A DNA stretch of 64,000 nucleotides from an uncultured Thiohalocapsa sp. (lineage in GTDB: Bacteria; Pseudomonadota; Gammaproteobacteria; Chromatiales; Chromatiaceae): assembly GCF_913063425.1 (NCBI RefSeq), contig NZ_CAJXYK010000008.1, positions 62,001-126,000 on the forward strand, given 5' to 3'. This document shows positions 1 to 64,000 of this stretch, in pieces. The notes beneath the pieces are model-generated. The model did not search any database. It was not told where the DNA came from and was given only the letters and a program-made list of their open reading frames with translations. How positions within the stretch are numbered: position 1 is the first letter of the stretch; every line of letters begins with the position of its first letter. The position numbers and the translations under genes were made by a program.

Positions 1-74
1 CGGTGCCCGAGGCGGTGGCAGCCATCGAGGCCCTGCTCGCGCGCTGGCGCAGCGAGGGCGCACCGGCATCCTGA
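1..74 (+). CDS. 3' end of an unidentified gene
   Basis: An open frame runs from the left edge to a TGA at 72-74. It gives a short Ala/Glu/Arg-rich helical tail (about 23 residues, ending GAPAS). It is too short to assign. It may belong to the hydrogenase locus, but a 350-base gap separates it from the next gene. Confidence 0.4.
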   Translation, partial: VPEAVAAIEALLARWRSEGAPAS

Positions 75-427
75 CCGGTTGCCGCATGCCCCATGCCGGC
101 AGCAGCATCGACGGCGCAGGGACACCCCAGGGTGGATGACGCCAGTCCAGGCGCGTAAGCAGAAGCTGGCGGGGTGGGTGACGCGGCGGGCAACCGAAGG
201 CCGGGCCAGCGACAGCCTGACCCGACCATCAAGGGCTTATTCACAGCGTTGGGCCATGCTGGGCTGGCCCGGCCTTCGCGCGCTTGCCACCGGATTCCCA
301 GCCGGCGGCTCGACCTGACCATGGGGTCATTGCGCAAACGCAAGAGTCCACACAAGACGTGCCTCACGTCAAACCACTGTCCATAAGACCCAGCTAACAT
401 TATCAACAAGCGATACGGGAGCGAGCG
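75..427. other. Gap upstream of the hydrogenase locus
   Basis: No convincing gene: the open frames here are short, Arg/Pro-rich and overlap in several phases. The last 100 bases are less GC-rich than the surroundings, which fits a promoter region for the hupH-like gene at 428. I could not pick out a clean sigma70 or -24/-12 promoter. A GGAGCGAGCG stretch lies just before the ATG. Confidence 0.4.
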
Positions 428-856
428 ATGGCGTCGATCGGTGACATTCCGGTCAAGGTGGAAGGCGAGCCGGCGGCACCGGCGGAGTACGGCAACGCCC
501 TGCCGGTGCTGAGCCAGGTCCGCCACGCATTGGCACAGCTGACCCAGGGGGGCGAGCCGACGCAGATCGACCTCGGCGCCATGCCCTTCGGCCCCGGCGA
601 CGAGGACCGGCTCATGGCCCTGCTCGGCCAGGGCGAGGTGACGGCGAGCGTCGATGCCCTCGGGCGCACACGCATCCAGGAGACCGCCTACAGCGGTGTC
701 TGGGTGGTGGAGTACCTGAACACCGACGACCAGCGCGTCGCCCTGCATCTGGAGATCGACACGGTGCCGCGCCTGCTGCGCAGCCAGCCGGAGGACCTGA
801 GCGACGCCCTCGCCGCCCTGAATACGCTGCTTGCGGCGTCGCTGGACCAGGCCTGA
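428..856 (+). CDS. HupH/HyaF-like hydrogenase maturation protein, C-terminal domain only
   Basis: A 142-residue soluble protein resembling the conserved C-terminal domain of HupH/HyaF, which assists assembly or export of the [NiFe]-hydrogenase small subunit. The diagnostic stretch is around residues 64-100: LLGQGEV, then GRTRIQET, then an aromatic GVWVVEYL segment. Classical HupH is about twice as long, so this is a single-domain version. It lies 160 bases upstream of hynS in the same direction, which supports a maturation role. The start is the ATG after a purine-rich GGAGCGAGCG stretch. No other hydrogenase accessory genes (hyp, hupD) are visible in the window. Confidence 0.75.
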   Translation: MASIGDIPVKVEGEPAAPAEYGNALPVLSQVRHALAQLTQGGEPTQIDLGAMPFGPGDEDRLMALLGQGEVTASVDALGRTRIQETAYSGVWVVEYLNTDDQRVALHLEIDTVPRLLRSQPEDLSDALAALNTLLAASLDQA

Positions 857-1015
857 CGGGCCCGCCCGGCGGCGCCGGCGCGCTGCTCAGGCGCGGCGGC
901 CGCCGCGGATACGTCTCAGGTCTCAGGCGCGCAGATTGCCATGCGCCGCAACGCACAGGCACAGCTTTCGACATCCGGCAACGGACTGTCCGTCACTCAA
1001 GCAGTAGGAGGAACG

Positions 1016-2155
1016 ATGGCCACAGCAACTCCGCAACGGCCCCAAGGGCAGTCCATGCCGACGCCGCAACCGACGCTCGGCGAGAGTCTGCGCCGCAACG
1101 GCGTGTCACGCCGCGGTTTTCTGAAACTCTGCGCCGCCACGGCGAGCCTGATGGCGCTGCCGCCGAGCATGGCGCCGGCCATTGCGGCGGCGCTGGAGAG
1201 CGCCCGGCGGCCATCGGTGATCTGGCTGTCGTTCCAGGAGTGCACCGGCTGCACCGAGTCCCTGACGCGCAGCTTCTCGCCAACGGTGGAGAACCTGATC
1301 CTGGACACCATCAGCCTGGACTATCACCACACCCTCCAGGCGGCCGCCGGCGATGCCGCGGAGCATGCGCGTGAAGAGGCCATGCACGCCAACGCCGGCC
1401 AATACCTGGTGGTGGTGGACGGCTCCCTGCCCGGCCCCAGGGCCAACCCCGGCTACAGCACCATCGCCGGCATCAGCAACTACGACATGCTGATGGAGAC
1501 CGTCGCCGACGCCGCCGCGGTCATTGCGGTGGGCAGCTGCGCGGCCTTCGGCGGCCTGCCCAAGGCGGACCCGAACCCCTCCGGCGCCGTCGCCGTGCAG
1601 GACCTGGTGAAGGACAAGCCCGTCATCAACGTCTCCGGCTGCCCGCCCCTGCCCATGGTCATCACCGGCGTGCTGGCACAGTACCTCACCTTCGGCAAGC
1701 TGCCGGAGCTGGATGAGTACAACCGCCCGCTGGCCTTCTTCGGCCAGTCCATCCACGACCGCTGCTATCGCCGGCCGTTCTACGACAAGGGCCTGTTCGC
1801 CGAGACCTTCGACGACGAGGGCGCCAAGAAGGGCTGGTGCCTGTACCGCCTCGGCTGCAAGGGCCCCATGACCTACAACGCCTGCGCCACCATGAAGTGG
1901 AACGGCGGCGTGAGCTGGCCGGTGGAGGCCGGCGCGCCCTGCCTGGGCTGCTCCGAGCCCGACTTCTGGGATGCCGGCGGCTTCTACGACGCCCTGTCGG
2001 TGCCACCCGGCAACTCCGGCGACATGCTGCTCGCGGCCGGTGCGGCGGGCGTCGCCGTTGGTGCCGGCGCCGGCCTGCTGGCCCGCAGCAAGACCAAGTC
2101 CGCCGCGAAGCAACACCAGACCGTCACCGCCGCAGAACTGGAGCAGAAGCTATGA
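1016..2155 (+). CDS. hynS: [NiFe]-hydrogenase small subunit (Isp-type, group 1e-like)
   Basis: A 379-residue electron-transfer subunit of a membrane-bound uptake hydrogenase. A twin-arginine signal (SRRGFLKLC, residues 31-39) predicts folded export with the large subunit. Cluster ligands are visible: ECTGCTES for the proximal cluster, GSCAAFGG and GCPPLP, HDRCYRR for the distal cluster, and a C-terminal run of Cys residues ending in CLGCSEPDFWD. A Gly/Ala-rich hydrophobic helix near the C terminus is followed by basic residues and probably anchors the complex. I chose the ATG at 1016 because AGGAGG sits 3 bases upstream at 1007-1012; an in-frame upstream start at 941 would put the Tat motif too far in. 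Its stop overlaps isp1 by 4 bases. Confidence 0.93.
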   Translation: MATATPQRPQGQSMPTPQPTLGESLRRNGVSRRGFLKLCAATASLMALPPSMAPAIAAALESARRPSVIWLSFQECTGCTESLTRSFSPTVENLILDTISLDYHHTLQAAAGDAAEHAREEAMHANAGQYLVVVDGSLPGPRANPGYSTIAGISNYDMLMETVADAAAVIAVGSCAAFGGLPKADPNPSGAVAVQDLVKDKPVINVSGCPPLPMVITGVLAQYLTFGKLPELDEYNRPLAFFGQSIHDRCYRRPFYDKGLFAETFDDEGAKKGWCLYRLGCKGPMTYNACATMKWNGGVSWPVEAGAPCLGCSEPDFWDAGGFYDALSVPPGNSGDMLLAAGAAGVAVGAGAGLLARSKTKSAAKQHQTVTAAELEQKL

Positions 2156-2811
2156 CCGCCATGGAATTCCTGATGCTGACCAAGGGTCCGCTGTTCCAGG
2201 CGGCCCTGGCCGTGTTCGCGCTGGGTCTGCTGGCGCGGCTGGTGGAGATCTTCGCCCTCGGCCGTGCGCACAATTACGCGGCGCCGCGCGGCAACGCCGC
2301 GCTCGGCGGCCTGCGCACCATGTACAAGCGCTTCGAGCCGGACCCCGGCACCTTCAAGGCCGCCCCCTTCGACGTGGTGGTGGGCATGATCTGGCACGTC
2401 GGCTTCATCGTCGCGCTGCTGCTCTTCATCCCGCACGTGGAGCTGATCAAGTCCACCTTCGGGATCGCCTGGCCGGCGCTGCCCAACCCGGTGGTGGACG
2501 CGGTGACCGCCATCACCCTGCTCGGCCTGCTGGCGGCGCTGGTGCATCGGCTGGCGCATCCGGTGAAGCGCTTCCTGTCCACCACCGAGGACTATCTCAT
2601 CTGGAGCGTCACCTTCCTGGTGATGCTGACGGGCTGGCTCGCCTACCACCGGATGATCAACCCGTATCCGCTGGCGCTCGGCCTGCACATCCTGGCGGCG
2701 GAGATCTTCCTGGTGGTCCTGCCCTTCACCAAGCTCACACACATCTTCACGGCCTTTGTCGCGCGCTATTACAACGGCGCCATCTACGGCCGTAAGGGGG
2801 TCCAGTCATGA
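2152..2811 (+). CDS. isp1: Isp1, cytochrome b-like membrane subunit of the hydrogenase
   Basis: A 219-residue integral membrane protein with about five hydrophobic segments. It has several His residues near helix ends (WHVGF, VHRLAHP, AYHRM, LHILA) suited to binding b hemes, like NarI/DsrM-type proteins. In the Thiocapsa hyn operon the equivalent Isp1 is thought to pass electrons from the small subunit to the quinone pool or to Isp2. The start codon overlaps the hynS stop (ATGA) and its own stop overlaps isp2 the same way, so the three are translationally coupled. Its position between the hydrogenase subunit genes is the strongest evidence for the assignment. Confidence 0.9.
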   Translation: MTAMEFLMLTKGPLFQAALAVFALGLLARLVEIFALGRAHNYAAPRGNAALGGLRTMYKRFEPDPGTFKAAPFDVVVGMIWHVGFIVALLLFIPHVELIKSTFGIAWPALPNPVVDAVTAITLLGLLAALVHRLAHPVKRFLSTTEDYLIWSVTFLVMLTGWLAYHRMINPYPLALGLHILAAEIFLVVLPFTKLTHIFTAFVARYYNGAIYGRKGVQS

Positions 2812-4175
2812 CCGAAGCCGTGCTCACACCCGGGGCCGACCTGCCCGAGAGCGGCGCCGATGAATCCGCCGGCAGCTTCTCGCTGGCACGCGGTCTGAAC
2901 GCACTGCGCGAGGAAATGGACGCCCCGGTCGCGTCGTTTTTCTCCAGCTGCATCCATTGCGGGCTCTGCGCCACCGCCTGCCCGTTCTACGTGGAAACCG
3001 GGGACCCGAAATACACCCCCATCCACAAGCTGGAGCCCATGCGCATCCTCTGGGAGCAGGAATTCACCTTCTGGGGCAAGCTCAAGGGCACACTCCGGGA
3101 GAAGCTGCCGCTGGAAAAGTGGGGCCTGGATAAGCTTCTTGCCGGCAAGCAGGTCACCGACGCGATGCTCGCCGAATGGGAGCCGCTGCTGTACGACTCC
3201 TGCACCATGTGCGGGCGCTGCTCCATGGTGTGCCCCGTGGGCAATGACATCCAGTACATGATCCGCAAGGCCCGCGAGGGTCAGGTGGCGAGCGGGCATT
3301 CGCCGGAGGGGCTCATCGCCGCCTCCGTGCGCGCCGTCAACACCGGCAGCCCCATGGGCCTCAAGTGGAAGACGCTGGAGGTGCAGATCAAGCACGTGGA
3401 GCAGTCCACGGGGCTTCCGGTGCCCATCGACACGCAGGGCGCCGACTATCTGGTGCTGCTCTCCTCTATGGAGATCATCAACTTCCCGGAATACCTGGAA
3501 GCGCTCACCAAGATCTTCGATCACGCCGGCGTGAGCTGGACGCTGAGTACCCAGTGCTTTGAAGCCACCAACGCCGGCATTCAGATCGGCTCCAAGGACA
3601 TCGCCGCGACCCTGGTGCAGCGGGTGGTGGATGCCGCGGAGCAGCTCGGCGTGAAGAACGTCATCAGCCCGGAATGCGGCCACGCCTACACGGCCATCCG
3701 CTGGGAGGGGCCGAACGCCATCAAGCGGGCCTATCCCTTCAAGGTGTTCCACATCATCGAGGTGCTGGACCAGCTGCGCGCCGAGGGCCGCATCAAGACC
3801 GAGGGCAAGGAGGACGACCGGCTGTCCATGCACGACCCCTGCAATCTCGCCCGCAAGAGCGGCGTGATCCAGCAGCAGCGCAACCTGATGGACCTGGTCG
3901 CTGAGGAATTCGTGGACCTGAAGGAGCACGGCAAGATGCAGTGGTGCTGCGGTGCCGGCGGCGGCGTGTCCTCCAACGAGCGCGCCGAGGACCTGAAGCT
4001 CGCGGCCTTCAAGAAGAAGAAGGCGCAGATCGAAGAGGTGGAGCCGGACCGCATGGTAACCATGTGCGCCACCTGCCGCACCCAGCTGGAAGAAGGGCTG
4101 GAGGAGCACACCATGGACATCCCGGTGGTGGGGCTGACCGAGCTCATCGCGGATCACTTGGTTGATAAGGAGTGA
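2808..4175 (+). CDS. isp2: Isp2, HdrD/DsrK-like iron-sulfur subunit of the hydrogenase
   Basis: A 455-residue cytoplasmic iron-sulfur protein. Two [4Fe-4S] ferredoxin motifs lie near the N terminus (CIHCGLCATACP about residue 46 and CTMCGRCSMVCP about residue 132). Two CCG-type Cys-rich domains follow; the second contains DPCNLARKSG, WCCGAGGG and CATCRTQLEEG. This is the layout of heterodisulfide-reductase HdrD and DsrK, and of Thiocapsa Isp2. It probably works with Isp1 in electron exchange between the periplasmic hydrogenase and a cytoplasmic or quinone partner. The ATG overlaps the isp1 stop by 4 bases. A 184-base repeat-filled spacer separates it from hynL. Confidence 0.92.
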   Translation: MTEAVLTPGADLPESGADESAGSFSLARGLNALREEMDAPVASFFSSCIHCGLCATACPFYVETGDPKYTPIHKLEPMRILWEQEFTFWGKLKGTLREKLPLEKWGLDKLLAGKQVTDAMLAEWEPLLYDSCTMCGRCSMVCPVGNDIQYMIRKAREGQVASGHSPEGLIAASVRAVNTGSPMGLKWKTLEVQIKHVEQSTGLPVPIDTQGADYLVLLSSMEIINFPEYLEALTKIFDHAGVSWTLSTQCFEATNAGIQIGSKDIAATLVQRVVDAAEQLGVKNVISPECGHAYTAIRWEGPNAIKRAYPFKVFHIIEVLDQLRAEGRIKTEGKEDDRLSMHDPCNLARKSGVIQQQRNLMDLVAEEFVDLKEHGKMQWCCGAGGGVSSNERAEDLKLAAFKKKKAQIEEVEPDRMVTMCATCRTQLEEGLEEHTMDIPVVGLTELIADHLVDKE

Positions 4176-4359
4176 GTGACGAGTAACGAGCCGCGAGTAA
4201 CGAGTGGCGAGGATCGGGGACCGCGCCGCAGGCGCCTGTTGGAGGCCGCACTGTGGATTTGCTGGACCCCCGACAAGCGGCACTCGAAGCTCGCTCCCCA
4301 AACCTCGAACCCCGAAACTCGAAACTCGAACCTCTCCCCCAGCACCTCGGTATTGAACA
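4176..4359. repeat. CGAGT-type short tandem repeats in the isp2-hynL spacer
   Basis: The spacer is built from degenerate short repeats. At 4176-4220 the units are ACGAGTAACGAG, GCGAGTAACGAG and similar. At 4280-4336 they run in the complementary sense (ACTCGAAGCTCG, ACTCGAAACTCGAA). The two blocks are roughly reverse complements, so the transcript could fold into a long imperfect hairpin inside the operon. A related block lies just before hflD at 11831-11862. No gene is encoded here. Confidence 0.6.
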
Positions 4360-6108
<1,749 letters not shown>

Positions 6109-6121
6109 GGCCGCCACCCGA

Positions 6122-6145
6122 CAGGGCCGCCGCGCGGCGGCCCTG
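6122..6145 (+). terminator. 24-base perfect palindrome after hynL
   Basis: A perfect inverted repeat centred on CGCG (core GGGCCGCC/GGCGGCCC) begins 13 bases after the hynL stop. It would make a very stable hairpin. No T-tract follows, so it may be a factor-assisted terminator or an mRNA-stabilising element. Confidence 0.5.
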
Positions 6146-6362
6146 CCTCTGAGTGCTGCCTGGAGCGGGCCGTCGCGCGAGCCGTGTCGTCGGCATGGCG
6201 GCGGACTGCGCGGTCGCTCCAGAGACCGTCGGATCAGTGCCCGGTGTCCTGTCCGCCGGTGCTCGCCGTGTTTGCGCCGCCCGCCGCACAGGCGACGCGC
6301 CAGGCGAGACGCAAGCCGCCGGCTTTGCGATCATTCGGGGCGTTCACTGACAACGGCCTCGG

Positions 6363-7448
6363 GTGGTCACCTTGTTCCGGCATATCCATCCCCTGCTGCT
6401 GCTCTGCGCTGCCCTGATCGCGCTCGCTCCACCCGCCTTTGCCGGGGAAGACGCGGCCGCCGCGCGCCCGCAGGAGCTCGTCTTTCTGACGTGGGCAGAC
6501 TATATCGATCCCGCGGTGGTCGCCGGCTTCGAGCGCGAGTACGGCGTGCGCGTGCGCGAGGTGCACTTCGAGAACGACGAGGTGCGCGACGAGGTCATGG
6601 CCCAGACCGGCGGCGCGGGCTTCGATGTGCTGCTGGTGGACGGCACGGGCATCGATGCCTACCTGAGCCGCGGCTGGATCAGCGCCCTGGAGCCGGGCGC
6701 GGTCCCCAACAGCGTCCACCTGGACCCGCGCTGGCTGCCGCGCGGCGCAGCGGCCGGGCGCGCCGCGGTGCCCTATGTCTGGGGCACGCTCGGCATCGCC
6801 TATCGGCGCGACCTGATTGATCGGGACCTGCGCGCCTGGATGGACCTGCTGCGCCCGCACCCGGACCTGGACGGGCGCATGCTCATGGCCGCCGACAGCC
6901 TGGATCTGCTCGGCATCGCGCTCAAGGCCCTCGGCCACTCCATGAACAGCGAGGACCCGGCGGCGCTGAAGGCCGCGGGCGAGCTGCTGCTGGCCCAGGC
7001 GCCGGCGGTGCGCCGTTACGGCGCGCTCGGCCTGGGCAAGGAGTCGGAGCTGCTCACCGGCACAGTGGCCGCGGCCATGACCTACAACGGCGACGCCGCC
7101 GCGCTCATGGAGCACAACCCCGCGGTGGCCTATGTCGTGCCGCAGGAGGGCAGTGCCCTGTGGGTGGACTATCTGGCCGTCGCCGCCGCCAGCCAGCGCA
7201 AGTCCCTGGCCAGCGCCTTCATCGACTACCTGCACCGCCCGGAGGTCGCCGCCCGCAATGCCCGGGCCATCCATTACGCGACGCCCAACCGGGCCGCGGA
7301 GGCGCTGCTGCCGGCGTCCTTCCGCGCCGATCCGCTGGTGTACCCCGACGCGAAGACCCTGGAGCGCTGCGAGCCCTATCGGCCGCTCTCGCCCGCGTCC
7401 CTGCGCTCGCGGGTGCAGATCTACTCCCAGGTGGTCCACGGGGGCTGA
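6363..7448 (+). CDS. Periplasmic polyamine-binding protein (PotD/NspS-like)
   Basis: A 361-residue solute-binding protein. It has a Sec signal peptide (Leu-rich core, processing near PAFAG at about residue 28) followed by the PotD/PotF-type start LVFLTWADYIDP. No polyamine permease or ATPase genes are nearby. Instead it lies 3 bases ahead of a membrane GGDEF-EAL protein. This matches the Vibrio NspS-MbaA arrangement, in which a PotD-like protein senses polyamines and controls a c-di-GMP enzyme rather than transporting them. The start is GTG 6363, chosen because it directly precedes the signal peptide. The ligand is inferred from the family, not from binding residues. Confidence 0.82.
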   Translation: MVTLFRHIHPLLLLCAALIALAPPAFAGEDAAAARPQELVFLTWADYIDPAVVAGFEREYGVRVREVHFENDEVRDEVMAQTGGAGFDVLLVDGTGIDAYLSRGWISALEPGAVPNSVHLDPRWLPRGAAAGRAAVPYVWGTLGIAYRRDLIDRDLRAWMDLLRPHPDLDGRMLMAADSLDLLGIALKALGHSMNSEDPAALKAAGELLLAQAPAVRRYGALGLGKESELLTGTVAAAMTYNGDAAALMEHNPAVAYVVPQEGSALWVDYLAVAAASQRKSLASAFIDYLHRPEVAARNARAIHYATPNRAAEALLPASFRADPLVYPDAKTLERCEPYRPLSPASLRSRVQIYSQVVHGG

Positions 7449-7451
7449 GCC

Positions 7452-9968
7452 GTGCGCCTTCAGGCCAAGCTGGCCCTGGCGCTGGTGCCGCTGGTGGCGG
7501 GGCCGGTGCTGCTGCTCGGCTGGCTCGCCTACAGCACCCTGGGTGCGGATATCGAGCGCGACGCCGCTGCCGACCTGCATGGCGTGGTGCACGTCGCCGC
7601 CGGCGCGGTGGAGCGGCTGGTGTCGCGCTCCCGGGCCAACCTGGAGGTGTTCGCCCGGCTGCCGGAAGTGGAGCAGTACGCCCGCTCCGCTGACGACCCG
7701 GACCGGTACTACCTGCTGCAGCCCGGGCTGCTGCGCCTGCTGCATGGCTTCCGTGAGGCCTATCCCGAGTACCTGGACATCCGCTTCCTGCTGCCGGACG
7801 GCACCGTGGATGCGCGCGCCACGGCCCGCGGCTGGGACGCAGGCCCCGCCGTCGGGAGCCGCGATGCCGAGGCAGCGGCGCGCACCGGCGCAGGCGAGCC
7901 GCTCAGCATGGTGCTGCATGCGCACGACGGCGAGCCGGTCATCGACCTGCTGCGCCGCATCGAGCTGCCGGACGACTACCGCATGGCGCCGGCGGGCGAT
8001 GCCCGCACCCGGGGATTCCTTGGAATGACGGTCTCCCTGGAGCCGGTGTACCGGGAGCTGCTGAGCCTCCCCTTCTGCACACGCGGCCATCTGCTGCTGG
8101 CTCTGCCCGACGGCACGGTGCTCTTCGACACCCGCGCGGGACAGCCCGCGGCGAGGCTCGCAGACGTTCCGAGGCAGCTCCCCGCGGCGCCCGCCGCCGC
8201 TGGCCGGCACCGGCTGATGGAGGGCCCGGAGCGCCTCGTCGCGAGCCACACCCTGAGCCCCGGCCTGGATCTCTTCGCAGTGCTGCCCCGCAGCGAGCTG
8301 CAGGCCCCGCTGTGGACGCTGAAGCTGCAGACGCTCGGGCTCACGCTGGCGGCGGTGATGCTGCTGGGGGCGGTGCTGCTGGCCTGGCTGCGCGGCCTGG
8401 TGCTGGCGCCGCTTGCGGCCCTGCGCGGTGCCGCCGAGCGCATCGGCGCCGGCGAGCTGCGCCCCAGCATCCGCGTGCGCTCGGACGACGAGCTGGGGCA
8501 GCTCGCAGGTGCGGTGCGCGACATGGGCGAGCGCCTGGCCGCAGCGCACAGCCAGATGGAGCACCAGGCCTTTCACGACCACCTCACCGATTTGCCGAAC
8601 CGGCGGCTGATCCGTGAGCTGTTGTCGGAGGAGCTGGAGCGCGCCGAGCGCGCCGGGGGCGCCGGGGGCGCCGGGGGCGCCGTGGCGATTTTGTTCATCG
8701 ACATCGACGACTTCAAGCGCATCAACGATGCCCTCGGCCACGCTGCCGGGGATGCGCTGCTGCGGGCGGTGGCGGAGCGACTGGGCGCACTCTCGCGCAC
8801 ACTGGAGCGACCACAGCGCACCCATCTGGCGCGCCTGGGCGGCGATGAGCTGCTGCTGGTGCTGGCAGATGCCGTCGAGCCCGATGTGGCAGCGGACATC
8901 GGGGCGCGGGCGCTTGCGGCGGTGGCCAGGCCGGTCACGCTCGGCGAGCTGCGGCAGGTGGTCACCGCGAGCATCGGCGTCGCGCTCTTCCCACGCGACG
9001 CAACGGACGCGGACGGTCTGATCCGCGCCGCTGACCTCGCCATGTACGCCGCCAAATCCCAGGGCCGCAACACCATCTGCTTCTACTCCGCGGAGCTCAA
9101 CGCCCGGGTGGCGGCCCGCCTGCGCCTGGAGAACGGTCTGCGCCAGGCCCTCGCCCGCCAGGCGCTGCGCCTGCACTACCAGCCCATTGTGGACCTCGCC
9201 AGCGGGCGGGTGGTGGCCTTCGAGGCCCTGCTGCGGTGGCGGGACCCGGACCTGGGTGACGTGTCCCCGGCCGAGCTCATCCCCATTGCCGAGGACACGG
9301 GCCTGATCCTGCCCATCGGCCGCTGGGTGCTCGGCGAGGTGTGTCGGCAAATCGTCGCCTGGCGCGCCCGGGGCTGCGCCACGGTGCCCGTGGCGGTCAA
9401 CGTGTCCGCCGCACAGCTCAACCGCGAGGACCTGGCCCCGATCATCCGTCAGGTGTTGGCGGACTACGATCTGACACCGGCCGACCTGGTGCTGGAAGTC
9501 ACGGAGTCCGTGCTCATGACGCTCGACACCCAGAGCGAAGCGCGCTTCGCCGCCCTCCGGCAGCTCGGCGTGCCGATCCATATCGACGACTTCGGCACCG
9601 GCTGTTCGTCCCTGTCCTACCTGCACCGGTTCCAGTTCGACTGCATCAAGATCGATGCGGGCTTCATCGGCGGCGTGACAGAGCCGGGCGATGCGCGCAT
9701 CCTCGTGACCGCCATCATCGCCCTGGCGCATGCGCTGGACACGAAGGTCATCGCCGAGGGCGTGGAGACCCCGGCTCAGGCAGCCGCGCTGACGGCGCTC
9801 GGCTGCAAGCTGGGGCAAGGCTACGGCTATGCGCGGCCGCTGGCAGAGGATGCCGCAGGGGCGCTCGCGGGGCGGCGGCTGGCGGTCGCCGACTCCGCGC
9901 AGACAAGCGGCCCGATCGAGTACCGGGCAGCCGGTCCAGCGCAGGTCTCCGGCACGGTCGTCGGCTGA
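7452..9968 (+). CDS. Membrane GGDEF-EAL protein, c-di-GMP turnover, MbaA-like
   Basis: An 838-residue inner-membrane protein. One helix lies at residues 7-30, then a periplasmic sensor domain to about 285, a second helix, a HAMP-like linker (about 315-365), GGDEF and EAL domains. The cyclase signature reads GGDEL (about residue 463) instead of GGDEF, and the upstream inhibitory RxxD site is absent, so cyclase activity is uncertain. The EAL domain looks intact: EALLRW near 591, DDFGTG, KIDAGF and AEGVET. Phosphodiesterase activity is therefore more likely. It starts at GTG 7452, 3 bases after the polyamine-binding-protein stop, so the two are almost certainly co-translated and act together. 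Confidence 0.85.
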   Translation: MRLQAKLALALVPLVAGPVLLLGWLAYSTLGADIERDAAADLHGVVHVAAGAVERLVSRSRANLEVFARLPEVEQYARSADDPDRYYLLQPGLLRLLHGFREAYPEYLDIRFLLPDGTVDARATARGWDAGPAVGSRDAEAAARTGAGEPLSMVLHAHDGEPVIDLLRRIELPDDYRMAPAGDARTRGFLGMTVSLEPVYRELLSLPFCTRGHLLLALPDGTVLFDTRAGQPAARLADVPRQLPAAPAAAGRHRLMEGPERLVASHTLSPGLDLFAVLPRSELQAPLWTLKLQTLGLTLAAVMLLGAVLLAWLRGLVLAPLAALRGAAERIGAGELRPSIRVRSDDELGQLAGAVRDMGERLAAAHSQMEHQAFHDHLTDLPNRRLIRELLSEELERAERAGGAGGAGGAVAILFIDIDDFKRINDALGHAAGDALLRAVAERLGALSRTLERPQRTHLARLGGDELLLVLADAVEPDVAADIGARALAAVARPVTLGELRQVVTASIGVALFPRDATDADGLIRAADLAMYAAKSQGRNTICFYSAELNARVAARLRLENGLRQALARQALRLHYQPIVDLASGRVVAFEALLRWRDPDLGDVSPAELIPIAEDTGLILPIGRWVLGEVCRQIVAWRARGCATVPVAVNVSAAQLNREDLAPIIRQVLADYDLTPADLVLEVTESVLMTLDTQSEARFAALRQLGVPIHIDDFGTGCSSLSYLHRFQFDCIKIDAGFIGGVTEPGDARILVTAIIALAHALDTKVIAEGVETPAQAAALTALGCKLGQGYGYARPLAEDAAGALAGRRLAVADSAQTSGPIEYRAAGPAQVSGTVVG
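8651..8677 (+). repeat. Three tandem 9-base units inside the GGDEF domain
   Basis: CGCCGGGGG is repeated three times exactly, followed by CGCC. It encodes a Gly/Ala stretch (AGGAGGAGG) in the cyclase domain. Copy-number change would be in frame, lengthening or shortening a loop without breaking the gene. Confidence 0.75.
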
Positions 9969-10072
9969 TCCGCGAGGGGGACGGCATACCCGCACAGCAC
10001 ACCCAGGTTTGCCTCGGCCCGGACCCCGCCGATAAGCTTCGAGCATCCGCAACGCCTGCTTCAGGACCACAC

Positions 10073-10573
10073 ATGAACCTTATCCGCTCCCGGATCGGCG
10101 CCCTCGGCGTCGCCACGCTGGCCCTGGCGCTTCAGGGCTGTCTGTCCGTGCCCGTCAACCTGCGCTCCGAGCCCGCCGGCGCCACCGTGCGCGCAAACGG
10201 CAAGGCCATTGGGACCACGCCCATGCAGATCACCGCGGATCGCGTGTTTCCGGCCAAGCGCCGCGGCATCGGCTGGGAGCGGGAAGGCACGCTCACGCTG
10301 GAGCGCCCGGGCTGCACGCCCAAGACGCTCGAAGTGGACAACGACACGCTCAAGCGCAGCCTCACCGTGGACCTGGAGTGCCGCCCTGACGCACCTGCCG
10401 TGGTCAGCACCGGTGCCACGCCCGCGCCGACACCCGCCGCGGCACCCGCGGCGCCCTCGCCCACCGGCGCGACGGCCCAGCGCCTGCGGGAGCTGGAAGG
10501 CCTGCGCAGCCAGGGCCTGATCACCGAGGCCGAGTACCAGTCGATCCGCAGGCGGATACTGGACCGGCTGTAG
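10073..10573 (+). CDS. PEGA/SHOCT-domain lipoprotein
   Basis: A 166-residue predicted outer-membrane or periplasmic lipoprotein. The lipobox LALQGC ends at about Cys22. It is followed by a PEGA-like beta domain (VPVNLRSEPAGATV...GKAIGTTP), an Ala/Pro/Thr-rich linker, and a C-terminal SHOCT-type helix pair (RLRELEGLRSQGLITEAEYQ). Such proteins are usually envelope-associated and of unknown role. It stands alone between the GGDEF-EAL gene and mnmA. The ATG at 10073 is chosen because it places the signal peptide at the N terminus. Confidence 0.75.
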   Translation: MNLIRSRIGALGVATLALALQGCLSVPVNLRSEPAGATVRANGKAIGTTPMQITADRVFPAKRRGIGWEREGTLTLERPGCTPKTLEVDNDTLKRSLTVDLECRPDAPAVVSTGATPAPTPAAAPAAPSPTGATAQRLRELEGLRSQGLITEAEYQSIRRRILDRL

Positions 10574-10617
10574 GCGGCTGTTGCCCATCTTCGTCCCGAC
10601 TGCCCGCAAGCCCATCC

Positions 10618-11724
10618 TTGTCCGACAGACACTCCCCGCGCGTCATCGTCGGCCTCTCCGGCGGCGTCGACTCCGCCGTGGCGGCGCATCTGCTCGCCGA
10701 GCAGGGCTTCGCCGTGGAAGGCCTGTTCATGAAGAACTGGGAGGAGGACGACGCCCCCGGCTACTGCTCCGCCGCCGCGGACCTGGCCGATGCGCAGGCG
10801 GCGGCGGACCGGCTCGGCATCCCGCTGCGCACCGTCAACTTCGCCACCGAGTACTGGGACCGGGTGTTCGCGGCCTTCCTCGCCGAGTACCGCGCGCTGC
10901 GCACCCCGAATCCGGACGTGCTCTGCAACAGCGAGATCAAGTTCCGCGCCTTCCTGGACCACGCCCTGGACCTGGGGGCCGCGCGGATCGGCACCGGCCA
11001 CTATGCGCGGGTGACGCATGCGGCGGACGGCAGCCGCCTCAGACTCGCCCGGGATGCGGGCAAGGACCAGACCTACTTCCTGCATCGGCTCACACAGCGA
11101 CAGCTGAGGCACGCCCTGTTCCCGCTGGCGGACCTCACCAAGGCGGATGTCCGCGGCATCGCCCGCGGGCTCGGGCTTGCGAACGCGCAGAAGAAGGACA
11201 GCACCGGCATCTGCTTCATCGGCGAGCGGCGCTTCGCGGACTTCCTGGCGCGCTGGCTGCCGGATGCGCCAGGCCCCATCGAGACGCCCGAGGGCCGGAT
11301 CCTGGGCGAGCACCGCGGGCTTGCCTGGTACACCATCGGCCAGCGCTCCGGGCTCGGCATCGGCGGCGTGCGCGAGGCCGGCGAAGCACCCTGGTTCGTC
11401 GCCGCCAAGGACGCCGCGCGCAACGCGCTCATCGTCGCGCAGGGGGCCGGACATCCCCTGCTCTACGCCCGGGGCCTGCGCGGCGAGCAACTGCACTGGA
11501 TCGCCGGCGCAGCGCCGGTGCCCGCAGATCGGCTGCCGTTCACCTGCCTGTGTCGGCTGCGCCATCGTCAGCCGCTGCAGCGCTGCACCCTGGTCGAGTA
11601 CGATACGGCCCGTTGCCGCGTCCGCTTCGCCGAGCCGCAGCGCGCCGTCACGCCGGGGCAGTCCGTGGTGTTCTATCTGCGGGATGAATGCCTCGGCGGC
11701 GCCGTGATCACAGCCGCAGATTAG
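10618..11724 (+). CDS. mnmA: tRNA 2-thiouridylase MnmA
   Basis: A 368-residue cytoplasmic enzyme that thiolates U34 of Lys, Glu and Gln tRNAs with ATP and sulfur relayed from a cysteine desulfurase. The PP-loop SGGVDS is near residue 14. The catalytic cysteines are Cys103 (in CNSEIKF) and Cys199 (in GICFIGER), matching the E. coli enzyme in spacing and total length. The start is TTG 10618; no ATG or GTG is available before the PP-loop. It is followed by hflD, as in many gammaproteobacteria. Confidence 0.95.
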   Translation: MSDRHSPRVIVGLSGGVDSAVAAHLLAEQGFAVEGLFMKNWEEDDAPGYCSAAADLADAQAAADRLGIPLRTVNFATEYWDRVFAAFLAEYRALRTPNPDVLCNSEIKFRAFLDHALDLGAARIGTGHYARVTHAADGSRLRLARDAGKDQTYFLHRLTQRQLRHALFPLADLTKADVRGIARGLGLANAQKKDSTGICFIGERRFADFLARWLPDAPGPIETPEGRILGEHRGLAWYTIGQRSGLGIGGVREAGEAPWFVAAKDAARNALIVAQGAGHPLLYARGLRGEQLHWIAGAAPVPADRLPFTCLCRLRHRQPLQRCTLVEYDTARCRVRFAEPQRAVTPGQSVVFYLRDECLGGAVITAAD

Positions 11725-11830
11725 GCGTCGCCGACGGCGCAGGGCACCCTGGGTGATCGCCGTTGCGGATTGTCCCGGCCCTGCCCCCATATCAGCCGGA
11801 CCGGCGGCTGCGCCAGACACCCGCAACGCC

Positions 11831-11862
11831 CTCGACACTCGCCCCTCGCAACTCGCCACTCA
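11831..11862 (+). repeat. ACTCGC-type repeat before hflD
   Basis: Short units such as GACACTCGCC, GCAACTCGCC and ACTCAC are repeated just ahead of the hflD ATG. They are related to the repeat blocks in the isp2-hynL spacer, so this is a dispersed intergenic family. Confidence 0.5.
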
Positions 11863-11864
11863 CG

Positions 11865-12494
11865 ATGGAACACACCGACCAAGACCGCCTCATTGCGCTC
11901 GCCGGCCTGCACCAGGCGGCCTACTGCGTCCAGCGCATCGCCAACCGCGGCAGCGTCGACACGGCGCAGATGGAGCCCTGCATCTACAGCCTGTTCCAGA
12001 TCGACGCCGACGACGTGCCCGCGGTCTACGGCGAGCCCGGGGCAGTGGCGACGGGCGCGCGCCAGGTGGTGGCCCAGCTCACCGGGGAACCGGCGCGGGA
12101 GATGGAGCTGACCCGCTACGTCATCGCGCTCATGCGCCACGAGCGCAACCTCGCCGGCCGCGGCCGGATGCTGCAGGAGATCGCCCGCCGCATCCAGGGC
12201 GCAGCCGCCGCCCGCGGCGACCTGCCGCTGCTGGACCGGGAGGTGCTCGCGGGCCTCGCCGGCATCTACCAGGACACCATCAGCAAGCTCACCCCGCGCA
12301 TCATCGTTCGCGGCAACCCGCTGTACCTGCAGAACCCGGACAACCAGGACCGCATCCGCGCCCTGCTGCTGGCCGGCATCCGTGCCGCCCTGCTCTGGCG
12401 CCAATGCGGCGGCAGCCGCTGGCAGGTGCTGCTGGGCCGGCGCAAGATGCTCGACGCCGCACGCGCCTATCTGCGGGATACCGAAAGCGTCTGA
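11865..12494 (+). CDS. hflD: HflD family protein
   Basis: A 209-residue, all-helical protein of the HflD/YcfC family, known in E. coli as a membrane-associated factor that affects phage lambda CII and lysogenisation. Family features are an N-terminal QDRLIALAGLHQAAYCV, CIYSLFQID, and a C-terminal segment GRRKMLDAARAYL. Normally mnmA-hflD is followed by purB; here purB is about 29.6 kb away, with the island in between. The start is ATG 11865. The real cellular role of HflD in this organism is unknown. Confidence 0.92.
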   Translation: MEHTDQDRLIALAGLHQAAYCVQRIANRGSVDTAQMEPCIYSLFQIDADDVPAVYGEPGAVATGARQVVAQLTGEPAREMELTRYVIALMRHERNLAGRGRMLQEIARRIQGAAAARGDLPLLDREVLAGLAGIYQDTISKLTPRIIVRGNPLYLQNPDNQDRIRALLLAGIRAALLWRQCGGSRWQVLLGRRKMLDAARAYLRDTESV

Positions 12495-12621
12495 AAGTAT
12501 TTTCCTCCTCGCGAAGCGCCTGCTTCGCGACCAGGGACCAGAGAGCGCAGCGAGTAGTCCAACCTCCACGATGCGCAGGCCAGCCGCATCCTGCGTGGCC
12601 CCCCCGAGGGAGTTGCAGTGC

Positions 12622-13056
12622 TCAATCGCTCCGGGACGCCAGGACGAAGTCCCCAAGGAATGCGAGCCGCCCCAGGGGGCTGGCCTTACGCGCATAGCGC
12701 TCGTCGGCGGTAATGAGCGTGGCCTCACGCTCCAGCGCAACGGCGTGATAGAGCGTGTCGAAGAGGTGTTGGTCCAGGTCCACGGCGAGCCGCGCCGCGC
12801 GCAGCAGCACCGAATGCTCATCGCAGACCTGAAGCTCCAGCGCATCGAGTAGGCCGGACGCTCGCTCCAGGATATCCGGGTTCAGTCGCACCACGACAGC
12901 CGTGGTCTCCAGCAGCCAATGTACTGGCTGGATCACGTCGATGCGGCCCCGGCGAACCGCGTCCAGGACCTCCAGGGCCCGGTCCGCGTGCGGCTCGACC
13001 AGCGGGTCCGGAAAGACCCACTTGACTGCCACACTGGCATCGATCACGGCCCTCAC
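12622..13056 (-). CDS. PIN-domain toxin, VapC-like
   Basis: A 144-residue PIN-domain RNase toxin candidate. Acidic positions expected for Mg binding are visible: Asp6 in VIDASVAVKW, a central acidic stretch, FDTLYHAVAL and TADERY. It starts with GTG at 13056, overlapping the upstream antitoxin stop by 4 bases (GTGA), the usual coupling of antitoxin then toxin. It lies at the left edge of the accessory island, directly after hflD on the opposite strand. Confidence 0.85.
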   Translation of the reverse strand: MRAVIDASVAVKWVFPDPLVEPHADRALEVLDAVRRGRIDVIQPVHWLLETTAVVVRLNPDILERASGLLDALELQVCDEHSVLLRAARLAVDLDQHLFDTLYHAVALEREATLITADERYARKASPLGRLAFLGDFVLASRSD

Positions 13057-13286
13057 GGGCGCCCATCCTCCCGCGCACTGCGGATCTCCTGATCCGACCT
13101 TGGTTGCTGCTCCGCGCGCAGCGCCAGCAAGGCATCGATCGCGGCTGCACGCCGCTGCTGGCGCCGTCTGTCCTCGATCGCCTGCCGCATCAGAGCGGTC
13201 AGCACAGCGCTCTTGTTCTCACCCGCAAACAGGGCGTTGAATTCCGCTTTGACCTCGTCGGGCACGCTGAAGTTGACTGTGGCCAT
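13053..13286 (-). CDS. Antitoxin of the PIN toxin
   Basis: A 77-residue protein. The N-terminal MATVNFSVPDEVKAEFNALF is the ribbon-helix-helix pattern of DNA-binding antitoxins; the charged Arg/Gln-rich C-terminal half (DRRRQQRRAA) probably wraps the toxin. I chose the ATG at 13286 because it starts the RHH strand; an upstream in-frame start at 13322 would overlap the probable operator. Gene order and the 4-base overlap with the toxin support the pairing. Confidence 0.8.
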   Translation of the reverse strand: MATVNFSVPDEVKAEFNALFAGENKSAVLTALMRQAIEDRRRQQRRAAAIDALLALRAEQQPRSDQEIRSAREDGRP

Positions 13287-13304
13287 CGATCTTTGCCGTA
13301 AAGT

Positions 13305-13321
13305 TGTTGATGATTTCAACA
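13305..13321. promoter_or_regulatory. Probable antitoxin operator
   Basis: Inverted repeat TGTTGA-N5-TCAACA, located 19 bases upstream of the antitoxin ATG. This position is typical for an autoregulatory RHH antitoxin site. Confidence 0.4.
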
Positions 13322-13548
13322 CACACTAGCCGGACCGACCGGCGGCCGCAAGCGCAATAACATCCGGTTTGGCGGCGACGCGCATCGCCAGATGTCTTGC
13401 CTCGGGCGTCCTGTCCGCCGCCCGGTTACATCCAGATTCAAACAGGCCGCCGTCGAAGACCCTGCGCCACCGGCTCACTTCCTGAGCCTGTGTTGCTGGT
13501 AAAGTCCGCAGCACGCGATGCAGTCGTCTTATCGTGCACGAATCAGCC

Positions 13549-14718
13549 ATGCCCACAGGGAACAGCGCGCTCTACTTCGACAGCGCGGCCACGACCCGCG
13601 TCGCGCCGGAGGTCTGCGCGGCCATGCTGAAACATCTGGAAGGGACCGGCGCCTTCGCCAACCCGTCCTCGGCGCAGCATGAGGCCGGGCGGCTCGCCGC
13701 CGACGGCGTCGAGCAGGCTCGTGCAGACGTCGCGGGCGAGCTGTGCTGTGCCACCGACGAGATCCTCTTCACTTCCGGCGCGACAGAGAGCATCAACCTG
13801 GCCCTCCGCGGCGTGATGCTGGCCAATGCGCGGCACGGGCGGCACCTCGTCACCACCCAGATCGAGCACAAGGCGGCACTGGCCTGTTGCCAAGCCTTGG
13901 CGGACGAAGGTTTCGAGATCACCAGGGTCCCGCCCGGCCGGGACGGTCGCGTCGATCCGGCCGCGATTGCAGATGCCGTGCGTCCCGACACGCTGCTCGT
14001 CTCCGTCATGCACACCAACAACGAAACCGGTGTCATGCAACCGATGCAGGAGATCGCCGCGATTGCCGAGGACCGCGGCGTGCTGCTGCACGTCGATGCC
14101 GCGCAGGCGGCCGGGAAGCTGCGTATCGACCTCACGCAGACCCCCATCGACCTGCTGTCGCTGTCGGCCCACAAGTTCCACGGGCCCAAGGGGATCGGCT
14201 GCCTGTTCGTGCGGGATCGCGGGCGGCTGCCGCTGCGACCGCTCACCTTCGGCGGCGGCCAGGAGTTCGGCCTGCGGCCCGGGACCCTGCCGACACACCA
14301 GATCGCCGGCCTCGCCGCCGCACTGAGGCTCGTCTCCGAGCATCGCGACCGGGACCACCAACAGGTGAGCCGGCTGCGCGCACGCTTCATCGAAACGCTT
14401 TCCGCACAGGTGCCGCTGAGCGTCCACGGCGCCGCGGACGCCACATCGCCTTATATCGTTAACCTCTCGATCCCCGGCATCCGCAGCGATGCCCTGATCA
14501 ACCAATGCGCCTCGGAGATCGCGATCGCGTCCGGGTCGGCATGTTCTTCCGGCACCGTCGAGCCGTCCCACGTGCTGCGCGCCATGGGCGTTGAGGGCGA
14601 TCTGCTGTACGGAGCGGTACGCGTCAGCTTCGATCGTTACCATACCGCGGCGGACATCGAGGCGGCTGCCGGCGCCATCGCCCAATCTGTCAAACGCATC
14701 AGAGAGTTAGACGCCTGA
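13549..14718 (+). CDS. Cysteine desulfurase, DndA/IscS-like
   Basis: A 389-residue PLP enzyme that takes sulfur from cysteine. Visible features are the N-terminal LYFDSAATT, FTSGATESINLAL, the PLP lysine Lys209 in SAHKFHGPKG, and the persulfide loop GSACSSG with Cys332. There are no isc or suf neighbours. It is immediately followed by a DUF4007 gene and a large ATPase, and the same island carries phosphorothioation-associated methyltransferase-like genes. I therefore infer it supplies sulfur for DNA phosphorothioation (a DndA role). The ATG at 13549 is preferred; GTG 13534 is an alternative. Confidence 0.88.
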   Translation: MPTGNSALYFDSAATTRVAPEVCAAMLKHLEGTGAFANPSSAQHEAGRLAADGVEQARADVAGELCCATDEILFTSGATESINLALRGVMLANARHGRHLVTTQIEHKAALACCQALADEGFEITRVPPGRDGRVDPAAIADAVRPDTLLVSVMHTNNETGVMQPMQEIAAIAEDRGVLLHVDAAQAAGKLRIDLTQTPIDLLSLSAHKFHGPKGIGCLFVRDRGRLPLRPLTFGGGQEFGLRPGTLPTHQIAGLAAALRLVSEHRDRDHQQVSRLRARFIETLSAQVPLSVHGAADATSPYIVNLSIPGIRSDALINQCASEIAIASGSACSSGTVEPSHVLRAMGVEGDLLYGAVRVSFDRYHTAADIEAAAGAIAQSVKRIRELDA

Positions 14719-15639
14719 GTGAACATCGACCCCAAGCACACCGCGTTCGGTCGGCACGAGACCTTCCCGCTGCGCTACGCCTGGCTGACCAAAGGCTACA
14801 GGGCCGTCACCGAGCGCCCGGACATCTTTGCGCAGCCGGACCGAGCCATGGTCAAGCTCGGTGTCGGACGCAACATGGTCAGTGCCATCCTGTACTGGCT
14901 CCAGGCGGCACGCCTGCTCGACTACGCGGACGGGGAGGCAACCCCCACCACCCTTGGACAGGTCATCCTTGGCGATGAGGGCGATCGTTTCCTGGAGGAC
15001 GAGGCCACACTCTGGGTGCTGCATTGGCTCATCGCCTCCAACAGCCGGCTGGCGACCGGCTTCTACTGGTTCTTCAACCGCTTCGCCCTGCCCCGTTTCC
15101 GCGAGGACGAGCTGCGCGCCGGCCTGACCGATTTCGTCGCGCGCGAGCTGCGCATCGAGCGCTCCGCCAGCACCCTGAAATCCGACACCTCGACCCTGCT
15201 CAGAATGTACGCACCCGGCGACCCGACCGAGCCAGGCCGCGGCGAAGATCATCTCGACACGCCGATGAGCCAGCTGCGGCTGGTGGAGCAGACCGGCCAG
15301 GGCCGGGAATTCCTCAGCCTCCGGAGCCCGCGCCCCTTCCTGCCGCCGCTGGCGCTGCATGTCGCCCTCGCCGAGTGCTTCGCGGACGATCGCCAAGGTC
15401 GGCCGGCGATACCCGTCCGCGACCTCCTCTACGGCCGTGACGACGGCGCCGCCCCGGGCGCGGTCTTTCGCCTCAGCGAAGACGGCCTGATGACGGCGCT
15501 CAATCGCGTCATGCGCACCTGGCCCGGCTGCTACGAGCTGCGCGACACCGCTGGCGTCCACCAGCTCTATCGCGTCCGCGACGTCGCAAGCCCGGAAGCC
15601 ATCCTTGAGGACTACTACCGGCAGGATGCAGCAGCGTGA
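14719..15639 (+). CDS. DUF4007 family protein, phosphorothioation-associated
   Basis: A 306-residue soluble protein. The N-terminal segment (GRHETFPLRYAWLTKGY, then LGVGRNMVSAILYWL) is the DUF4007 signature. The biochemical function is unknown. From family knowledge, these genes recur beside cysteine desulfurases and PAPS-reductase-like DndC genes in DNA-sulfur-modification loci. It starts with GTG at 14719 directly after the desulfurase TGA and overlaps the next gene by 4 bases (GTGA), so the three genes form one translation unit. A DndC-like gene is not present beside it. Confidence 0.8.
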   Translation: MNIDPKHTAFGRHETFPLRYAWLTKGYRAVTERPDIFAQPDRAMVKLGVGRNMVSAILYWLQAARLLDYADGEATPTTLGQVILGDEGDRFLEDEATLWVLHWLIASNSRLATGFYWFFNRFALPRFREDELRAGLTDFVARELRIERSASTLKSDTSTLLRMYAPGDPTEPGRGEDHLDTPMSQLRLVEQTGQGREFLSLRSPRPFLPPLALHVALAECFADDRQGRPAIPVRDLLYGRDDGAAPGAVFRLSEDGLMTALNRVMRTWPGCYELRDTAGVHQLYRVRDVASPEAILEDYYRQDAAA

Positions 15640-18600
15640 GTACATCAGCCGCCCAGGTGCGTAACCTCGATGCGCCGGCCGTCCTGCCCGCCGACGGACG
15701 GCTCTCGGAGCACATCGGCATCGGTGCTGGATTCCGCCGCTCCATCAACCTGGAGCGCGATCAAGACGCCGCCGATCTGCTGCAAGGCTATGTGCCCACG
15801 TCGCGCGCCCTGGCCGCGCTGGAACAGCTCGCCGATGGCCTGGACGGCCACGCCGCCGGGCGTGCGCTGGCGCTCATCGGCCCATATGGCGCCGGCAAGT
15901 CCGCGTTCGGATTGTTCGCAGCCGCGCTGCTCGGTCCACCGGACGCCACCGGCAAGACCATCGCCGACGCCAAGCTCCGCCATGCGGCGCCAGACCTGGC
16001 TAAACGCCTGCGTGCCACAGGCCACAGCGCACACGGCTTGCTGCGGGTTCAGGTCAACGGCATACCGGACTCCCTGATCCGCCAATTGCTGCTCGCCCTG
16101 GCCCGCGCCGCGGAGCAGGCGGCGCTGCCCGCAACGCTGATCAAGCGCATCCGGGCCGCGGCGCGGCCTGGCACCCGCATGGACCATGTGATCGACCTCA
16201 TCTCCCAAACCCGGAGCGCCTGGGCAAGCGCCGGCGGAAGCGGCGTGCTGATCCAGATCGACGAGCTGGGAAAGCTGTTGGAGTTCGAGGCCCAAGGCGG
16301 CGACCGCAGCGAGATCCATCTGCTCCAGCTGTTGGCAGAAAAGGCGGCCGAGCCCAGCGACGCACCGCTTTGCATCCTGGTCATGTTGCACCAGGCCTTC
16401 GAGCACTACGGCGCGCGCCTCGGCAAGACGCTCCGCGACGAGTGGAAGAAGGTCCAAGGCCGCTTCAGCGCAGTCGCCTTCCTGGAGCCCGCAGAACAGT
16501 CGCTGCGGGTCACCGCCGCCGCGTTCAACCGCGATGCGGACCTCGGCGAGGGCCTGAAATCCGAAATCTTCGACATCACCAGCCGATTGGCTGAATGCTC
16601 CGCCCTGCCACTCGGCCTGGACCTCGCCGGCGCCACAGAGCTGTTCGAGCACTGCTACCCGCTGCACCCCACCACGCTGCTGATCCTGCCCGTGCTCTGC
16701 CAGCGCGTGGCCCAGAACGAGCGCACACTGTTCTCCTATCTGGCCAGCACCGAGCATTTCGGCCTGAGCCGGCGGTTGCAGGAACTGCGGCCAGGCGACT
16801 GGATCGGCCCCTGGGAGCTCTACGACTACTTCATTCTCAACCAGGCCGGCGGCTTCTCCGATCCCCTCACTTACCACCGCTGGGTGGAAGTCATCACCGC
16901 CCTGGAGCGCTGGGACGGCCATACCGAAGGGGACGGGGACGACGCCGCGGTGCGGCTGCTCAAGACCATCGGGCTTCTGAACCTCGTCGGCGCGCAACGG
17001 GGCCTGAGGGCCTCGGAGGCCGTGCTGCGGCTGCTGTTCGACGACGCCCTCGACGGGCTGCTGGAGGCACTGCAAGCCGCATCGATCATCCACTTCCGCG
17101 GCTTCGCGCAGGAGTTCCGTGTCTGGCAGGGCAGCGACTTCGACCTCCATGGTGCCCTGGAGCAGGCCGCCGCCGAACAGAATGAGCGTTCGCTGGCCGA
17201 CACCCTCAACGCCCTTGCCCCCCTGCCCCCGGTGGTCGCGCGCCGGGCCAGCATCGAGACCGGTACGCTGCGCAGTTTCCAGGTCCGGTTCACATCCGCC
17301 GAACGCTGGCCACCGGCCCGCACCGACGCCGAGCTTGACCTCTTTCTGTACCTGGCCGAGCCCGGCGAACAGCCCGAGCTGCACGACGCCCCCGAACGCG
17401 CCGTGGTCGCCGTCTGCCAATCCACCGAGCGCCTGCGCGAGCTGGTGGCCGAGTGGCAGGCCCTCACAGAGCTGCCCCGGCAGCACGCCCAACTGCAGCA
17501 GGACCCAGTCGCCAAGCGCGAGCACCGGGCCTGGCTGGAGCACGCCGAGGCCGATGCCATCGGCGCCATCCGCGCCCTGCTGGAGTCCCCGGAGCACCTG
17601 CGCTGGCACTTCGACGGCGAGCATCAGCCCATCGCGTACCGGCGCATGCTGCAAACCGCGCTCTCGGACTGGGTGATGCAGCATTGCTTTCCGCTCACCC
17701 CGCGTATCAGCAACGAGCTGATCAATCGCGAGCGCCTCTCCAGCGCCGCCAGCACCGCGCGCAAGAAGCTGCTCGCCGCCATGCTGTCGGCAGCGGACCA
17801 AGACGGCCTGGGCATCGCCAAGACGCCGGCGGAAAAGAGCCTCTACCTGTCGCTGCTGCGCGAGAGCCGCCTGCATCGCCCCGGTACCGACGGCCGCTGG
17901 GACTTCCACCCACCGGACCCGAACCACGACCCCTGCCGACTAGGCCCGGCTTGGCGCACTATGCATCGCATCCTGGGCGAGGCCGGGCAACGCCAGGTGC
18001 CGCTGCCGGAGATCTACGCCAAGCTCCAGGCACCGCCCTACGGGATCAGGCTGGGCGTGCTGCCCATCCTGCTGGTCACCTACCTCATCGCCCACCGCCG
18101 CGAGACCGCGCTCTATCAGGAGGGCGCCTTCAGCGAGCAGCTCAGCATTGCCCAGGCCGAGCTCCTGTGCCGCCGGCCGGCGCTGTTCGCCATCGAGCGA
18201 TTTGAGCTCAAGGGCCTGCGCGCCGAGCTGTTCCAACGCTACCTCGGCTCCATTGTCGGCAACCTCGCCGGCGATGCCACCCTGCTCGATATCGTCCGCC
18301 CGCTGATGCGTTTCGCCCAGCAATTGCCCGAGTACAGCCAGCACTGCGACGGCCTCAGCGCCGAGGCCGAGCGGGTGCGCGCCGTCTTCCGCCAGGCCAA
18401 GAGCCCGGGGCAGATGCTGTTCACCGAGTTGCCCCGCGCGTGCGGCTTCGACCCCGACAGCTTGCGGCTCGCCGCAACCGACGTGACAGCGCCGGCGACG
18501 GCAGCTCACCGTCGGCACCGACCAACCCCACACCCTCGACCACATAACCGGACAGGTGGAGATCGACTCGGTTTGTATCGGCGTCCGCCATGGCCGCAAC

Positions 18601-18869
18601 CACGTCATCGTCACCGAGGCCAAGCGCGGCCCCTTCGACAGCATCGCCAGGCACAAGCTCGCATACGCCGTCTGGTCGGTCCGCAGCAACATCCCCGACG
18701 ACATCCCGATCATCGCCATCTGCTGCTGCGCGTCACCGACACGGATCAGGGACTGGAATTCAACGTCGCCGAGTGCGCCATCGACGACGGACGCGACGGC
18801 GTGCCAAGCCTGCACTCCGTCGAGCCGATCGGGCATCGGCGGCTGCGGTTGCGGAGTCTGGTCGGGTGA
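15636..18869 (+). CDS. Large P-loop ATPase of the sulfur-modification operon, 3' end rearranged
   Basis: An ATP-binding protein with Walker A GPYGAGKSAF near residue 85 and a Walker B-like LIQIDELGK near residue 206. It belongs to the very large ATPases seen in phosphorothioation, BREX and similar defence loci. Up to about residue 947 (base 18478) the sequence is protein-like and ends in the family-like MLFTELPRACGFDPDSL. After that the frame turns into a His/Arg/Pro-rich nonsense stretch and then enters another gene remnant, so the natural C terminus has been lost. The open frame gives 1077 residues. It starts at GTG 15636, overlapping the DUF4007 stop. Confidence 0.7.
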   Translation: MSTSAAQVRNLDAPAVLPADGRLSEHIGIGAGFRRSINLERDQDAADLLQGYVPTSRALAALEQLADGLDGHAAGRALALIGPYGAGKSAFGLFAAALLGPPDATGKTIADAKLRHAAPDLAKRLRATGHSAHGLLRVQVNGIPDSLIRQLLLALARAAEQAALPATLIKRIRAAARPGTRMDHVIDLISQTRSAWASAGGSGVLIQIDELGKLLEFEAQGGDRSEIHLLQLLAEKAAEPSDAPLCILVMLHQAFEHYGARLGKTLRDEWKKVQGRFSAVAFLEPAEQSLRVTAAAFNRDADLGEGLKSEIFDITSRLAECSALPLGLDLAGATELFEHCYPLHPTTLLILPVLCQRVAQNERTLFSYLASTEHFGLSRRLQELRPGDWIGPWELYDYFILNQAGGFSDPLTYHRWVEVITALERWDGHTEGDGDDAAVRLLKTIGLLNLVGAQRGLRASEAVLRLLFDDALDGLLEALQAASIIHFRGFAQEFRVWQGSDFDLHGALEQAAAEQNERSLADTLNALAPLPPVVARRASIETGTLRSFQVRFTSAERWPPARTDAELDLFLYLAEPGEQPELHDAPERAVVAVCQSTERLRELVAEWQALTELPRQHAQLQQDPVAKREHRAWLEHAEADAIGAIRALLESPEHLRWHFDGEHQPIAYRRMLQTALSDWVMQHCFPLTPRISNELINRERLSSAASTARKKLLAAMLSAADQDGLGIAKTPAEKSLYLSLLRESRLHRPGTDGRWDFHPPDPNHDPCRLGPAWRTMHRILGEAGQRQVPLPEIYAKLQAPPYGIRLGVLPILLVTYLIAHRRETALYQEGAFSEQLSIAQAELLCRRPALFAIERFELKGLRAELFQRYLGSIVGNLAGDATLLDIVRPLMRFAQQLPEYSQHCDGLSAEAERVRAVFRQAKSPGQMLFTELPRACGFDPDSLRLAATDVTAPATAAHRRHRPTPHPRPHNRTGGDRLGLYRRPPWPQPRHRHRGQARPLRQHRQAQARIRRLVGPQQHPRRHPDHRHLLLRVTDTDQGLEFNVAECAIDDGRDGVPSLHSVEPIGHRRLRLRSLVG
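18487..18869 (+). pseudogene. Frameshifted remnant of a nuclease-like gene
   Basis: A protein-like reading is split over two frames. From about 18487 to 18718 one frame gives TGQVEIDSVCIGVRHGRN and VIVTEAKRGPF. At about 18720 it shifts to the frame of the ATPase, giving RVTDTDQGLEFNVAEC and HSVEPIGHRRLRL to the stop. The spacing of EID and TEAK resembles a PD-(D/E)XK nuclease core. The start is missing. Together with the truncated ATPase this indicates a deletion that joined two genes. Confidence 0.6.
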
Positions 18870-19041
18870 AGCGGCGCCGCGCACGTCCCACCCGTTCCCT
18901 TCGAGCGGCATCGCAAGCCGCGGCCACAGCCCGGCCGCGCCGACTGCGCCAAGTCCTTGCCTCGCACGGAAGCCTTGGCTAGGCTCCGCAATCAAAGGGG
19001 TACACGGCATCTCCCCGACCGTTTCACAAGGACAAGCACCG

Positions 19042-19755
19042 ATGGCAAAGTTCCTGAACACCAGCGCGACCAACGACTATCTCGAAGAACTCGTCAAGGC
19101 CGCGCGCGAGCGGCTGATCATCATCAGCCCCTTCCTCAAGTTCAACGACCGCATCCGCGAGCTGCCGGAAGACAAGGACCGCATGAAGATCGACGTGCGC
19201 ATCGTCTACGGCAAGAGCGAGCTGTCGCCCAGCGAGATCAACTGGCTGCGCTCCCTCGACTTCGTGCGCACCAGCTTCTGCCAGCACCTCCACGCCCAGT
19301 GCTGACTCGCAGACCGCTACGCCATCATCACGTCGATGAACCTCTACGACTTCAGCCACATCAACAACAACGAGATGGGCGTGCTGATCTCCCGCAAGGA
19401 AGAAGAACAGCTATACGGTGACACCTACGAGGAGGCCCAGGGCCTAATCCGAATCAGCGACGAAGTGCGAATGTCCGCCGAGACCATCGCCAAGGGCGAC
19501 GACGGCACCCCGGCGCCCTCCGCCGCAAACAAGGTCGAAGAGAAGCCCTACGACAAGCTCACCACCTCCAAGCTAGCCAAGGCCCTCGGCATGCGTACCG
19601 GAGAACTCAACGACAAACTCATCACCGCCCGACTGCTGACCAAGGACGGCGATCAGTTCAAGTTGACAGATCAGGGCAAGGCCGCGGGCGGGGAGTTCCG
19701 GTTTTCGAAGAAGTTTGGGCCGTTCTTTATTTGGCCGAGTGATTTGGCGGTGTAG
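19042..19755 (+). pseudogene. PLD-like protein gene with in-frame stop
   Basis: A 237-residue phospholipase-D-like reading frame: MAKFLNTSATNDYLEELV, ERLIIISPFLKFNDRI, then ITSMNLYDFSHINNNEMG. An in-frame TGA at 19303-19305 interrupts it right after QHLHAQC. Relatives read LHAKCYL at this point, so both the catalytic Lys of the HxK motif and the reading frame are lost. A good ribosome site (AAGGA) precedes the ATG. A winged-helix-like C-terminal part (SKLAKALGMRTGELNDKLI) remains intact. It lies downstream of the sulfur-modification genes and upstream of Hachiman. Confidence 0.75.
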
Positions 19756-19806
19756 CGAGGTATTCGTGATCGGTCCCCCATTTTCGCTCCACGGGTACAC
19801 GCAAGG

Positions 19807-20652
19807 ATGAGAAAACCTTCACCCTTCATAAAGGCACGCACCCATGACCTCTCGATTTCTCCATCGCTTACCGGCTTATGCATCGGGTATGAGCTAAAAA
19901 AATGGAGAGCGCCGCAATTCGCGGATCATGTGATGGAGTGGTTGCCCGAGTTTTCCCTTTCATACACGGAACTGCAACAGGTAGACGCCTCGAACATGGT
20001 TGCCCTCATGCGCGCAGCCGCTCGCTCGATATACAAGTCCGAGAAGTTTCAACTTCGTGGTGAGTTTGGCGAACTTTTTCTGCATGCCGCCATACGCCAA
20101 ATATTCGATTCGGTACCTGCCATATCGAAAATCTATTACAAGACCGCTCGCAACGATACGGTGAAGGGATTCGACGCGGTACACGTTGTTGCAGCCGAGC
20201 GAGGATTAGAGCTTTGGCTTGGGGAAACCAAATTCTACAAGAGTATTGATCGAGCCATCCGAGACGTCGCTACTGAACTGCGAGACCATACCGAAAGAGA
20301 TTATTTGCGAGATGAATTTATAGCTATAACAAACAAAATCCCACCGGAATGGCCCCACGCTCACGAGTTGAAGCAACTACTCGATCCTAACCAGAGCCTC
20401 GACACCATATTCAATCGTGTTTGCATTCCCGTCCTTCTCGCCTACGACAGTCCTTGCATATCGAGTCATACTGCCGACTGCAAACAGTACAGAGAGGATT
20501 TCGACAAAGAGGTTCGCGCAAACTACCAGAAATTCTGTAGCCAGCCTATCCCAGAGAATGTATTCATACATCTTTTCCTGCTTCCGCTCGAAACGAAGAA
20601 GGAACTGATCGCGCTGCTCGACGCCAAACTCAAGGTATGGCAACAACTATGA
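19807..20652 (+). CDS. hamA: Hachiman defence protein HamA (DUF1837 nuclease)
   Basis: A 281-residue DUF1837 protein, the effector nuclease of the Hachiman anti-phage system. Features are SLTGLCIGYELKKW near residue 20, FQLRGEFGELFLHAAI near 81, and the nuclease core KGFDAVHVV (Asp123) with LGETKFY (Glu140, Lys142). The length is normal for HamA. Its stop codon overlaps the hamB ATG. Base composition is clearly lower in GC than the flanking genes, pointing to recent acquisition together with hamB. Confidence 0.9.
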   Translation: MRKPSPFIKARTHDLSISPSLTGLCIGYELKKWRAPQFADHVMEWLPEFSLSYTELQQVDASNMVALMRAAARSIYKSEKFQLRGEFGELFLHAAIRQIFDSVPAISKIYYKTARNDTVKGFDAVHVVAAERGLELWLGETKFYKSIDRAIRDVATELRDHTERDYLRDEFIAITNKIPPEWPHAHELKQLLDPNQSLDTIFNRVCIPVLLAYDSPCISSHTADCKQYREDFDKEVRANYQKFCSQPIPENVFIHLFLLPLETKKELIALLDAKLKVWQQL

Positions 20653-22766
20653 AACCAGCAACGTTGCGCAAGATCCTGAGCGACGCCCAGGAAATCCAGA
20701 AGAACTCGTTCGCCATTTTGAAGTCCATCGGCTTCTACCTGAACGATCCTAAGCAGCAAACGATTGGGCGTGAGTTGGTTCTGCGTGCGCTTGAGCACCG
20801 TGACGCCTTTTCGCCCTATACTCCAATACTGGACACTTTTGTCCGTCAAGTCGGTTTATTCCCGTACTTGGACGAAGATGCACTGTCATTTCGCGACGCT
20901 GTCGCTTACGAATTCCATCGCCCGGATGGCATGAAGAATGAACTCGTCTTTCATCGCGCCCAGGCAGAAATATATCGGCGCCTCCTTCGAGGGGAAAACG
21001 TTATCGTCAGCGCTCCGACTAGTTTCGGAAAAAGCAAAATAATTGATGCCGTCATCGCTCTAGAAAGATACAAGAATATAGCAGTGATTGTACCCACAAT
21101 TGCGCTTATCGACGAGACCCGCAGGAGACTTTCCACCTTTGGAGCGAGCTACAAGTTGGTCACTCATGTATCACAAGAACCGGGAGAGCGAAATGTCTTT
21201 ATCTTTACCGCAGAGCGAATGGTTGCGTATCAGCACCTGCCCGACGTACATTTCTTTGCTATCGATGAGTTCTACAAAATTGGAGCGATCGAAGAAGACG
21301 AGACAAGAACCATCGCACTCAATCAAGCTTTTTACACTCTTTACCGGACTGGCGCACAGTATTACATGCTTGGACCAAACATCCGCAGGATTCCAGACGG
21401 ATTGCAAGAGGCATTTGGTTGCTATTTTTATCACACCGAGTTTGCGACTGTGGTAACGGAGATCCAAAGAATAAGGAAGACGCGAAAAGATGTGGAAGGC
21501 CTTGTGTCGCTGACCAAGACGTTGACAGAGCCCACCTTGATTTTTTGCCGATCACCGAGTCGAGTTAATGCAGTGGCGCGCGCCATGCTTGATGCGCGAG
21601 GGCAAACAAGAGAAAAGGAATTCCGAGACGCCGCGGAGTGGGTCGCGGCTCACTTTCATCCCGATTGGGTATTCCAGGCCGCTCTGAAAGCAGGCATCGG
21701 GATTCATCATGGAAAACTGCCCAGATCCCTGTCTCAGTACGTTATCCGCGCATTTAATCAGGGCGAACTACAATTTCTCATTTGCACCAGCACCATTATC
21801 GAGGGCGTTAACACAAGAGCTAAGAATGTTGTGATTTTTGATAATCGTATCGGTAGAAATAGGCGGTTAGATTTTTTTACATTCAACAATATCCGAGGCA
21901 GGTCTGGACGTATGTTCCATCATTTCATAGGGAAGGTGTTTGTTTTTGACGAACCACCAGACGAGGATTTCTTTGATGTAGATTTTCCTCTGTTCACTCA
22001 GGACTCCGACACGCCCGCAAGTCTACTTATCCAGCTCGACGAGGCGGATCTAACCGAGAAGTCTAAAGCGCGTGTTTCTGATTTCGTTGAGCAGAAGCTT
22101 CTTCCCTTGGAGATACTTCGACAGAACAGTGGCGTATCTCCAGACGCACAAATTCGGCTGGCGGAGAAACTAGGCGCGCTCCCAGGGCATGAGCGGACTA
22201 GACTTCTCTGGACAGGCATCCCTTCCAGTGATGAGCTGTACTATGTATGTGAGTATCTCTGGGATTTCCTTCTAGTGGGCAAGTCGGGCAGCGGAGTCGC
22301 TTCGGCAAGACAGTTAGCATATAAGGTGAGCTCGCTTATGGAGAGAAGGCCAATTCGTGAGCGAATTGAAAGAGAGCTGACGCCTGGACCATACGCGGCG
22401 AAATCGGCAGATGCGGCGGTTGAGCGAGTATTGGAGTTTGACCGAAATTGGGCGGGTTTCGAGTTTCCGCGTGCGCTGATGGCTATGGACCGCATACAAC
22501 AGCACGTTTTTAATCGTCTTTTTGGGCGCAGTGGAGATTACGGTTTTTTTGCGACAATGGTCGAGGCGTTATTTCGTAATCCAGCGGCTGCTGCACTTGA
22601 GGAATATGGCTTGCCATTGCAGGTGTTCGACAAGATAGAACGCCGGGTTCGGTTGTCCGACGAGCTAGACGCGGCAATTGCGGAGATCAAACTCGTTCGG
22701 CCGGAGGAGGTGGGCCTTTCCCCTTTTGAAGCCGAGTTGTTTAATGATACGAGAGCTCACTTATGA
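20649..22766 (+). CDS. hamB: Hachiman defence helicase HamB
   Basis: A 705-residue SF2 helicase that monitors DNA and controls HamA in Hachiman. Motifs: Walker A SAPTSFGKSK (residues 121-130), Walker B FFAIDEFYK (the DEFY variant seen in this family), GIHHGKLPRSL, STIIEGVNTRAKN and motif VI NIRGRSGRM. The ATG at 20649 overlaps the hamA stop (ATGA); another in-frame ATG at 20637 has a poorer ribosome-site spacing. Like hamA it is AT-richer than the island around it. No frameshift or missing motif is seen, so the system looks intact. Confidence 0.9.
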   Translation: MKPATLRKILSDAQEIQKNSFAILKSIGFYLNDPKQQTIGRELVLRALEHRDAFSPYTPILDTFVRQVGLFPYLDEDALSFRDAVAYEFHRPDGMKNELVFHRAQAEIYRRLLRGENVIVSAPTSFGKSKIIDAVIALERYKNIAVIVPTIALIDETRRRLSTFGASYKLVTHVSQEPGERNVFIFTAERMVAYQHLPDVHFFAIDEFYKIGAIEEDETRTIALNQAFYTLYRTGAQYYMLGPNIRRIPDGLQEAFGCYFYHTEFATVVTEIQRIRKTRKDVEGLVSLTKTLTEPTLIFCRSPSRVNAVARAMLDARGQTREKEFRDAAEWVAAHFHPDWVFQAALKAGIGIHHGKLPRSLSQYVIRAFNQGELQFLICTSTIIEGVNTRAKNVVIFDNRIGRNRRLDFFTFNNIRGRSGRMFHHFIGKVFVFDEPPDEDFFDVDFPLFTQDSDTPASLLIQLDEADLTEKSKARVSDFVEQKLLPLEILRQNSGVSPDAQIRLAEKLGALPGHERTRLLWTGIPSSDELYYVCEYLWDFLLVGKSGSGVASARQLAYKVSSLMERRPIRERIERELTPGPYAAKSADAAVERVLEFDRNWAGFEFPRALMAMDRIQQHVFNRLFGRSGDYGFFATMVEALFRNPAAAALEEYGLPLQVFDKIERRVRLSDELDAAIAEIKLVRPEEVGLSPFEAELFNDTRAHL

Positions 22767-23150
22767 AGCGCCGGCATGAAAGATTAATGGTCGCTGGGAG
22801 AGTATACTGCTCTCCTCGAAACACACGCGAGAACCTTGGGGAGAGGGTGGGGACTCGGGGTCAAGTGTTGTGGCGACTTGAGCAGAGAGCGTCACAGAGC
22901 AGAAGGGGTCACAGAGCAGGACGGGTCTCGCGTTGCACACCCCGGCATGACGCGAAACGCGCGGTGGCCGAGGCTTACCACTCCGGCGCGTAAAGTATGC
23001 AGGGCACTACCGACGACTTTTGGAACGAATCAGCGACAGACCACGAATACTCGAGCTAGGTAAAGAAGGGCAAACAGGGACACGAACCACGCAGCGGTCG
23101 GGTGCGCGGACGAACGGAACCCGGCTGGGGTGCATGACACAGACTTCGCC
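22767..23150. other. Gap after Hachiman with small repeats
   Basis: No supported gene. A small hairpin (GGAGAG-N7-CTCTCC, 22797-22815) follows hamB and might act as a weak terminator. GTCACAGAGCAG is repeated in tandem near 22890-22920. At 23037-23054 lies an 18-base sequence (CAGACCACGAATACTCGA) found again at 33175-33192, probably part of a dispersed extragenic element. Confidence 0.45.
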
Positions 23151-23744
23151 GTGACGTACCGAACGCAGGATTATTACAACCAGAATGCGGACGTCTTCTT
23201 CGACGACACCGTCGAAGTCGACATGAAGCCGCTCTACGCGCGCTTTCTCAAGCTGCTGGCCGACCACGTAGCGATTCTCGACGCCGGCTGCGGCTCCGGC
23301 CGAGACGCGCTCGCCTTCGCCAAGCTCGGCTACTCAGTGACCGCCTTCGACGCCTCCCCTGCCCTCGTCGCGCTGGCGGAGCGACACACCGGCCAGCCGG
23401 TGCATTGCCTACGCTTCCAGGACATGACCTGGCAGCAGCAGTTCGACGGCATCTGGGCCTGCGCCAGCCTGTTGCACGTGCCGGGGGAGGAGCTGCCGGA
23501 CGTGATGGGCCGGCTTCGGGCTGCGCTCAAACCCGGCGGCATCCTCTACGCCTCCTTCAAGTACGGCAGCGGGGAGCGCGAGCATCAGGGCCGGCGCTTC
23601 ACCGATCTGGATGAGCCGGGTCTGGCGGGCCTGTTGGCCCAGGTGCCCGGTCTGGTGCCGGTGGAGACCTGGACGACGGGTGATCTCCGGCCGGGCCGCG
23701 AGTCGGAGCGCTGGCTGAATACACTCCTGCGCAGGACGGCTTGA
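23151..23744 (+). CDS. Class I SAM-dependent methyltransferase
   Basis: A 197-residue methyltransferase of the small Rossmann type. Motif I is ILDAGCGSGRDALAFA, motif II VTAFDAS, then FDGIWACASLLHV and LKPGGILYASFKYGSG. The substrate is unknown; similar genes often sit directly upstream of PLD-helicase genes, as here. GTG 23151 is preferred because VTYRTQDYYNQNA looks like the family start; GTG 23130 is also in frame. The stop overlaps the helicase start by 4 bases. A decayed copy of this gene's 3' end lies at 36284-36518 and a scrap at about 33127-33165. Confidence 0.82.
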   Translation: MTYRTQDYYNQNADVFFDDTVEVDMKPLYARFLKLLADHVAILDAGCGSGRDALAFAKLGYSVTAFDASPALVALAERHTGQPVHCLRFQDMTWQQQFDGIWACASLLHVPGEELPDVMGRLRAALKPGGILYASFKYGSGEREHQGRRFTDLDEPGLAGLLAQVPGLVPVETWTTGDLRPGRESERWLNTLLRRTA

Positions 23745-26665
23745 GCTTGGAGCGGTTCCTGACCACCGGCGGGGCGGTCGATCCGTTTCTGCCGCACCTG
23801 TTGGACGCGATCCGCGGGGCCGACCAGGTCGATCTGGCCGTGGCCTTCATCAAGTCCAGCGGCCTGTCGTTGATCTACGGGGCACTGGAGGACGCGGTGG
23901 TGCGCCGCGGCGCGCGGCTACGCGTGCTGACCAGCGACTACCTAGACGTGACCGATCCGCGGGCGCTGCGCAGCCTGCTGCTGTTGGCGGAGCGTGGCGC
24001 CGAGCTGCGCGTGTTTCAGGCGGAGCGGCAGAGCTTTCATCTGAAGGCGTACATCTGCACCCGCAGTGAAGACGGCCTGGCGGTGTGGGGCGCGGCCTTC
24101 GTCGGCTCCAGCAACCTGAGCCGCACCGCGCTGACCGACGGGCTGGAGTGGAACCTGCGGGTGGCGCCGACGGACGACGCCGAGTCGCTGGAGAGCAAGC
24201 GTTTCCGCGAGATTCGGGCGCAGTATGAGGCGCTGTTCGCGCATCCGCAGATCCAGCCGCTGGATTACGACTGGATCGAGCGCTACGAAGCACGCCGCCG
24301 GCTGGTGCAGCACCTACCCGTCGCGGCCGGCTGCGAGGAGCCCGAGGAAGCGGATCAGGAGACGCCGCCGCAACCGTCCGAGGTGCAGCAGGAGGCGTTG
24401 AGCGCACTCGCGGCGAGCCGCGCCGAGGGCTTCCGACGGGGCCTGGTGGTGATGGCCACCGGCCTCGGCAAGACCTACCTGGCGGCCTTCGACAGCCAGG
24501 CGATGGGCGCCGGGCGGGTGCTGTTCGTCGCCCACCGCGAGGAGATCCTGTTGCAGGCGGAGGCGAGCTTCCAGCGTGTGCACCCGCAGGCGCGCGTCGG
24601 CCAATACACCGGCGCCCGCAAGCAGACCGGCGTGGAACTATTGTTTGCCTCGGTGCAGACGCTGGGCCAGGCCGAGCACCTGGAGCGCTTCGCGCCGGAC
24701 CATTTCGACTATGTGGTGGTTGACGAATTCCACCACGCCGCGGCGCCCACCTACCGCCGGCTGCTGCAACACCTGCGCCCGCGCTTCCTGCTGGGGCTCA
24801 CCGCCACGCCGGAGCGCACGGACCAGTCGGACATCCTCAGCCTGTGCGACGACAACCTGGTCTACAGCCGACACCTGTTCGACGGCATCGAGCTCGGACT
24901 GCTCTGCCCCTTCCGCTACTTCGGCATCTTCGACGAAACGGTGGACTACCGGGAGATCCCCTGGCGCAACGGGCGCTTCGACCCCCAGGCCCTGGAGCAC
25001 AAGCTCGCCACCCAGGCCCGCGCCCGCCATGCGCTGCGGTACTGGCGCGATCAGGGGCGCGAGCGCACCCTGGCCTTCTGCGTTTCGCGCAGCCATGCGG
25101 ACTTCATGGCCGAGCGCTTCCGGCGCGAAGGCATCCGCGCCGCCGCCGTCTATCGCGGCTCGACCCTGGAGCGCAGCCAAGCCCTGGAACAACTGGAGCA
25201 TGGCCGGCTCCAGGTGATCTTCTCGGTGGACCTGTTCAACGAGGGCGTCGACCTGCCGGCCATCGACACCGTGCTGATGCTGCGCCCGACGGAGTCCAAG
25301 GTGCTGTTCCTGCAACAACTGGGCCGCGGACTGCGCCAGCATCCAGGCAAGGAACACCTGGTCGTGCTGGACTTCATCGGCAACCACCAGGGCTTTCTGA
25401 ACAAACCCCAGGCGTTGTTCGATGTGGGCAGCAGCTATGCTCAGCTCGCCGAGTTCGGCCGCCGCGCCCGCGACGGTGCGCTGAAGCTGCCGCCCGGCTG
25501 CTTCGCCAACTACGACCTGGCCATTATCGACTTCTTGATCCGGCTCCAGGGCAAGGGACCGGCGACCGACTACCAGGCCCTGCGCGACTCCCTGAACCGG
25601 CGGCCCACGCTGGCGGAGCTCTACCGCAGCGGGTCGAGCATGCCAGCGCTGCGCAAACAGCACGGCCACTGGTGGGCGCTGGTGGCCGACCAGGGCGATC
25701 TGACACCGGACGAGGCGGCCTGCCTGGAGCGCCACGCGGACTTCTTCCGGGAGGTGGAGACCACGAGCATGACCAAGTGCTTCAAAGCTGTGCTGCTGGA
25801 GTCCCTGCTGGACCTGGACGGCTTTCGCGAGCCGCCGACGGTCGAGGCCCTGGCCGCCCAGGCGCTGGAGGTCTTCCGCCGTCGGCGTGGCTTCATCGCC
25901 GACATCCACAAGGATCTGCGGCAGGTGGACGCCGTGGATGAGCGCAAGTGGCTGACCTACTGGAAGGGCAACCCCATCAACGCCTGGACCGGCGGCAACC
26001 GCAAGGACGACGCCAAGCGCTGGTTCGAGATGACCGACGGCCGATTCCGACCGACCTTCGCGGTGGACGACGGCGAGCACGACACCTTCCAGACCATGGT
26101 GCAGGAACTGGTGGACTACCGGCTCGCCGCCTATGAGCCGCGCCTGCCGCAAAGGCCTCAGGACGAGCCCGAGCAGCCTGCCGACGAGGGCGCGAAGATC
26201 CTGCCCTTTCCGCAGCCCGCAGCCGCCGATGAGGCCGAGGGCACCGAGGTGCCTTACTTCCCCGATCTGCGCATCGCCTGCGGCCACTTCCGTACCGGAC
26301 GCACGGAGGTGGAAGAGACCTGTCTCGTACCGCCGGGCCACGGCAGCGTCGACCCCAGCCGCCACTTCGTCGCCCGCGCCACGGGCAACTCCATGGACGG
26401 CGGCAAGAACCCGGTACGCGACGGCGACTATCTGCTGCTGGAATTGATCGACCCGACCAAGGCCGGCGCCATCACCGGCAGCGTGATGGCCATCGAGCGA
26501 CAGGACGCCACCGGCGACGACCAGTACGTGTTGCGCCGCGTCGCCAAGTCGCCGGACGGCAGCTATGTGCTCAAGGCCGCAAACCCCGACTATCCGGACT
26601 TCGAGGCGAACGACGCCATGCGCCCCCTGGCCCGTTTGATCGCAAGCTGGGGCGAGGAGGACTGA
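23741..26665 (+). CDS. PLD-SF2 helicase fusion with S24-like C-terminal domain
   Basis: A 974-residue multidomain protein. Residues 1-180 are PLD-like, with FHLKAYICTRSEDG and GSSNLSRTAL. An SF2 helicase follows: Walker A VMATGLGKTYL near 240, DEFHH near 327, GLTATPERTD, and NEGVDLPAID with QQLGRGLRQ. A long region of unassigned fold contains WLTYWKGNPINAW. The last 110 residues look like an S24/LexA-type fold (ATGNSMDGGKNPVRDGDY). The combination suggests a nucleic-acid-stimulated defence or repair enzyme with a sensor or self-processing tail. It starts with TTG at 23741, overlapping the methyltransferase TGA. The SNase gene follows 5 bases downstream. Confidence 0.85.
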   Translation: MSLERFLTTGGAVDPFLPHLLDAIRGADQVDLAVAFIKSSGLSLIYGALEDAVVRRGARLRVLTSDYLDVTDPRALRSLLLLAERGAELRVFQAERQSFHLKAYICTRSEDGLAVWGAAFVGSSNLSRTALTDGLEWNLRVAPTDDAESLESKRFREIRAQYEALFAHPQIQPLDYDWIERYEARRRLVQHLPVAAGCEEPEEADQETPPQPSEVQQEALSALAASRAEGFRRGLVVMATGLGKTYLAAFDSQAMGAGRVLFVAHREEILLQAEASFQRVHPQARVGQYTGARKQTGVELLFASVQTLGQAEHLERFAPDHFDYVVVDEFHHAAAPTYRRLLQHLRPRFLLGLTATPERTDQSDILSLCDDNLVYSRHLFDGIELGLLCPFRYFGIFDETVDYREIPWRNGRFDPQALEHKLATQARARHALRYWRDQGRERTLAFCVSRSHADFMAERFRREGIRAAAVYRGSTLERSQALEQLEHGRLQVIFSVDLFNEGVDLPAIDTVLMLRPTESKVLFLQQLGRGLRQHPGKEHLVVLDFIGNHQGFLNKPQALFDVGSSYAQLAEFGRRARDGALKLPPGCFANYDLAIIDFLIRLQGKGPATDYQALRDSLNRRPTLAELYRSGSSMPALRKQHGHWWALVADQGDLTPDEAACLERHADFFREVETTSMTKCFKAVLLESLLDLDGFREPPTVEALAAQALEVFRRRRGFIADIHKDLRQVDAVDERKWLTYWKGNPINAWTGGNRKDDAKRWFEMTDGRFRPTFAVDDGEHDTFQTMVQELVDYRLAAYEPRLPQRPQDEPEQPADEGAKILPFPQPAAADEAEGTEVPYFPDLRIACGHFRTGRTEVEETCLVPPGHGSVDPSRHFVARATGNSMDGGKNPVRDGDYLLLELIDPTKAGAITGSVMAIERQDATGDDQYVLRRVAKSPDGSYVLKAANPDYPDFEANDAMRPLARLIASWGEED

Positions 26666-26670
26666 GCGTC

Positions 26671-27585
26671 ATGTCTGTTCGGTTCGGCAACCGGGTGCCT
26701 GTTGCTGGCTTGTCGAGCCATGCGTTCTCGACCGGCCTGCTGCTGCTGGTCCTATTGCTTCCCTTTGGAGTGCTGCCAGCCTCGACACTCCAAACCTTCG
26801 ACAACGCCCGCCTGATTCCGACGGAGTGGGCGGACGGCGACAGTTTCCTCGTCGCCTTTCCCAACGGCGACGAGCATACGGTTCGGCTCTACGGCGCCGA
26901 TTGCATTGAGTACCACGTCACCGACGCGACCGATGCAAGGAGGCTGCGCGCCCAGCGGCGCTATTTCGGCATCAAGGGGTACGGTGGCGAGCTGGTGAAG
27001 TCGGTCGAGCTCGCCAAGTCGCTCGGAAAATCGGCCACCGATCTGGTTCGTGAGGTGCTCGCGAGACCCTTCTCCGTGCATACGTCCTTTGCCGATGGCG
27101 GCGGGGATGGCCGCTACAAACGGATCTACGCCTTCATCACGACGGCCGATGGTCAGGACCTGGGAACGCTGCTGGTCAGCAGGGGGCTTGCACGGGCCTT
27201 CGGTGTCTATCGTGGCCACCCCGATGGCCGCAACCGGGACGAGTATCGCGAGTCACTCAAAGACACGGAGCTGATCGCGGCCAGCGAGCGCCGCGGCGCA
27301 TGGGCCTATACGGACTGGAACGCCTTGGCGGCCGAGCGCAGCGAGGAACGACAGGAGGAGGCAGAGATCGACGCCACCCTCGGTCGCGCTCCGCCGCCGG
27401 ACAAGATTGACATCAACACAGCCGCCAGGGATGTGCTGATGCAGATTCCCCAGATCGGCGAGGTGCGTGCAAACCGCATCATCGAAGGTCGCCCCTACCG
27501 CCGCGTTGACGAGTTGTTGAAGGTCAAGGGCATCGGCGAGAAGCGGCTGGAGATGATTCGGGAGTGGGTTGTGGTCTCGCCCTAG
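26671..27585 (+). CDS. SNase-like nuclease with helix-hairpin-helix tail
   Basis: A 304-residue protein. A hydrophobic segment near residues 18-35 may be a signal peptide or anchor. A staphylococcal-nuclease-like barrel follows (DGDSFLVAFPNGDEHTVRLYG, then YKRIYAFITTADGQDLG, LLVSRGLARAFG). The C-terminal 60 residues form a ComEA-like HhH DNA-binding unit (KIDINTAARDVLMQIP, VKGIGEKRLEMI). It is the third gene of the methyltransferase-helicase operon, 5 bases after the helicase. The export signal is odd next to cytoplasmic partners; it could mark a membrane-tethered nuclease. Function in defence is inference from context. Confidence 0.75.
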   Translation: MSVRFGNRVPVAGLSSHAFSTGLLLLVLLLPFGVLPASTLQTFDNARLIPTEWADGDSFLVAFPNGDEHTVRLYGADCIEYHVTDATDARRLRAQRRYFGIKGYGGELVKSVELAKSLGKSATDLVREVLARPFSVHTSFADGGGDGRYKRIYAFITTADGQDLGTLLVSRGLARAFGVYRGHPDGRNRDEYRESLKDTELIAASERRGAWAYTDWNALAAERSEERQEEAEIDATLGRAPPPDKIDINTAARDVLMQIPQIGEVRANRIIEGRPYRRVDELLKVKGIGEKRLEMIREWVVVSP

Positions 27586-27747
27586 GCGGCTGTGCGCACG
27601 CAGGGCGGTTTGCTTGGCCGCTACCGAGAAGCTTTGGGGCACCTTGATGACACGGAGTTGTCCGCGCAATCCTGTTTGCTGGCGAAATCGATATGTGTCT
27701 TGTAGTCGAGCGACAACTAGCCTGACACAGGGGGAACCGTCGGTTTT

Positions 27748-28236
27748 CGCACCTACGCGGACTCGCTGAACCCTCCGATCCTGCATCGTAAGGAGCTGTT
27801 GCTGGCGGCGGATGATCCCCGACGGGAGGCCTGGGTGGCGCTGACGGCTGCCTGCGAGTCCGTCAGGCTGTTCGATGATCCGAGGCGCATCGGCTATCGG
27901 CGCCAGTGGGAGCAGCTGGTGCGCGAGCGCGGCTATCGGCTGGTGGATCACGCACTGTTGCCCATCGGCAACGACGAGGCCATCGACGACGACGCCGACA
28001 TGGGGGCCGGCGCCGATCCCGATGCCGAGCAGGCGCCGTCGGCGGGTCCGGCGGGCTGGTCCGCCGCGCGGCATCGCACGGCGCTGAGCCGCCACGGCTT
28101 CTCCGCGCCGATCCAGAGCCTGGCGCGCAATGGGTTGCTGAACGGTACGCACTCGCTGTTCGACTATGGCTGCGGTCGCGGCGACGATCTGCGGGGCTTA
28201 ACGGACAACGGCATCGAGGCGCAGGGGTGGGACCCC
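27748..28236 (+). pseudogene. Truncated copy of the phosphorothioation-associated methyltransferase
   Basis: This segment closely matches an internal part of the full gene at 30178-32910 (bases about 30503-30966): TYADSLNPPILHRKELLL, RQWEQLVRERGYRL, HRTALSRHGFSAPIQSLARN, and the SAM motif FDYGCGRGDDLRGL. Both ends are missing. It stops at AQGWDP, where a DUF4338 fragment begins. The preceding 160 bases after the SNase gene contain no recognisable gene. Confidence 0.8.
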
Positions 28237-28269
28237 TTGGCCTGTCTGTTGTTCGGCGCGGCGGAGTAG

Positions 28270-28443
28270 AAATGCGCTGCGCGCGATGCCTGGATCGGCT
28301 GGCAGCCGTCGGCGCGCGAGCGCAACCTGCCTTACCTGGCGAACAACACGCGTTTTCTGGTGCTGCCTTGGGTGCGCGTTCCGCACTTGGCCGGCCATCT
28401 GCTCGCGCGCATCGTGCGGCGTATCCAAGGCGATTGGCAGGTG
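28270..28443 (+). pseudogene. Fragment of a DUF4338/DruA-like gene
   Basis: The frame starting at 28270 gives AWIGWQPSARERNLPYLANN and TRFLVLPWVRVPHLAGHLLA then RRIQGDWQ. This is the most conserved block of DUF4338 proteins, which include Druantia DruA and orphan mobile-element-linked copies. Only about 58 residues survive; the frame is open on neither side. It directly abuts the truncated methyltransferase copy. Confidence 0.65.
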
Positions 28444-28549
28444 CGGACAATTTTTATCATCGTCTGCACTGAGAATTTTCCGGCCGGCTTGAAGATGGAG
28501 GCGATCAGCGTCAAAGCTCAGCCGCAGTTGTCAGCGGCACTCCCCGGCC

Positions 28550-28624
28550 GTGGGCGCGGCCTCTGGCCGCGATCTGCGCCGGAGAGACCCGCGCGTGCGC
28601 ATCGCGGCCAGAGGCCGCTCCCAC
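28550..28624. repeat. REP-like inverted pair
   Basis: Two 24-base arms (28550-28573 and 28601-28624) are reverse complements with one mismatch. Each arm begins GTGGG and itself contains a hairpin, GCGGCC-TCT-GGCCGC. This is the form of a REP doublet as known from Pseudomonas and other Gammaproteobacteria, normally mobilised by Y1 (RAYT) transposases. No such transposase is seen in the window. Confidence 0.75.
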
Positions 28625-28889
28625 GGGCCTGCCGAGCGAGCTGAGGCATGGCGCTGATCGCCTCGCGCGAGAATAGACTGGACCCGTTCTGTTCCTTGCC
28701 GATGAGGGAGATCTTACGCGCTGACAGCTCGCCGACGGTACCGTCGTTGTGATTCCTGGCATTTGATGCTGTCCTTTTTCCGTCGCGCGGCGTAGCCTCC
28801 GACCCCAGACTATTGCCATCGTGCCCGCGGGACGCAGTGGCCGCTGTCGGTCTCATGGGAGCTGAGAAATACAACCGGCGCAGAGCGTC
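28625..28889. other. Gene-free stretch right of the REP pair
   Basis: I see no supported gene or structured element here; with the neighbouring fragments it forms a roughly 600-base stretch of debris between the DUF4338 scrap and the DUF5615 toxin locus. Confidence 0.4.
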
Positions 28890-29048
28890 ATGCCCAACCG
28901 CGTCGTTCACCTATCCACCGTTCTTGAGCGCACCGGCTACAGCCGCGCCCGGCTGACCCGCCCCAACCAATTGGCCGCGAGCGGGCTCCCGCCGCGGGGA
29001 GCTGAGACCGTGCTGGACGTTCGGGCAGCGCTGAGCATGAATCTATAA
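28890..29048 (+). CDS. Possible 52-residue AlpA-like protein
   Basis: A short open frame from ATG 28890 reads MPNRVVHLSTVLERTGYSRA and ends in TAA. The segment VLERTGYSRARL resembles the recognition-helix region of AlpA/MerR-type small regulators, but the rest does not match well and there is no clear ribosome site. It may be a remnant. Confidence 0.25.
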   Translation: MPNRVVHLSTVLERTGYSRARLTRPNQLAASGLPPRGAETVLDVRAALSMNL

Positions 29049-29135
29049 CACCCCTGAGGCTCGCCCCGAAAGGCCGCCTTTTAAGCTCGCCTTAACGGAA
29101 TCCAGGTCTGCAACAGCGATGATCCGTGTGGTCAA
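29043..29135 (-). pseudogene. 5' fragment of a second TumA-like regulator gene
   Basis: Reading leftward from TTG 29135 gives TTRIIAVADLDSVKASLKGG, closely similar to the first 30 residues of the intact gene at 33193-33537 (TTLIIDVADLDTVKASLRAA). It stops at a TAG after 30 residues. The initiator is TTG where the intact copy has ATG. Confidence 0.65.
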
Positions 29136-29224
29136 ATCCCGTTCTGCAAAAGGCCTAGGCTTTTTCGAAAACACGGACGAGATCGACGCCGAGTTGTACG
29201 CATATGCCAAGCTCAGGGGCCGGC

Positions 29225-29400
29225 TCAGCCATCGAGCAAATCGGCCCTGCTCAGGGTCTTGCGGCGACGGATGCTGTTGCGGCTCGCCTCCTCGGACGCA
29301 TCCCTTGCCTTCAATAATTCCAGGTAGGTGCCGATGTGTTTGCGGGCCGTCCGTAGCTGACTAGGGGTTAACTTCGGGCGGCCTCGGCCATACCTGAGGG
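29225..29400 (-). pseudogene. Unrecognised coding remnant upstream of the DUF5615 gene end
   Basis: One reverse frame is protein-like for about 55 residues: YGRGRPKLTPSQLRTARKHI, then YLELLKARDASEEAS and IRRRKTLSRADLLDG before a stop. It overlaps the last part of the DUF5615 gene in another frame and has no start codon of its own. I do not recognise the family; it may be the end of a small antitoxin-like protein. Confidence 0.35.
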
Positions 29401-29750
29401 AATCGAACGATGCCGTCGCGGGATAGCTCGATATAGCAGCGCTCGTTCCCCGCGATTTGGGTGATGGTTGGCCAATGCGCTTCGATCTGAGTGGTCAGTT
29501 CGGCGTTGGAGAGGTTGCCAAGGGTGATGCGCAGGAGTCGGGCGGGCGTACCGTTCAAGAAGTGCGTGTCTCGAAAGTCGCCGTCCTTTGTGATGAGGAG
29601 CATGCCATTGGCATCGACGAAGGCCGAAATCGCCGCGTCAGTCGTCGCTGATCCATCGAGGATTCGGTTCACATGTGTCGCATCGACGCCCATTTCCCTC
29701 AGTCGTTTGATGAGACCGTATGGGATATGCACATCACAGAGTACTCGCAT
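29361..29750 (-). CDS. DUF5615 PIN-like toxin
   Basis: A 129-residue Mut7-C/DUF5615 family protein, a PIN-like predicted RNase toxin. Signature segments are MRVLCDVHIPYGLIKRLREM, TDAAISAFVDANGMLLITKD, GDFRDTHFLNGTP and LLRITLGNLSN. The ATG at 29750 overlaps the stop of the upstream DUF433 gene by 3 bases, the standard arrangement of this toxin-antitoxin type. The C-terminal 15 residues are Pro-rich and may be frameshifted relative to the ancestral gene. Confidence 0.82.
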   Translation of the reverse strand: MRVLCDVHIPYGLIKRLREMGVDATHVNRILDGSATTDAAISAFVDANGMLLITKDGDFRDTHFLNGTPARLLRITLGNLSNAELTTQIEAHWPTITQIAGNERCYIELSRDGIVRFPQVWPRPPEVNP

Positions 29751-29977
29751 CAGGCGACTCGACGAGTGGGCTCACCGGATACGAGTAGACGCGCATACTC
29801 CAGGCACGCGGTGACGTCGTCGCGCTCCAACTCTGGGTGGTCGGCGAGAATCTCATCGACAGACATGCCCGATGCAATCATGTCCAAAACCACTTCCACG
29901 GGCCAGCGCATGTGGCGTACGCAGGGTTTGCCGTGGCAGATGCCGGGGTCGAGGGTGATGCGCTGTAGGTGCGACAT
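29750..29977 (-). CDS. DUF433 antitoxin
   Basis: A 75-residue DUF433 protein: MSHLQRITLDPGICHGKPCV, then MRWPVEVVLDMIASGMSVDE ILADHPELERDDV. This is the helix-turn-helix antitoxin that usually precedes DUF5615 toxins. I chose the ATG at 29977, which starts the conserved domain; an upstream in-frame ATG at 30043 is less likely. Confidence 0.82.
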   Translation of the reverse strand: MSHLQRITLDPGICHGKPCVRHMRWPVEVVLDMIASGMSVDEILADHPELERDDVTACLEYARLLVSGEPTRRVA

Positions 29978-30177
29978 AGTGGCTCTAACGCTGAGGAAGT
30001 CAGGGAAGAGAATAGGCTTGGCGTCGTGCTGGCGCAACCGCATTCCAGAGGTGGAGCAGTCGCTGGCTCGGACCTTGTCTAAGGGGCGGAAGGCGCGCCG
30101 AGCCCGGCGAACCCAGAGAGTGATGGTGGCTACGCATCAGAACCCACCTTTGCCACTCCTGAGACGATCCCGCACGG

Positions 30178-32910
30178 ATGGCTGTTTGCGGAGGCGACCG
30201 ATTGCAGTTTGAGAGCTCGCGCTCTGACAATTCTGGCAAACTCGTCGGCAACAAGCGCTATCTCCACGTCGACGCGCTGCCGCGGGCGGCGGACGGCCAG
30301 GAGGCGCAAGCGCTGCTCGCTGCGGTCGCCAGGGCCGAGGCCCTGGCCGGTGTGCGCCGGGGAGAGCACTTCAACCTGGTCCGGATCGATGCGGATGGCG
30401 CGGAGCTGGCGCTGGTGCATTATCCAGGTTTCGTCGGGGAGCCCTTCCCGGCGCTCGCGCAGAGCTGGCGGGTGGACCTGGCCGCCGGCACTCTCAGCCA
30501 TCGCACCTATGCCGACTCGCTGAACCCGCCCATCCTGCACCGCAAGGAGCTGCTGCTGGCGGCGGATGACCCGCGTCGGGCCGCTTGGGCCGAGCTGACG
30601 GCGGCCTGCGAGTCGGTGGGACTGTTCGATGATCCGCGGCGCATCGGTTACAAGCGCCAGTGGGAACAGCTGGTGCGCGAGCGCGGCTATCGGCTGATGG
30701 ATCATGCACTGGTGCCCATCGGCAACGACGAGGCCACCGACGAGGCCGCGGATGGGGCGCCAGGGACTTCGACCGGTCCGGCTGGCAGGTCCGCGGCTCG
30801 GCATCGCACGGCGCTCAGCCGCTACGGCTTCTCCGCGCCGATTCAGAGCCTGGCGCGGAATGGGTTGCTGGACGGTACGCACTCGCTGTTCGACTACGGC
30901 TGCGGTCGCGGCGACGATCTGCGAGGCTTGCGGGAGAACGGCGTCGACGCGCAGGGGTGGGACCCCTACTTCGCGCCGGACGAGCCGGTGGTGGGGGCGG
31001 ACATCGTCAATCTGGGCTTCGTCATCAACGTCATCGAGGACTTCGACGAGCGGCTGGAGGCTCTGACCCGGGCCTGGTCGCTGGCCCGAAAGCTGCTGGT
31101 GGTCTCGGTGATGCTCGCCAATCACAACGATCCTCGCGGCGAGCGCTTCCGCGATGGCGTAATGACCCGGCGCGGCACCTTTCAGAAGTACTACACCCAG
31201 GCGGAAATCAAGGCGTTTTTGGAGGAGGTGCTGGACGAGGAGGCGATCCCGGTCGGCCCGGGTGTGCACTACATCTTCCGCGACAAGGATGCCGAGCAGC
31301 GGCTGCTGGTGAACCGCTACCGAAGCCGGCGCAACCTGCTGCGACTCCCGCCGAGAAGTCCAGCAGAACACCGTGAGCGCCCGCGCCGCGACCGTGCCGC
31401 CGAAAAATACCGGGCACACCAGCAGGAGCTGGAGCGGCTGTGGGCACTGCGCCTCGACTCAGGCCGCGACCCCGACAAGACGGAGACGCCGGACCAGCTG
31501 GCGTTGACCGAGGCGTTCGGGTCGGTCCCTAAGGCGCTGCGCTTCATTGTCGCCCAGAAGATCGCCGACCTGGGGGAAGAAGCGGTAAGGGCCATGCTGG
31601 AGCGGTCCGTCAAGGCGCGGCTGGACGATCTGCTGGTCTACTTCGCACTGGACCAGTTCGGCCGACGCAAGCCCTATAAACACCTCGAATCCGGCCTGAA
31701 GCGGGACATCAAGGCCTTCTTCGGCGACTACGCCCAGGCCCGCGCGCAAGGGCTGGCCATGCTGATGCAGATTGCGGATGTGGACGCCATCGAACAGGCG
31801 TGTCTGACAGCGGCGGAGCACGGCTTGGGCTGGCTTGCTCAACGCGATCAAGACGCAGACGAGCCGGGGGGCGACGCGGAGCGCGGACAGGAGGATGGGA
31901 GCACTTCGCGTCCGCGTGCAAAATCACTCACACTGGGCTCCGGGTTAGTCGACCGCTTGCCCGCGCTGCTGCGGACCTACATCGGCGCCGCATCCGCGGC
32001 CTACGGCGACTACCAGAACGCCGACCTGCTGAAGATCCATATCGGCAGCGGCAAGCTCACGCTGATGCGCTTCGATGACTTCCATGGCCAGGCGCTGCCG
32101 CGCATGTTGGAGCGCGTGAAGATCAAGCTCCGCGAGCAGGACGTCGAGCTCTACTCCTACGGTGGTGACTATCCGCCGCCCTACCTCTACTGGAAGTCAC
32201 GCTACCTCAATGAGGAAGACCCCAGCTACCCCGACCAAATCGCTTTTGATGAATCCCTCGATGGGCTCGGCCTGTTCGATCTCTCTGGGTTCGGGCCGCC
32301 GCCAGCCGCACTGGAGGCGACACTGCGACGACATCGTTGGCAGATCGACCGCTTCACCCTCAGGCGCGGGCACTGGAAACCGGACCTTGATGATCCCTGC
32401 GGCCGCTTCCTGACCTATCGCGACCTGATCGAGTGCGGAGAGACGCAGCACGCCACCGAAATACCAAACCTGCCGGAGCAGATCGAGAGCTACGACGCAC
32501 TACTGGCGCTCGCGGAGAACGTGCTCGATCCGGTCATCGACTGGTTCGGCATGATCCGGCTGACCTTCGGCTTCTGCTCACCAGCCCTTGCGCGCAAAAT
32601 CCCCGGCCGCATCGACCCGAAGCGGGATCAGCACGCGGCCCACGAGTGCAATCGCCTCGGCAAACTCGTTTGTGATCGCCTGGGCGCTGCGGCGGATTTT
32701 CTTGTCACTGACGAAGACATGCTCGATGTCGCGCGTTGGGTGGTTGAGAATACGCGCTTTGATCGGCTGTATTTTTACGGCAAGAACCTGCCCATCCATG
32801 TGAGCTTCCACCCAGCGCCTAAGGGACAGGTGGTGCTGATGAAGCAAACGAAGGCCGGCAGTCTTGTTCCACGCGTCATAACCAAGGAGGCTTTCAAATC
32901 CTCAGCGTGA
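30178..32910 (+). CDS. Phosphorothioation-associated methyltransferase-like protein
   Basis: A 910-residue protein. Residues 25-200 form an N-terminal module beginning GKLVGNKRYLHVDALP and containing NPPILHRKELLLAADDPRR. Residues about 210-400 match the dnd-related methyltransferase family: HRTALSRYGFSAPIQSLARN, SAM motif FDYGCGRGDDLRGL, NLGFVINVIEDFDERLEAL. A helical middle follows, and a C-terminal 140 residues (LTFGFCSPALARK, LGAAADF, FDRLYFYGKNLPIHVSF) that loosely recall M15 peptidases. Such genes accompany DNA phosphorothioation loci; the methylated substrate is unknown. The first 25 residues look random, so the true start may be later (TTG 30202) or upstream in a lost frame. A truncated copy lies at 27748. 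Confidence 0.75.
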   Translation: MAVCGGDRLQFESSRSDNSGKLVGNKRYLHVDALPRAADGQEAQALLAAVARAEALAGVRRGEHFNLVRIDADGAELALVHYPGFVGEPFPALAQSWRVDLAAGTLSHRTYADSLNPPILHRKELLLAADDPRRAAWAELTAACESVGLFDDPRRIGYKRQWEQLVRERGYRLMDHALVPIGNDEATDEAADGAPGTSTGPAGRSAARHRTALSRYGFSAPIQSLARNGLLDGTHSLFDYGCGRGDDLRGLRENGVDAQGWDPYFAPDEPVVGADIVNLGFVINVIEDFDERLEALTRAWSLARKLLVVSVMLANHNDPRGERFRDGVMTRRGTFQKYYTQAEIKAFLEEVLDEEAIPVGPGVHYIFRDKDAEQRLLVNRYRSRRNLLRLPPRSPAEHRERPRRDRAAEKYRAHQQELERLWALRLDSGRDPDKTETPDQLALTEAFGSVPKALRFIVAQKIADLGEEAVRAMLERSVKARLDDLLVYFALDQFGRRKPYKHLESGLKRDIKAFFGDYAQARAQGLAMLMQIADVDAIEQACLTAAEHGLGWLAQRDQDADEPGGDAERGQEDGSTSRPRAKSLTLGSGLVDRLPALLRTYIGAASAAYGDYQNADLLKIHIGSGKLTLMRFDDFHGQALPRMLERVKIKLREQDVELYSYGGDYPPPYLYWKSRYLNEEDPSYPDQIAFDESLDGLGLFDLSGFGPPPAALEATLRRHRWQIDRFTLRRGHWKPDLDDPCGRFLTYRDLIECGETQHATEIPNLPEQIESYDALLALAENVLDPVIDWFGMIRLTFGFCSPALARKIPGRIDPKRDQHAAHECNRLGKLVCDRLGAAADFLVTDEDMLDVARWVVENTRFDRLYFYGKNLPIHVSFHPAPKGQVVLMKQTKAGSLVPRVITKEAFKSSA

Positions 32911-33192
32911 ACCTGTCTGCAAGACCTCCGTGTCGGAAAGGTCAGCCGACGCGCTTACGACAAGGGCACCGGGGCGCAGAGCGTCCGCCTTTGTTCCCGC
33001 GCCGAAGCGCGGGGATCTACGAAATTTTGACCGAGTTGCCTTGGCTTGCAACCCACCTGCGCGCCGAGGGGAAGCTCATGGTCTGTCCCGGTCTTCTGCG
33101 AGATCAAAACACTGTCACCGCAACGTTTTTCAAGTACGGCAGCGGCGAGCGGGAGCATCACCGGGAACCGGGGCCAGACCACGAATACTCGA
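32911..33192. other. Mosaic of gene scraps and repeats
   Basis: No intact gene. Bases 33037-33124 resemble 36715-36802 with coding-like substitutions (conserved LPWLATH.RAE and GLLRDQ). Bases 33127-33165 match the KYGSGEREH segment of the methyltransferase at 23151-23744. Bases 33175-33192 are the 18-base motif also seen at 23037. The stretch looks like a patchwork of island debris. Confidence 0.6.
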
Positions 33193-33537
33193 CTATGCCG
33201 CAGCTTGGCACACGAGACTGACGCGCACCTCGTCATAGGGTAGATGCAGCTTTCCGTCGTCGCTCCGGTCGATGAGCCCGCATTTCACCATGGTCTCTGC
33301 ATCAGCATGGACGCTGTCAACGTCCCGTCCGACGCGCCGCGCAATCTCGCCCATCCCCAGAGGCCCTGCACCGGTGAGCGCCTTGAGGATGCCCCAGCGG
33401 TCCGGATTCAACGTCGTCAGCAGCGCTTCCTCGCTGTGGAACGTGTATCGACAACCTTGAGGCTCGCCGCGAAACGCGGCCCGCAAGCTCGCCTTGACTG
33501 TGTCCAGATCGGCAACGTCGATGATCAGTGTGGTCAT
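33193..33537 (-). CDS. TumA-like HTH antitoxin/regulator
   Basis: A 114-residue winged-helix protein: MTTLIIDVADLDTVKASLRA, WGILKALTGAGPLGMGEIAR and VHADAETMVKCGLIDRSDDG. This is the pattern of the putative DNA-binding antitoxins that pair with TumE-type toxins. No TumE gene is intact beside it; only a short reverse-frame tail (ARIMADIRTRGRRIVEKRL, about 33539-33600) could be its remains. A 5' fragment of a second copy is at 29043-29135. Confidence 0.65.
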   Translation of the reverse strand: MTTLIIDVADLDTVKASLRAAFRGEPQGCRYTFHSEEALLTTLNPDRWGILKALTGAGPLGMGEIARRVGRDVDSVHADAETMVKCGLIDRSDDGKLHLPYDEVRVSLVCQAAA

Positions 33538-33601
33538 AGGCGCTTCTCTACGATCCGCCGGCCTCGGGTCCGGATATCCGCCATGATGCGTGCCAGAGCG
33601 G

Positions 33602-33865
33602 TCACCCAGCGACGAGTGGGTAATCTTGTGGCGACCTGATCGTCGCGATGCCGAGATCAACGTCCAAATCCGGCCAGTAGAGGTGACCTGGATGCGGCTG
33701 CTCGACGTTGAAGATCGAGCCGATCGGGGCTTCGCGAAACCACGGAAAGTCATCGAAGGGCAGAAAGTGCTCTTCGCCGTTGTAGAGCAGCCAGAGTCCG
33801 TGGATGCTGACGTTAGTGACTTCAGGCTCCGAAATGTCGGCGCCAAGCAGCGCAGAGCTCGTCAT
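33602..33865 (-). CDS. DUF2442 family protein
   Basis: An 87-residue protein: EPEVTNVSIHGLWLLYNGEE, HFLPFDDFPWFREAP and HLYWPDLDVDLGIATI. This is the DUF2442 domain, often encoded next to DUF4160 proteins in toxin-antitoxin-like pairs; no DUF4160 gene is seen here. The start is ATG 33865. It probably belongs to the cluster of small addiction-type genes between 33.2 and 34.5 kb. Confidence 0.72.
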   Translation of the reverse strand: MTSSALLGADISEPEVTNVSIHGLWLLYNGEEHFLPFDDFPWFREAPIGSIFNVEQPHPGHLYWPDLDVDLGIATIRSPQDYPLVAG

Positions 33866-33965
33866 AGCGTGCCTTAATGGTGAATATGCGGTTTGCGATG
33901 CACGGGTAGCGATGTACGGAGTGCAGACGCTGAGCACCGTTGCGGCCGACACTGCATCGCGCTGC

Positions 33966-34256
33966 TCACAGGTATCGCCCTGGGTCCATGCGCGCATGAA
34001 GCACCCGGACGATTCGGATGACCGGCGGCACGACCTGATAATAGACGATGTGTGCTTTGATACGAAGGGATCGGTAGCCGGATCGGACATCTTCCCGCGG
34101 ACGTCCGAGTGACGGGTTGGTCCTGCGCTTCGCGATGCCGGTGTCAAGCGCGCTGAGGTATTCGTCGGCCTGCGCTTCGTTCCATTGCTTGCAGCTGTAA
34201 AGCCAGATGTCTTTCAGGTCTTGCCGAGCCTTGGGACGTGTAACGACGTCAAGCAT
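33966..34256 (-). CDS. parE: ParE/RelE-family toxin
   Basis: A 96-residue toxin: MLDVVTRPKARQDLKDIWLY, DEYLSALDTGIAKRRTNPSL, YRSLRIKAHIVYYQV and VRVLHARMDPGRYL. The basic RSLR and C-terminal HARMDP pattern is typical of ParE, which targets DNA gyrase in characterised cases. It overlaps the ParD gene by 8 bases, downstream of it. Confidence 0.87.
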   Translation of the reverse strand: MLDVVTRPKARQDLKDIWLYSCKQWNEAQADEYLSALDTGIAKRRTNPSLGRPREDVRSGYRSLRIKAHIVYYQVVPPVIRIVRVLHARMDPGRYL

Positions 34257-34500
34257 TCAGTTTTGCTTCCCTGCGTGCTTCGTCGCGAATCTGATCGATG
34301 TCGAGAGGCGCGTCATTGCCACTTTCTTCGCCTTCGATCAGTGCGTTGCGCAGCGCTTCGAGGGCTTGCTCTTGCGCCTCCAGCAGCTTCAGACTGGCGC
34401 GCACGACGTCGTCTGCACAACTGTACCGTCCGCTGTGAACCTGCTGTGCCACGAAGCGATGGCAGGTTTCATCGAGAGAGATGCGCGTGTTGTCGGTCAT
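34249..34500 (-). CDS. parD: ParD antitoxin
   Basis: An 83-residue antitoxin. The N-terminal ribbon-helix-helix reads TRISLDETCHRFVAQQVHSG RYSCADDVVRASLKLLE; the acidic C-terminal part (EGEESGNDAPLDIDQIRDEA) is the toxin-binding tail. The gene order and overlap with parE make the pair secure. It probably regulates its own promoter. Confidence 0.87.
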   Translation of the reverse strand: MTDNTRISLDETCHRFVAQQVHSGRYSCADDVVRASLKLLEAQEQALEALRNALIEGEESGNDAPLDIDQIRDEARREAKLNA

Positions 34501-34555
34501 CTAGGGCTCCACGGAAAAACCTTCGGCAATGAAATAGAGGGCAAGGTGAAGGGCG

Positions 34556-36045
34556 TCAGCTCGCTTCCCGACCGCGGCGGACTGCTGCGCCCGGCTGCCC
34601 AAGTCGTTGATAGTAGGCGCTCAGTGCGGTCTCGGACAAGGCCCGAACTTGCTGGCGGGTGGTGGTGTCCTGGATGCGTTCCCACAGGGCCGGCGCAAAC
34701 CGCAGCCTCGATGCATCTCGATCATAGGACAGGAACCCCCGCTGCGCGAACTTCTTGAACGGCATGGTCAGGATGAGCTGGCGGATGTCGGTCTCGGTCA
34801 ACTCGTGGACGCGGGCCATGCGGGCCTTGGGCTTCTCGACGGGCAGGCCAGCAGCCTTGCGGGCCAGGTAGAAGTCCCGGAAGGCCAGCGTCAGTCGGTT
34901 GATGGGCACGCTGCCGTCGTCGTCGATGGTATCGAGCAGGCAACGGAGCAGTACCGGCTTGTAACTGGCGGCCATGTCCATCTCCTCGCAGAAGACGAGG
35001 AAGCGCTGGCGAACGTTGGCGGCGGTGACGGGCTGGAGGTTGTAGCGCTCGGCGATCTCGCGCTTGCGGTCCTTGCGGAAGTAGAGGTAGCGACGGCTGC
35101 CGATGGTCAGGTCGTGGTCCGGGGTGAGGTCGCCGGCGAGGACCTTGCCGCGGAGGTAGCCTTCGGAGGCGGCCAGCTCCAGCTCGGCGACGGTGAGCAT
35201 GTCTTTGACTATATTTTGCCAGTCGAAGATGTCGATCTCTTCCAGGCGCTCGGGCCAGATGCCGACGTCAATGACCAGCGGGTCGCTCGGGCCATGGGCC
35301 TCTTCGTCGGCGATGCGGTCTTCGGGAGCCAGCACCAGGCGGCCGGGGCGGTAGATGCGGGTGCCGGTGAGACGGTGCAGGTCCCAGCTCTGGTTGTAGC
35401 GCCCGGCGTTATCGACGAAGTCGAAGACGAGCAGGGATTCCTTGCCGGGGGCCTTGCGGGTGCCGCGTCCGAGCTGCTGCATGTAGATGATCTTCGACAG
35501 GGTCGGGCGGGCCATCAACAGGACCTCGATGTCCGGGCAATCCCAGCCCTCGTTGAGGAGGTCGCAGGCGCAGAGCATCAGCACCTCACCGCGGGCGAAG
35601 GCGGCGAGGGCCTCGTCGCGCTCGCGGGCCGGCATGCCGCCGGAGACGGAGCGAGCCGGCACGCCCTGCTCGCGGTACAGCTCCGCCAGGGTCTCGCCGT
35701 GACGGACGTTGACGCAGAAGGTGACGCCCTTGCGACCGCGGACATGGTCCAGATAGGTCTGAACGATCAGCTCGTTGCGGGCCGGGACGGTGATGGTGGT
35801 TTCCAGGTCTTGTCGGTTGTACTGGACCTCGTGTGGGCCTCGTCGATGATCAGGTAGCGGAAGCGCTCGGGCGCGATCTCGCTGAAGCGATTGCCAAGCG
35901 CCTGGACCGAGGCACAGACGACGTGGCACTCGGGCTGCCAGCGCCCGCCCTCGATGCGACCGTCTCGGGAGAAGAAGTGAAAGCGAAAACGCTCCAGCTG
36001 GGCCTTGACGCGATCAGCCTTGCGGGCCAGCTCGTGGTCGGTCCA
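34556..36045 (-). pseudogene. SF2 restriction-type helicase, truncated and internally deleted
   Basis: From 36045 leftward one frame reads WTDHELARKADRVKAQLE, CHVVCASVQALGNRFSEIAP and YLIIDEAH, then the frame is lost at about 35835. A second frame continues to 34556 with EVQYNRQDLETTITVPARNE, a helicase C domain (CDLLNEGWDCPDIEVLLMA, MQQLGRGTRKAPG) and a long C-terminal region. The Walker A part is absent and motifs between DEAH and the second RecA domain are deleted. It is a dead copy of an HsdR-like or defence helicase, distinct from the one at 23741. Confidence 0.75.
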
Positions 36046-36047
36046 GC

Positions 36048-36103
36048 TATTTACGGTGACAGTATATGTAACTCCTATTTATGGTGACAGGATACGTAAC
36101 TCC
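36048..36103. repeat. Two tandem 28-base repeats
   Basis: Copies at 36048-36075 and 36076-36103 differ at a few positions and each ends GTAACTCC after a GGTGACAG core. They sit exactly where the truncated helicase ends. The form resembles AT-rich extragenic motifs seen near Y1 transposases, but no transposase is present. Confidence 0.7.
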
Positions 36104-36283
36104 GCGCTTCACAAAGCAGACCGCGATTTGGGGCACTTTGCGGCGGAGCGGAACCGTATCTCCGAACCTGGTGAACTCAATGGGGGACGCACCACCAAGA
36201 ACCGCGTTCTCGAGTTCCACTAAGCGTTGCAGAGTTTTCCTGTGACACCATGCAGCGCAGGCGACACGCAGAGTTGTCGGCAG

Positions 36284-36518
36284 TCGGGTCTGGCGGCCCT
36301 GTGGAGCAGGTGCCGGGCCTTGTGCCGGTGGAGACCTGGACCACCGGTGATCTGCGGCCGGGCGGCGGGTCGGAGCGCTGGCTGAACACACTGCTGGGAA
36401 GGACGGAAGCGGCTTGGGCCGGTTCCTGACCACCGGCGGGACGGCGGATCCGTTTTTGCCGCACCTGAGAGCTGCGATACGCTGAGCCGATCAGATCGAT
36501 CTGGCGGTTGCCTTGATC
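36284..36518 (+). pseudogene. Decayed copy of the methyltransferase/helicase junction
   Basis: This stretch matches 23615-23853: the end of the methyltransferase (GLVPVETWTTGDLRPGG, SERWLNTLL) followed by the start of the PLD-helicase (GRFLTTGGTADPFLPHL). In this copy the methyltransferase stop is mutated, the helicase start region carries an in-frame TGA and both genes are cut off on their outer sides. Confidence 0.8.
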
Positions 36519-37383
36519 AGGTACGGCGCCACGCTGGGGCAGTTCGTCATCGCCGCGCTGGCTGACAAGCTGTCGGCACTCCCAACTGAGGGCCTGATTG
36601 AGGATCGCGCCAGCCGCGCGGACCTTGATCGCTATCGCGCGATCCCCGCGAAGGTTCTGAACGTACCCGCTGTAGCCCAAGACGCGTTGCCGCAGGGCTG
36701 ATGCCAGCGGCTGCTGCCTTGGCTGGCCACCCACGTGCGCGCCGAAGCGGTGCTTGTGGTCTGTCTCGGGCTTCTGCGAGATCAATACACCGTCCCCGTA
36801 ACTGAATCGTACATCCCCAAATGCCCATCTGCCTCACAAACTCGCGCTGAAACAGTGAAGTAGCGAAAACATACAGCGGTCCTTCAAATCACCTGACAGG
36901 TGGCCCGTTGCGCCGTGTTGTCATCGCGGAATCCGACCGGCCGTCGCCTCTCGCAGGAGACGGCGCCGCCTCACGCGTCTCGCGGCGGCGCTCTGCGCCG
37001 TCGATGCTCGCCCCGGCACCCGGCATGCGGGCGCCTGCACAGCGCCCGACGCCCGTCAGCCGCGCAGTTGCGCGTTGACGGCGCACCCCACCCCCCACTA
37101 ACCTCCTGTCCCGAGTCAACCTTTGCGGATAGAAGCAGATCGACTCCGGCGAGCGACCTCTTGAGCGACAACCCGCCAACTGATTGTCTCGACGCGATAC
37201 GAGCATCGGGCCTGGCGTGAGCGCGATGCACAACTTCCTGCGGCGCGTCGTCGAGCCGTGTCCGCGCCGGCGCGAGCCCGACTTCGAGCTCGATCCGCCC
37301 ATCTCAGGGTAACCCTCAAGCACAGGGCCGCTTGGGCTCTCCAGCTCTAATCCGCCATCGAGTAGACGAAACGAGGACGTCCT
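36519..37383. other. Right-hand debris of the island
   Basis: No intact gene is supported. At 36513-36701 a 62-residue frame is protein-like (LIEDRASRADLDRYRAIPAK) but unrecognised. At 36715-36802 lies the second copy of the 88-base segment also found at 33037-33124. From 36900 to 37380 I see only short overlapping open frames of GC-rich DNA and a GAGG ribosome site before the next gene. Confidence 0.45.
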
Positions 37384-38826
37384 TTGCAACACGTGATGGA
37401 AAAGTTCGCGAACCGGATCCGCGACTACTACCAGGACCCACTGGACCCGCTGGCAGAACAGTTCATGTTCCGGCGTCCACCCACTGTGGGCGAGCTGCGT
37501 CGGCCGCCGCAGGTCTTGCTCCTGGGCAATCACTCATCGGGGAAGTCCACATTTGTGAACCATCTCCTGGGCGACGATGTTCAGAGCACTGGGGTTGCTC
37601 CCACGGATGATGGATTCACGATCATCACTTATGGCGCGACCGCGACCGAGCGGGATGGACCTGCTGTGGTCAGCAATCCGGACCTGCCCTATGAGGGGCT
37701 CCGGCACTTTGGTGACCACTTGGTCTCGCATGTGCGGCTGAAGCTGCGCCCAGCTGAGCTCTTGAAAACGGTGACGCTGATCGACAGCCCGGGCATGATC
37801 GATGCGGCCAAAGCCGAGAATGGGCGTGGTTTCGACTTCCCCGGTGTGGTGCGTTGGTTCGCCGAGCGAGCCGACCTGGTGATGGTGTTCTTTGATCCGG
37901 ACAAGCCCGGGACGACGGGCGAAACACTTCAAGTCTTCCGCGAGTCCTTGGTGGGCATCGACCATAAGATGCTGATCATCTTGAACAAGGTGGATCAGTT
38001 CCAGTGCCTGCACGACTTCGCACGGGCCTATGGGGCCCTCTGCTGGAACCTGGGCAAGGTGATCGCGCGCAAAGACTTGCCGATGATTTACAACACCTTT
38101 GTGCCGCTGACCGACAAGCCGAAGTCGCGCCTGCCGATGGAGGATTTCGAAAAGGCACGCACCGACCTGATCGGTGAGATACGCCGTACACCGACCCGGC
38201 GGATGGACAACCAGATCACACAGATCCAGGCCTATGCGGAGCGGCTCCGGCTGCACGCGATGGTCATCGACAAGGCTGCCGACAAGTTCAAATCGACGCG
38301 CGCGCGCTGGCGGGGCCTCTTGCTCCTGCTCTTCGGCGGGCTGGGCGCTGCCGCCTTCGGCACTGGTATGGTTGTGGCGGTGCCTGGAATTGCATTGGCC
38401 GCCGTCCTGGCTGTCAGTTTGACCGAGCTCGTCACGCTCCCGCGGAGCAAACGGCGCCTGATTTCTCGCTTCGACCAGATCTTCGAGAAGCTGCACGATC
38501 GGGAGCTGCTGTTGCGCGACCGCGCGGAGGACTTGCGCATGATGTGGGAAGAAGTCAGCCCGCGCGCCCGCGAGATTGCTGAGAAAAGCGGCCTGGAATC
38601 GTTCAAGAAGATGAGCTGGCATGATCGCGAGCTTCTTGAGGAGCTCACGGGCGAGCTGATCCCGCAGCTTCGGAGCGAGCTCTACGATGCCATGCGTGAC
38701 AGCGACGCGCCCTCCCCCGCCTTGGCGGAGGATGAGCCGGCGATGTTCCCCGCAGCAAAGCCGCCCCGTCCGCGATTGGTCGAAGGCGACGGGTCCGGGA
38801 CACCCAAGCGTAAGACGTTCTTCTGA
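37384..38826 (+). CDS. EHD/dynamin-like GTPase
   Basis: A 480-residue GTPase with G1 GNHSSGKST (about residue 47), G3 DSPGM and G4 NKVD. The spacing and the surrounding sequence (FVNHLLG, PTDDGFTII) resemble EHD-type dynamin relatives. A strongly hydrophobic segment (LLLLLFGGLGAAAFG, then VVAVPGIALAAVLA) at about 315-345 may insert into membranes. The C-terminal third is helical and charged. TTG 37384 is preferred because GAGG lies 7 bases upstream; ATG 37396 is in frame. It is the first intact gene right of the island debris. Role: probably membrane remodelling or protection, by family inference. Confidence 0.78.
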   Translation: MQHVMEKFANRIRDYYQDPLDPLAEQFMFRRPPTVGELRRPPQVLLLGNHSSGKSTFVNHLLGDDVQSTGVAPTDDGFTIITYGATATERDGPAVVSNPDLPYEGLRHFGDHLVSHVRLKLRPAELLKTVTLIDSPGMIDAAKAENGRGFDFPGVVRWFAERADLVMVFFDPDKPGTTGETLQVFRESLVGIDHKMLIILNKVDQFQCLHDFARAYGALCWNLGKVIARKDLPMIYNTFVPLTDKPKSRLPMEDFEKARTDLIGEIRRTPTRRMDNQITQIQAYAERLRLHAMVIDKAADKFKSTRARWRGLLLLLFGGLGAAAFGTGMVVAVPGIALAAVLAVSLTELVTLPRSKRRLISRFDQIFEKLHDRELLLRDRAEDLRMMWEEVSPRAREIAEKSGLESFKKMSWHDRELLEELTGELIPQLRSELYDAMRDSDAPSPALAEDEPAMFPAAKPPRPRLVEGDGSGTPKRKTFF

Positions 38827-39025
38827 TCGCCCGTCGGCGCTCACCAGCCTGGCCTCAGATTCGAGCACCACAGCTTGCCGGCCACCCCGCCGCGGCCGGG
38901 CTCTGCGCACGCGCTGTCGGTCATCCAATGGCAACAATTGGGGCATCCTTGGTGCGCGGTGGCCCGTGCATCGCTAGAATCGGGACGATTCCGCACCGCA
39001 ACCCAGCCCAGACCGGAGCCCCCAG

Positions 39026-41689
<2,664 letters not shown>

Positions 41690-41717
41690 CGGCGGCCAAG
41701 GCGGAAAGACGGCTGAT

Positions 41718-41742
41718 GGGCGGGCATTGCTTTGCCCGGCCC
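41718..41742 (+). terminator. Hairpin after acnA
   Basis: GGGC and GGGCA pair with TGCCC and GCCC around a 6-base loop (one bulged G). No T-run follows. It could be a terminator or a short REP-like element. Confidence 0.4.
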
Positions 41743-41853
41743 ACCGCGCAGCCGCAAACCTCAGGGTCACTGCTCGGGATACGGGCGGTCGCAGGTGCGT
41801 TATGGTTGGGGCGTCGCGGCCTGCTGAGCTCATTTGCGAGGAGGATGCACGAA

Positions 41854-43475
<1,622 letters not shown>

Positions 43476-43533
43476 TTCCTCCGCCCGCCTCGTGATCCGA
43501 ATCCCGCCGTGATGGTGTGAGTTTGAACGGGCG

Positions 43534-43568
43534 TGCATCGATTGGCAATTGATCTGACAATCGATGCA
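43534..43568. promoter_or_regulatory. 35-base palindromic element before the DUF4143 gene
   Basis: Perfect 11-base arms TGCATCGATTG and CAATCGATGCA flank a 13-base centre that itself contains CAATTG. It lies 20 bases before the ATG of the broken ATPase gene. It could be an operator or the end of a lost mobile element. Confidence 0.45.
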
Positions 43569-43588
43569 TCCGCGGCCGGACTGGGCAG

Positions 43589-44285
43589 ATGATCCCTCGC
43601 ACCCTGGAGCCCCATCTGCGCGCCACGGCCAGGCACTATCCCGTGGTGGCGGTCACGGGTCCGCGGCAGTCCGGCAAGACCACCCTCTGCCGGGCTGTGT
43701 TTCCAGAGCGGCCTTATGTGTCGCTGGAGGCATTGGATACTCGGGATTTCGCGACTGAAGACCCGCGCGGCTTCCTGGCTCTCGGTGCTGGAGACCGGCT
43801 ATGTGCTGCACCGCTTGCCGGCTTGGCACGTCAACCTGCGCAAACAATTGGTCAAGGCACCCAAGCTGCACTTCTTTGACAGCGGTCTGCTTTGCCACCT
43901 GCTCGGCGTCCGCGACGCAGAGCAATTGCGCGTGCACCCGCTGCGCGGGGCGGTGTTCGAGAGCTGGGTCTTTGCGGAGCTGTTCAAGCTGCTGGTGCAC
44001 CGGGGTGAGCCACCGTCCCTGTTCCACTACCGCGAGACCCGTGGCGCCGAAATCGACCTGCTGTTGGAGCGCGGTCTGGCGCTGACAGCGGTGGAAGTCA
44101 AATCCGCTGCCACGGTGGCAACAGACTTCTTCAACGCCCTTGAGCGCTTTTCGGATCGGATGGCCAGCGCCGAGCCGGCGCGCGAGGTCAGCTCCTACAT
44201 CGTCTACGGCGGCGAGCAGTCGCAGCGTCGGAGCCGGGGCCAGGTACTCGGCTGGCGGGATGTCGGCGCACTGACCCAGCCATGA
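43589..44285 (+). pseudogene. AAA ATPase/DUF4143 gene with internal deletion
   Basis: The N-terminal frame gives the P-loop region (VVAVTGPRQSGKTTLCR, YVSLEALDTRDFATEDPRG). At about 43772-43780 it switches frame directly into the C-terminal DUF4143 nuclease-like domain (SWLSVLETGYVLHRLPAWH, LHFFDSGLLCHLLGVRD, RGAEIDLLLERG). About 190 residues that normally lie between (the Walker B and sensor region) are missing. Relatives are about 380-420 residues. Confidence 0.8.
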
Positions 44286-44433
44286 GCCCGCGTATGGTTT
44301 GCCGGCGCTGCGCGGACGCTCCGGGGCGCGTGAAGCTCGCGCAACCGCGCGGCGACGAAACGCCACAGGGCGCGCCCCTCTGTCCCGCCGGTCCATCGTG
44401 CTTTGCGGCGCCGGACGCGCCGACCCGCAAAGC

Positions 44434-44467
44434 AAAAAGCCCGCTGCGCGGCGCGCAGCGGGCTTTT
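44434..44467 (-). terminator. Bidirectional intrinsic terminator
   Basis: A perfect 12-base inverted repeat (GCCCGCTGCGCG, 44439-44450, with 44452-44463) has AAAAA on its left and TTTT on its right. On the minus strand it follows the OmpA-like gene with a T5 tract; on the plus strand it could end the DUF4143 transcript. Confidence 0.8.
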
Positions 44468-44515
44468 GCAGAGAAGCGGCCCGGCGGCTTGGCGCGCGCG
44501 CCGGGCGTCGGGGGC

Positions 44516-45115
44516 TTACATGGCCTCCGGCACTTCCAGCACCACCACGCGGCGGCGCAGCGGGTTGTTCTCCAGCGGACCCAGGTCGCCGATCTGATAC
44601 TCAGCGGGGACGTCCCAGGAGAAGCCGGTGACGCGGGCGATGTCGCCGGGCGGGATGCCCTGATCGATCATGTAGTTGCGAATGGTGTTGGCGCGGTTCT
44701 CGCTGAGGGTCAGGTTGTGCTCCCAGCTTCCGAGCTTGTCGGTGAAGCCGCCGATGACCAGCCGCTCGGCGCGCGGAGAATCCTTGACCTCCTGGATGTA
44801 CTGATCCAGATCGGTGAGGGCACTGGGGTTCAGGACGTCATCGAGTCCATAGCGATCCAGCGCGAACTGGAGGCGCAGCACCAGCGGGTCGCGGACCTCG
44901 ACCTGGCAGGGCGGCAGGTTGGTGGGGCCGTCCGGCGGCGCGGACTGCCAGCACTCGCCATAGCTGGTGGCCCAGAGCTGCCCGTCCGGCACGGTTGGGT
45001 CGCCGGAGGCATACCAGTAGGTCTCGTCCATGTCGTCCGCCACGGCGGTGAAGCTGAGGGCGTCGGCGGCCGGCAGTGCCAGCGCAAGGGTGCGCAGGTG
45101 GGTGAGGTGTCGCAT
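44516..45115 (-). CDS. OmpA-like periplasmic protein
   Basis: A 199-residue protein. An N-terminal hydrophobic stretch (about residues 8-27) is a probable signal peptide. The C-terminal half is an OmpA/MotB-type domain: VIGGFTDKLGSWEHNLTLSE NRANTIRNYMIDQGI, then NNPLRRRVVVLEV. This fold binds peptidoglycan in characterised proteins. The N-terminal 90 residues are acidic, contain two Cys and match nothing I know. It is transcribed alone from the divergent region at 45116-45430. Confidence 0.75.
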   Translation of the reverse strand: MRHLTHLRTLALALPAADALSFTAVADDMDETYWYASGDPTVPDGQLWATSYGECWQSAPPDGPTNLPPCQVEVRDPLVLRLQFALDRYGLDDVLNPSALTDLDQYIQEVKDSPRAERLVIGGFTDKLGSWEHNLTLSENRANTIRNYMIDQGIPPGDIARVTGFSWDVPAEYQIGDLGPLENNPLRRRVVVLEVPEAM

Positions 45116-45430
45116 CTTAGACTCCCGAAATGTAACGTGGTGACAAAATAGGCAGTGCTCAGTGCTGCTGCAAGGCCCTTGTTGCGTAACGTCGTGGCCT
45201 TTTCACACGGAATCTCAGCGGCGCACGCACCGGGCTTAGGTACAGGGATCGGCCCCATTAGTGTAGCGAATGTGAGCGGCATTTGCGCAACTTTTTCGAA
45301 TTTTCGGTTTTCTTGCATCAACCGATTTGAAGCTCACATCTAAGCTGCTTACTTCACAGGGCTTTCTGGACGTTTCTCGTCATCTCAAGGTCATACAGCT
45401 GTCGCTTTTTTGCGACCACTCGCGAGACTC
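45116..45430. other. Divergent intergenic region
   Basis: A 315-base, clearly AT-richer region between the OmpA-like gene (leftward) and the EamA gene (rightward). It must carry both promoters. It contains T-runs (ACTTTTTCGAATTTTCGG near 45290-45310 and CGCTTTTTTGCG near 45406), but I cannot assign firm -35/-10 pairs. No gene is evident. Confidence 0.4.
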
Positions 45431-46369
45431 ATGCCCCACCGCAAGCAATCCCTGGCTCTTGGCGCCCTTTACATCGTGCTGGGTGAGCTGTGCTTTGCGA
45501 GCATGGGCGTCGGCATTCGCATCGTCTCCGGCGAGCTCGACAACACGATGATCGTCTTCGCCCGCAACATCCTCGGGCTGGCGCTGCTGCTGCCCTGGCT
45601 GGCACACCGCGGCGTGGGCAGGCTGGCGACGACGGTGCCGGGCCTGCACCTGCTGCGCGCGGGCGCCGGGGTGGCCGCCATGTACTGCTTCTTCTACGCC
45701 ATCGCCGCCATGCCGCTGGCGGAGGCCATGCTGCTCAAGCTGACCGCGCCCATTTTCATGCCCATCATCGCAGTGCTCTGGCTGCACGAGCGCGTCACGC
45801 CGGCCCTGGCGCTCGCGCTCGGCATCGGTTTTGCCGGCGTGGCGGTGATTTTGGACCCGAGCTTCACGGATGCAGGGCTCAGCGTGTCGCCGGTGGCGCT
45901 GATCGGGCTCCTCGGCGGCGTGCTCGCGGCGCTCGCGAAGGTGACCGTGCGCCGGCTCTCCCGCAGCGAGCCGCCGACGCGCATCGTCTTCTATTTCGCG
46001 CTCATCGCGGCGGCCATCTCCGCGGTCCCACTCGCCTGGAGCTGGCAGACGCCGTCGGCGGCCGCGGCCCTCGGTCTGGTGGCCATCGCCGGCGCGGCAA
46101 CCCTGGGCCAGCTGGCCCTGACGCGGGGGCTGTCCCTGGCGCCGGCCTCGCGCATGGGCGTGTTCGGCTATTCCGCGGTGGTCTTCGGCGCCGCCTACGG
46201 CTGGCTGCTTTGGGACGAGCCGCTTACGCTTGCCACCATCACCGGCACCCTGCTCATCGCCGCGGCCGGCCTGCTGGCGACCCGGGCCACCCGGCGCCCC
46301 GCCCGGCTCGTCGGCAGCGGAGCCACTGCTGCCCGAGCGGCGGATGCCAAGGGGAGTGTCGCACCGTGA
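45431..46369 (+). CDS. EamA/DMT-family exporter
   Basis: A 312-residue inner-membrane protein with about ten hydrophobic helices in two EamA repeats. Typical pieces are LGELCFASMGVGIRIVSG, FYAIAAMPLAEAMLLKLTAP and a second half ending YGWLLWDEPLTLATITGTLL. The substrate is unknown; relatives export amino acids or metabolites. ATG 45431 begins the first helix region. The stop overlaps the roxA start (GTGA). Confidence 0.85.
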   Translation: MPHRKQSLALGALYIVLGELCFASMGVGIRIVSGELDNTMIVFARNILGLALLLPWLAHRGVGRLATTVPGLHLLRAGAGVAAMYCFFYAIAAMPLAEAMLLKLTAPIFMPIIAVLWLHERVTPALALALGIGFAGVAVILDPSFTDAGLSVSPVALIGLLGGVLAALAKVTVRRLSRSEPPTRIVFYFALIAAAISAVPLAWSWQTPSAAAALGLVAIAGAATLGQLALTRGLSLAPASRMGVFGYSAVVFGAAYGWLLWDEPLTLATITGTLLIAAAGLLATRATRRPARLVGSGATAARAADAKGSVAP

Positions 46370-47577
46370 TTCCGCAACGGCTCCGGTGGGGTGAAGGGCT
46401 GGACGCGGGCCGCTTCCTGGCGGAATTCTGGCAGCAGCGGCCCCTGCTGCTGCGCGGCGCCTGCGCCGGCATCGCCTCCCCCATCGACCCGGACGAGCTC
46501 GCCGGGCTCGCCTGCGCCCCGGAGGTGGAATCGCGTATCGTCCGCGAGCACGGCCCGCAGCGCCCCTGGCAGGTGAGCCACGGGCCGTTCGACGACGCGG
46601 ACTTCGCGGCCCTGCCGCCGACACACTGGACGCTCCTGGTGCAGGACGTGGACAAGCATATGCCGGCGGTGGCGGCACTGCTCGCCTGCTTCGACTTCCT
46701 GCCCGAGTGGCGGCTCGACGACATCATGGTCAGCTGGGCCGAGGACGGCGGCTCCGTGGGGCCGCACCTGGACCAATACGACGTCTTTCTGGTGCAGGTG
46801 CAGGGGCAGCGGCGCTGGCGCATCGACACCCGCCCGGACCCGCCCGCCGGCTGCCTGCCGGATCTGGATCTAAGCATCCTCGCGCGCTTCGAGCCGGACC
46901 GGGACTGGCTGCTCGGCCCCGGCGACCTGCTCTACCTGCCGCCCGGCGTGCCGCACTGGGGCATTGCAGAGGGCCCCTGCATGACCTGGTCGGTGGGGCT
47001 GCGGGCGCCCGCCTGGCGGGAGCTGGCGGCGGATTGGCTCCAGTACGCGGTGGAGGGCCTCGCGGACGGGACCCGCTGGCGCGACCCGCCCGGGCTCGCC
47101 CCGCCGGTGGAGCCCGCTGCGCTGCCGGCGGACCTGGCAGGCGCCCTGCGCGGCGGCATCGAGCGGCTGCTCGCGGGCGCCGACGAGGCCCTGTTCCGCC
47201 GCTGGCTCGGCAGCTGGCTGACGGAGCCCAAGCCCAACATCCAGCTGCTGCCGCCGGACCCGCCCTGGCCTGCGGACGCTGTCATCGCGCTGCTGCGCGA
47301 GGCGGGTCGCCTGCCGAGGGACGGCGCCTCACGCCTGCTCTTTCTGCCCGCGGCGGCTGGCGACACCCAAGACCTGCTGTTCGCCAACGGCGACTGCCAC
47401 GCCCTGCCCGCCGGCCGCACCGCCTTCCTGGCGGCGCTGTGCCGGCGGCCCGCGCTGCAGGCGGATGCCGTGCTGCCGCGGCTCGACGATGCCCCCTGTC
47501 TGGAGCTCTTGACCAGGCTGTTCAACGCCGGACATTTCCTGGTGCCGGATGACGATGACCAGGAGCCGGGCAGCTGA
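46366..47577 (+). CDS. roxA: Ribosomal protein uL16 arginine hydroxylase RoxA
   Basis: A 403-residue Fe(II)/2-oxoglutarate JmjC-type cupin. In E. coli RoxA (YcfD) hydroxylates an Arg of ribosomal protein uL16. The iron triad is visible: His134 and Asp136 in VGPHLDQYDVF, and His197 in GVPHWGI. Family segments: FLAEFWQQRPLLLRGA near the start and DDIMVSWAEDGGSVG. It starts with GTG at 46366, overlapping the EamA stop by 4 bases, so the two are co-translated. Confidence 0.9.
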   Translation: MIPQRLRWGEGLDAGRFLAEFWQQRPLLLRGACAGIASPIDPDELAGLACAPEVESRIVREHGPQRPWQVSHGPFDDADFAALPPTHWTLLVQDVDKHMPAVAALLACFDFLPEWRLDDIMVSWAEDGGSVGPHLDQYDVFLVQVQGQRRWRIDTRPDPPAGCLPDLDLSILARFEPDRDWLLGPGDLLYLPPGVPHWGIAEGPCMTWSVGLRAPAWRELAADWLQYAVEGLADGTRWRDPPGLAPPVEPAALPADLAGALRGGIERLLAGADEALFRRWLGSWLTEPKPNIQLLPPDPPWPADAVIALLREAGRLPRDGASRLLFLPAAAGDTQDLLFANGDCHALPAGRTAFLAALCRRPALQADAVLPRLDDAPCLELLTRLFNAGHFLVPDDDDQEPGS

Positions 47578-47689
47578 CACACCCGGCGGGAACTTCCACC
47601 GGCCAGGCTGCGTCCCTACACTCCAGAGCAGATCGCGCCAGCGCCGATCGACGCTCCGCAGCCGCCTGTCAACCTGGGGCCCTCCCGCC

Positions 47690-48658
47690 ATGCCGAACAA
47701 CCACCACACCGACTTCCGCGTCCGCCGGGCCGACTGGGAACAGGACGGCGCCGCCCTGACGGTGGTACGCCGGCAGGTGTTCGTGCGCGAGCAGGGCGTG
47801 CCGGAAACGCTTGAATGGGACGGACTCGACACCGAAGCCGTGCACCTGCTCGCCGAGGCTGCCGACGGCACTGCCATCGGCACCGCACGCCTGTTGCCGT
47901 CCGGTCAGATCGGCCGCATGGCCGTGCTGGCAGCGCATCGCCGCCGCGGCGTCGGCCGTGCACTGCTGCTGGAGCTGCTGCGCATCGCCGAAGACGAGGG
48001 CGTGCGCCCGCTGTTCCTGCACGCCCAGGTGAGCGCCCTGCCCTTCTACGCCGGGCTCGGCTTCGCGCCGGAGGGCGAGGTCTTCGACGAGGCCGGCATC
48101 CCGCATCGGCGCATGCGCTTCGCCGATGCCGCCCGGAACATCGCCGCGGATCTCGACACCCGGCGGCTCGGCGACACCACCGGCGTGCTGCGGCTCGACT
48201 CGCCGGAGGCCCAGGGCGGCGCGGTGGCCAGCCTGGCGGCCCAGGCACGCACGGAGCTGCTCATTGCGAGCCCGGACCTGGAGCCCGGGCTATACGACCA
48301 GTCGCCGGTGCTGGACGCCATGCTGCGGCTCGCCGTGCACCGCCGCGGGCGGGTGCCGGTGCGGGTGCTGGTGGCGGATGCGGATGCACCGGTGAAGCGC
48401 GGTCACCGCCTCATCGAGCTCTCCCGGCGCTTCAGCTCCGGCATCCAGATCCGCACCCTGCCGGAGGAGCTGGCCGAGGGGACGGAGCCCTGCCTGCTCG
48501 CGGACGAGGTGGGCTATACCCTGAGGCCCACCGCGGCCCGGGACAGCCTGCTGGTGGATTTCTCGGACAGCGCTCACACGCGGCGGCTGCGCCGGCGCTT
48601 CGAGCTGTTCTGGCAGCAGAGCGGCGTTCACCCCGGCCTGCGGCGGCTCTATCTCTGA
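47690..48658 (+). CDS. GNAT acetyltransferase fused to a PLD-like/DUF7931-type domain
   Basis: A 322-residue two-domain protein. Residues 1-150 are an ElaA-like GNAT domain: FVREQGVPETLEWDGLDTEA, and the acetyl-CoA loop AAHRRRGVGRALLLELL. Residues 165-322 (TELLIASPDLEPGLYDQSPV, RVPVRVLVADADAPVKRGHR, DSLLVDFSDSAHTRRLRRRF) form a conserved domain of unknown function seen in Gammaproteobacteria. Neither the acceptor nor the role of the fusion is known. ATG 47690 is preferred; an open frame extends upstream but shows no domain. Confidence 0.78.
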   Translation: MPNNHHTDFRVRRADWEQDGAALTVVRRQVFVREQGVPETLEWDGLDTEAVHLLAEAADGTAIGTARLLPSGQIGRMAVLAAHRRRGVGRALLLELLRIAEDEGVRPLFLHAQVSALPFYAGLGFAPEGEVFDEAGIPHRRMRFADAARNIAADLDTRRLGDTTGVLRLDSPEAQGGAVASLAAQARTELLIASPDLEPGLYDQSPVLDAMLRLAVHRRGRVPVRVLVADADAPVKRGHRLIELSRRFSSGIQIRTLPEELAEGTEPCLLADEVGYTLRPTAARDSLLVDFSDSAHTRRLRRRFELFWQQSGVHPGLRRLYL

Positions 48659-48703
48659 GGCCTCGCGGTCTCTGAGGCCGTGCGGTCTCTGAGGCCGTGC
48701 GTT
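48653..48703 (+). repeat. Three 17-base tandem units at the GNAT stop codon
   Basis: Units CTCTGAGGCCTCGCGGT, CTCTGAGGCCGTGCGGT and CTCTGAGGCCGTGCGTT follow each other without gaps. The first unit contains the TGA of the GNAT gene. They probably arose by slippage and also lie just past the end of the convergent lipoprotein gene. Confidence 0.85.
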
Positions 48704-48718
48704 CCCGGGCGGCGCGCC

Positions 48719-49630
48719 TCAGAGGCTGTCCACCAGCTTGGTGGCAAGCCCCGTCTCCAGGGCCTCGGCGACGGAGATCCAGTACATCTTGTCGTTGGGT
48801 ACGGACGCCGCCGCCAGGGCCACGGTGTCGTCGATGCCCATCTCGCGCAGGTACAGGGCCGCGGCCACCACGGACAGCTGCCCGCCCTCGTGACTGCTCA
48901 GGTGCTTGGGCACCTTGCTCTGGTGGATGCCGAGCTTGGCGCCGCGGGTCACGAAGCGCTCGATGCCGCCGGCGAGCACATCCACGCAGGCCGATGTGCA
49001 GACGTCCTTGACGCCCACCCGCAGCCCGTTCTGGCGCAGGTAGCGCCCGAGCCGCCGTGCCTCGTACAAGGAGCCGCCGGGGCTGGTGATGAGCAGACCG
49101 ACGGCCTTCTCGCGGCGCAGCTTGTCGATGACCTCGTCCGCGAAGCCGTCGTGGATCTCGCCGTTCACCACCACCCAGGTGTTGCCGATGTTGCCGGAGC
49201 GGTCGAAGCGCACCAGCCCGGACGACGCGCCCGTGAGTGCGGCCAGGCGCTCGCAGGCGGTGCCCGCCAGGCGCCGCAGCGAGGCGCGGGCCGCCGGATC
49301 ATCCACGGCGGCGACGGTGAGCGCATTGGCGCGCTCCACCATGTCTTCCACCTCGAAGCCGTAGCGCTCCACGGCGGCGATGACCACGGCATCCGTGGCG
49401 CCCCGGTCCTCGTTCTGCACCACGCGGCGCAGGTGACAGGTGGCGATGGTCGTCAGCAGCTCGTCGCGGTTCATGCCCCCCGGCAGGGCGGCGTCGTCCG
49501 GCGCAGGCTTGCGGGCGATGCCGGCACACCCCGTTATCAGCAGCAGGGCCGACAACGCCAGCGCCACCGCCGGGCGGGTGACGGTCGTCACCGGCCTGTG
49601 CCGGCGCCGATGGTAAAGCCACTCAAGCAT
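48719..49630 (-). CDS. ClpP/crotonase-fold lipoprotein
   Basis: A 303-residue protein with a signal segment ending in a lipobox-like LLLITGCAG (about residue 35). The C-terminal 170 residues resemble periplasmic ClpP-fold proteins: NTWVVVNGEIHDGFADEVID, LLITSPGGSLYEARRLG, VKDVCTSACVDVLAGG and LGIHQSKVPKH. The SPGG and TSAC stretches correspond to the oxyanion region and the nucleophile Ser position. Proteolytic activity is possible but unproven. The start is ATG 49630, 14 bases downstream of the HisHF stop, so it may be co-transcribed with hisHF. Confidence 0.75.
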   Translation of the reverse strand: MLEWLYHRRRHRPVTTVTRPAVALALSALLLITGCAGIARKPAPDDAALPGGMNRDELLTTIATCHLRRVVQNEDRGATDAVVIAAVERYGFEVEDMVERANALTVAAVDDPAARASLRRLAGTACERLAALTGASSGLVRFDRSGNIGNTWVVVNGEIHDGFADEVIDKLRREKAVGLLITSPGGSLYEARRLGRYLRQNGLRVGVKDVCTSACVDVLAGGIERFVTRGAKLGIHQSKVPKHLSSHEGGQLSVVAAALYLREMGIDDTVALAAASVPNDKMYWISVAEALETGLATKLVDSL

Positions 49631-49644
49631 CCTCCGCACCTCCG

Positions 49645-51270
49645 TCAGGCCGCGCGCACGGGTACCCCGGCTTCCGCAAGGGCCGTCTTCACAGCGGAGA
49701 TGGGGACCTCGCGACGGTGGAAAATGCCGGCGGCCAGGGCAGCGTCGGCGCCCGTCGCCGAGAAGACCTCGACGAAATGCGCGGGGCTGCCGGCGCCGCT
49801 GGAGGCGATCACCGGGATGCCCACGGCCGCGCGCACGGCGGCAATGAGCTCCAGGTCGAAGCCCAGCCCGGAGCCGTCGCGGTCGATGCTGTTGAGCAGG
49901 ATCTCGCCGGCGCCGAGCGCCTCGCAGGTGCGGGCCAGCTCCACCGCATCCACGTCGCGGCCTTCGCGACCGCCGCGCACGGTGCACTGGAACCAGCACC
50001 AGCGCTCCCCGTTCGGCCCCGGCTGCGCGGTCTCGATGACGTGCCGCGCCGTCACCTCCGGGCCGCTCACGTAGACCCGCCGCGGGTCCACGGAGATGAC
50101 CACCGCCTGGTTGCCGTAACGCGCCGCGATCTGCTCGATGGCGCTGCTGCCGTCGGCGCCCCGTGCGCGCACCTGCTCCACGGTGTGGACGGCATCGGAG
50201 CCGATGGAGATCTTGTCCGCGCCGGAGCGGAAATACTCGTCGGCCACGTCCAGCGCGGAGTAGCTGTGGCCGTCCGCATCCGTAAAGGCGCGGATGCCGC
50301 CGCCGATGGTGAGCGGCACGAACACCTGCTCGGACGTGCGCCGCAGCACCTCCAGCATGGGCTGATCGCGCAGCGGGAAGTCGCGGAACGCGGTGATGTT
50401 GAGGAAGGTGATCTCGTCGGCGCCCTCCTCGTAGTAGCGCGCCGCCAGCTCCACGGGCTTGCCCAGGTTGCGCACCTCGCCCTGCTCGCGCACGTCGTAT
50501 TGATCCCCCTTGGTGACCACCAGGTCCCCGGCATCGTTGCTGCGCACGTCCAGGCAGGCGATGACACGCTTGGCGAGCCGTGTCGGGCGCTGTGTGGGCA
50601 GCGGCGATTTGGCCTCCGCGGGCGCCGACAGGATGCGCGGGGCAAACGCCGGCGCCACCGCGACCGTTCCCGTGAGGAAGCGCTGCAGCAGCGCCAAGCC
50701 CGCGGCACCGCTCTTCTCCGGGTGGAACTGGAGCGCGATCACCTGCCCCTGCTGCACCGCGGAGATGAAGGGCTCGCCGTAGTCGGTTTCCGCCAGCACC
50801 CAGTGCGCATTCTCGACGGTGGGCCGGGCGCAGTAAGAGTGGACGAAGTAGAAGCGGTCCGCCGTCAGGCCCGCCAGCAGCTCCGAGTCCCGCCCGACCC
50901 GCAGCCCGTTCCAGCCCATGTGCGGCACGGACAGCGCCCCGGCGGGGAAGCGCGCCACACGCCCCGGCAGCAGGCCGAGCCCGGGCACGCCGGGGGATTC
51001 TTCACTGCCCTCGAACAGGCATTGCAGCCCGATGCAGATGCCGAGGAAGGGCCGGTCGGCGCGCAGGTAGTCCAGCAGCGGCTCGACGAAGCCCAGCTCC
51101 TGAAGGCGCCCCATGGCGGCACCGAAGGCACCCACGCCGGGGAAGAGCAGCCGCTCGGCGCCGAGGATGTCGTCCGCCGTGCGGACATCGGTGACTTCGT
51201 AGCCGAGGCGGGAGACGGCGTTGCGCAGGCTGCGGACGTTGCCTGCGCCATAGTCGAGGAGAGAGATCAT
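49645..51270 (-). CDS. hisHF: Bifunctional imidazole glycerol phosphate synthase HisH-HisF
   Basis: A 541-residue fusion. Residues 1-215 are the glutaminase HisH: YGAGNVRSLRNA, FPGVGAFGAAMG, nucleophile Cys79 in LGICIGLQ and the His/Glu pair in LQFHPEKSG. From about 225 the HisF cyclase follows: RVIACLDVRS, the long insert VVTKGDQYDVREQGE and GADEITFLNITAFRDF, then LTIGGGIRAF and VISVDPRRV. This fused form with the KGDQYDVRE insert is the layout of eukaryotic HIS7; most bacteria encode two proteins. It produces IGP and AICAR in histidine synthesis. No other his genes are nearby. ATG 51270 starts the glutaminase. Confidence 0.93.
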   Translation of the reverse strand: MISLLDYGAGNVRSLRNAVSRLGYEVTDVRTADDILGAERLLFPGVGAFGAAMGRLQELGFVEPLLDYLRADRPFLGICIGLQCLFEGSEESPGVPGLGLLPGRVARFPAGALSVPHMGWNGLRVGRDSELLAGLTADRFYFVHSYCARPTVENAHWVLAETDYGEPFISAVQQGQVIALQFHPEKSGAAGLALLQRFLTGTVAVAPAFAPRILSAPAEAKSPLPTQRPTRLAKRVIACLDVRSNDAGDLVVTKGDQYDVREQGEVRNLGKPVELAARYYEEGADEITFLNITAFRDFPLRDQPMLEVLRRTSEQVFVPLTIGGGIRAFTDADGHSYSALDVADEYFRSGADKISIGSDAVHTVEQVRARGADGSSAIEQIAARYGNQAVVISVDPRRVYVSGPEVTARHVIETAQPGPNGERWCWFQCTVRGGREGRDVDAVELARTCEALGAGEILLNSIDRDGSGLGFDLELIAAVRAAVGIPVIASSGAGSPAHFVEVFSATGADAALAAGIFHRREVPISAVKTALAEAGVPVRAA

Positions 51271-51462
51271 TGCGGCTGGTCTCGGATGGCGGCGCTCGGC
51301 AAGGATTCTAACAGCCATCGTTTCCGCCTTCGGCGCCGCTTGCAGCGCCCGCGAGCGGCGCCGTCGGCACGCCGCGGACGCCTCGGCCGTTGCGGCCGCG
51401 GCAGCGTCGGTTGCGCTCGACCCCGGCTGCGTGCCCGCTGGGCTGGGCCGACCAGGGCCGGG

Positions 51463-52446
51463 TCAGACCTCGATGCCTTCCGCCTCCACCACCCGGGCCA
51501 GCGCCGCCTCCAGGGTCGCGCGGGCCTGTGCCGTGGCGGCGTGCAGGTAGGCATGCAGCGCCGCGTCGTCGGCGTTGCGGTTCTCGCATTCCCGCGAGTA
51601 GGCCTCGAAGGCCACCAGGCTTGAGACCAGCTGCACCAGATGGTGCGGACACTCGCACTTGACCGTGGGCGAAGCGGCTGCGATCCGCGACAGGGCCGCG
51701 CTGTCATAGAGCCGCGCCGGCGCAGGCTCGCTCAGGTCGAACTCCGCCAGCAGTGCGGCCGCGCCGACGCCGCCCGAGCTGTGCATGGCCACGCACCAGC
51801 GCTTGAGCTCGGCGGCATCCACCGGGGCGCGCTTGGCCACCATGTGCTGGGCCTCCAGGCGGTTGACCACGTCGCGGCTCGCGTAGTTGTAGACCACCAG
51901 CGTGCGCGGGGCGCCGCTGCGTGCGGCGAGGTCGGCGAGCACGCGCAGCTGATCCTCGTGAATGGTCGGGCACTCCAGCACCAGCAGGTCCAAACCGAGC
52001 TGGCTTGCGTGATCGCGGAGCGCCGACTCCTCCGTATACAGACCGACCAGGTGAACGTCCTCGTCGGCCTCCTGCACTGCCTCTGTGCCGTCCGCCCGCA
52101 GCAGCAGCGGCAGCGATGGACCCAGCACGGCCACGCGGCAGGGCCGCGCCTCCTGGGCCGCCTGCACCGGGGTGTCCAGTCCCTGCGCCCGCTGCCGCAG
52201 GTGCTCCAGGGACAAGCGCGCCACATGGCTGATGGCATCACCGTTGTCCACGAGGCGCTTGATGAGGTTGAGTCGGCTCACGTCCTCGGCGCGATACAGG
52301 CGGGTGCCCGCCTCGGAGCGCACGGGCGTCACCACCGAATAGCGCCGCTCCCACACCCGCAGGGTGTCCGGCGGGATACCAGTGAGCCGCGCCACCGCGC
52401 CGATGCGGTAAGTCTGGCCGGTCTCGGGTTCTCGGGAATCAGTCAC
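51463..52446 (-). CDS. MerR-family regulator with B12-binding-like effector region
   Basis: A 327-residue regulator. The N-terminal MerR HTH reads YRIGAVARLTGIPPDTLRVW ERRYSVVTPVR. The rest resembles the cobalamin-binding regulators of the CarH/LitR type in layout (a helical cap, then an alpha/beta domain RVAVLGPSLPLLL, LDLLVLECPTI), but the DxHxxG cobalamin motif is absent, so the ligand is uncertain. GTG 52446 is chosen because GCGGAG lies 6 bases upstream; TTG 52452 is an alternative. It may repress the divergent region at 52453-52790. Confidence 0.78.
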   Translation of the reverse strand: MTDSREPETGQTYRIGAVARLTGIPPDTLRVWERRYSVVTPVRSEAGTRLYRAEDVSRLNLIKRLVDNGDAISHVARLSLEHLRQRAQGLDTPVQAAQEARPCRVAVLGPSLPLLLRADGTEAVQEADEDVHLVGLYTEESALRDHASQLGLDLLVLECPTIHEDQLRVLADLAARSGAPRTLVVYNYASRDVVNRLEAQHMVAKRAPVDAAELKRWCVAMHSSGGVGAAALLAEFDLSEPAPARLYDSAALSRIAAASPTVKCECPHHLVQLVSSLVAFEAYSRECENRNADDAALHAYLHAATAQARATLEAALARVVEAEGIEV

Positions 52447-52452
52447 GGGCAA

Positions 52453-52790
52453 CTCCGCGTGTTAATGTTTTGTCCATATCGTATCTGAACAGGCTCTTGA
52501 CAACGCCAGCAGAGGGGTCTAGCTTGGCACCTACGGTTGGACATTTCTTGGACGGCTGCTGTTTCAGGTGCTGCAGCGACCCAACCGCCACCGACCTTCG
52601 GCTGCGTCTACGGAGATGGTGTCGTCGCGGGATCGTCCAAGTTTTGAACAGGCATCACCTGTCACGACACGCGGAAGCTCGCTGCCACCATCACTGGGCG
52701 ACGCAACCGCCACGTGCCGATCGACACCGTTCAGTGCCCAAGGCGTTGTCTCACCCACGCTGATCGTCCCAACACCAGGAGCCCAGAACC
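52453..52790. other. Intergenic region between merR and a small gene
   Basis: 338 bases without a convincing gene. Both divergent promoters should be here; a candidate for the rightward one is annotated at 52497-52525. The stretch next to the merR start (TTAATGTTTTGTCC) is AT-rich and could hold its promoter and operator. Confidence 0.4.
52497..52525 (+). promoter_or_regulatory. Candidate sigma70 promoter for the 52791 gene
   Basis: TTGACA at 52497-52502 and TAGCTT at 52520-52525 are separated by 17 bases. The gene starts 266 bases downstream, leaving a long leader. The site lies 45 bases from the merR start and could be controlled by it. Confidence 0.4.
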
Positions 52791-53084
52791 ATGCCCCAGT
52801 CCATCCTCACCGCCGACCTCAACAATGGCTTCGACCTGGAGCTGCCGCTGCATCCGGCCACCGACACAGCCGAAGACGTGGCAAGGCTGCTCGACCGTCT
52901 GCTCACGCTGGTGGACGATTTCTGCGTCGGCAGCAACGCCTCCGACGCGGATGTCGTGCAGGCCCTCACCCTCGCCACCGCGCTGCGCACGGCCATGGCC
53001 GAGGTGGGTGGCACGGCGGGCGCGGCGGTTCCCACGCGGCTCCTCGATGTGGAGGTGCGGGACGCCGCGGCCCTGGACGGCTGA
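52791..53084 (+). CDS. Hypothetical acidic protein
   Basis: A 97-residue acidic helical protein (DLELPLHPATDTAEDVARLL, DRLLTLVDDFCVGSNASDAD). I do not recognise the family. The frame is supported by typical codon use and an AGGAG site 12 bases before the ATG. It lies between the MerR regulator and the convergent lptF gene. Confidence 0.55.
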   Translation: MPQSILTADLNNGFDLELPLHPATDTAEDVARLLDRLLTLVDDFCVGSNASDADVVQALTLATALRTAMAEVGGTAGAAVPTRLLDVEVRDAAALDG

Positions 53085-53111
53085 GCGCACTGCGCCCGGC
53101 GCGCTGCCGGA

Positions 53112-54212
53112 TCAGGTTCGGCGCAGCCGCGCGAGCACACGCCGCGCGAAATAGCTGCCCGGCAGCAGCGCCGCGAAGACGATGGCGATGATCGCCACCT
53201 GATACCACAGCAGTCCCAGCCACGGCGGCGTCACGCCGCCGGTCATCCACTCTTCGGCGAGTCGCTGGCCGTTGAAAAAGGCAAAGTAGGCGAGAAACGC
53301 CAGCAGCAGCCGCCCGCCGCTGCGACGCCGTGGCGAGAGCTGCGTCAGCGGCACGGCGAGGATGCCCAGCGAGATGACACCCAGGGCCGCTGCGAGCCTG
53401 TGCTCCACCTCGGCCCGGTCGCGGATATCGTCCGAGGCCAGCAGCTGCGCCGTCGGCGTCGCAGCCCGCCGCCAGTTCGCCTGCTGCATCGCACTGCCGG
53501 CGCTGATGTAGTAGGTCAGCCGGGCGAAATCCACCAGGGTGTAGTCGAGATCGCCCGCGCGCCCGTCGAAACGGCGGCCGTCCTCCAGAATCACGCGCTG
53601 CTCGCCATCCGCGGTGCTCTCGCTGTAGTACCCGCGCTCGGACAACACCAGCCGCGGCGGGTCACTGCTGCGGTCCTGCACGAACACATCCACGAAACGG
53701 CCGGCACCGTCCATGCCGGCCGCATAAAACGTCATGGTACCGCCCTGCTGCTGGTAGAAGCGCCCGGGCTGAAGCCCGCTGATGCGTGTGGCCTCGTCGT
53801 CCTTGCGTGCCTCGATGAGCTGAATCTGCGCCGACGCATAGGGCTTCAGCACCAGCGAGAACCAGGCGGTGATCAGCGCCACCGGCAGCGCGAACAGCAG
53901 CACAGCGCGAAACACCCGCCACGGGCTGAGCCCACCCGCTGTGAAGGCGATGAGCTCGCTGTCACGGGCCATGCGCCCGAGCGCCATCAGCACCGCGAGA
54001 AACGCCGCGGGCGCGAGCAGTGTGGCCATGTCCCGCAGCAGCTGCAGGCCCAGGAACTGGAGCACCAGCCGCGCCTGAAGATTGCCGACGTTCACCTGCT
54101 CCAGCGTGCGCAGGAACAGCATGCTCGCCACCACCAGCACCAGGGTCGCCATGATGGCGGCGAAGACCTTGACGAGCTCGGCAAGAAAGTAGCGGTCGAC
54201 AATGCTCCACAT
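53112..54212 (-). CDS. lptF: LPS export permease LptF
   Basis: A 366-residue inner-membrane protein of the LptFG permease pair that extracts lipopolysaccharide with the LptB ATPase. It starts VDRYFLAELVKVFAAIMATL, has helices at about 13-35, 58-85 and 100-122, a periplasmic jellyroll region (GRFYQQQGGTMTFYAAGMDG, LSERGYYSE) and three C-terminal helices. The usual partner lptG is not adjacent here. ATG 54212 begins the conserved N terminus; an open frame upstream is unlike the family. Confidence 0.88.
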   Translation of the reverse strand: MWSIVDRYFLAELVKVFAAIMATLVLVVASMLFLRTLEQVNVGNLQARLVLQFLGLQLLRDMATLLAPAAFLAVLMALGRMARDSELIAFTAGGLSPWRVFRAVLLFALPVALITAWFSLVLKPYASAQIQLIEARKDDEATRISGLQPGRFYQQQGGTMTFYAAGMDGAGRFVDVFVQDRSSDPPRLVLSERGYYSESTADGEQRVILEDGRRFDGRAGDLDYTLVDFARLTYYISAGSAMQQANWRRAATPTAQLLASDDIRDRAEVEHRLAAALGVISLGILAVPLTQLSPRRRSGGRLLLAFLAYFAFFNGQRLAEEWMTGGVTPPWLGLLWYQVAIIAIVFAALLPGSYFARRVLARLRRT

Positions 54213-54557
54213 GCGCAGGGCCTCAGGAACCTGACCGTACATTTTGGGCGCCGAGCGCGGCCCGGCGCAACGCGGCACCGTCGCCGTGCTCGCGCCCGGA
54301 CGGTTTTGCGACCGGCGGCGTCCTGACAGCCTGTGAGCAGCGGCTGCGCCGTCGCCGCTGCGCCACCCTTTGCCCGCGCGGACCACTCGGAAATGCGCCA
54401 ATGCGACGACGCGCTTTCTGACAGCAAGCAGGCGCATCCGCCCATTCGCCGACCCTGGGCAATGACCTAGAGTCAGTCGGGCAGCGCCGGCCGACCAAGC
54501 GGCCGGTCGCTTGCCGAGAGAGCGTAAACGACACCACAATCATCGGAGCGCAAGACC
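54213..54557. other. Divergent gap between lptF and the haloperoxidase
   Basis: 345 bases with only chance GC-rich frames. It should contain both promoters. GGAGCG lies 12 bases before the haloperoxidase ATG. I see no clear -35/-10 pair or repeat. Confidence 0.4.
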
Positions 54558-56321
54558 ATGACTGACTACCGTCGCGAAGGAGCGTATCAGCTGCGCCTGT
54601 CGGCAGCCCGGAAGGCGAAAGACCGCGAGCACCCGCCGCACCAGGCCAATGGCGATGAGCAGCGCTGGGCCGGCGCCAATTACGCCATGTGCTTCACCAA
54701 GGGCCTGCACCATGACCCGGGCACGGGGCTGCTTCAGGTGAAGGCGGATTTCGAGCGCTTTCGCCGGGCCATCGATGAGGGCTTCATCGACGCCTTCACG
54801 GCGGGCGTGCGCGCATCGCCTGAGAAGGCGCGCGCCTGGGAGGCGCCCACCGCAGGCGTCGTCTACGACCTCCAGGGACCGGACGCGCAGGCGGTCACCA
54901 TGCCGCCGGCGCCGGCCCTGGGCTCCGACGAGCTCGCCTACGAGATGGCGGAGGTCTACGAGCTCGCTCTGCTGCGCGACGTGCCCCTGCCGGAGCTACG
55001 CGCCGGCGCCACCGACCCGGCCGTGACCGCGGCCGTCGGCCGCCTCGACGCCCTGACTTACGCGCAGGATGGCTTCCCGGGCCGCCCGCGCACCACCGAG
55101 GGCGGGTCGGTGACGGCACGTACCCTGTTCCGCGGCTCCTCCCCCGGGGTCGAGGTCGGACCCTATCTGTCGCAGTTCATGCTCATCGGCAATGACCAGC
55201 CGGAGCCCGGCGGCAGCGGGGTGGCCGACGGCTATATCCAGTATGGCCCGCTGCGCATCGACCAGCGCGTGCCGGTTGCCGAGACGCAGGATTACATGAC
55301 CGACTGGGGCGATTGGCTGGCCGTCCAGAACGGTGCCGACGTGCGCAATAACGCCGATCTGTTCTCCGGCGCGCCGCGGCGGTTCATCACCACGCCGCGG
55401 GATCTCGCCACCTATGTGCACGACGATGCGCTGTACCAGGCGTACCTCAATGCGTGCCTGATCCTGTTGTCCATGGAGGCACCCTTTGATCCGGGCTTCG
55501 GCCATCTCTCCGGACAGTCGCCGTTCTTCCTGAACAGCCTGGATGCAACCGGCGTGCTCGCCGACATCCTGGAGACCCATCCGAGCGCCGCGGGCGGCTT
55601 CGCGCTCTACGGCGGCCCGCACATCCTGACCCTGGTCACGGAGGTGGCGACGCGCGCGCTCAAGGCCGTGCGCTACCAGAAGTTCAACACCCACATCCGG
55701 CTGCGCCCGGAGACCCTCGCCGGCCGCATCCATCGCGCCGCCGAGATCCAGACCGCCTTCCCCCAGGTCGGCACGGTGTTCGAGGACCTCGAGGGCGCCA
55801 TCCAGGACACGGTGAACGCCATCCGTGCGGCCAATGGGTCGGGCTCGGCGCTGCTGCCGATGGCCTTCCAGGAAGGCTCCCCGATGCACCCGGCCTATGG
55901 CGCAGGACACGCCACTGTGGCCGGGGCCTGTGTCACCATCCTCAAGGCCTATTTCGACACCAACGCCGTCTTCGTCCGGCGCGACGCCAGGGACAGGTTC
56001 GCGCTCTACGAGAACGGCGACACCGCCGTGCACTACGAGCCCGAGACCACCCCGGGCAGCCTCGGCGCCAGCCTGGATGAGCGGCTCGACGGCGACTTCC
56101 TCACCCTGGAAGGCGAGCTCAACAAGCTCGCCGCCAACATCTCCATCGGCCGCAACATGGCCGGTGTCCATTACTATTCGGACTACTATGACAGCCTGCG
56201 CATGGGCGAGCGCATTGCCATCGCCATGCTCGAAGAGCAGGCCCTGTGCTACCCCACCGACCCCTTCGTGCTCACGGTGCCCACCTTCGACGGGGACGTG
56301 GTACGGATCGGCGCGCGCTGA
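54558..56321 (+). CDS. Vanadium-dependent haloperoxidase
   Basis: A 587-residue enzyme related to vanadate-dependent chloro/bromoperoxidases and the PAP2 acid phosphatase fold. These oxidise halides with H2O2. Vanadate-binding elements are visible in the C-terminal half: RYQKFNTHIRLRPE (Lys and Arg), HPAYGAGHATVAGACVT (His of the GH motif) and SIGRNMAGVHYYSD (Arg and the axial His). The N-terminal 250 residues resemble the algal and cyanobacterial bromoperoxidase type. No signal peptide is seen. It stands alone, transcribed away from lptF. Confidence 0.88.
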   Translation: MTDYRREGAYQLRLSAARKAKDREHPPHQANGDEQRWAGANYAMCFTKGLHHDPGTGLLQVKADFERFRRAIDEGFIDAFTAGVRASPEKARAWEAPTAGVVYDLQGPDAQAVTMPPAPALGSDELAYEMAEVYELALLRDVPLPELRAGATDPAVTAAVGRLDALTYAQDGFPGRPRTTEGGSVTARTLFRGSSPGVEVGPYLSQFMLIGNDQPEPGGSGVADGYIQYGPLRIDQRVPVAETQDYMTDWGDWLAVQNGADVRNNADLFSGAPRRFITTPRDLATYVHDDALYQAYLNACLILLSMEAPFDPGFGHLSGQSPFFLNSLDATGVLADILETHPSAAGGFALYGGPHILTLVTEVATRALKAVRYQKFNTHIRLRPETLAGRIHRAAEIQTAFPQVGTVFEDLEGAIQDTVNAIRAANGSGSALLPMAFQEGSPMHPAYGAGHATVAGACVTILKAYFDTNAVFVRRDARDRFALYENGDTAVHYEPETTPGSLGASLDERLDGDFLTLEGELNKLAANISIGRNMAGVHYYSDYYDSLRMGERIAIAMLEEQALCYPTDPFVLTVPTFDGDVVRIGAR

Positions 56322-56407
56322 GGCGCGGCCAAGCCGGACCCGGCGCAGGGACAGCGCCGGTCTCTCTGCCCCTGCCGGGCGGCCCGGGCAGCACCGCCCC
56401 GACCGGG

Positions 56408-57079
56408 TCAGCCTGGATTAGGCGCGTTACCCGGCGCCGCCTGCATGCAGGCCGAGACGATCTCCTGCCAAGCCGGGTGCGCCGCGATCAGCGCCAGGGC
56501 TTGCGGCAGCAGCAGGCGGCCGGGATCTGTCCTGAACCAGGTGGAGGCACCGGACGGATGCGGCAGCGGGATCACATCGGCCGCCACGCCCTCCTGCTCG
56601 ACACGGAACTGCTGCCCGACCACTGCATCCAGCCGCGGCGCCGCAAGAAAACGCGTGATGGCGAGTCGGCCCACGGGAAGCACCAGACGCGGGCGCACCA
56701 GTGCCAGCTCGCGCTGCCACCATGGCGCGCAGTTTGCCACTTCCTCCCGCGTCGGCACCCGATCACCGCCGCGGGCCAGCCCGCCGGGCCAACAGCGGCA
56801 GACGGCGCTCATGTAGACCAGGCGCCGGCAGGCGTCCTCGTCCAGCCCAATGCCGGAGAACCAGCCGAACAGGGTGCGCCCGGCGGTCCAGCAAAAGGGC
56901 CGGTGCTGCTGAATCTCCCGGCGCCCGGGGGCCTGACCCAGCAGGAGCACCGGCGAGAGCGCGGCCTCACCGTGCACCGGCGGACCCTGCATGCGCGGGC
57001 AGCGGCGACAGGCACGCAGCTCACCCTGTAGGCGCCGCAGTGCTGCGAGTCGATCACCCGGGGAGTCTGCCGGCGGCAT
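56408..57079 (-). CDS. Uracil-DNA glycosylase family protein
   Basis: A 223-residue protein. CRRCPRMQGPPVHGEA and CRCWPGG supply Cys residues for a likely [4Fe-4S] cluster. The active-site-like stretch is LLLGQAPGRREIQQHRPFCW followed by GRTLFGWF, and the second motif LPHPSGASTW. These are the features of family 4/5-type uracil-DNA glycosylases, which start base-excision repair. Other family members have no UDG activity, so substrate is uncertain. ATG 57079 begins the protein. Confidence 0.82.
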   Translation of the reverse strand: MPPADSPGDRLAALRRLQGELRACRRCPRMQGPPVHGEAALSPVLLLGQAPGRREIQQHRPFCWTAGRTLFGWFSGIGLDEDACRRLVYMSAVCRCWPGGLARGGDRVPTREEVANCAPWWQRELALVRPRLVLPVGRLAITRFLAAPRLDAVVGQQFRVEQEGVAADVIPLPHPSGASTWFRTDPGRLLLPQALALIAAHPAWQEIVSACMQAAPGNAPNPG

Positions 57080-57125
57080 GGCTCACGCTGGACGGGGCAG
57101 ATACGACGCCGCCTCAGACGCCAGG

Positions 57126-57686
57126 TCAGGCGCCCGGCGGATGGGGGCGCCCACGCAGGCGCACACGCAGCCACCGCAGCAGATAGACACAGAGCCCCAG
57201 CATTTCGCGCAGCAGCAGCCGTGCCAGTCCCCGCCGCGGCCGCGCAGCCGCACCCTGCGGGCAGCCCGCAGACCGCACGACCAGCCCCTGGGCGCGGAAG
57301 GCGAGCGTCGCGCGCGGCAGGTGCCAGGGGTCCGTCACCAGGTACAAGGGCGGCCCGGACCAGGCGTGCGCATGCAGCAGGCGGGCAGTGTGCACGGCGT
57401 TTTCCCAGGTGTTGCGCGCCCTGCACTCCAGCAGCATACGCTCGCTGGCAATGCCGGCGGCGCGCAGCGCGTCAGCCGCCGCCGCAGCCTCCGAGCGCGC
57501 GCACGGGGCATGCGGCGGGACGCCGCCGGTGATCAGGATGCGCGCCCGGGGCTCGGCCAGCAGCAGCCCCAGGGCGCAGTCGAGGCGGCGGCGCAGCGCT
57601 GGCCCGGGGCTTGCGTCCGCGCACAACGGCGCCCCCAGCAGGACCAGGAGCTTCGGCGGGTCATTACGCCCACGCTCAATCGGCAA
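57126..57686 (-). CDS. DUF218 (YdcF/ElyC-like) protein
   Basis: A 186-residue DUF218 domain protein: PPKLLVLLGAPL, ARILITGGVP, ERMLLECRARNTWENAVHTA and YLVTDPWHLPRATLAFRAQG. Characterised relatives (ElyC, SanA) act in envelope integrity. A hydrophobic stretch near the C terminus (REMLGLCVYLLRWL) may associate with the membrane. It starts with TTG at 57686, overlapping the end of the upstream solute-binding-protein gene by 11 bases. Confidence 0.78.
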   Translation of the reverse strand: MPIERGRNDPPKLLVLLGAPLCADASPGPALRRRLDCALGLLLAEPRARILITGGVPPHAPCARSEAAAAADALRAAGIASERMLLECRARNTWENAVHTARLLHAHAWSGPPLYLVTDPWHLPRATLAFRAQGLVVRSAGCPQGAAARPRRGLARLLLREMLGLCVYLLRWLRVRLRGRPHPPGA

Positions 57687-58542
57687 AGCCGTAGATGAAA
57701 TAGACGGTCTCCAGCAGTGCCGTCGGCTCCGAGTCCTCGCCGAACCAGCGCTCGAAGATCCGGTCCACTTCCCGGGTGCGATAGATCTGCGCCAGGGCGG
57801 TGTTCACCACCAGCCGGAAGTCCGCATCGTTGCGCGGCACGGCGAAGGCATAGGGCTCCACGGAGAAGTCCGCGTCCAGGATGGCGAAGTCCTGGGCGTT
57901 GCCCGCCTCCGCCACCTGGCCGATGAGCACCAGGCGGTCGCCGGCGACGGCGTCGAGCGCGCCCTCCTTCAGGCGCTCGCGCCCGTCACGGGCGTCGCGG
58001 ATGGGCTTCAGCTCCGCATTGATGAGCCGCGCCTCCAGCACCGGGCGCAGGCGCCGCTCCGTGGTGGTCTCCGGGATGACCCCCAGGGTCTTGCCGCCCA
58101 GGTCCTCCAGGGCGCGGATGCCGCTGTCGGCGCGCACCAGGACGCCGCCCGACTCCACGAACACCACGTTGGCGAAGTCCACCCGGCGCTGCCGGGCGAG
58201 GGTCATGGTGGTGGTGCCGCACTCCAGGTCCGCCTCGGCATTGGCCACTGCGGCGATGCGCCGCGGGGTGTTGCCCTCGATCCAGGCCACCTCCAGGGCA
58301 TCCAGCTCCAGCGCCCGCTGCACCCCGGCGACAATGCGCCGGCACAGGTCCACGGAGTAGCCCCGCGGGGCGCCGTCGGCATCTTTGAAGGAGATGGGAT
58401 AGGCGTTGGGGTCGTAGGCGATGGTGATGGTGCCGGACGCCTTGATCCGGTCCAGCGCACCCGTGTCCGCCGCCGCCGGCAGCGCCGCGGCGAGCAGCAG
58501 CAGGGCGACGCCCAGAACAGGGTGTTGCCCGCCGGCACCCAT
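57676..58542 (-). CDS. Family 3 solute-binding protein, amino-acid type
   Basis: A 288-residue periplasmic binding protein. A signal peptide (GVALLLLAAALPAAADT) precedes IKASGTITIAYDPNAYPISF and the family pattern GYSVDLCRRIVAGV. It contains ARQRRVDFANVVFVESGGVL and ALDAVAGDRLVL. Such proteins deliver polar amino acids to ABC importers, but no permease or ATPase gene is adjacent, so it may serve as a sensor or an orphan binder. ATG 58542 is chosen for the signal peptide; GTG 58560 is in frame. It overlaps the DUF218 gene. Confidence 0.83.
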   Translation of the reverse strand: MGAGGQHPVLGVALLLLAAALPAAADTGALDRIKASGTITIAYDPNAYPISFKDADGAPRGYSVDLCRRIVAGVQRALELDALEVAWIEGNTPRRIAAVANAEADLECGTTTMTLARQRRVDFANVVFVESGGVLVRADSGIRALEDLGGKTLGVIPETTTERRLRPVLEARLINAELKPIRDARDGRERLKEGALDAVAGDRLVLIGQVAEAGNAQDFAILDADFSVEPYAFAVPRNDADFRLVVNTALAQIYRTREVDRIFERWFGEDSEPTALLETVYFIYGFAD

Positions 58543-58561
58543 GCTGCGCAGCGCCCGCACG

Positions 58562-59050
58562 TTACTCCCCGCCGCTCTGCTGCTTGATGAGCACACGGAT
58601 CTCGCCCGGACGCGGCAGCCCTTTGATGGTGAGCTCCGGCTCATCGCCGGTGGTGTAGATGACAAGATCCCCGGCGTTCAGGAGCCGCTGCAGCAGCGAC
58701 TGCCTGACCCGCACCGTGCGCACCGAGGCCATGTTGGTCTCGGTGTACTGCTTGTTCAGAAAGCCGTGGGTCCACACCAGCTCGTGCGCGGTGATCTCCA
58801 GGTGGTCGAACAGCGCGCTGATCCACCAGCCGAGCAGCTGCAGCAGACCCCAGGCGATGAGCAGGTAGCCGACATAGCGCAGATCCGCCCAGGCCGGCAA
58901 GGGCGTGTCCGCCAGCAGCGCCGAGACGTAGGGGATGCTGCCGGTGACGGCGATGTAGGCGCCGGCCAGCACCAGGAGCCAGTTGAAGAGGGTTCCGAAC
59001 GGGTGCATCCGCCAAACCGACGGTCTCGCTGCGTACAATGGCTGGGACAT
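58562..59050 (-). CDS. Bacterial PH-domain membrane protein
   Basis: A 162-residue protein with two hydrophobic segments (LFNWLLVLAGAYIAVTG and VGYLLIAWGLLQLLGWWI) followed by a bacterial PH-type domain: LEITAHELVWTHGFLNKQYT, NMASVRTVRVRQSLLQRLLN, GDLVIYTTGDEPE. Function unknown; similar proteins are widespread in membranes. The start is ATG 59050. Its TAA lies 20 bases upstream of the solute-binding-protein start, so they are probably co-transcribed. Confidence 0.8.
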   Translation of the reverse strand: MSQPLYAARPSVWRMHPFGTLFNWLLVLAGAYIAVTGSIPYVSALLADTPLPAWADLRYVGYLLIAWGLLQLLGWWISALFDHLEITAHELVWTHGFLNKQYTETNMASVRTVRVRQSLLQRLLNAGDLVIYTTGDEPELTIKGLPRPGEIRVLIKQQSGGE

Positions 59051-59216
59051 CGGACGGCTCCTTGGGGCCAGGTCGCGGGCACGAAAAGGCGCGCAGATAC
59101 TACCAGTAACCACGGGGGAGTGACATGCAGCCGGCGTCCATTACGAGCATTTGCGCACAGGCCGCCGCACGCATGGCGGCCACGCTTCTGCCGCAGCCCA
59201 GCGCGGCATCCGCGTG

Positions 59217-60959
59217 ATGCGCGAGCGAGCGCTGCGCGGGCGCGAGCGCCTGGCCCTGCTGGTGCTGCTGGTGACGGTCGCCCTCGGTGCCGCCGGCGGC
59301 GCCATCGCCGTGCTCCTGGACGTCGCCATGACCGAGCAGCGGCGGCTGCTGGCGGGGCTCGCCGACGGCCAGGCCCGACTCATCGAGGCCGTCGGACAAT
59401 TCGATCAGCGCTTCTCCCAGGACTTTCCCGCCGGCGCCATGGCTGCGACCCTGGAGCAGGTCCGCCGTGCCGCGCGCACCTACGGTGGTCTCGGGCGCAG
59501 CGGCGAGCTGGTGCTCGCGCACCGCACCGGCGACGCCATCGAGTTCCTCGTCGCCGGCGGCGACGCCGAGCGCGCACTGCCGCGCAGCGTGCCCTGGCGC
59601 TCCGGCCTCGCCGAGCCCATGCGCGCCGCCCTGTCCGGCGCCGGGCGTGTGCTGGTCGGGCGCGACTACGACGGCACCCGGGTCCTCGCCGCCGCCGAGC
59701 CGCTTCCGGCCCTGGGCTGGGGCCTGGTGGCCAAGGTGGATCTGGACGAGATCCGCCGGCCCTTCGTGCGCGCCGCGCTGCTGGCACTCGGCATCACGCT
59801 GCTGCTGGCGGCGGCGGGCGCGGTGCTCTTCTTTCGCATCACAGACCCCCTGCTGCGCCGCCTCGCCACCAACGAGGCGCGCTTCCGCGCCCTGTTCGAG
59901 AGCGCGCCGCTCGGCATCGGCCTGGTGCAGCAGGACGGCCGGGTCGCCCTGAGCAATCCGGCGCTGCAGCGCATCCTCGGCCGCGATGCACAGACGCTGT
60001 CGACACAGGGCTTCGGCGAGTTCACCCATCCGGACGATGTCGCGGCCGACCTGACGCAATACCGGGCGCTCTGGGCCGGCGACATCCGGGGCTACCACCT
60101 CGACAAGCGCTACCTGCGCCCCGACGGCAGCCTGGTCTGGGGCCACCTCACCGTGGCCCTGATGCAGGGCGCCGACGGCAGGCCCCTTGGCGCCGTCGGC
60201 ATGGTGGAGGACATCACCGCTGCCAAGCGCATGCAGGCTGAGCTCCAGGAAGCGCAGGAAAAATCCCTGCAGATGGAGAAGCTCTCGGCGCTCGGGACCT
60301 TCGTCGGCGGCATTGCGCACGAGATCAAGAACCCGCTCATGGGGCTCTCCAACTACATCGCCCACGTTGAGGCGAATCTCGCCGACCCGGCGATGCTGGA
60401 CGTGCTGGCCCGGGCCCAAACCCAGGTGCGCCGCATCGGGCGCATCGTCGACGGCGTGCTCGGCTACGCCCGCGGCGACGACAGCGAGCTGCACCGCCTG
60501 GACCCGGCGCAGGTGGCGGCCGACGTGGTGCTGCTGGTGCAGAGCGAGCTGAAGCGCTGGTCCGTCCAGCTGCTCACCGACACACCGGAGACCCCGCTGG
60601 CGGTGATCAGCAACCGCGACGCACTGAGTCAGGCGCTGCTGAATCTGGTGCTGAACGCCATCCAGGCGCTGCGGGATGTCGAGCGCCGCGAGCTATGCAT
60701 CGGCATCAGCGCGCGGGGCGGGCGCGTTGCCATCAGCGTCTGTGACACGGGTCCGGGCGTGCCGGCCGACATCCGGCGGCGCATCTACGACCCCTTCTTC
60801 ACCACCAAGCCGCCGGGTGAAGGCACCGGTCTCGGCCTGAGCGTGGCCCTGCGCGGCATCGAGTCCGTCGGCGGCGAGCTTAAGCTCACGGACAATCCGG
60901 GCGGCGGCGCCTGCTTCACGCTCCTGCTGCCGGCGGCCACGCGCGACGAGCCCAGGTGA
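59217..60959 (+). CDS. Membrane PAS sensor histidine kinase
   Basis: A 580-residue kinase. Helices at about 13-36 and 180-200 flank a periplasmic sensor region. A PAS domain follows (ARFRALFESAPLGIGLVQQD, GMVEDITAAK), then HisKA with phospho-accepting His368 in VGGIAHEIKNPLMG, and the ATPase domain: N box NLVLNAIQAL, G1 DTGPGVP, F PFFTTK, G2 GTGLGLSVALRG. No response regulator is adjacent, so its partner is unknown. ATG 59217 is preferred over the longer upstream frame because the first helix follows it directly. Confidence 0.87.
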   Translation: MRERALRGRERLALLVLLVTVALGAAGGAIAVLLDVAMTEQRRLLAGLADGQARLIEAVGQFDQRFSQDFPAGAMAATLEQVRRAARTYGGLGRSGELVLAHRTGDAIEFLVAGGDAERALPRSVPWRSGLAEPMRAALSGAGRVLVGRDYDGTRVLAAAEPLPALGWGLVAKVDLDEIRRPFVRAALLALGITLLLAAAGAVLFFRITDPLLRRLATNEARFRALFESAPLGIGLVQQDGRVALSNPALQRILGRDAQTLSTQGFGEFTHPDDVAADLTQYRALWAGDIRGYHLDKRYLRPDGSLVWGHLTVALMQGADGRPLGAVGMVEDITAAKRMQAELQEAQEKSLQMEKLSALGTFVGGIAHEIKNPLMGLSNYIAHVEANLADPAMLDVLARAQTQVRRIGRIVDGVLGYARGDDSELHRLDPAQVAADVVLLVQSELKRWSVQLLTDTPETPLAVISNRDALSQALLNLVLNAIQALRDVERRELCIGISARGGRVAISVCDTGPGVPADIRRRIYDPFFTTKPPGEGTGLGLSVALRGIESVGGELKLTDNPGGGACFTLLLPAATRDEPR

Positions 60960-60983
60960 GCCGCATCTGGGATGGCCTGCCCA

Positions 60984-62252
60984 TCAGCCCGTCTCGGCGC
61001 CACCCACCGGCCGGCGCCTGGCGGTGGCGATGGCGGCGAGGCGGGCGCGACGAATGGCCTCCGGGATGCGCCTCTGGTCGGTGGTGGCGGCGGCAATGGC
61101 GCGCTGATTCACCTGCCGGGCGGCGCGGGCGCAGCGGCGCACCAGCTCCCCCTGCGGGTAGGCCCGCTCCTCGAAGCCGGTGCGACCGCGATAGTCCGCC
61201 TCGCAGGCCAGCAGCATCTGCTCCAGTCGCCCCGGACGGCGGAACAGGTCCACGGCCTCCAGCATGCCGAGCAGGGTCGCGGGCCTGACGTCCGCCGCCT
61301 GGTGCACCAGGCCGTGCCAGCGTGCGGTGAGGCGGGCCAGCTCGCAGAAGCGCTTCGGCACCTTGTAGCGTGCACAGATGTCCGCCACCAGCGCGACACT
61401 GCGCGCCTCGTGGCCATGATGGCGCGGCCATTGCTCGCGCGGTGTGGTGCCTTTGCCCAGGTCATGGCAGAGGGCGGCGAAGCGCACCTCGGCGGCATCC
61501 GTGAGCCGTGCCGCGGTGTCCACCACCAGCATCACGTGCTCGCCCGTGTCGATCTCCGGGTGGGCTTGGGACGGCTGTGGTACGCCCCAGAGGCGGTCCA
61601 GCTCCGGCAGCAGTCGCGCCAGGGCGCCGCACGCCCGCAGCACGGTGAAAAAGCGCGACGGCCTGGACTCGGACAGGGCCTTGGCCATTTCCTGCCACAC
61701 CCGCTCCGGCACCAGGGCATCCACCTCGCCCGCGGTGACCATGTCCCGCATCAGCGCCATGGTCTGGTCGGCGACGCGAAAGCCGAGCTCAGCGAAGCGC
61801 GCCGCGAAGCGGGCCACCCGCAGGATGCGCACCGGGTCTTCCACGAAGGCCGGCGACACATGCCGCAGCACCCGGGCCTTCAGGTCCGCGACGCCGCCGA
61901 AGGGGTCGATGATGCGCCCATCCCAGTCCTCGGCAAGGGCGTTGATGGTGAGGTCCCGGCGCGCCAGGTCCTGCTCCAGCGTCACCGTGGCTGAGGCATG
62001 CACCTCGAAGCCATGGTAGCCGGGCGCGGACTTGCGCTCGGTGCGGGCCAGCGCGTACTCGTCTTTGGTCTCCGGGTGCAGAAAGACGGGGAAGTCCCTG
62101 CCCACCTGGGTGAAGCCGCGCCGCTGCATCTCCTGCGGCGTGGCGCCCACCACCACATAGTCGGACTCGTCCACCGGCAGGCACAGCAGGCGGTCGCGCA
62201 CGGCCCCGCCCACCAGGTAGATCTCCAACCCATCGGTGGCGGCGCCGCTCAC
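60984..62252 (-). CDS. cca: CCA-adding tRNA nucleotidyltransferase
   Basis: A 422-residue enzyme that builds or repairs the CCA end of tRNAs. The catalytic core reads YLVGGAVRDRLL and ESDYVVVGATPQEM, followed by RRDLTINALAED and EDPVRILRVARFAARF. The C-terminal part is an HD domain (HVMLVVDTAA, LCHDLGKG, HHGHEARS), giving E. coli-like phosphatase/phosphodiesterase activity. GTG 62252 is chosen because it gives the family length; the frame extends upstream through a GC-rich repeat that would add a Gly-Arg tail. Confidence 0.93.
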   Translation of the reverse strand: MSGAATDGLEIYLVGGAVRDRLLCLPVDESDYVVVGATPQEMQRRGFTQVGRDFPVFLHPETKDEYALARTERKSAPGYHGFEVHASATVTLEQDLARRDLTINALAEDWDGRIIDPFGGVADLKARVLRHVSPAFVEDPVRILRVARFAARFAELGFRVADQTMALMRDMVTAGEVDALVPERVWQEMAKALSESRPSRFFTVLRACGALARLLPELDRLWGVPQPSQAHPEIDTGEHVMLVVDTAARLTDAAEVRFAALCHDLGKGTTPREQWPRHHGHEARSVALVADICARYKVPKRFCELARLTARWHGLVHQAADVRPATLLGMLEAVDLFRRPGRLEQMLLACEADYRGRTGFEERAYPQGELVRRCARAARQVNQRAIAAATTDQRRIPEAIRRARLAAIATARRRPVGGAETG

Positions 62253-62287
62253 GCGCCCTGCTCCGCGCCCTGCTCCGCGCCCTGCTC
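62252..62287. repeat. Three 12-base tandem units at the cca start
   Basis: CGCGCCCTGCTC is repeated three times. It overlaps the proposed GTG start of cca and extends upstream. If translation began further upstream it would encode GAGR repeats. Confidence 0.75.
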
Positions 62288-62540
62288 CGTGCCGTGCGGC
62301 GCGCACGCCGCGGCCGGCGCCCACGAGGAGGTGGCGCCCGCTGCCCGGTGGCGGGCGTCTGCGGCCATGTGCTCCGTTGCCATCGTCGCTCCGCTGGCGG
62401 GTTGGCCCCGGATTATAACGCTGCGGCTCCGGGGCTCCGACAGGGCTTGCCGGAGGATGTCATCGGACACGCCGGGCCGCGCGCACCGGGCAAGTCGGTA
62501 CAATTCGGGGTTTCGGCTCCTGCACGCGGATTGAGACCCC

Positions 62541-63029
62541 ATGCTGCGCCTACTGGGCTATCTCCTGATCCTGGCCGTACTCGGCTACGGCCTCTGGCCC
62601 TACTACACGGTGTTTCGCGTGGATGACGCGGTGCGCGATGCGGACCCCGAAACGCTCGCGCCGTTCGTGGACCTGGCGGCCATCCAGGCGCGCTACGCCA
62701 AGCGCATCCGCACCGCCGTGCCCGCCTTCGAGCCGCGCCCGGACCCGGGTGCGGACCAGGTGGTGGTATGGCTCAAGAGCAACTTGCCGCGGCTGGGTGA
62801 TGCGGCGCTGGATCAGGCCATCACGCTTGAGTGGGTGCAGAGCAGCCTGCGTGAGGCGGCGCAGCGCACCACCGAGAGCCGCCCGGCGCTCTTCATGGAC
62901 GCCATCGACTTCGCCTTCTTCGAGGCCTGGAACCGCTTTGTGATTCGCGTCGGCCCGCTCGGCAGCGAGACCCACGTCGTGCTCGGCCTGGACGGCAAGG
63001 ACTGGCGCATCGTGGACCTGGTGCGCTGA
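62541..63029 (+). CDS. DUF2939 family protein
   Basis: A 162-residue protein with one N-terminal membrane helix (LRLLGYLLILAVLGYGLWPY). It is followed by a DUF2939 pattern: DAVRDADPETLAPFVDLAAI and a C-terminal SETHVVLGLDGKDWRIVDLV. Probably anchored in the inner membrane, facing the periplasm. Function unknown. The start is ATG 62541. Confidence 0.75.
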   Translation: MLRLLGYLLILAVLGYGLWPYYTVFRVDDAVRDADPETLAPFVDLAAIQARYAKRIRTAVPAFEPRPDPGADQVVVWLKSNLPRLGDAALDQAITLEWVQSSLREAAQRTTESRPALFMDAIDFAFFEAWNRFVIRVGPLGSETHVVLGLDGKDWRIVDLVR

Positions 63030-63061
63030 GGGTGTCGCGCGGGCAGGCACTCGGGGCTGCG

Positions 63062-63433
63062 TCAATGCACCAGCTTGTCGTGGTCCAGCAGCAGCAGCCG
63101 GCAGCGCGGGCAGTGCCAGGCCATGTTGGCGGCGGGCCGCAGGTGCATGCTGAGGGTGTTGGGCAGCGCTCTGCCGATGTGCGCGAAGAGCCCGGGGCGG
63201 CCGCGCGCCCGGGGCGAGAAGATGGCCCCCTTGCCCAGCATTACCCAGCCCTGCTCCATGGCGGCCCCGCACTCGGGGCAGCCATAGTCCCGGCCCTGCC
63301 AGAGTGCCGGGTCGTCGGGCACGGCGCGGTTGCGCTTGTGTATCCACACCACCAGAGCAAACAGCAGGCCCAGTGCAAGCAGGCCGCCGGCGACACTGAC
63401 GAGGATGGGCATGAGCTGGCCTGCATCGGCCAT
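63062..63433 (-). CDS. Small membrane protein with zinc-ribbon cysteines
   Basis: A 123-residue protein with one N-terminal helix (PILVSVAGGLLALGLLFALV) and two CxxC pairs (CPECG near residue 53 and CPRC near 110) that could bind zinc. I do not recognise the family. ATG 63433 is chosen because it precedes the helix; the frame extends further upstream without features. Confidence 0.6.
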   Translation of the reverse strand: MADAGQLMPILVSVAGGLLALGLLFALVVWIHKRNRAVPDDPALWQGRDYGCPECGAAMEQGWVMLGKGAIFSPRARGRPGLFAHIGRALPNTLSMHLRPAANMAWHCPRCRLLLLDHDKLVH

Positions 63434-63630
63434 GGGCCGGGCTCCGTTGCGAGGTCGCCGCGCCGCGGGGCGGCTCCGCAACAAGCTCCCACAAGGCGCG
63501 ACTCGGTACTGTGCGCCGCCTCACGCCACCGCAGCCCCACCCCGCAAGGGGTGGGGAGGCCGCAGCGGCGGCTCGGCTAAGATTGCGCCTTTCTCCGCTG
63601 CTGATCTGCGCTGCTGATGGAGCCCCGACC

Positions 63631-64000
63631 ATGATACGACGCAACACCACCCTTGCCGCCCTGCTGCTGCTCATCGCCGGCGATGCCGCCGCCTTCAAGT
63701 GCATGCCCATCTACGGCAACTGGTGCGGCATCGACCATCCGCGCCGGGGCATGCCGCCGCCGGTGGATGCCTTCGACGCCGCCTGCATGCGCCATGACCT
63801 CTGCACCGCCGCCACACCGGTGGACCGGCCCTGCGATATCGCCTTCGTCAACGAGCTGCACGGCATCGCCGCGCAGGTGGGCGGCATGCCCCGGCCGCTG
63901 CAATGGGCCGAGTATGTCATCCGGCTGAAGGCCGGTGGGCCCTGGACCGGCATGCCCATGCCGACGCCCTGGGATGCCATGGGGGCCTTCTCCAGCCTGA
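63631..64000 (+). CDS. Phospholipase A2-like secreted protein, truncated by window edge
   Basis: The first 123 residues of an exported protein. A signal peptide (LAALLLLIAGDAAA) is followed by YGNWCGIDHPRRG and DAFDAACMRHDLC, matching the PLA2 calcium loop and the CxxHDxC active-site helix. Secreted bacterial PLA2 relatives hydrolyse phospholipids. The frame is still open at the right edge. Confidence 0.7.
   Translation, partial: MIRRNTTLAALLLLIAGDAAAFKCMPIYGNWCGIDHPRRGMPPPVDAFDAACMRHDLCTAATPVDRPCDIAFVNELHGIAAQVGGMPRPLQWAEYVIRLKAGGPWTGMPMPTPWDAMGAFSSL

Follow-up and report, generated by a model that had tools for sequence, protein, structure and literature searches.

SauUSI, a type IV restriction enzyme of Staphylococcus aureus (PDB 7clg), is the described enzyme most similar to the one examined here. 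According to its published account (PMC7913695), SauUSI consists of a PLD nuclease, an SF2 ATPase, a helical coupler and an SRA domain that reads 5-methylcytosine. The enzyme forms a dimer via its nuclease domain, moves along DNA, and shreds the stretch between sites. That account also covers CglI and NgoAVII, which likewise combine a PLD nuclease with an SF2 motor, but as two separate subunits and with a B3 target domain. Restriction alleviation of the type I enzyme EcoKI works through ClpXP (PMC11109961).

We analyzed a 64,000-nucleotide stretch of DNA (hereafter, the window) from the 5.9-Mb genome of an uncultured Thiohalocapsa sp.; in this stretch, three plus-strand ORFs follow one another: a Class I SAM methyltransferase (23130–23744, GTG start, 204 aa), a SauUSI-like nuclease-motor with a UmuD-like tail (23741–26665, TTG start, 974 aa; hereafter, the helicase), and an SNase-HhH protein (26671–27585, ATG start, 304 aa). 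The first-pass annotation of this DNA had described the three genes as tightly coupled, and they are: the methyltransferase stop overlaps the TTG start of the helicase by 4 bases, and 5 bases separate the helicase from the SNase gene. The ORFs themselves are real, with one correction, namely, that the methyltransferase ORF opens at 23130, and position 23151, given earlier as its start, is a later in-frame GTG inside it. Pfam confirmed the domains named in the first-pass annotation, with matches to Methyltransf_25 in the first protein, PLDc_2, ResIII, Helicase_C and Peptidase_S24 in the second, and SNase and HHH_3 in the third. The reported Hachiman and phosphorothioation neighbors are likewise present on the plus strand, with SspA, SspB and SspC (13534–18869) and HamA and HamB of Hachiman (19807–22766) upstream, and a TIGR04096 phosphorothioation-associated putative methyltransferase (30178–32910) downstream.

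The helicase resembles SauUSI in its N-terminal PLD domain with an HxK motif followed by an SF2 motor, and those relatives in which the methyltransferase is fused to it keep the C-terminal SRA domain as well; unlike SauUSI, the relatives have a UmuD-like domain inserted ahead of the SRA, as well as a methyltransferase that is either N-terminal or encoded next door, and the branch to which the window belongs has the methyltransferase as a separate gene and lacks the SRA. UmuD, LexA and lambda CI are S24-family proteins that cleave themselves under stimulation by RecA. The helicase tail shares their fold, their serine, and a Cys-Gly pair at a UmuD-like distance before that serine, but has an arginine in place of the catalytic lysine and terminates a nuclease-motor, not a repressor or polymerase subunit. 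The PADLOC models that we scanned match only parts of the system: mREase_IV (PDLC03659/03658) aligns with the PLD and helicase domains (aa 24–552, E 1e-107), leaving the tail and the methyltransferase uncovered, so that a caller based on this model would probably file the helicase as an ordinary type IV enzyme, and MADS mad2 (PDLC04134) matches only the SAM-binding domain of the methyltransferase (aa 14–147, E 4.9e-17), with no other MADS model among the PADLOC matches of the scanned window proteins. The core is already known, from SauUSI. What is apparently new is the addition of the tail and the methyltransferase and the appearance of both with HNH nucleases: in searches of the open-licence literature, we found no description of the tail, the methyltransferase fusion, the pair or the combination with HNH.

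Our leading, still tentative explanation, to which we give a little less than an even chance, is a type IV-like restriction system in which the nuclease is controlled via RecA filaments by the UmuD-like tail. The methyltransferase and the helicase would form one restriction-type defense unit, with the PLD nuclease, driven by the SF2 motor, translocating on and cutting foreign DNA, as SauUSI would suggest, and with the SRA domain of the full-length relatives picking modified cytosines. The tail would dock the enzyme on RecA-ssDNA filaments, and either RecA-stimulated self-cleavage at Cys847-Gly848 or docking alone would switch the nuclease upon damage to the DNA of the cell itself, amounting to built-in restriction alleviation; in the full-length relatives, a cut at the tail would also remove the SRA target reader. 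The main gap is that this explanation does not account for target recognition in the SRA-less branch. If the tail does read RecA filaments, this would be a restriction enzyme with its own damage switch and, if true, a direct molecular answer to the question of what keeps motor-nucleases from destroying the chromosome of their host while it is being repaired.

A nuclease-motor core followed by an S24-family tail

The PLD nuclease domain (aa 28–151; 23822–24193, plus strand) contains an HxK motif formed by His100 and Lys102 and a GSSN motif at residues 122–125, and is followed on the same strand by the SF2 motor (about aa 212–546; 24374–25378), with Walker A at residue 240 and DEFHH at 328. In a 64-sequence alignment that includes the window protein, His100, Lys102, GSSN, the Walker A core, DEFHH and motif VI are all invariant. 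The likeness to SauUSI consists of a PLD domain and an SF2 ATPase arranged in this order in one chain and related in sequence (aa 16–553 match 7clg with E 1.1e-82); other SF2 matches of the core are RadD- and XPB-like. The C-terminal SRA (DUF3427) reader is missing from the window protein, which ends after the tail and in which Pfam found no DUF3427 match. By its domains and catalytic motifs, the helicase is predicted to be a SauUSI-like restriction nuclease, and it presumably cleaves DNA and dimerises. Between the motor and the tail, the AlphaFold2 model contains a helical region (about aa 590–800; 25508–26140, plus strand), for which neither sequence nor Foldseek searches returned a match to the SauUSI coupler of 7clg, its coupler likeness being one of position and helical make-up only.

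The tail (aa 834–968; 26240–26644, plus strand) belongs to the S24 family by both sequence and fold, matching Pfam Peptidase_S24 with E 1.1e-8 and adopting a CI/LexA/UmuD-like structure in the AlphaFold2 model, which was built for aa 590–974 from a 51-sequence alignment (mean pLDDT 83.4) and consists of a helical part and a beta domain. The best Foldseek match of the tail in the PDB was a hyper-cleavable lambda CI fragment that includes the cleavage-site region (E 6.5e-8, TM 0.74 by target), followed by CI-RecA, further CI and LexA entries, and LexA-RecA, with UmuD-RecA at 1.4e-3. A role of the tail as a damage sensor fits these closest structural matches, some of which are RecA complexes. Cys847-Gly848 (26279–26284, plus strand) occupies the cleavage position of UmuD and precedes the S24 serine, Ser884 (26390–26392, plus strand), by 37 residues, the corresponding spacing being 36 residues in UmuD, 35 in LexA and 38 in CI. 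The Ser-Lys dyad suggested in the first-pass annotation is not there: alignment with CI and the motif test retain Ser884 and place Arg932 (26534–26536, plus strand) where the lysine should be.

These features are general among the relatives. GxSMxGG and QY[LV]LR are each kept in 82 of 84 loci, and 81 show an ACG pattern; two loci with broken or truncated ORFs (L039 and L121) miss all three motifs, and the third ACG miss, L123, reads IACGRF, which falls outside the pattern. L123 comes from a viral contig and had been a candidate helicase locus, but turned out to encode an HNH protein with the tail. All 82 pattern-matching tails of the 84 loci have arginine in place of the dyad lysine; an apparent lysine dyad in L141 was an artefact of the pattern, the true dyad place reading SEYLLR. 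The arginine of QYxLR aligns with the CI lysine that is replaced by alanine in the CI-RecA entry 8gmu, and which we take to be the dyad lysine. A LexA mutant with the same lysine-to-arginine change reportedly still cleaves at raised pH.

The arginine may mean slow proteolysis or none, and this is the main objection to control by a RecA-responsive tail. It also favors a possible, though doubtful, alternative, namely, a restriction enzyme whose tail is proteolytically dead and serves as a docking or dimerisation scaffold, or as a reader of DNA or target that replaces the SRA in the window's branch, with no link to RecA or damage; in proteins that lack the SRA, moreover, no C-terminal domain other than the tail is left. 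However, there is no obvious reason for a simple scaffold to keep Ser884 and Cys847-Gly848 nearly invariant, and the tail is not a simple substitute for the SRA because most of the relatives examined carry both. The Ser-Arg dyad combined with a conserved Cys-Gly site offers a sharp test of whether LexA-like domains work, or are re-used, without the lysine.

Two further ideas were dropped. An origin of the tail from phages found no backing, as a search of 50,697 phage records (E 1e-3) gave no match to it, and SOS induction through a LexA box was likewise set aside, sites with at most one mismatch occurring in 9 of 68 upstream regions and in 6 of 80 intragenic stretches used as controls, which is no clear excess.

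The methyltransferase and its nuclease partners

We scanned named genomes with the C-terminal half of the helicase and analyzed the best 80 of 328 relatives, a sample biased towards the kin of the window. These 80 come mostly from Gammaproteobacteria and Betaproteobacteria, with a few from Alphaproteobacteria, Geomonas and Pelobacter and one from Latescibacterota; among the named genomes, the window helicase is nearest to Thiohalocapsa, Chromatiaceae. Within this set, METHYLTRANSFERASE is the constant partner of the helicase and the SNase is not, the methyltransferase being fused to the helicase or adjacent to it in all 72 informative loci. In 53 of the 80 loci, the methyltransferase lies in the reading frame of the helicase, so that the methyltransferase, PLD, SF2, tail and usually SRA share one frame (826 to 1,509 codons from stop to stop, median 1,302); in 15 it is directly upstream (14 by the ORF rule, plus L090, where the helicase frame is broken), and in 4 a divergent methyltransferase lies convergently and directly downstream. 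Eight loci were uninformative, namely, L049, L054, L058, L059, L081, L122 (5' side cut by contig end), L119, which is without its N-terminus, and L061, which stops at a contig edge. A lack of the methyltransferase in five loci was considered and rejected, four of these carrying the divergent convergent copy and the fifth being L061. The HNH-encoding L123 is counted within the sets used for the motifs (84 loci) and for the SNase search (83 loci) and is left out of the 80.

Constant linkage to a nuclease is what would be expected of classical restriction-modification, but the motifs and fold of a DNA methyltransferase are not found. The window protein is UbiG/TehB/RPA2492-like, with an intact SAM motif (DAGCGSGRD), and both the SAM-binding motif and DGIWxCASLLH are conserved among the methyltransferases. 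DNA methyltransferases are marked by DPPY/NPPY and PC motifs. None of these occurs in the window methyltransferase, where the motif IV region reads DGIWACASLLH. The closest fold to its model (pLDDT 94) is RPA2492 (3e23), a protein of unknown function, followed by toxoflavin N-methyltransferase; the protein N-terminal methyltransferases NTMT1/2 appear further down, and the remaining entries among the 50 listed PDB matches comprise a cyclase and methyltransferases that act on small molecules, halides, proteins or RNA (METTL6) or are uncharacterised, with no DNA methyltransferase by title. Motifs and modelled fold speak against a classical protective DNA methyltransferase and would allow one of a new kind. 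Because the fold is of the small-molecule/protein type, the methyltransferase would more probably modify its partner protein or a small molecule than DNA, which is the weakest step of the proposed mechanism.

The same methyltransferase recurs with other nucleases. Searching 398 Pseudomonadota genomes with two SauUSI-like queries yielded 18 genes besides that of the window, and a methyltransferase was adjacent to 4 of the 4 with the tail versus 1 of the 14 without it (hypergeometric 0.0016, calculated by hand), one of the four adjacent methyltransferases being only 30% identical to that of the window. With the methyltransferase as the query, a search of an equal number of genomes matched 12 others. 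Each of the eight methyltransferases with at least 45% identity has a gene of nuclease type next to it. The products of these genes are three SauUSI-like enzymes that bear the tail, an SF2 protein whose tail ends early (L190), a 514-aa HNH protein with a UmuD-like tail whose first ATG comes right after the methyltransferase stop (L191), and three HNH-like proteins without the tail, of which L176 scores over the Pfam cut-off, L193 is 53% identical to L176, and L177 was recognized by eye. The four methyltransferases with 38–43% identity adjoin no nuclease gene, as judged by reading the ORF lists by eye. A strict tie between the methyltransferase and the tail was thus ruled out, many HNH partners lacking the tail, and, being paired with tail-less HNH nucleases too, the methyltransferase need not act on the tail.

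The HNH protein L191 is informative about the tail itself: its head shares 81% identity with a Pseudoalteromonas HNH protein that lacks the tail and also follows a methyltransferase, and its tail shares 49% with that of the window; therefore, the tail is a portable module. A second HNH-tail gene following a methyltransferase was found on a viral contig (L211, the contig that also yielded L123). Among 12 plasmid regions with the methyltransferase that we examined, a helicase or HNH gene directly adjoins it or is fused to it in seven, and one methyltransferase-HNH pair lies beside type I-F CRISPR genes. In the other five regions, no nuclease gene directly adjoins the methyltransferase, which counts against our leading explanation; three of these five have an HNH gene within about 4 kb. 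That a methyltransferase of non-DNA type also accompanies HNH genes on plasmids and viral contigs, in one case near CRISPR genes, points to a broader group of nuclease systems, apparently without a name and covered only in part by current models.

One possible generalization, to which we would not yet commit, is that the constant methyltransferase and the detachable UmuD-like tail make up a control kit that bacteria and prophages have bolted onto different engines (PLD-motor-SRA, PLD-motor, another SF2 motor and HNH); these would be the first restriction enzymes to contain an SOS switch of their own, one that reads the RecA filament directly. The association of one methyltransferase with different nucleases, both PLD-SF2 helicases and HNH proteins, and its position in the nuclease frame in 53 of the 80 loci could also be read as non-canonical restriction-modification, in which a DNA methyltransferase of a new type, or one acting on the DNA backbone or on a hypermodified base, marks self, and interchangeable nucleases cut unmarked DNA. 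We consider this rather unlikely, given that the sequence and fold matches are to small-molecule, protein N-terminal and RNA enzymes, and that a protective mark on cytosine would be hard to square with a chain that itself contains an SRA domain reading modified cytosine.

Architecture and distribution of the system

The SRA domain distinguishes the main architectures. Those fused relatives that were tested by Pfam have a DUF3427 domain after the tail, and in one of them (L088) the terminal domain matches the SRA region of SauUSI (residues 811–916) with E 3e-6. By the motif test, the SRA is present in 50 of the 53 fused loci and missing from the window and from 13 of the 80 loci, which group with the window. 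A quick IQ-TREE phylogeny of 64 helicases and five tail-less outgroups places the fused-with-SRA loci in a clade that contains one split member, and the SRA-bearing loci with the methyltransferase convergent downstream in a separate clade; the SRA-less Chromatiaceae branch that includes the window is nested among split-with-SRA loci, and a second SRA-less set (L021, L024 and L038) is placed separately. The tree requires a minimum of five state changes; its deepest forks have weak support, and it is there that long branches come together. The window system thus looks like a pared-down version of a methyltransferase-PLD-SF2-tail-SRA enzyme, although this direction is our own reading because the root of the tree is unsure.

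As a separate observation, Ssp or TIGR04096 genes occur in the flanks of 6 of the 13 loci, listed by hand, that lack the SRA and group with the window, versus 0 of the 67 others, a comparison confounded by phylogeny and unequal flanks, and we do not take it to link the SRA-less group to phosphorothioation genes.

The distribution of the helicase is patchy, with matches at E 1e-30 in 39 of 210 genomes of the order, many of them to the helicase core only. It extends to plasmids: a Pseudoalteromonas plasmid carries the methyltransferase-helicase pair, and a Polaromonas plasmid carries a same-frame fusion in which the helicase ends early beside a transposase gene. Around the relatives, the 136 nearest neighbor ORFs (raw counts, 25 commonest families per scan) included nine matches to HNH_2, from Pfam and PADLOC HNH models, six to NERD and five to Mrr_cat, and single matches to SspA, SspC, DRT, Druantia and type IV models; GyrB domains were matched by 5 of the 136, and five relatives adjoin gyrB. 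Defense-like ORFs are a minority of these 136 in the raw count, and this counts against the restriction explanation. General DNA repair by a RecA-recruited motor-nuclease acting on damaged chromosomes, for which the RadD- and XPB-like SF2 matches, the UmuD-like tail and the five gyrB neighbors might be invoked, seems very unlikely, as it sits poorly with the patchy distribution, the plasmid copies, the relics and truncated copies of the helicase (including the relic at 36282–36528 in the window), and the SRA in most of the relatives examined.

The SNase-HhH gene and remnants in the island

By tblastn, the SNase-HhH gene was absent from all 83 other loci that have the helicase or the tail; in 76 of these, the available sequence extends downstream by 1,000 bases or more. 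Its homologues were found in 8 other Chromatiaceae genomes (9 of 204 including its own), none of them adjoining the helicase, and the nearest to it lies on the same contig about 16.5 kb away. The N-terminus of the protein is a signal-peptide-like stretch, as read from the sequence by eye, and resembles that of an exported protein; its HhH is ComEA-like. On these grounds the gene was rejected as a third component; it is most likely a passenger, an unrelated neighbor. One new defense operon with SNase-HhH as a second nuclease, as originally proposed, could cite the 5-base spacing in the window and a Roseomonas plasmid on which a thermonuclease gene lies two genes away from the methyltransferase, but that thermonuclease gave no tblastn match to the window SNase gene at E 1e-3, and the absence from other loci, the homologues standing elsewhere and the N-terminus pointing to export make this hardly credible. 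The earlier proposal of a three-gene system failed its own co-occurrence test; what survives of the unnamed defense set is the methyltransferase-helicase pair, on the strength of its island, the linkage in all informative loci and the SauUSI match.

The island also holds remnants of related genes. The recurring fragment mentioned in the first-pass annotation was located at 36282–36528 on the plus strand; it is what remains of another, now decayed methyltransferase-helicase junction and shares 82% identity with the intact one in the window. Between the SNase gene and the full TIGR04096 gene, there is a fragment of the latter, about 80% identical to it, at approximately 27733–28161, the second figure being as far as the searched locus extends.

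HNH and SF2 proteins with a UmuD-like tail beside the methyltransferase

At two loci, the methyltransferase is followed directly by an HNH endonuclease that carries a UmuD-like tail (L191:1363-3507, and L211:6001-8138 on the viral contig IMGVR_UViG_2802429360_000012). A Pseudoalteromonas plasmid encodes a tail-less version of this HNH head, 81% identical to the head at L191, again adjacent to the methyltransferase. At a further locus, L190 (G425:C1:3140500-3149500), the methyltransferase and, after it, a 977-aa frame together occupy 3003-6579 on the minus strand. The 977-aa frame starts with an uncharacterised part of about 250 aa, continues as an SF2 helicase and closes with a truncated UmuD-like tail.

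Methyltransferase-HNH pairs on plasmids and viral contigs

Methyltransferase-HNH pairs were also observed on Pseudoalteromonas, Acinetobacter and Roseomonas plasmids (loci L198, L200, L202 and L233) and on viral contigs (L210, L213 and L214), where the HNH assignment was made by eye; a type I-F CRISPR locus adjoins one pair of this plasmid and viral set. The three HNH genes compared with PADLOC models, those of loci L176, L178 and L184, gave no match at an E-value of 1e-5. Plasmid 2 of Aromatoleum aromaticum encodes a related HNH gene (L201:3660-5764, 36% identity); there, a HIT-family gene occupies the place expected for the methyltransferase, and a gene for an SOS response-associated peptidase comes next. 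Diverged copies of the methyltransferase (38–47% identity) are present on large viral contigs of 152–258 kb (L212, L217, L219, L221 and L222).

Genomic surroundings of the relatives

In Janthinobacterium and Rugamonas, gyrB lies directly 5' of the gene in which methyltransferase and helicase are fused (L066, L067, L078, L098 and L121), and the site just downstream of gyrB is possibly an insertion hotspot for this fused gene. At loci L070 and L074, a NUDIX (MutT-like) gene is found 2–8 bases from the fused gene; PMC7641849 mentions SauUSI homologues with adjacent MutT homologues.

At locus L188, a homologue of the methyltransferase has a TIGR04096-like gene and a restriction-type SF2 gene in its vicinity. 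On a Methylibium plasmid (L234), a single gene separates another homologue from a gene for a phosphorothioation-associated methyltransferase. In the window itself, two small adjacent genes on the minus strand (29361-30043) resemble a DUF433/DUF5615 toxin-antitoxin pair.
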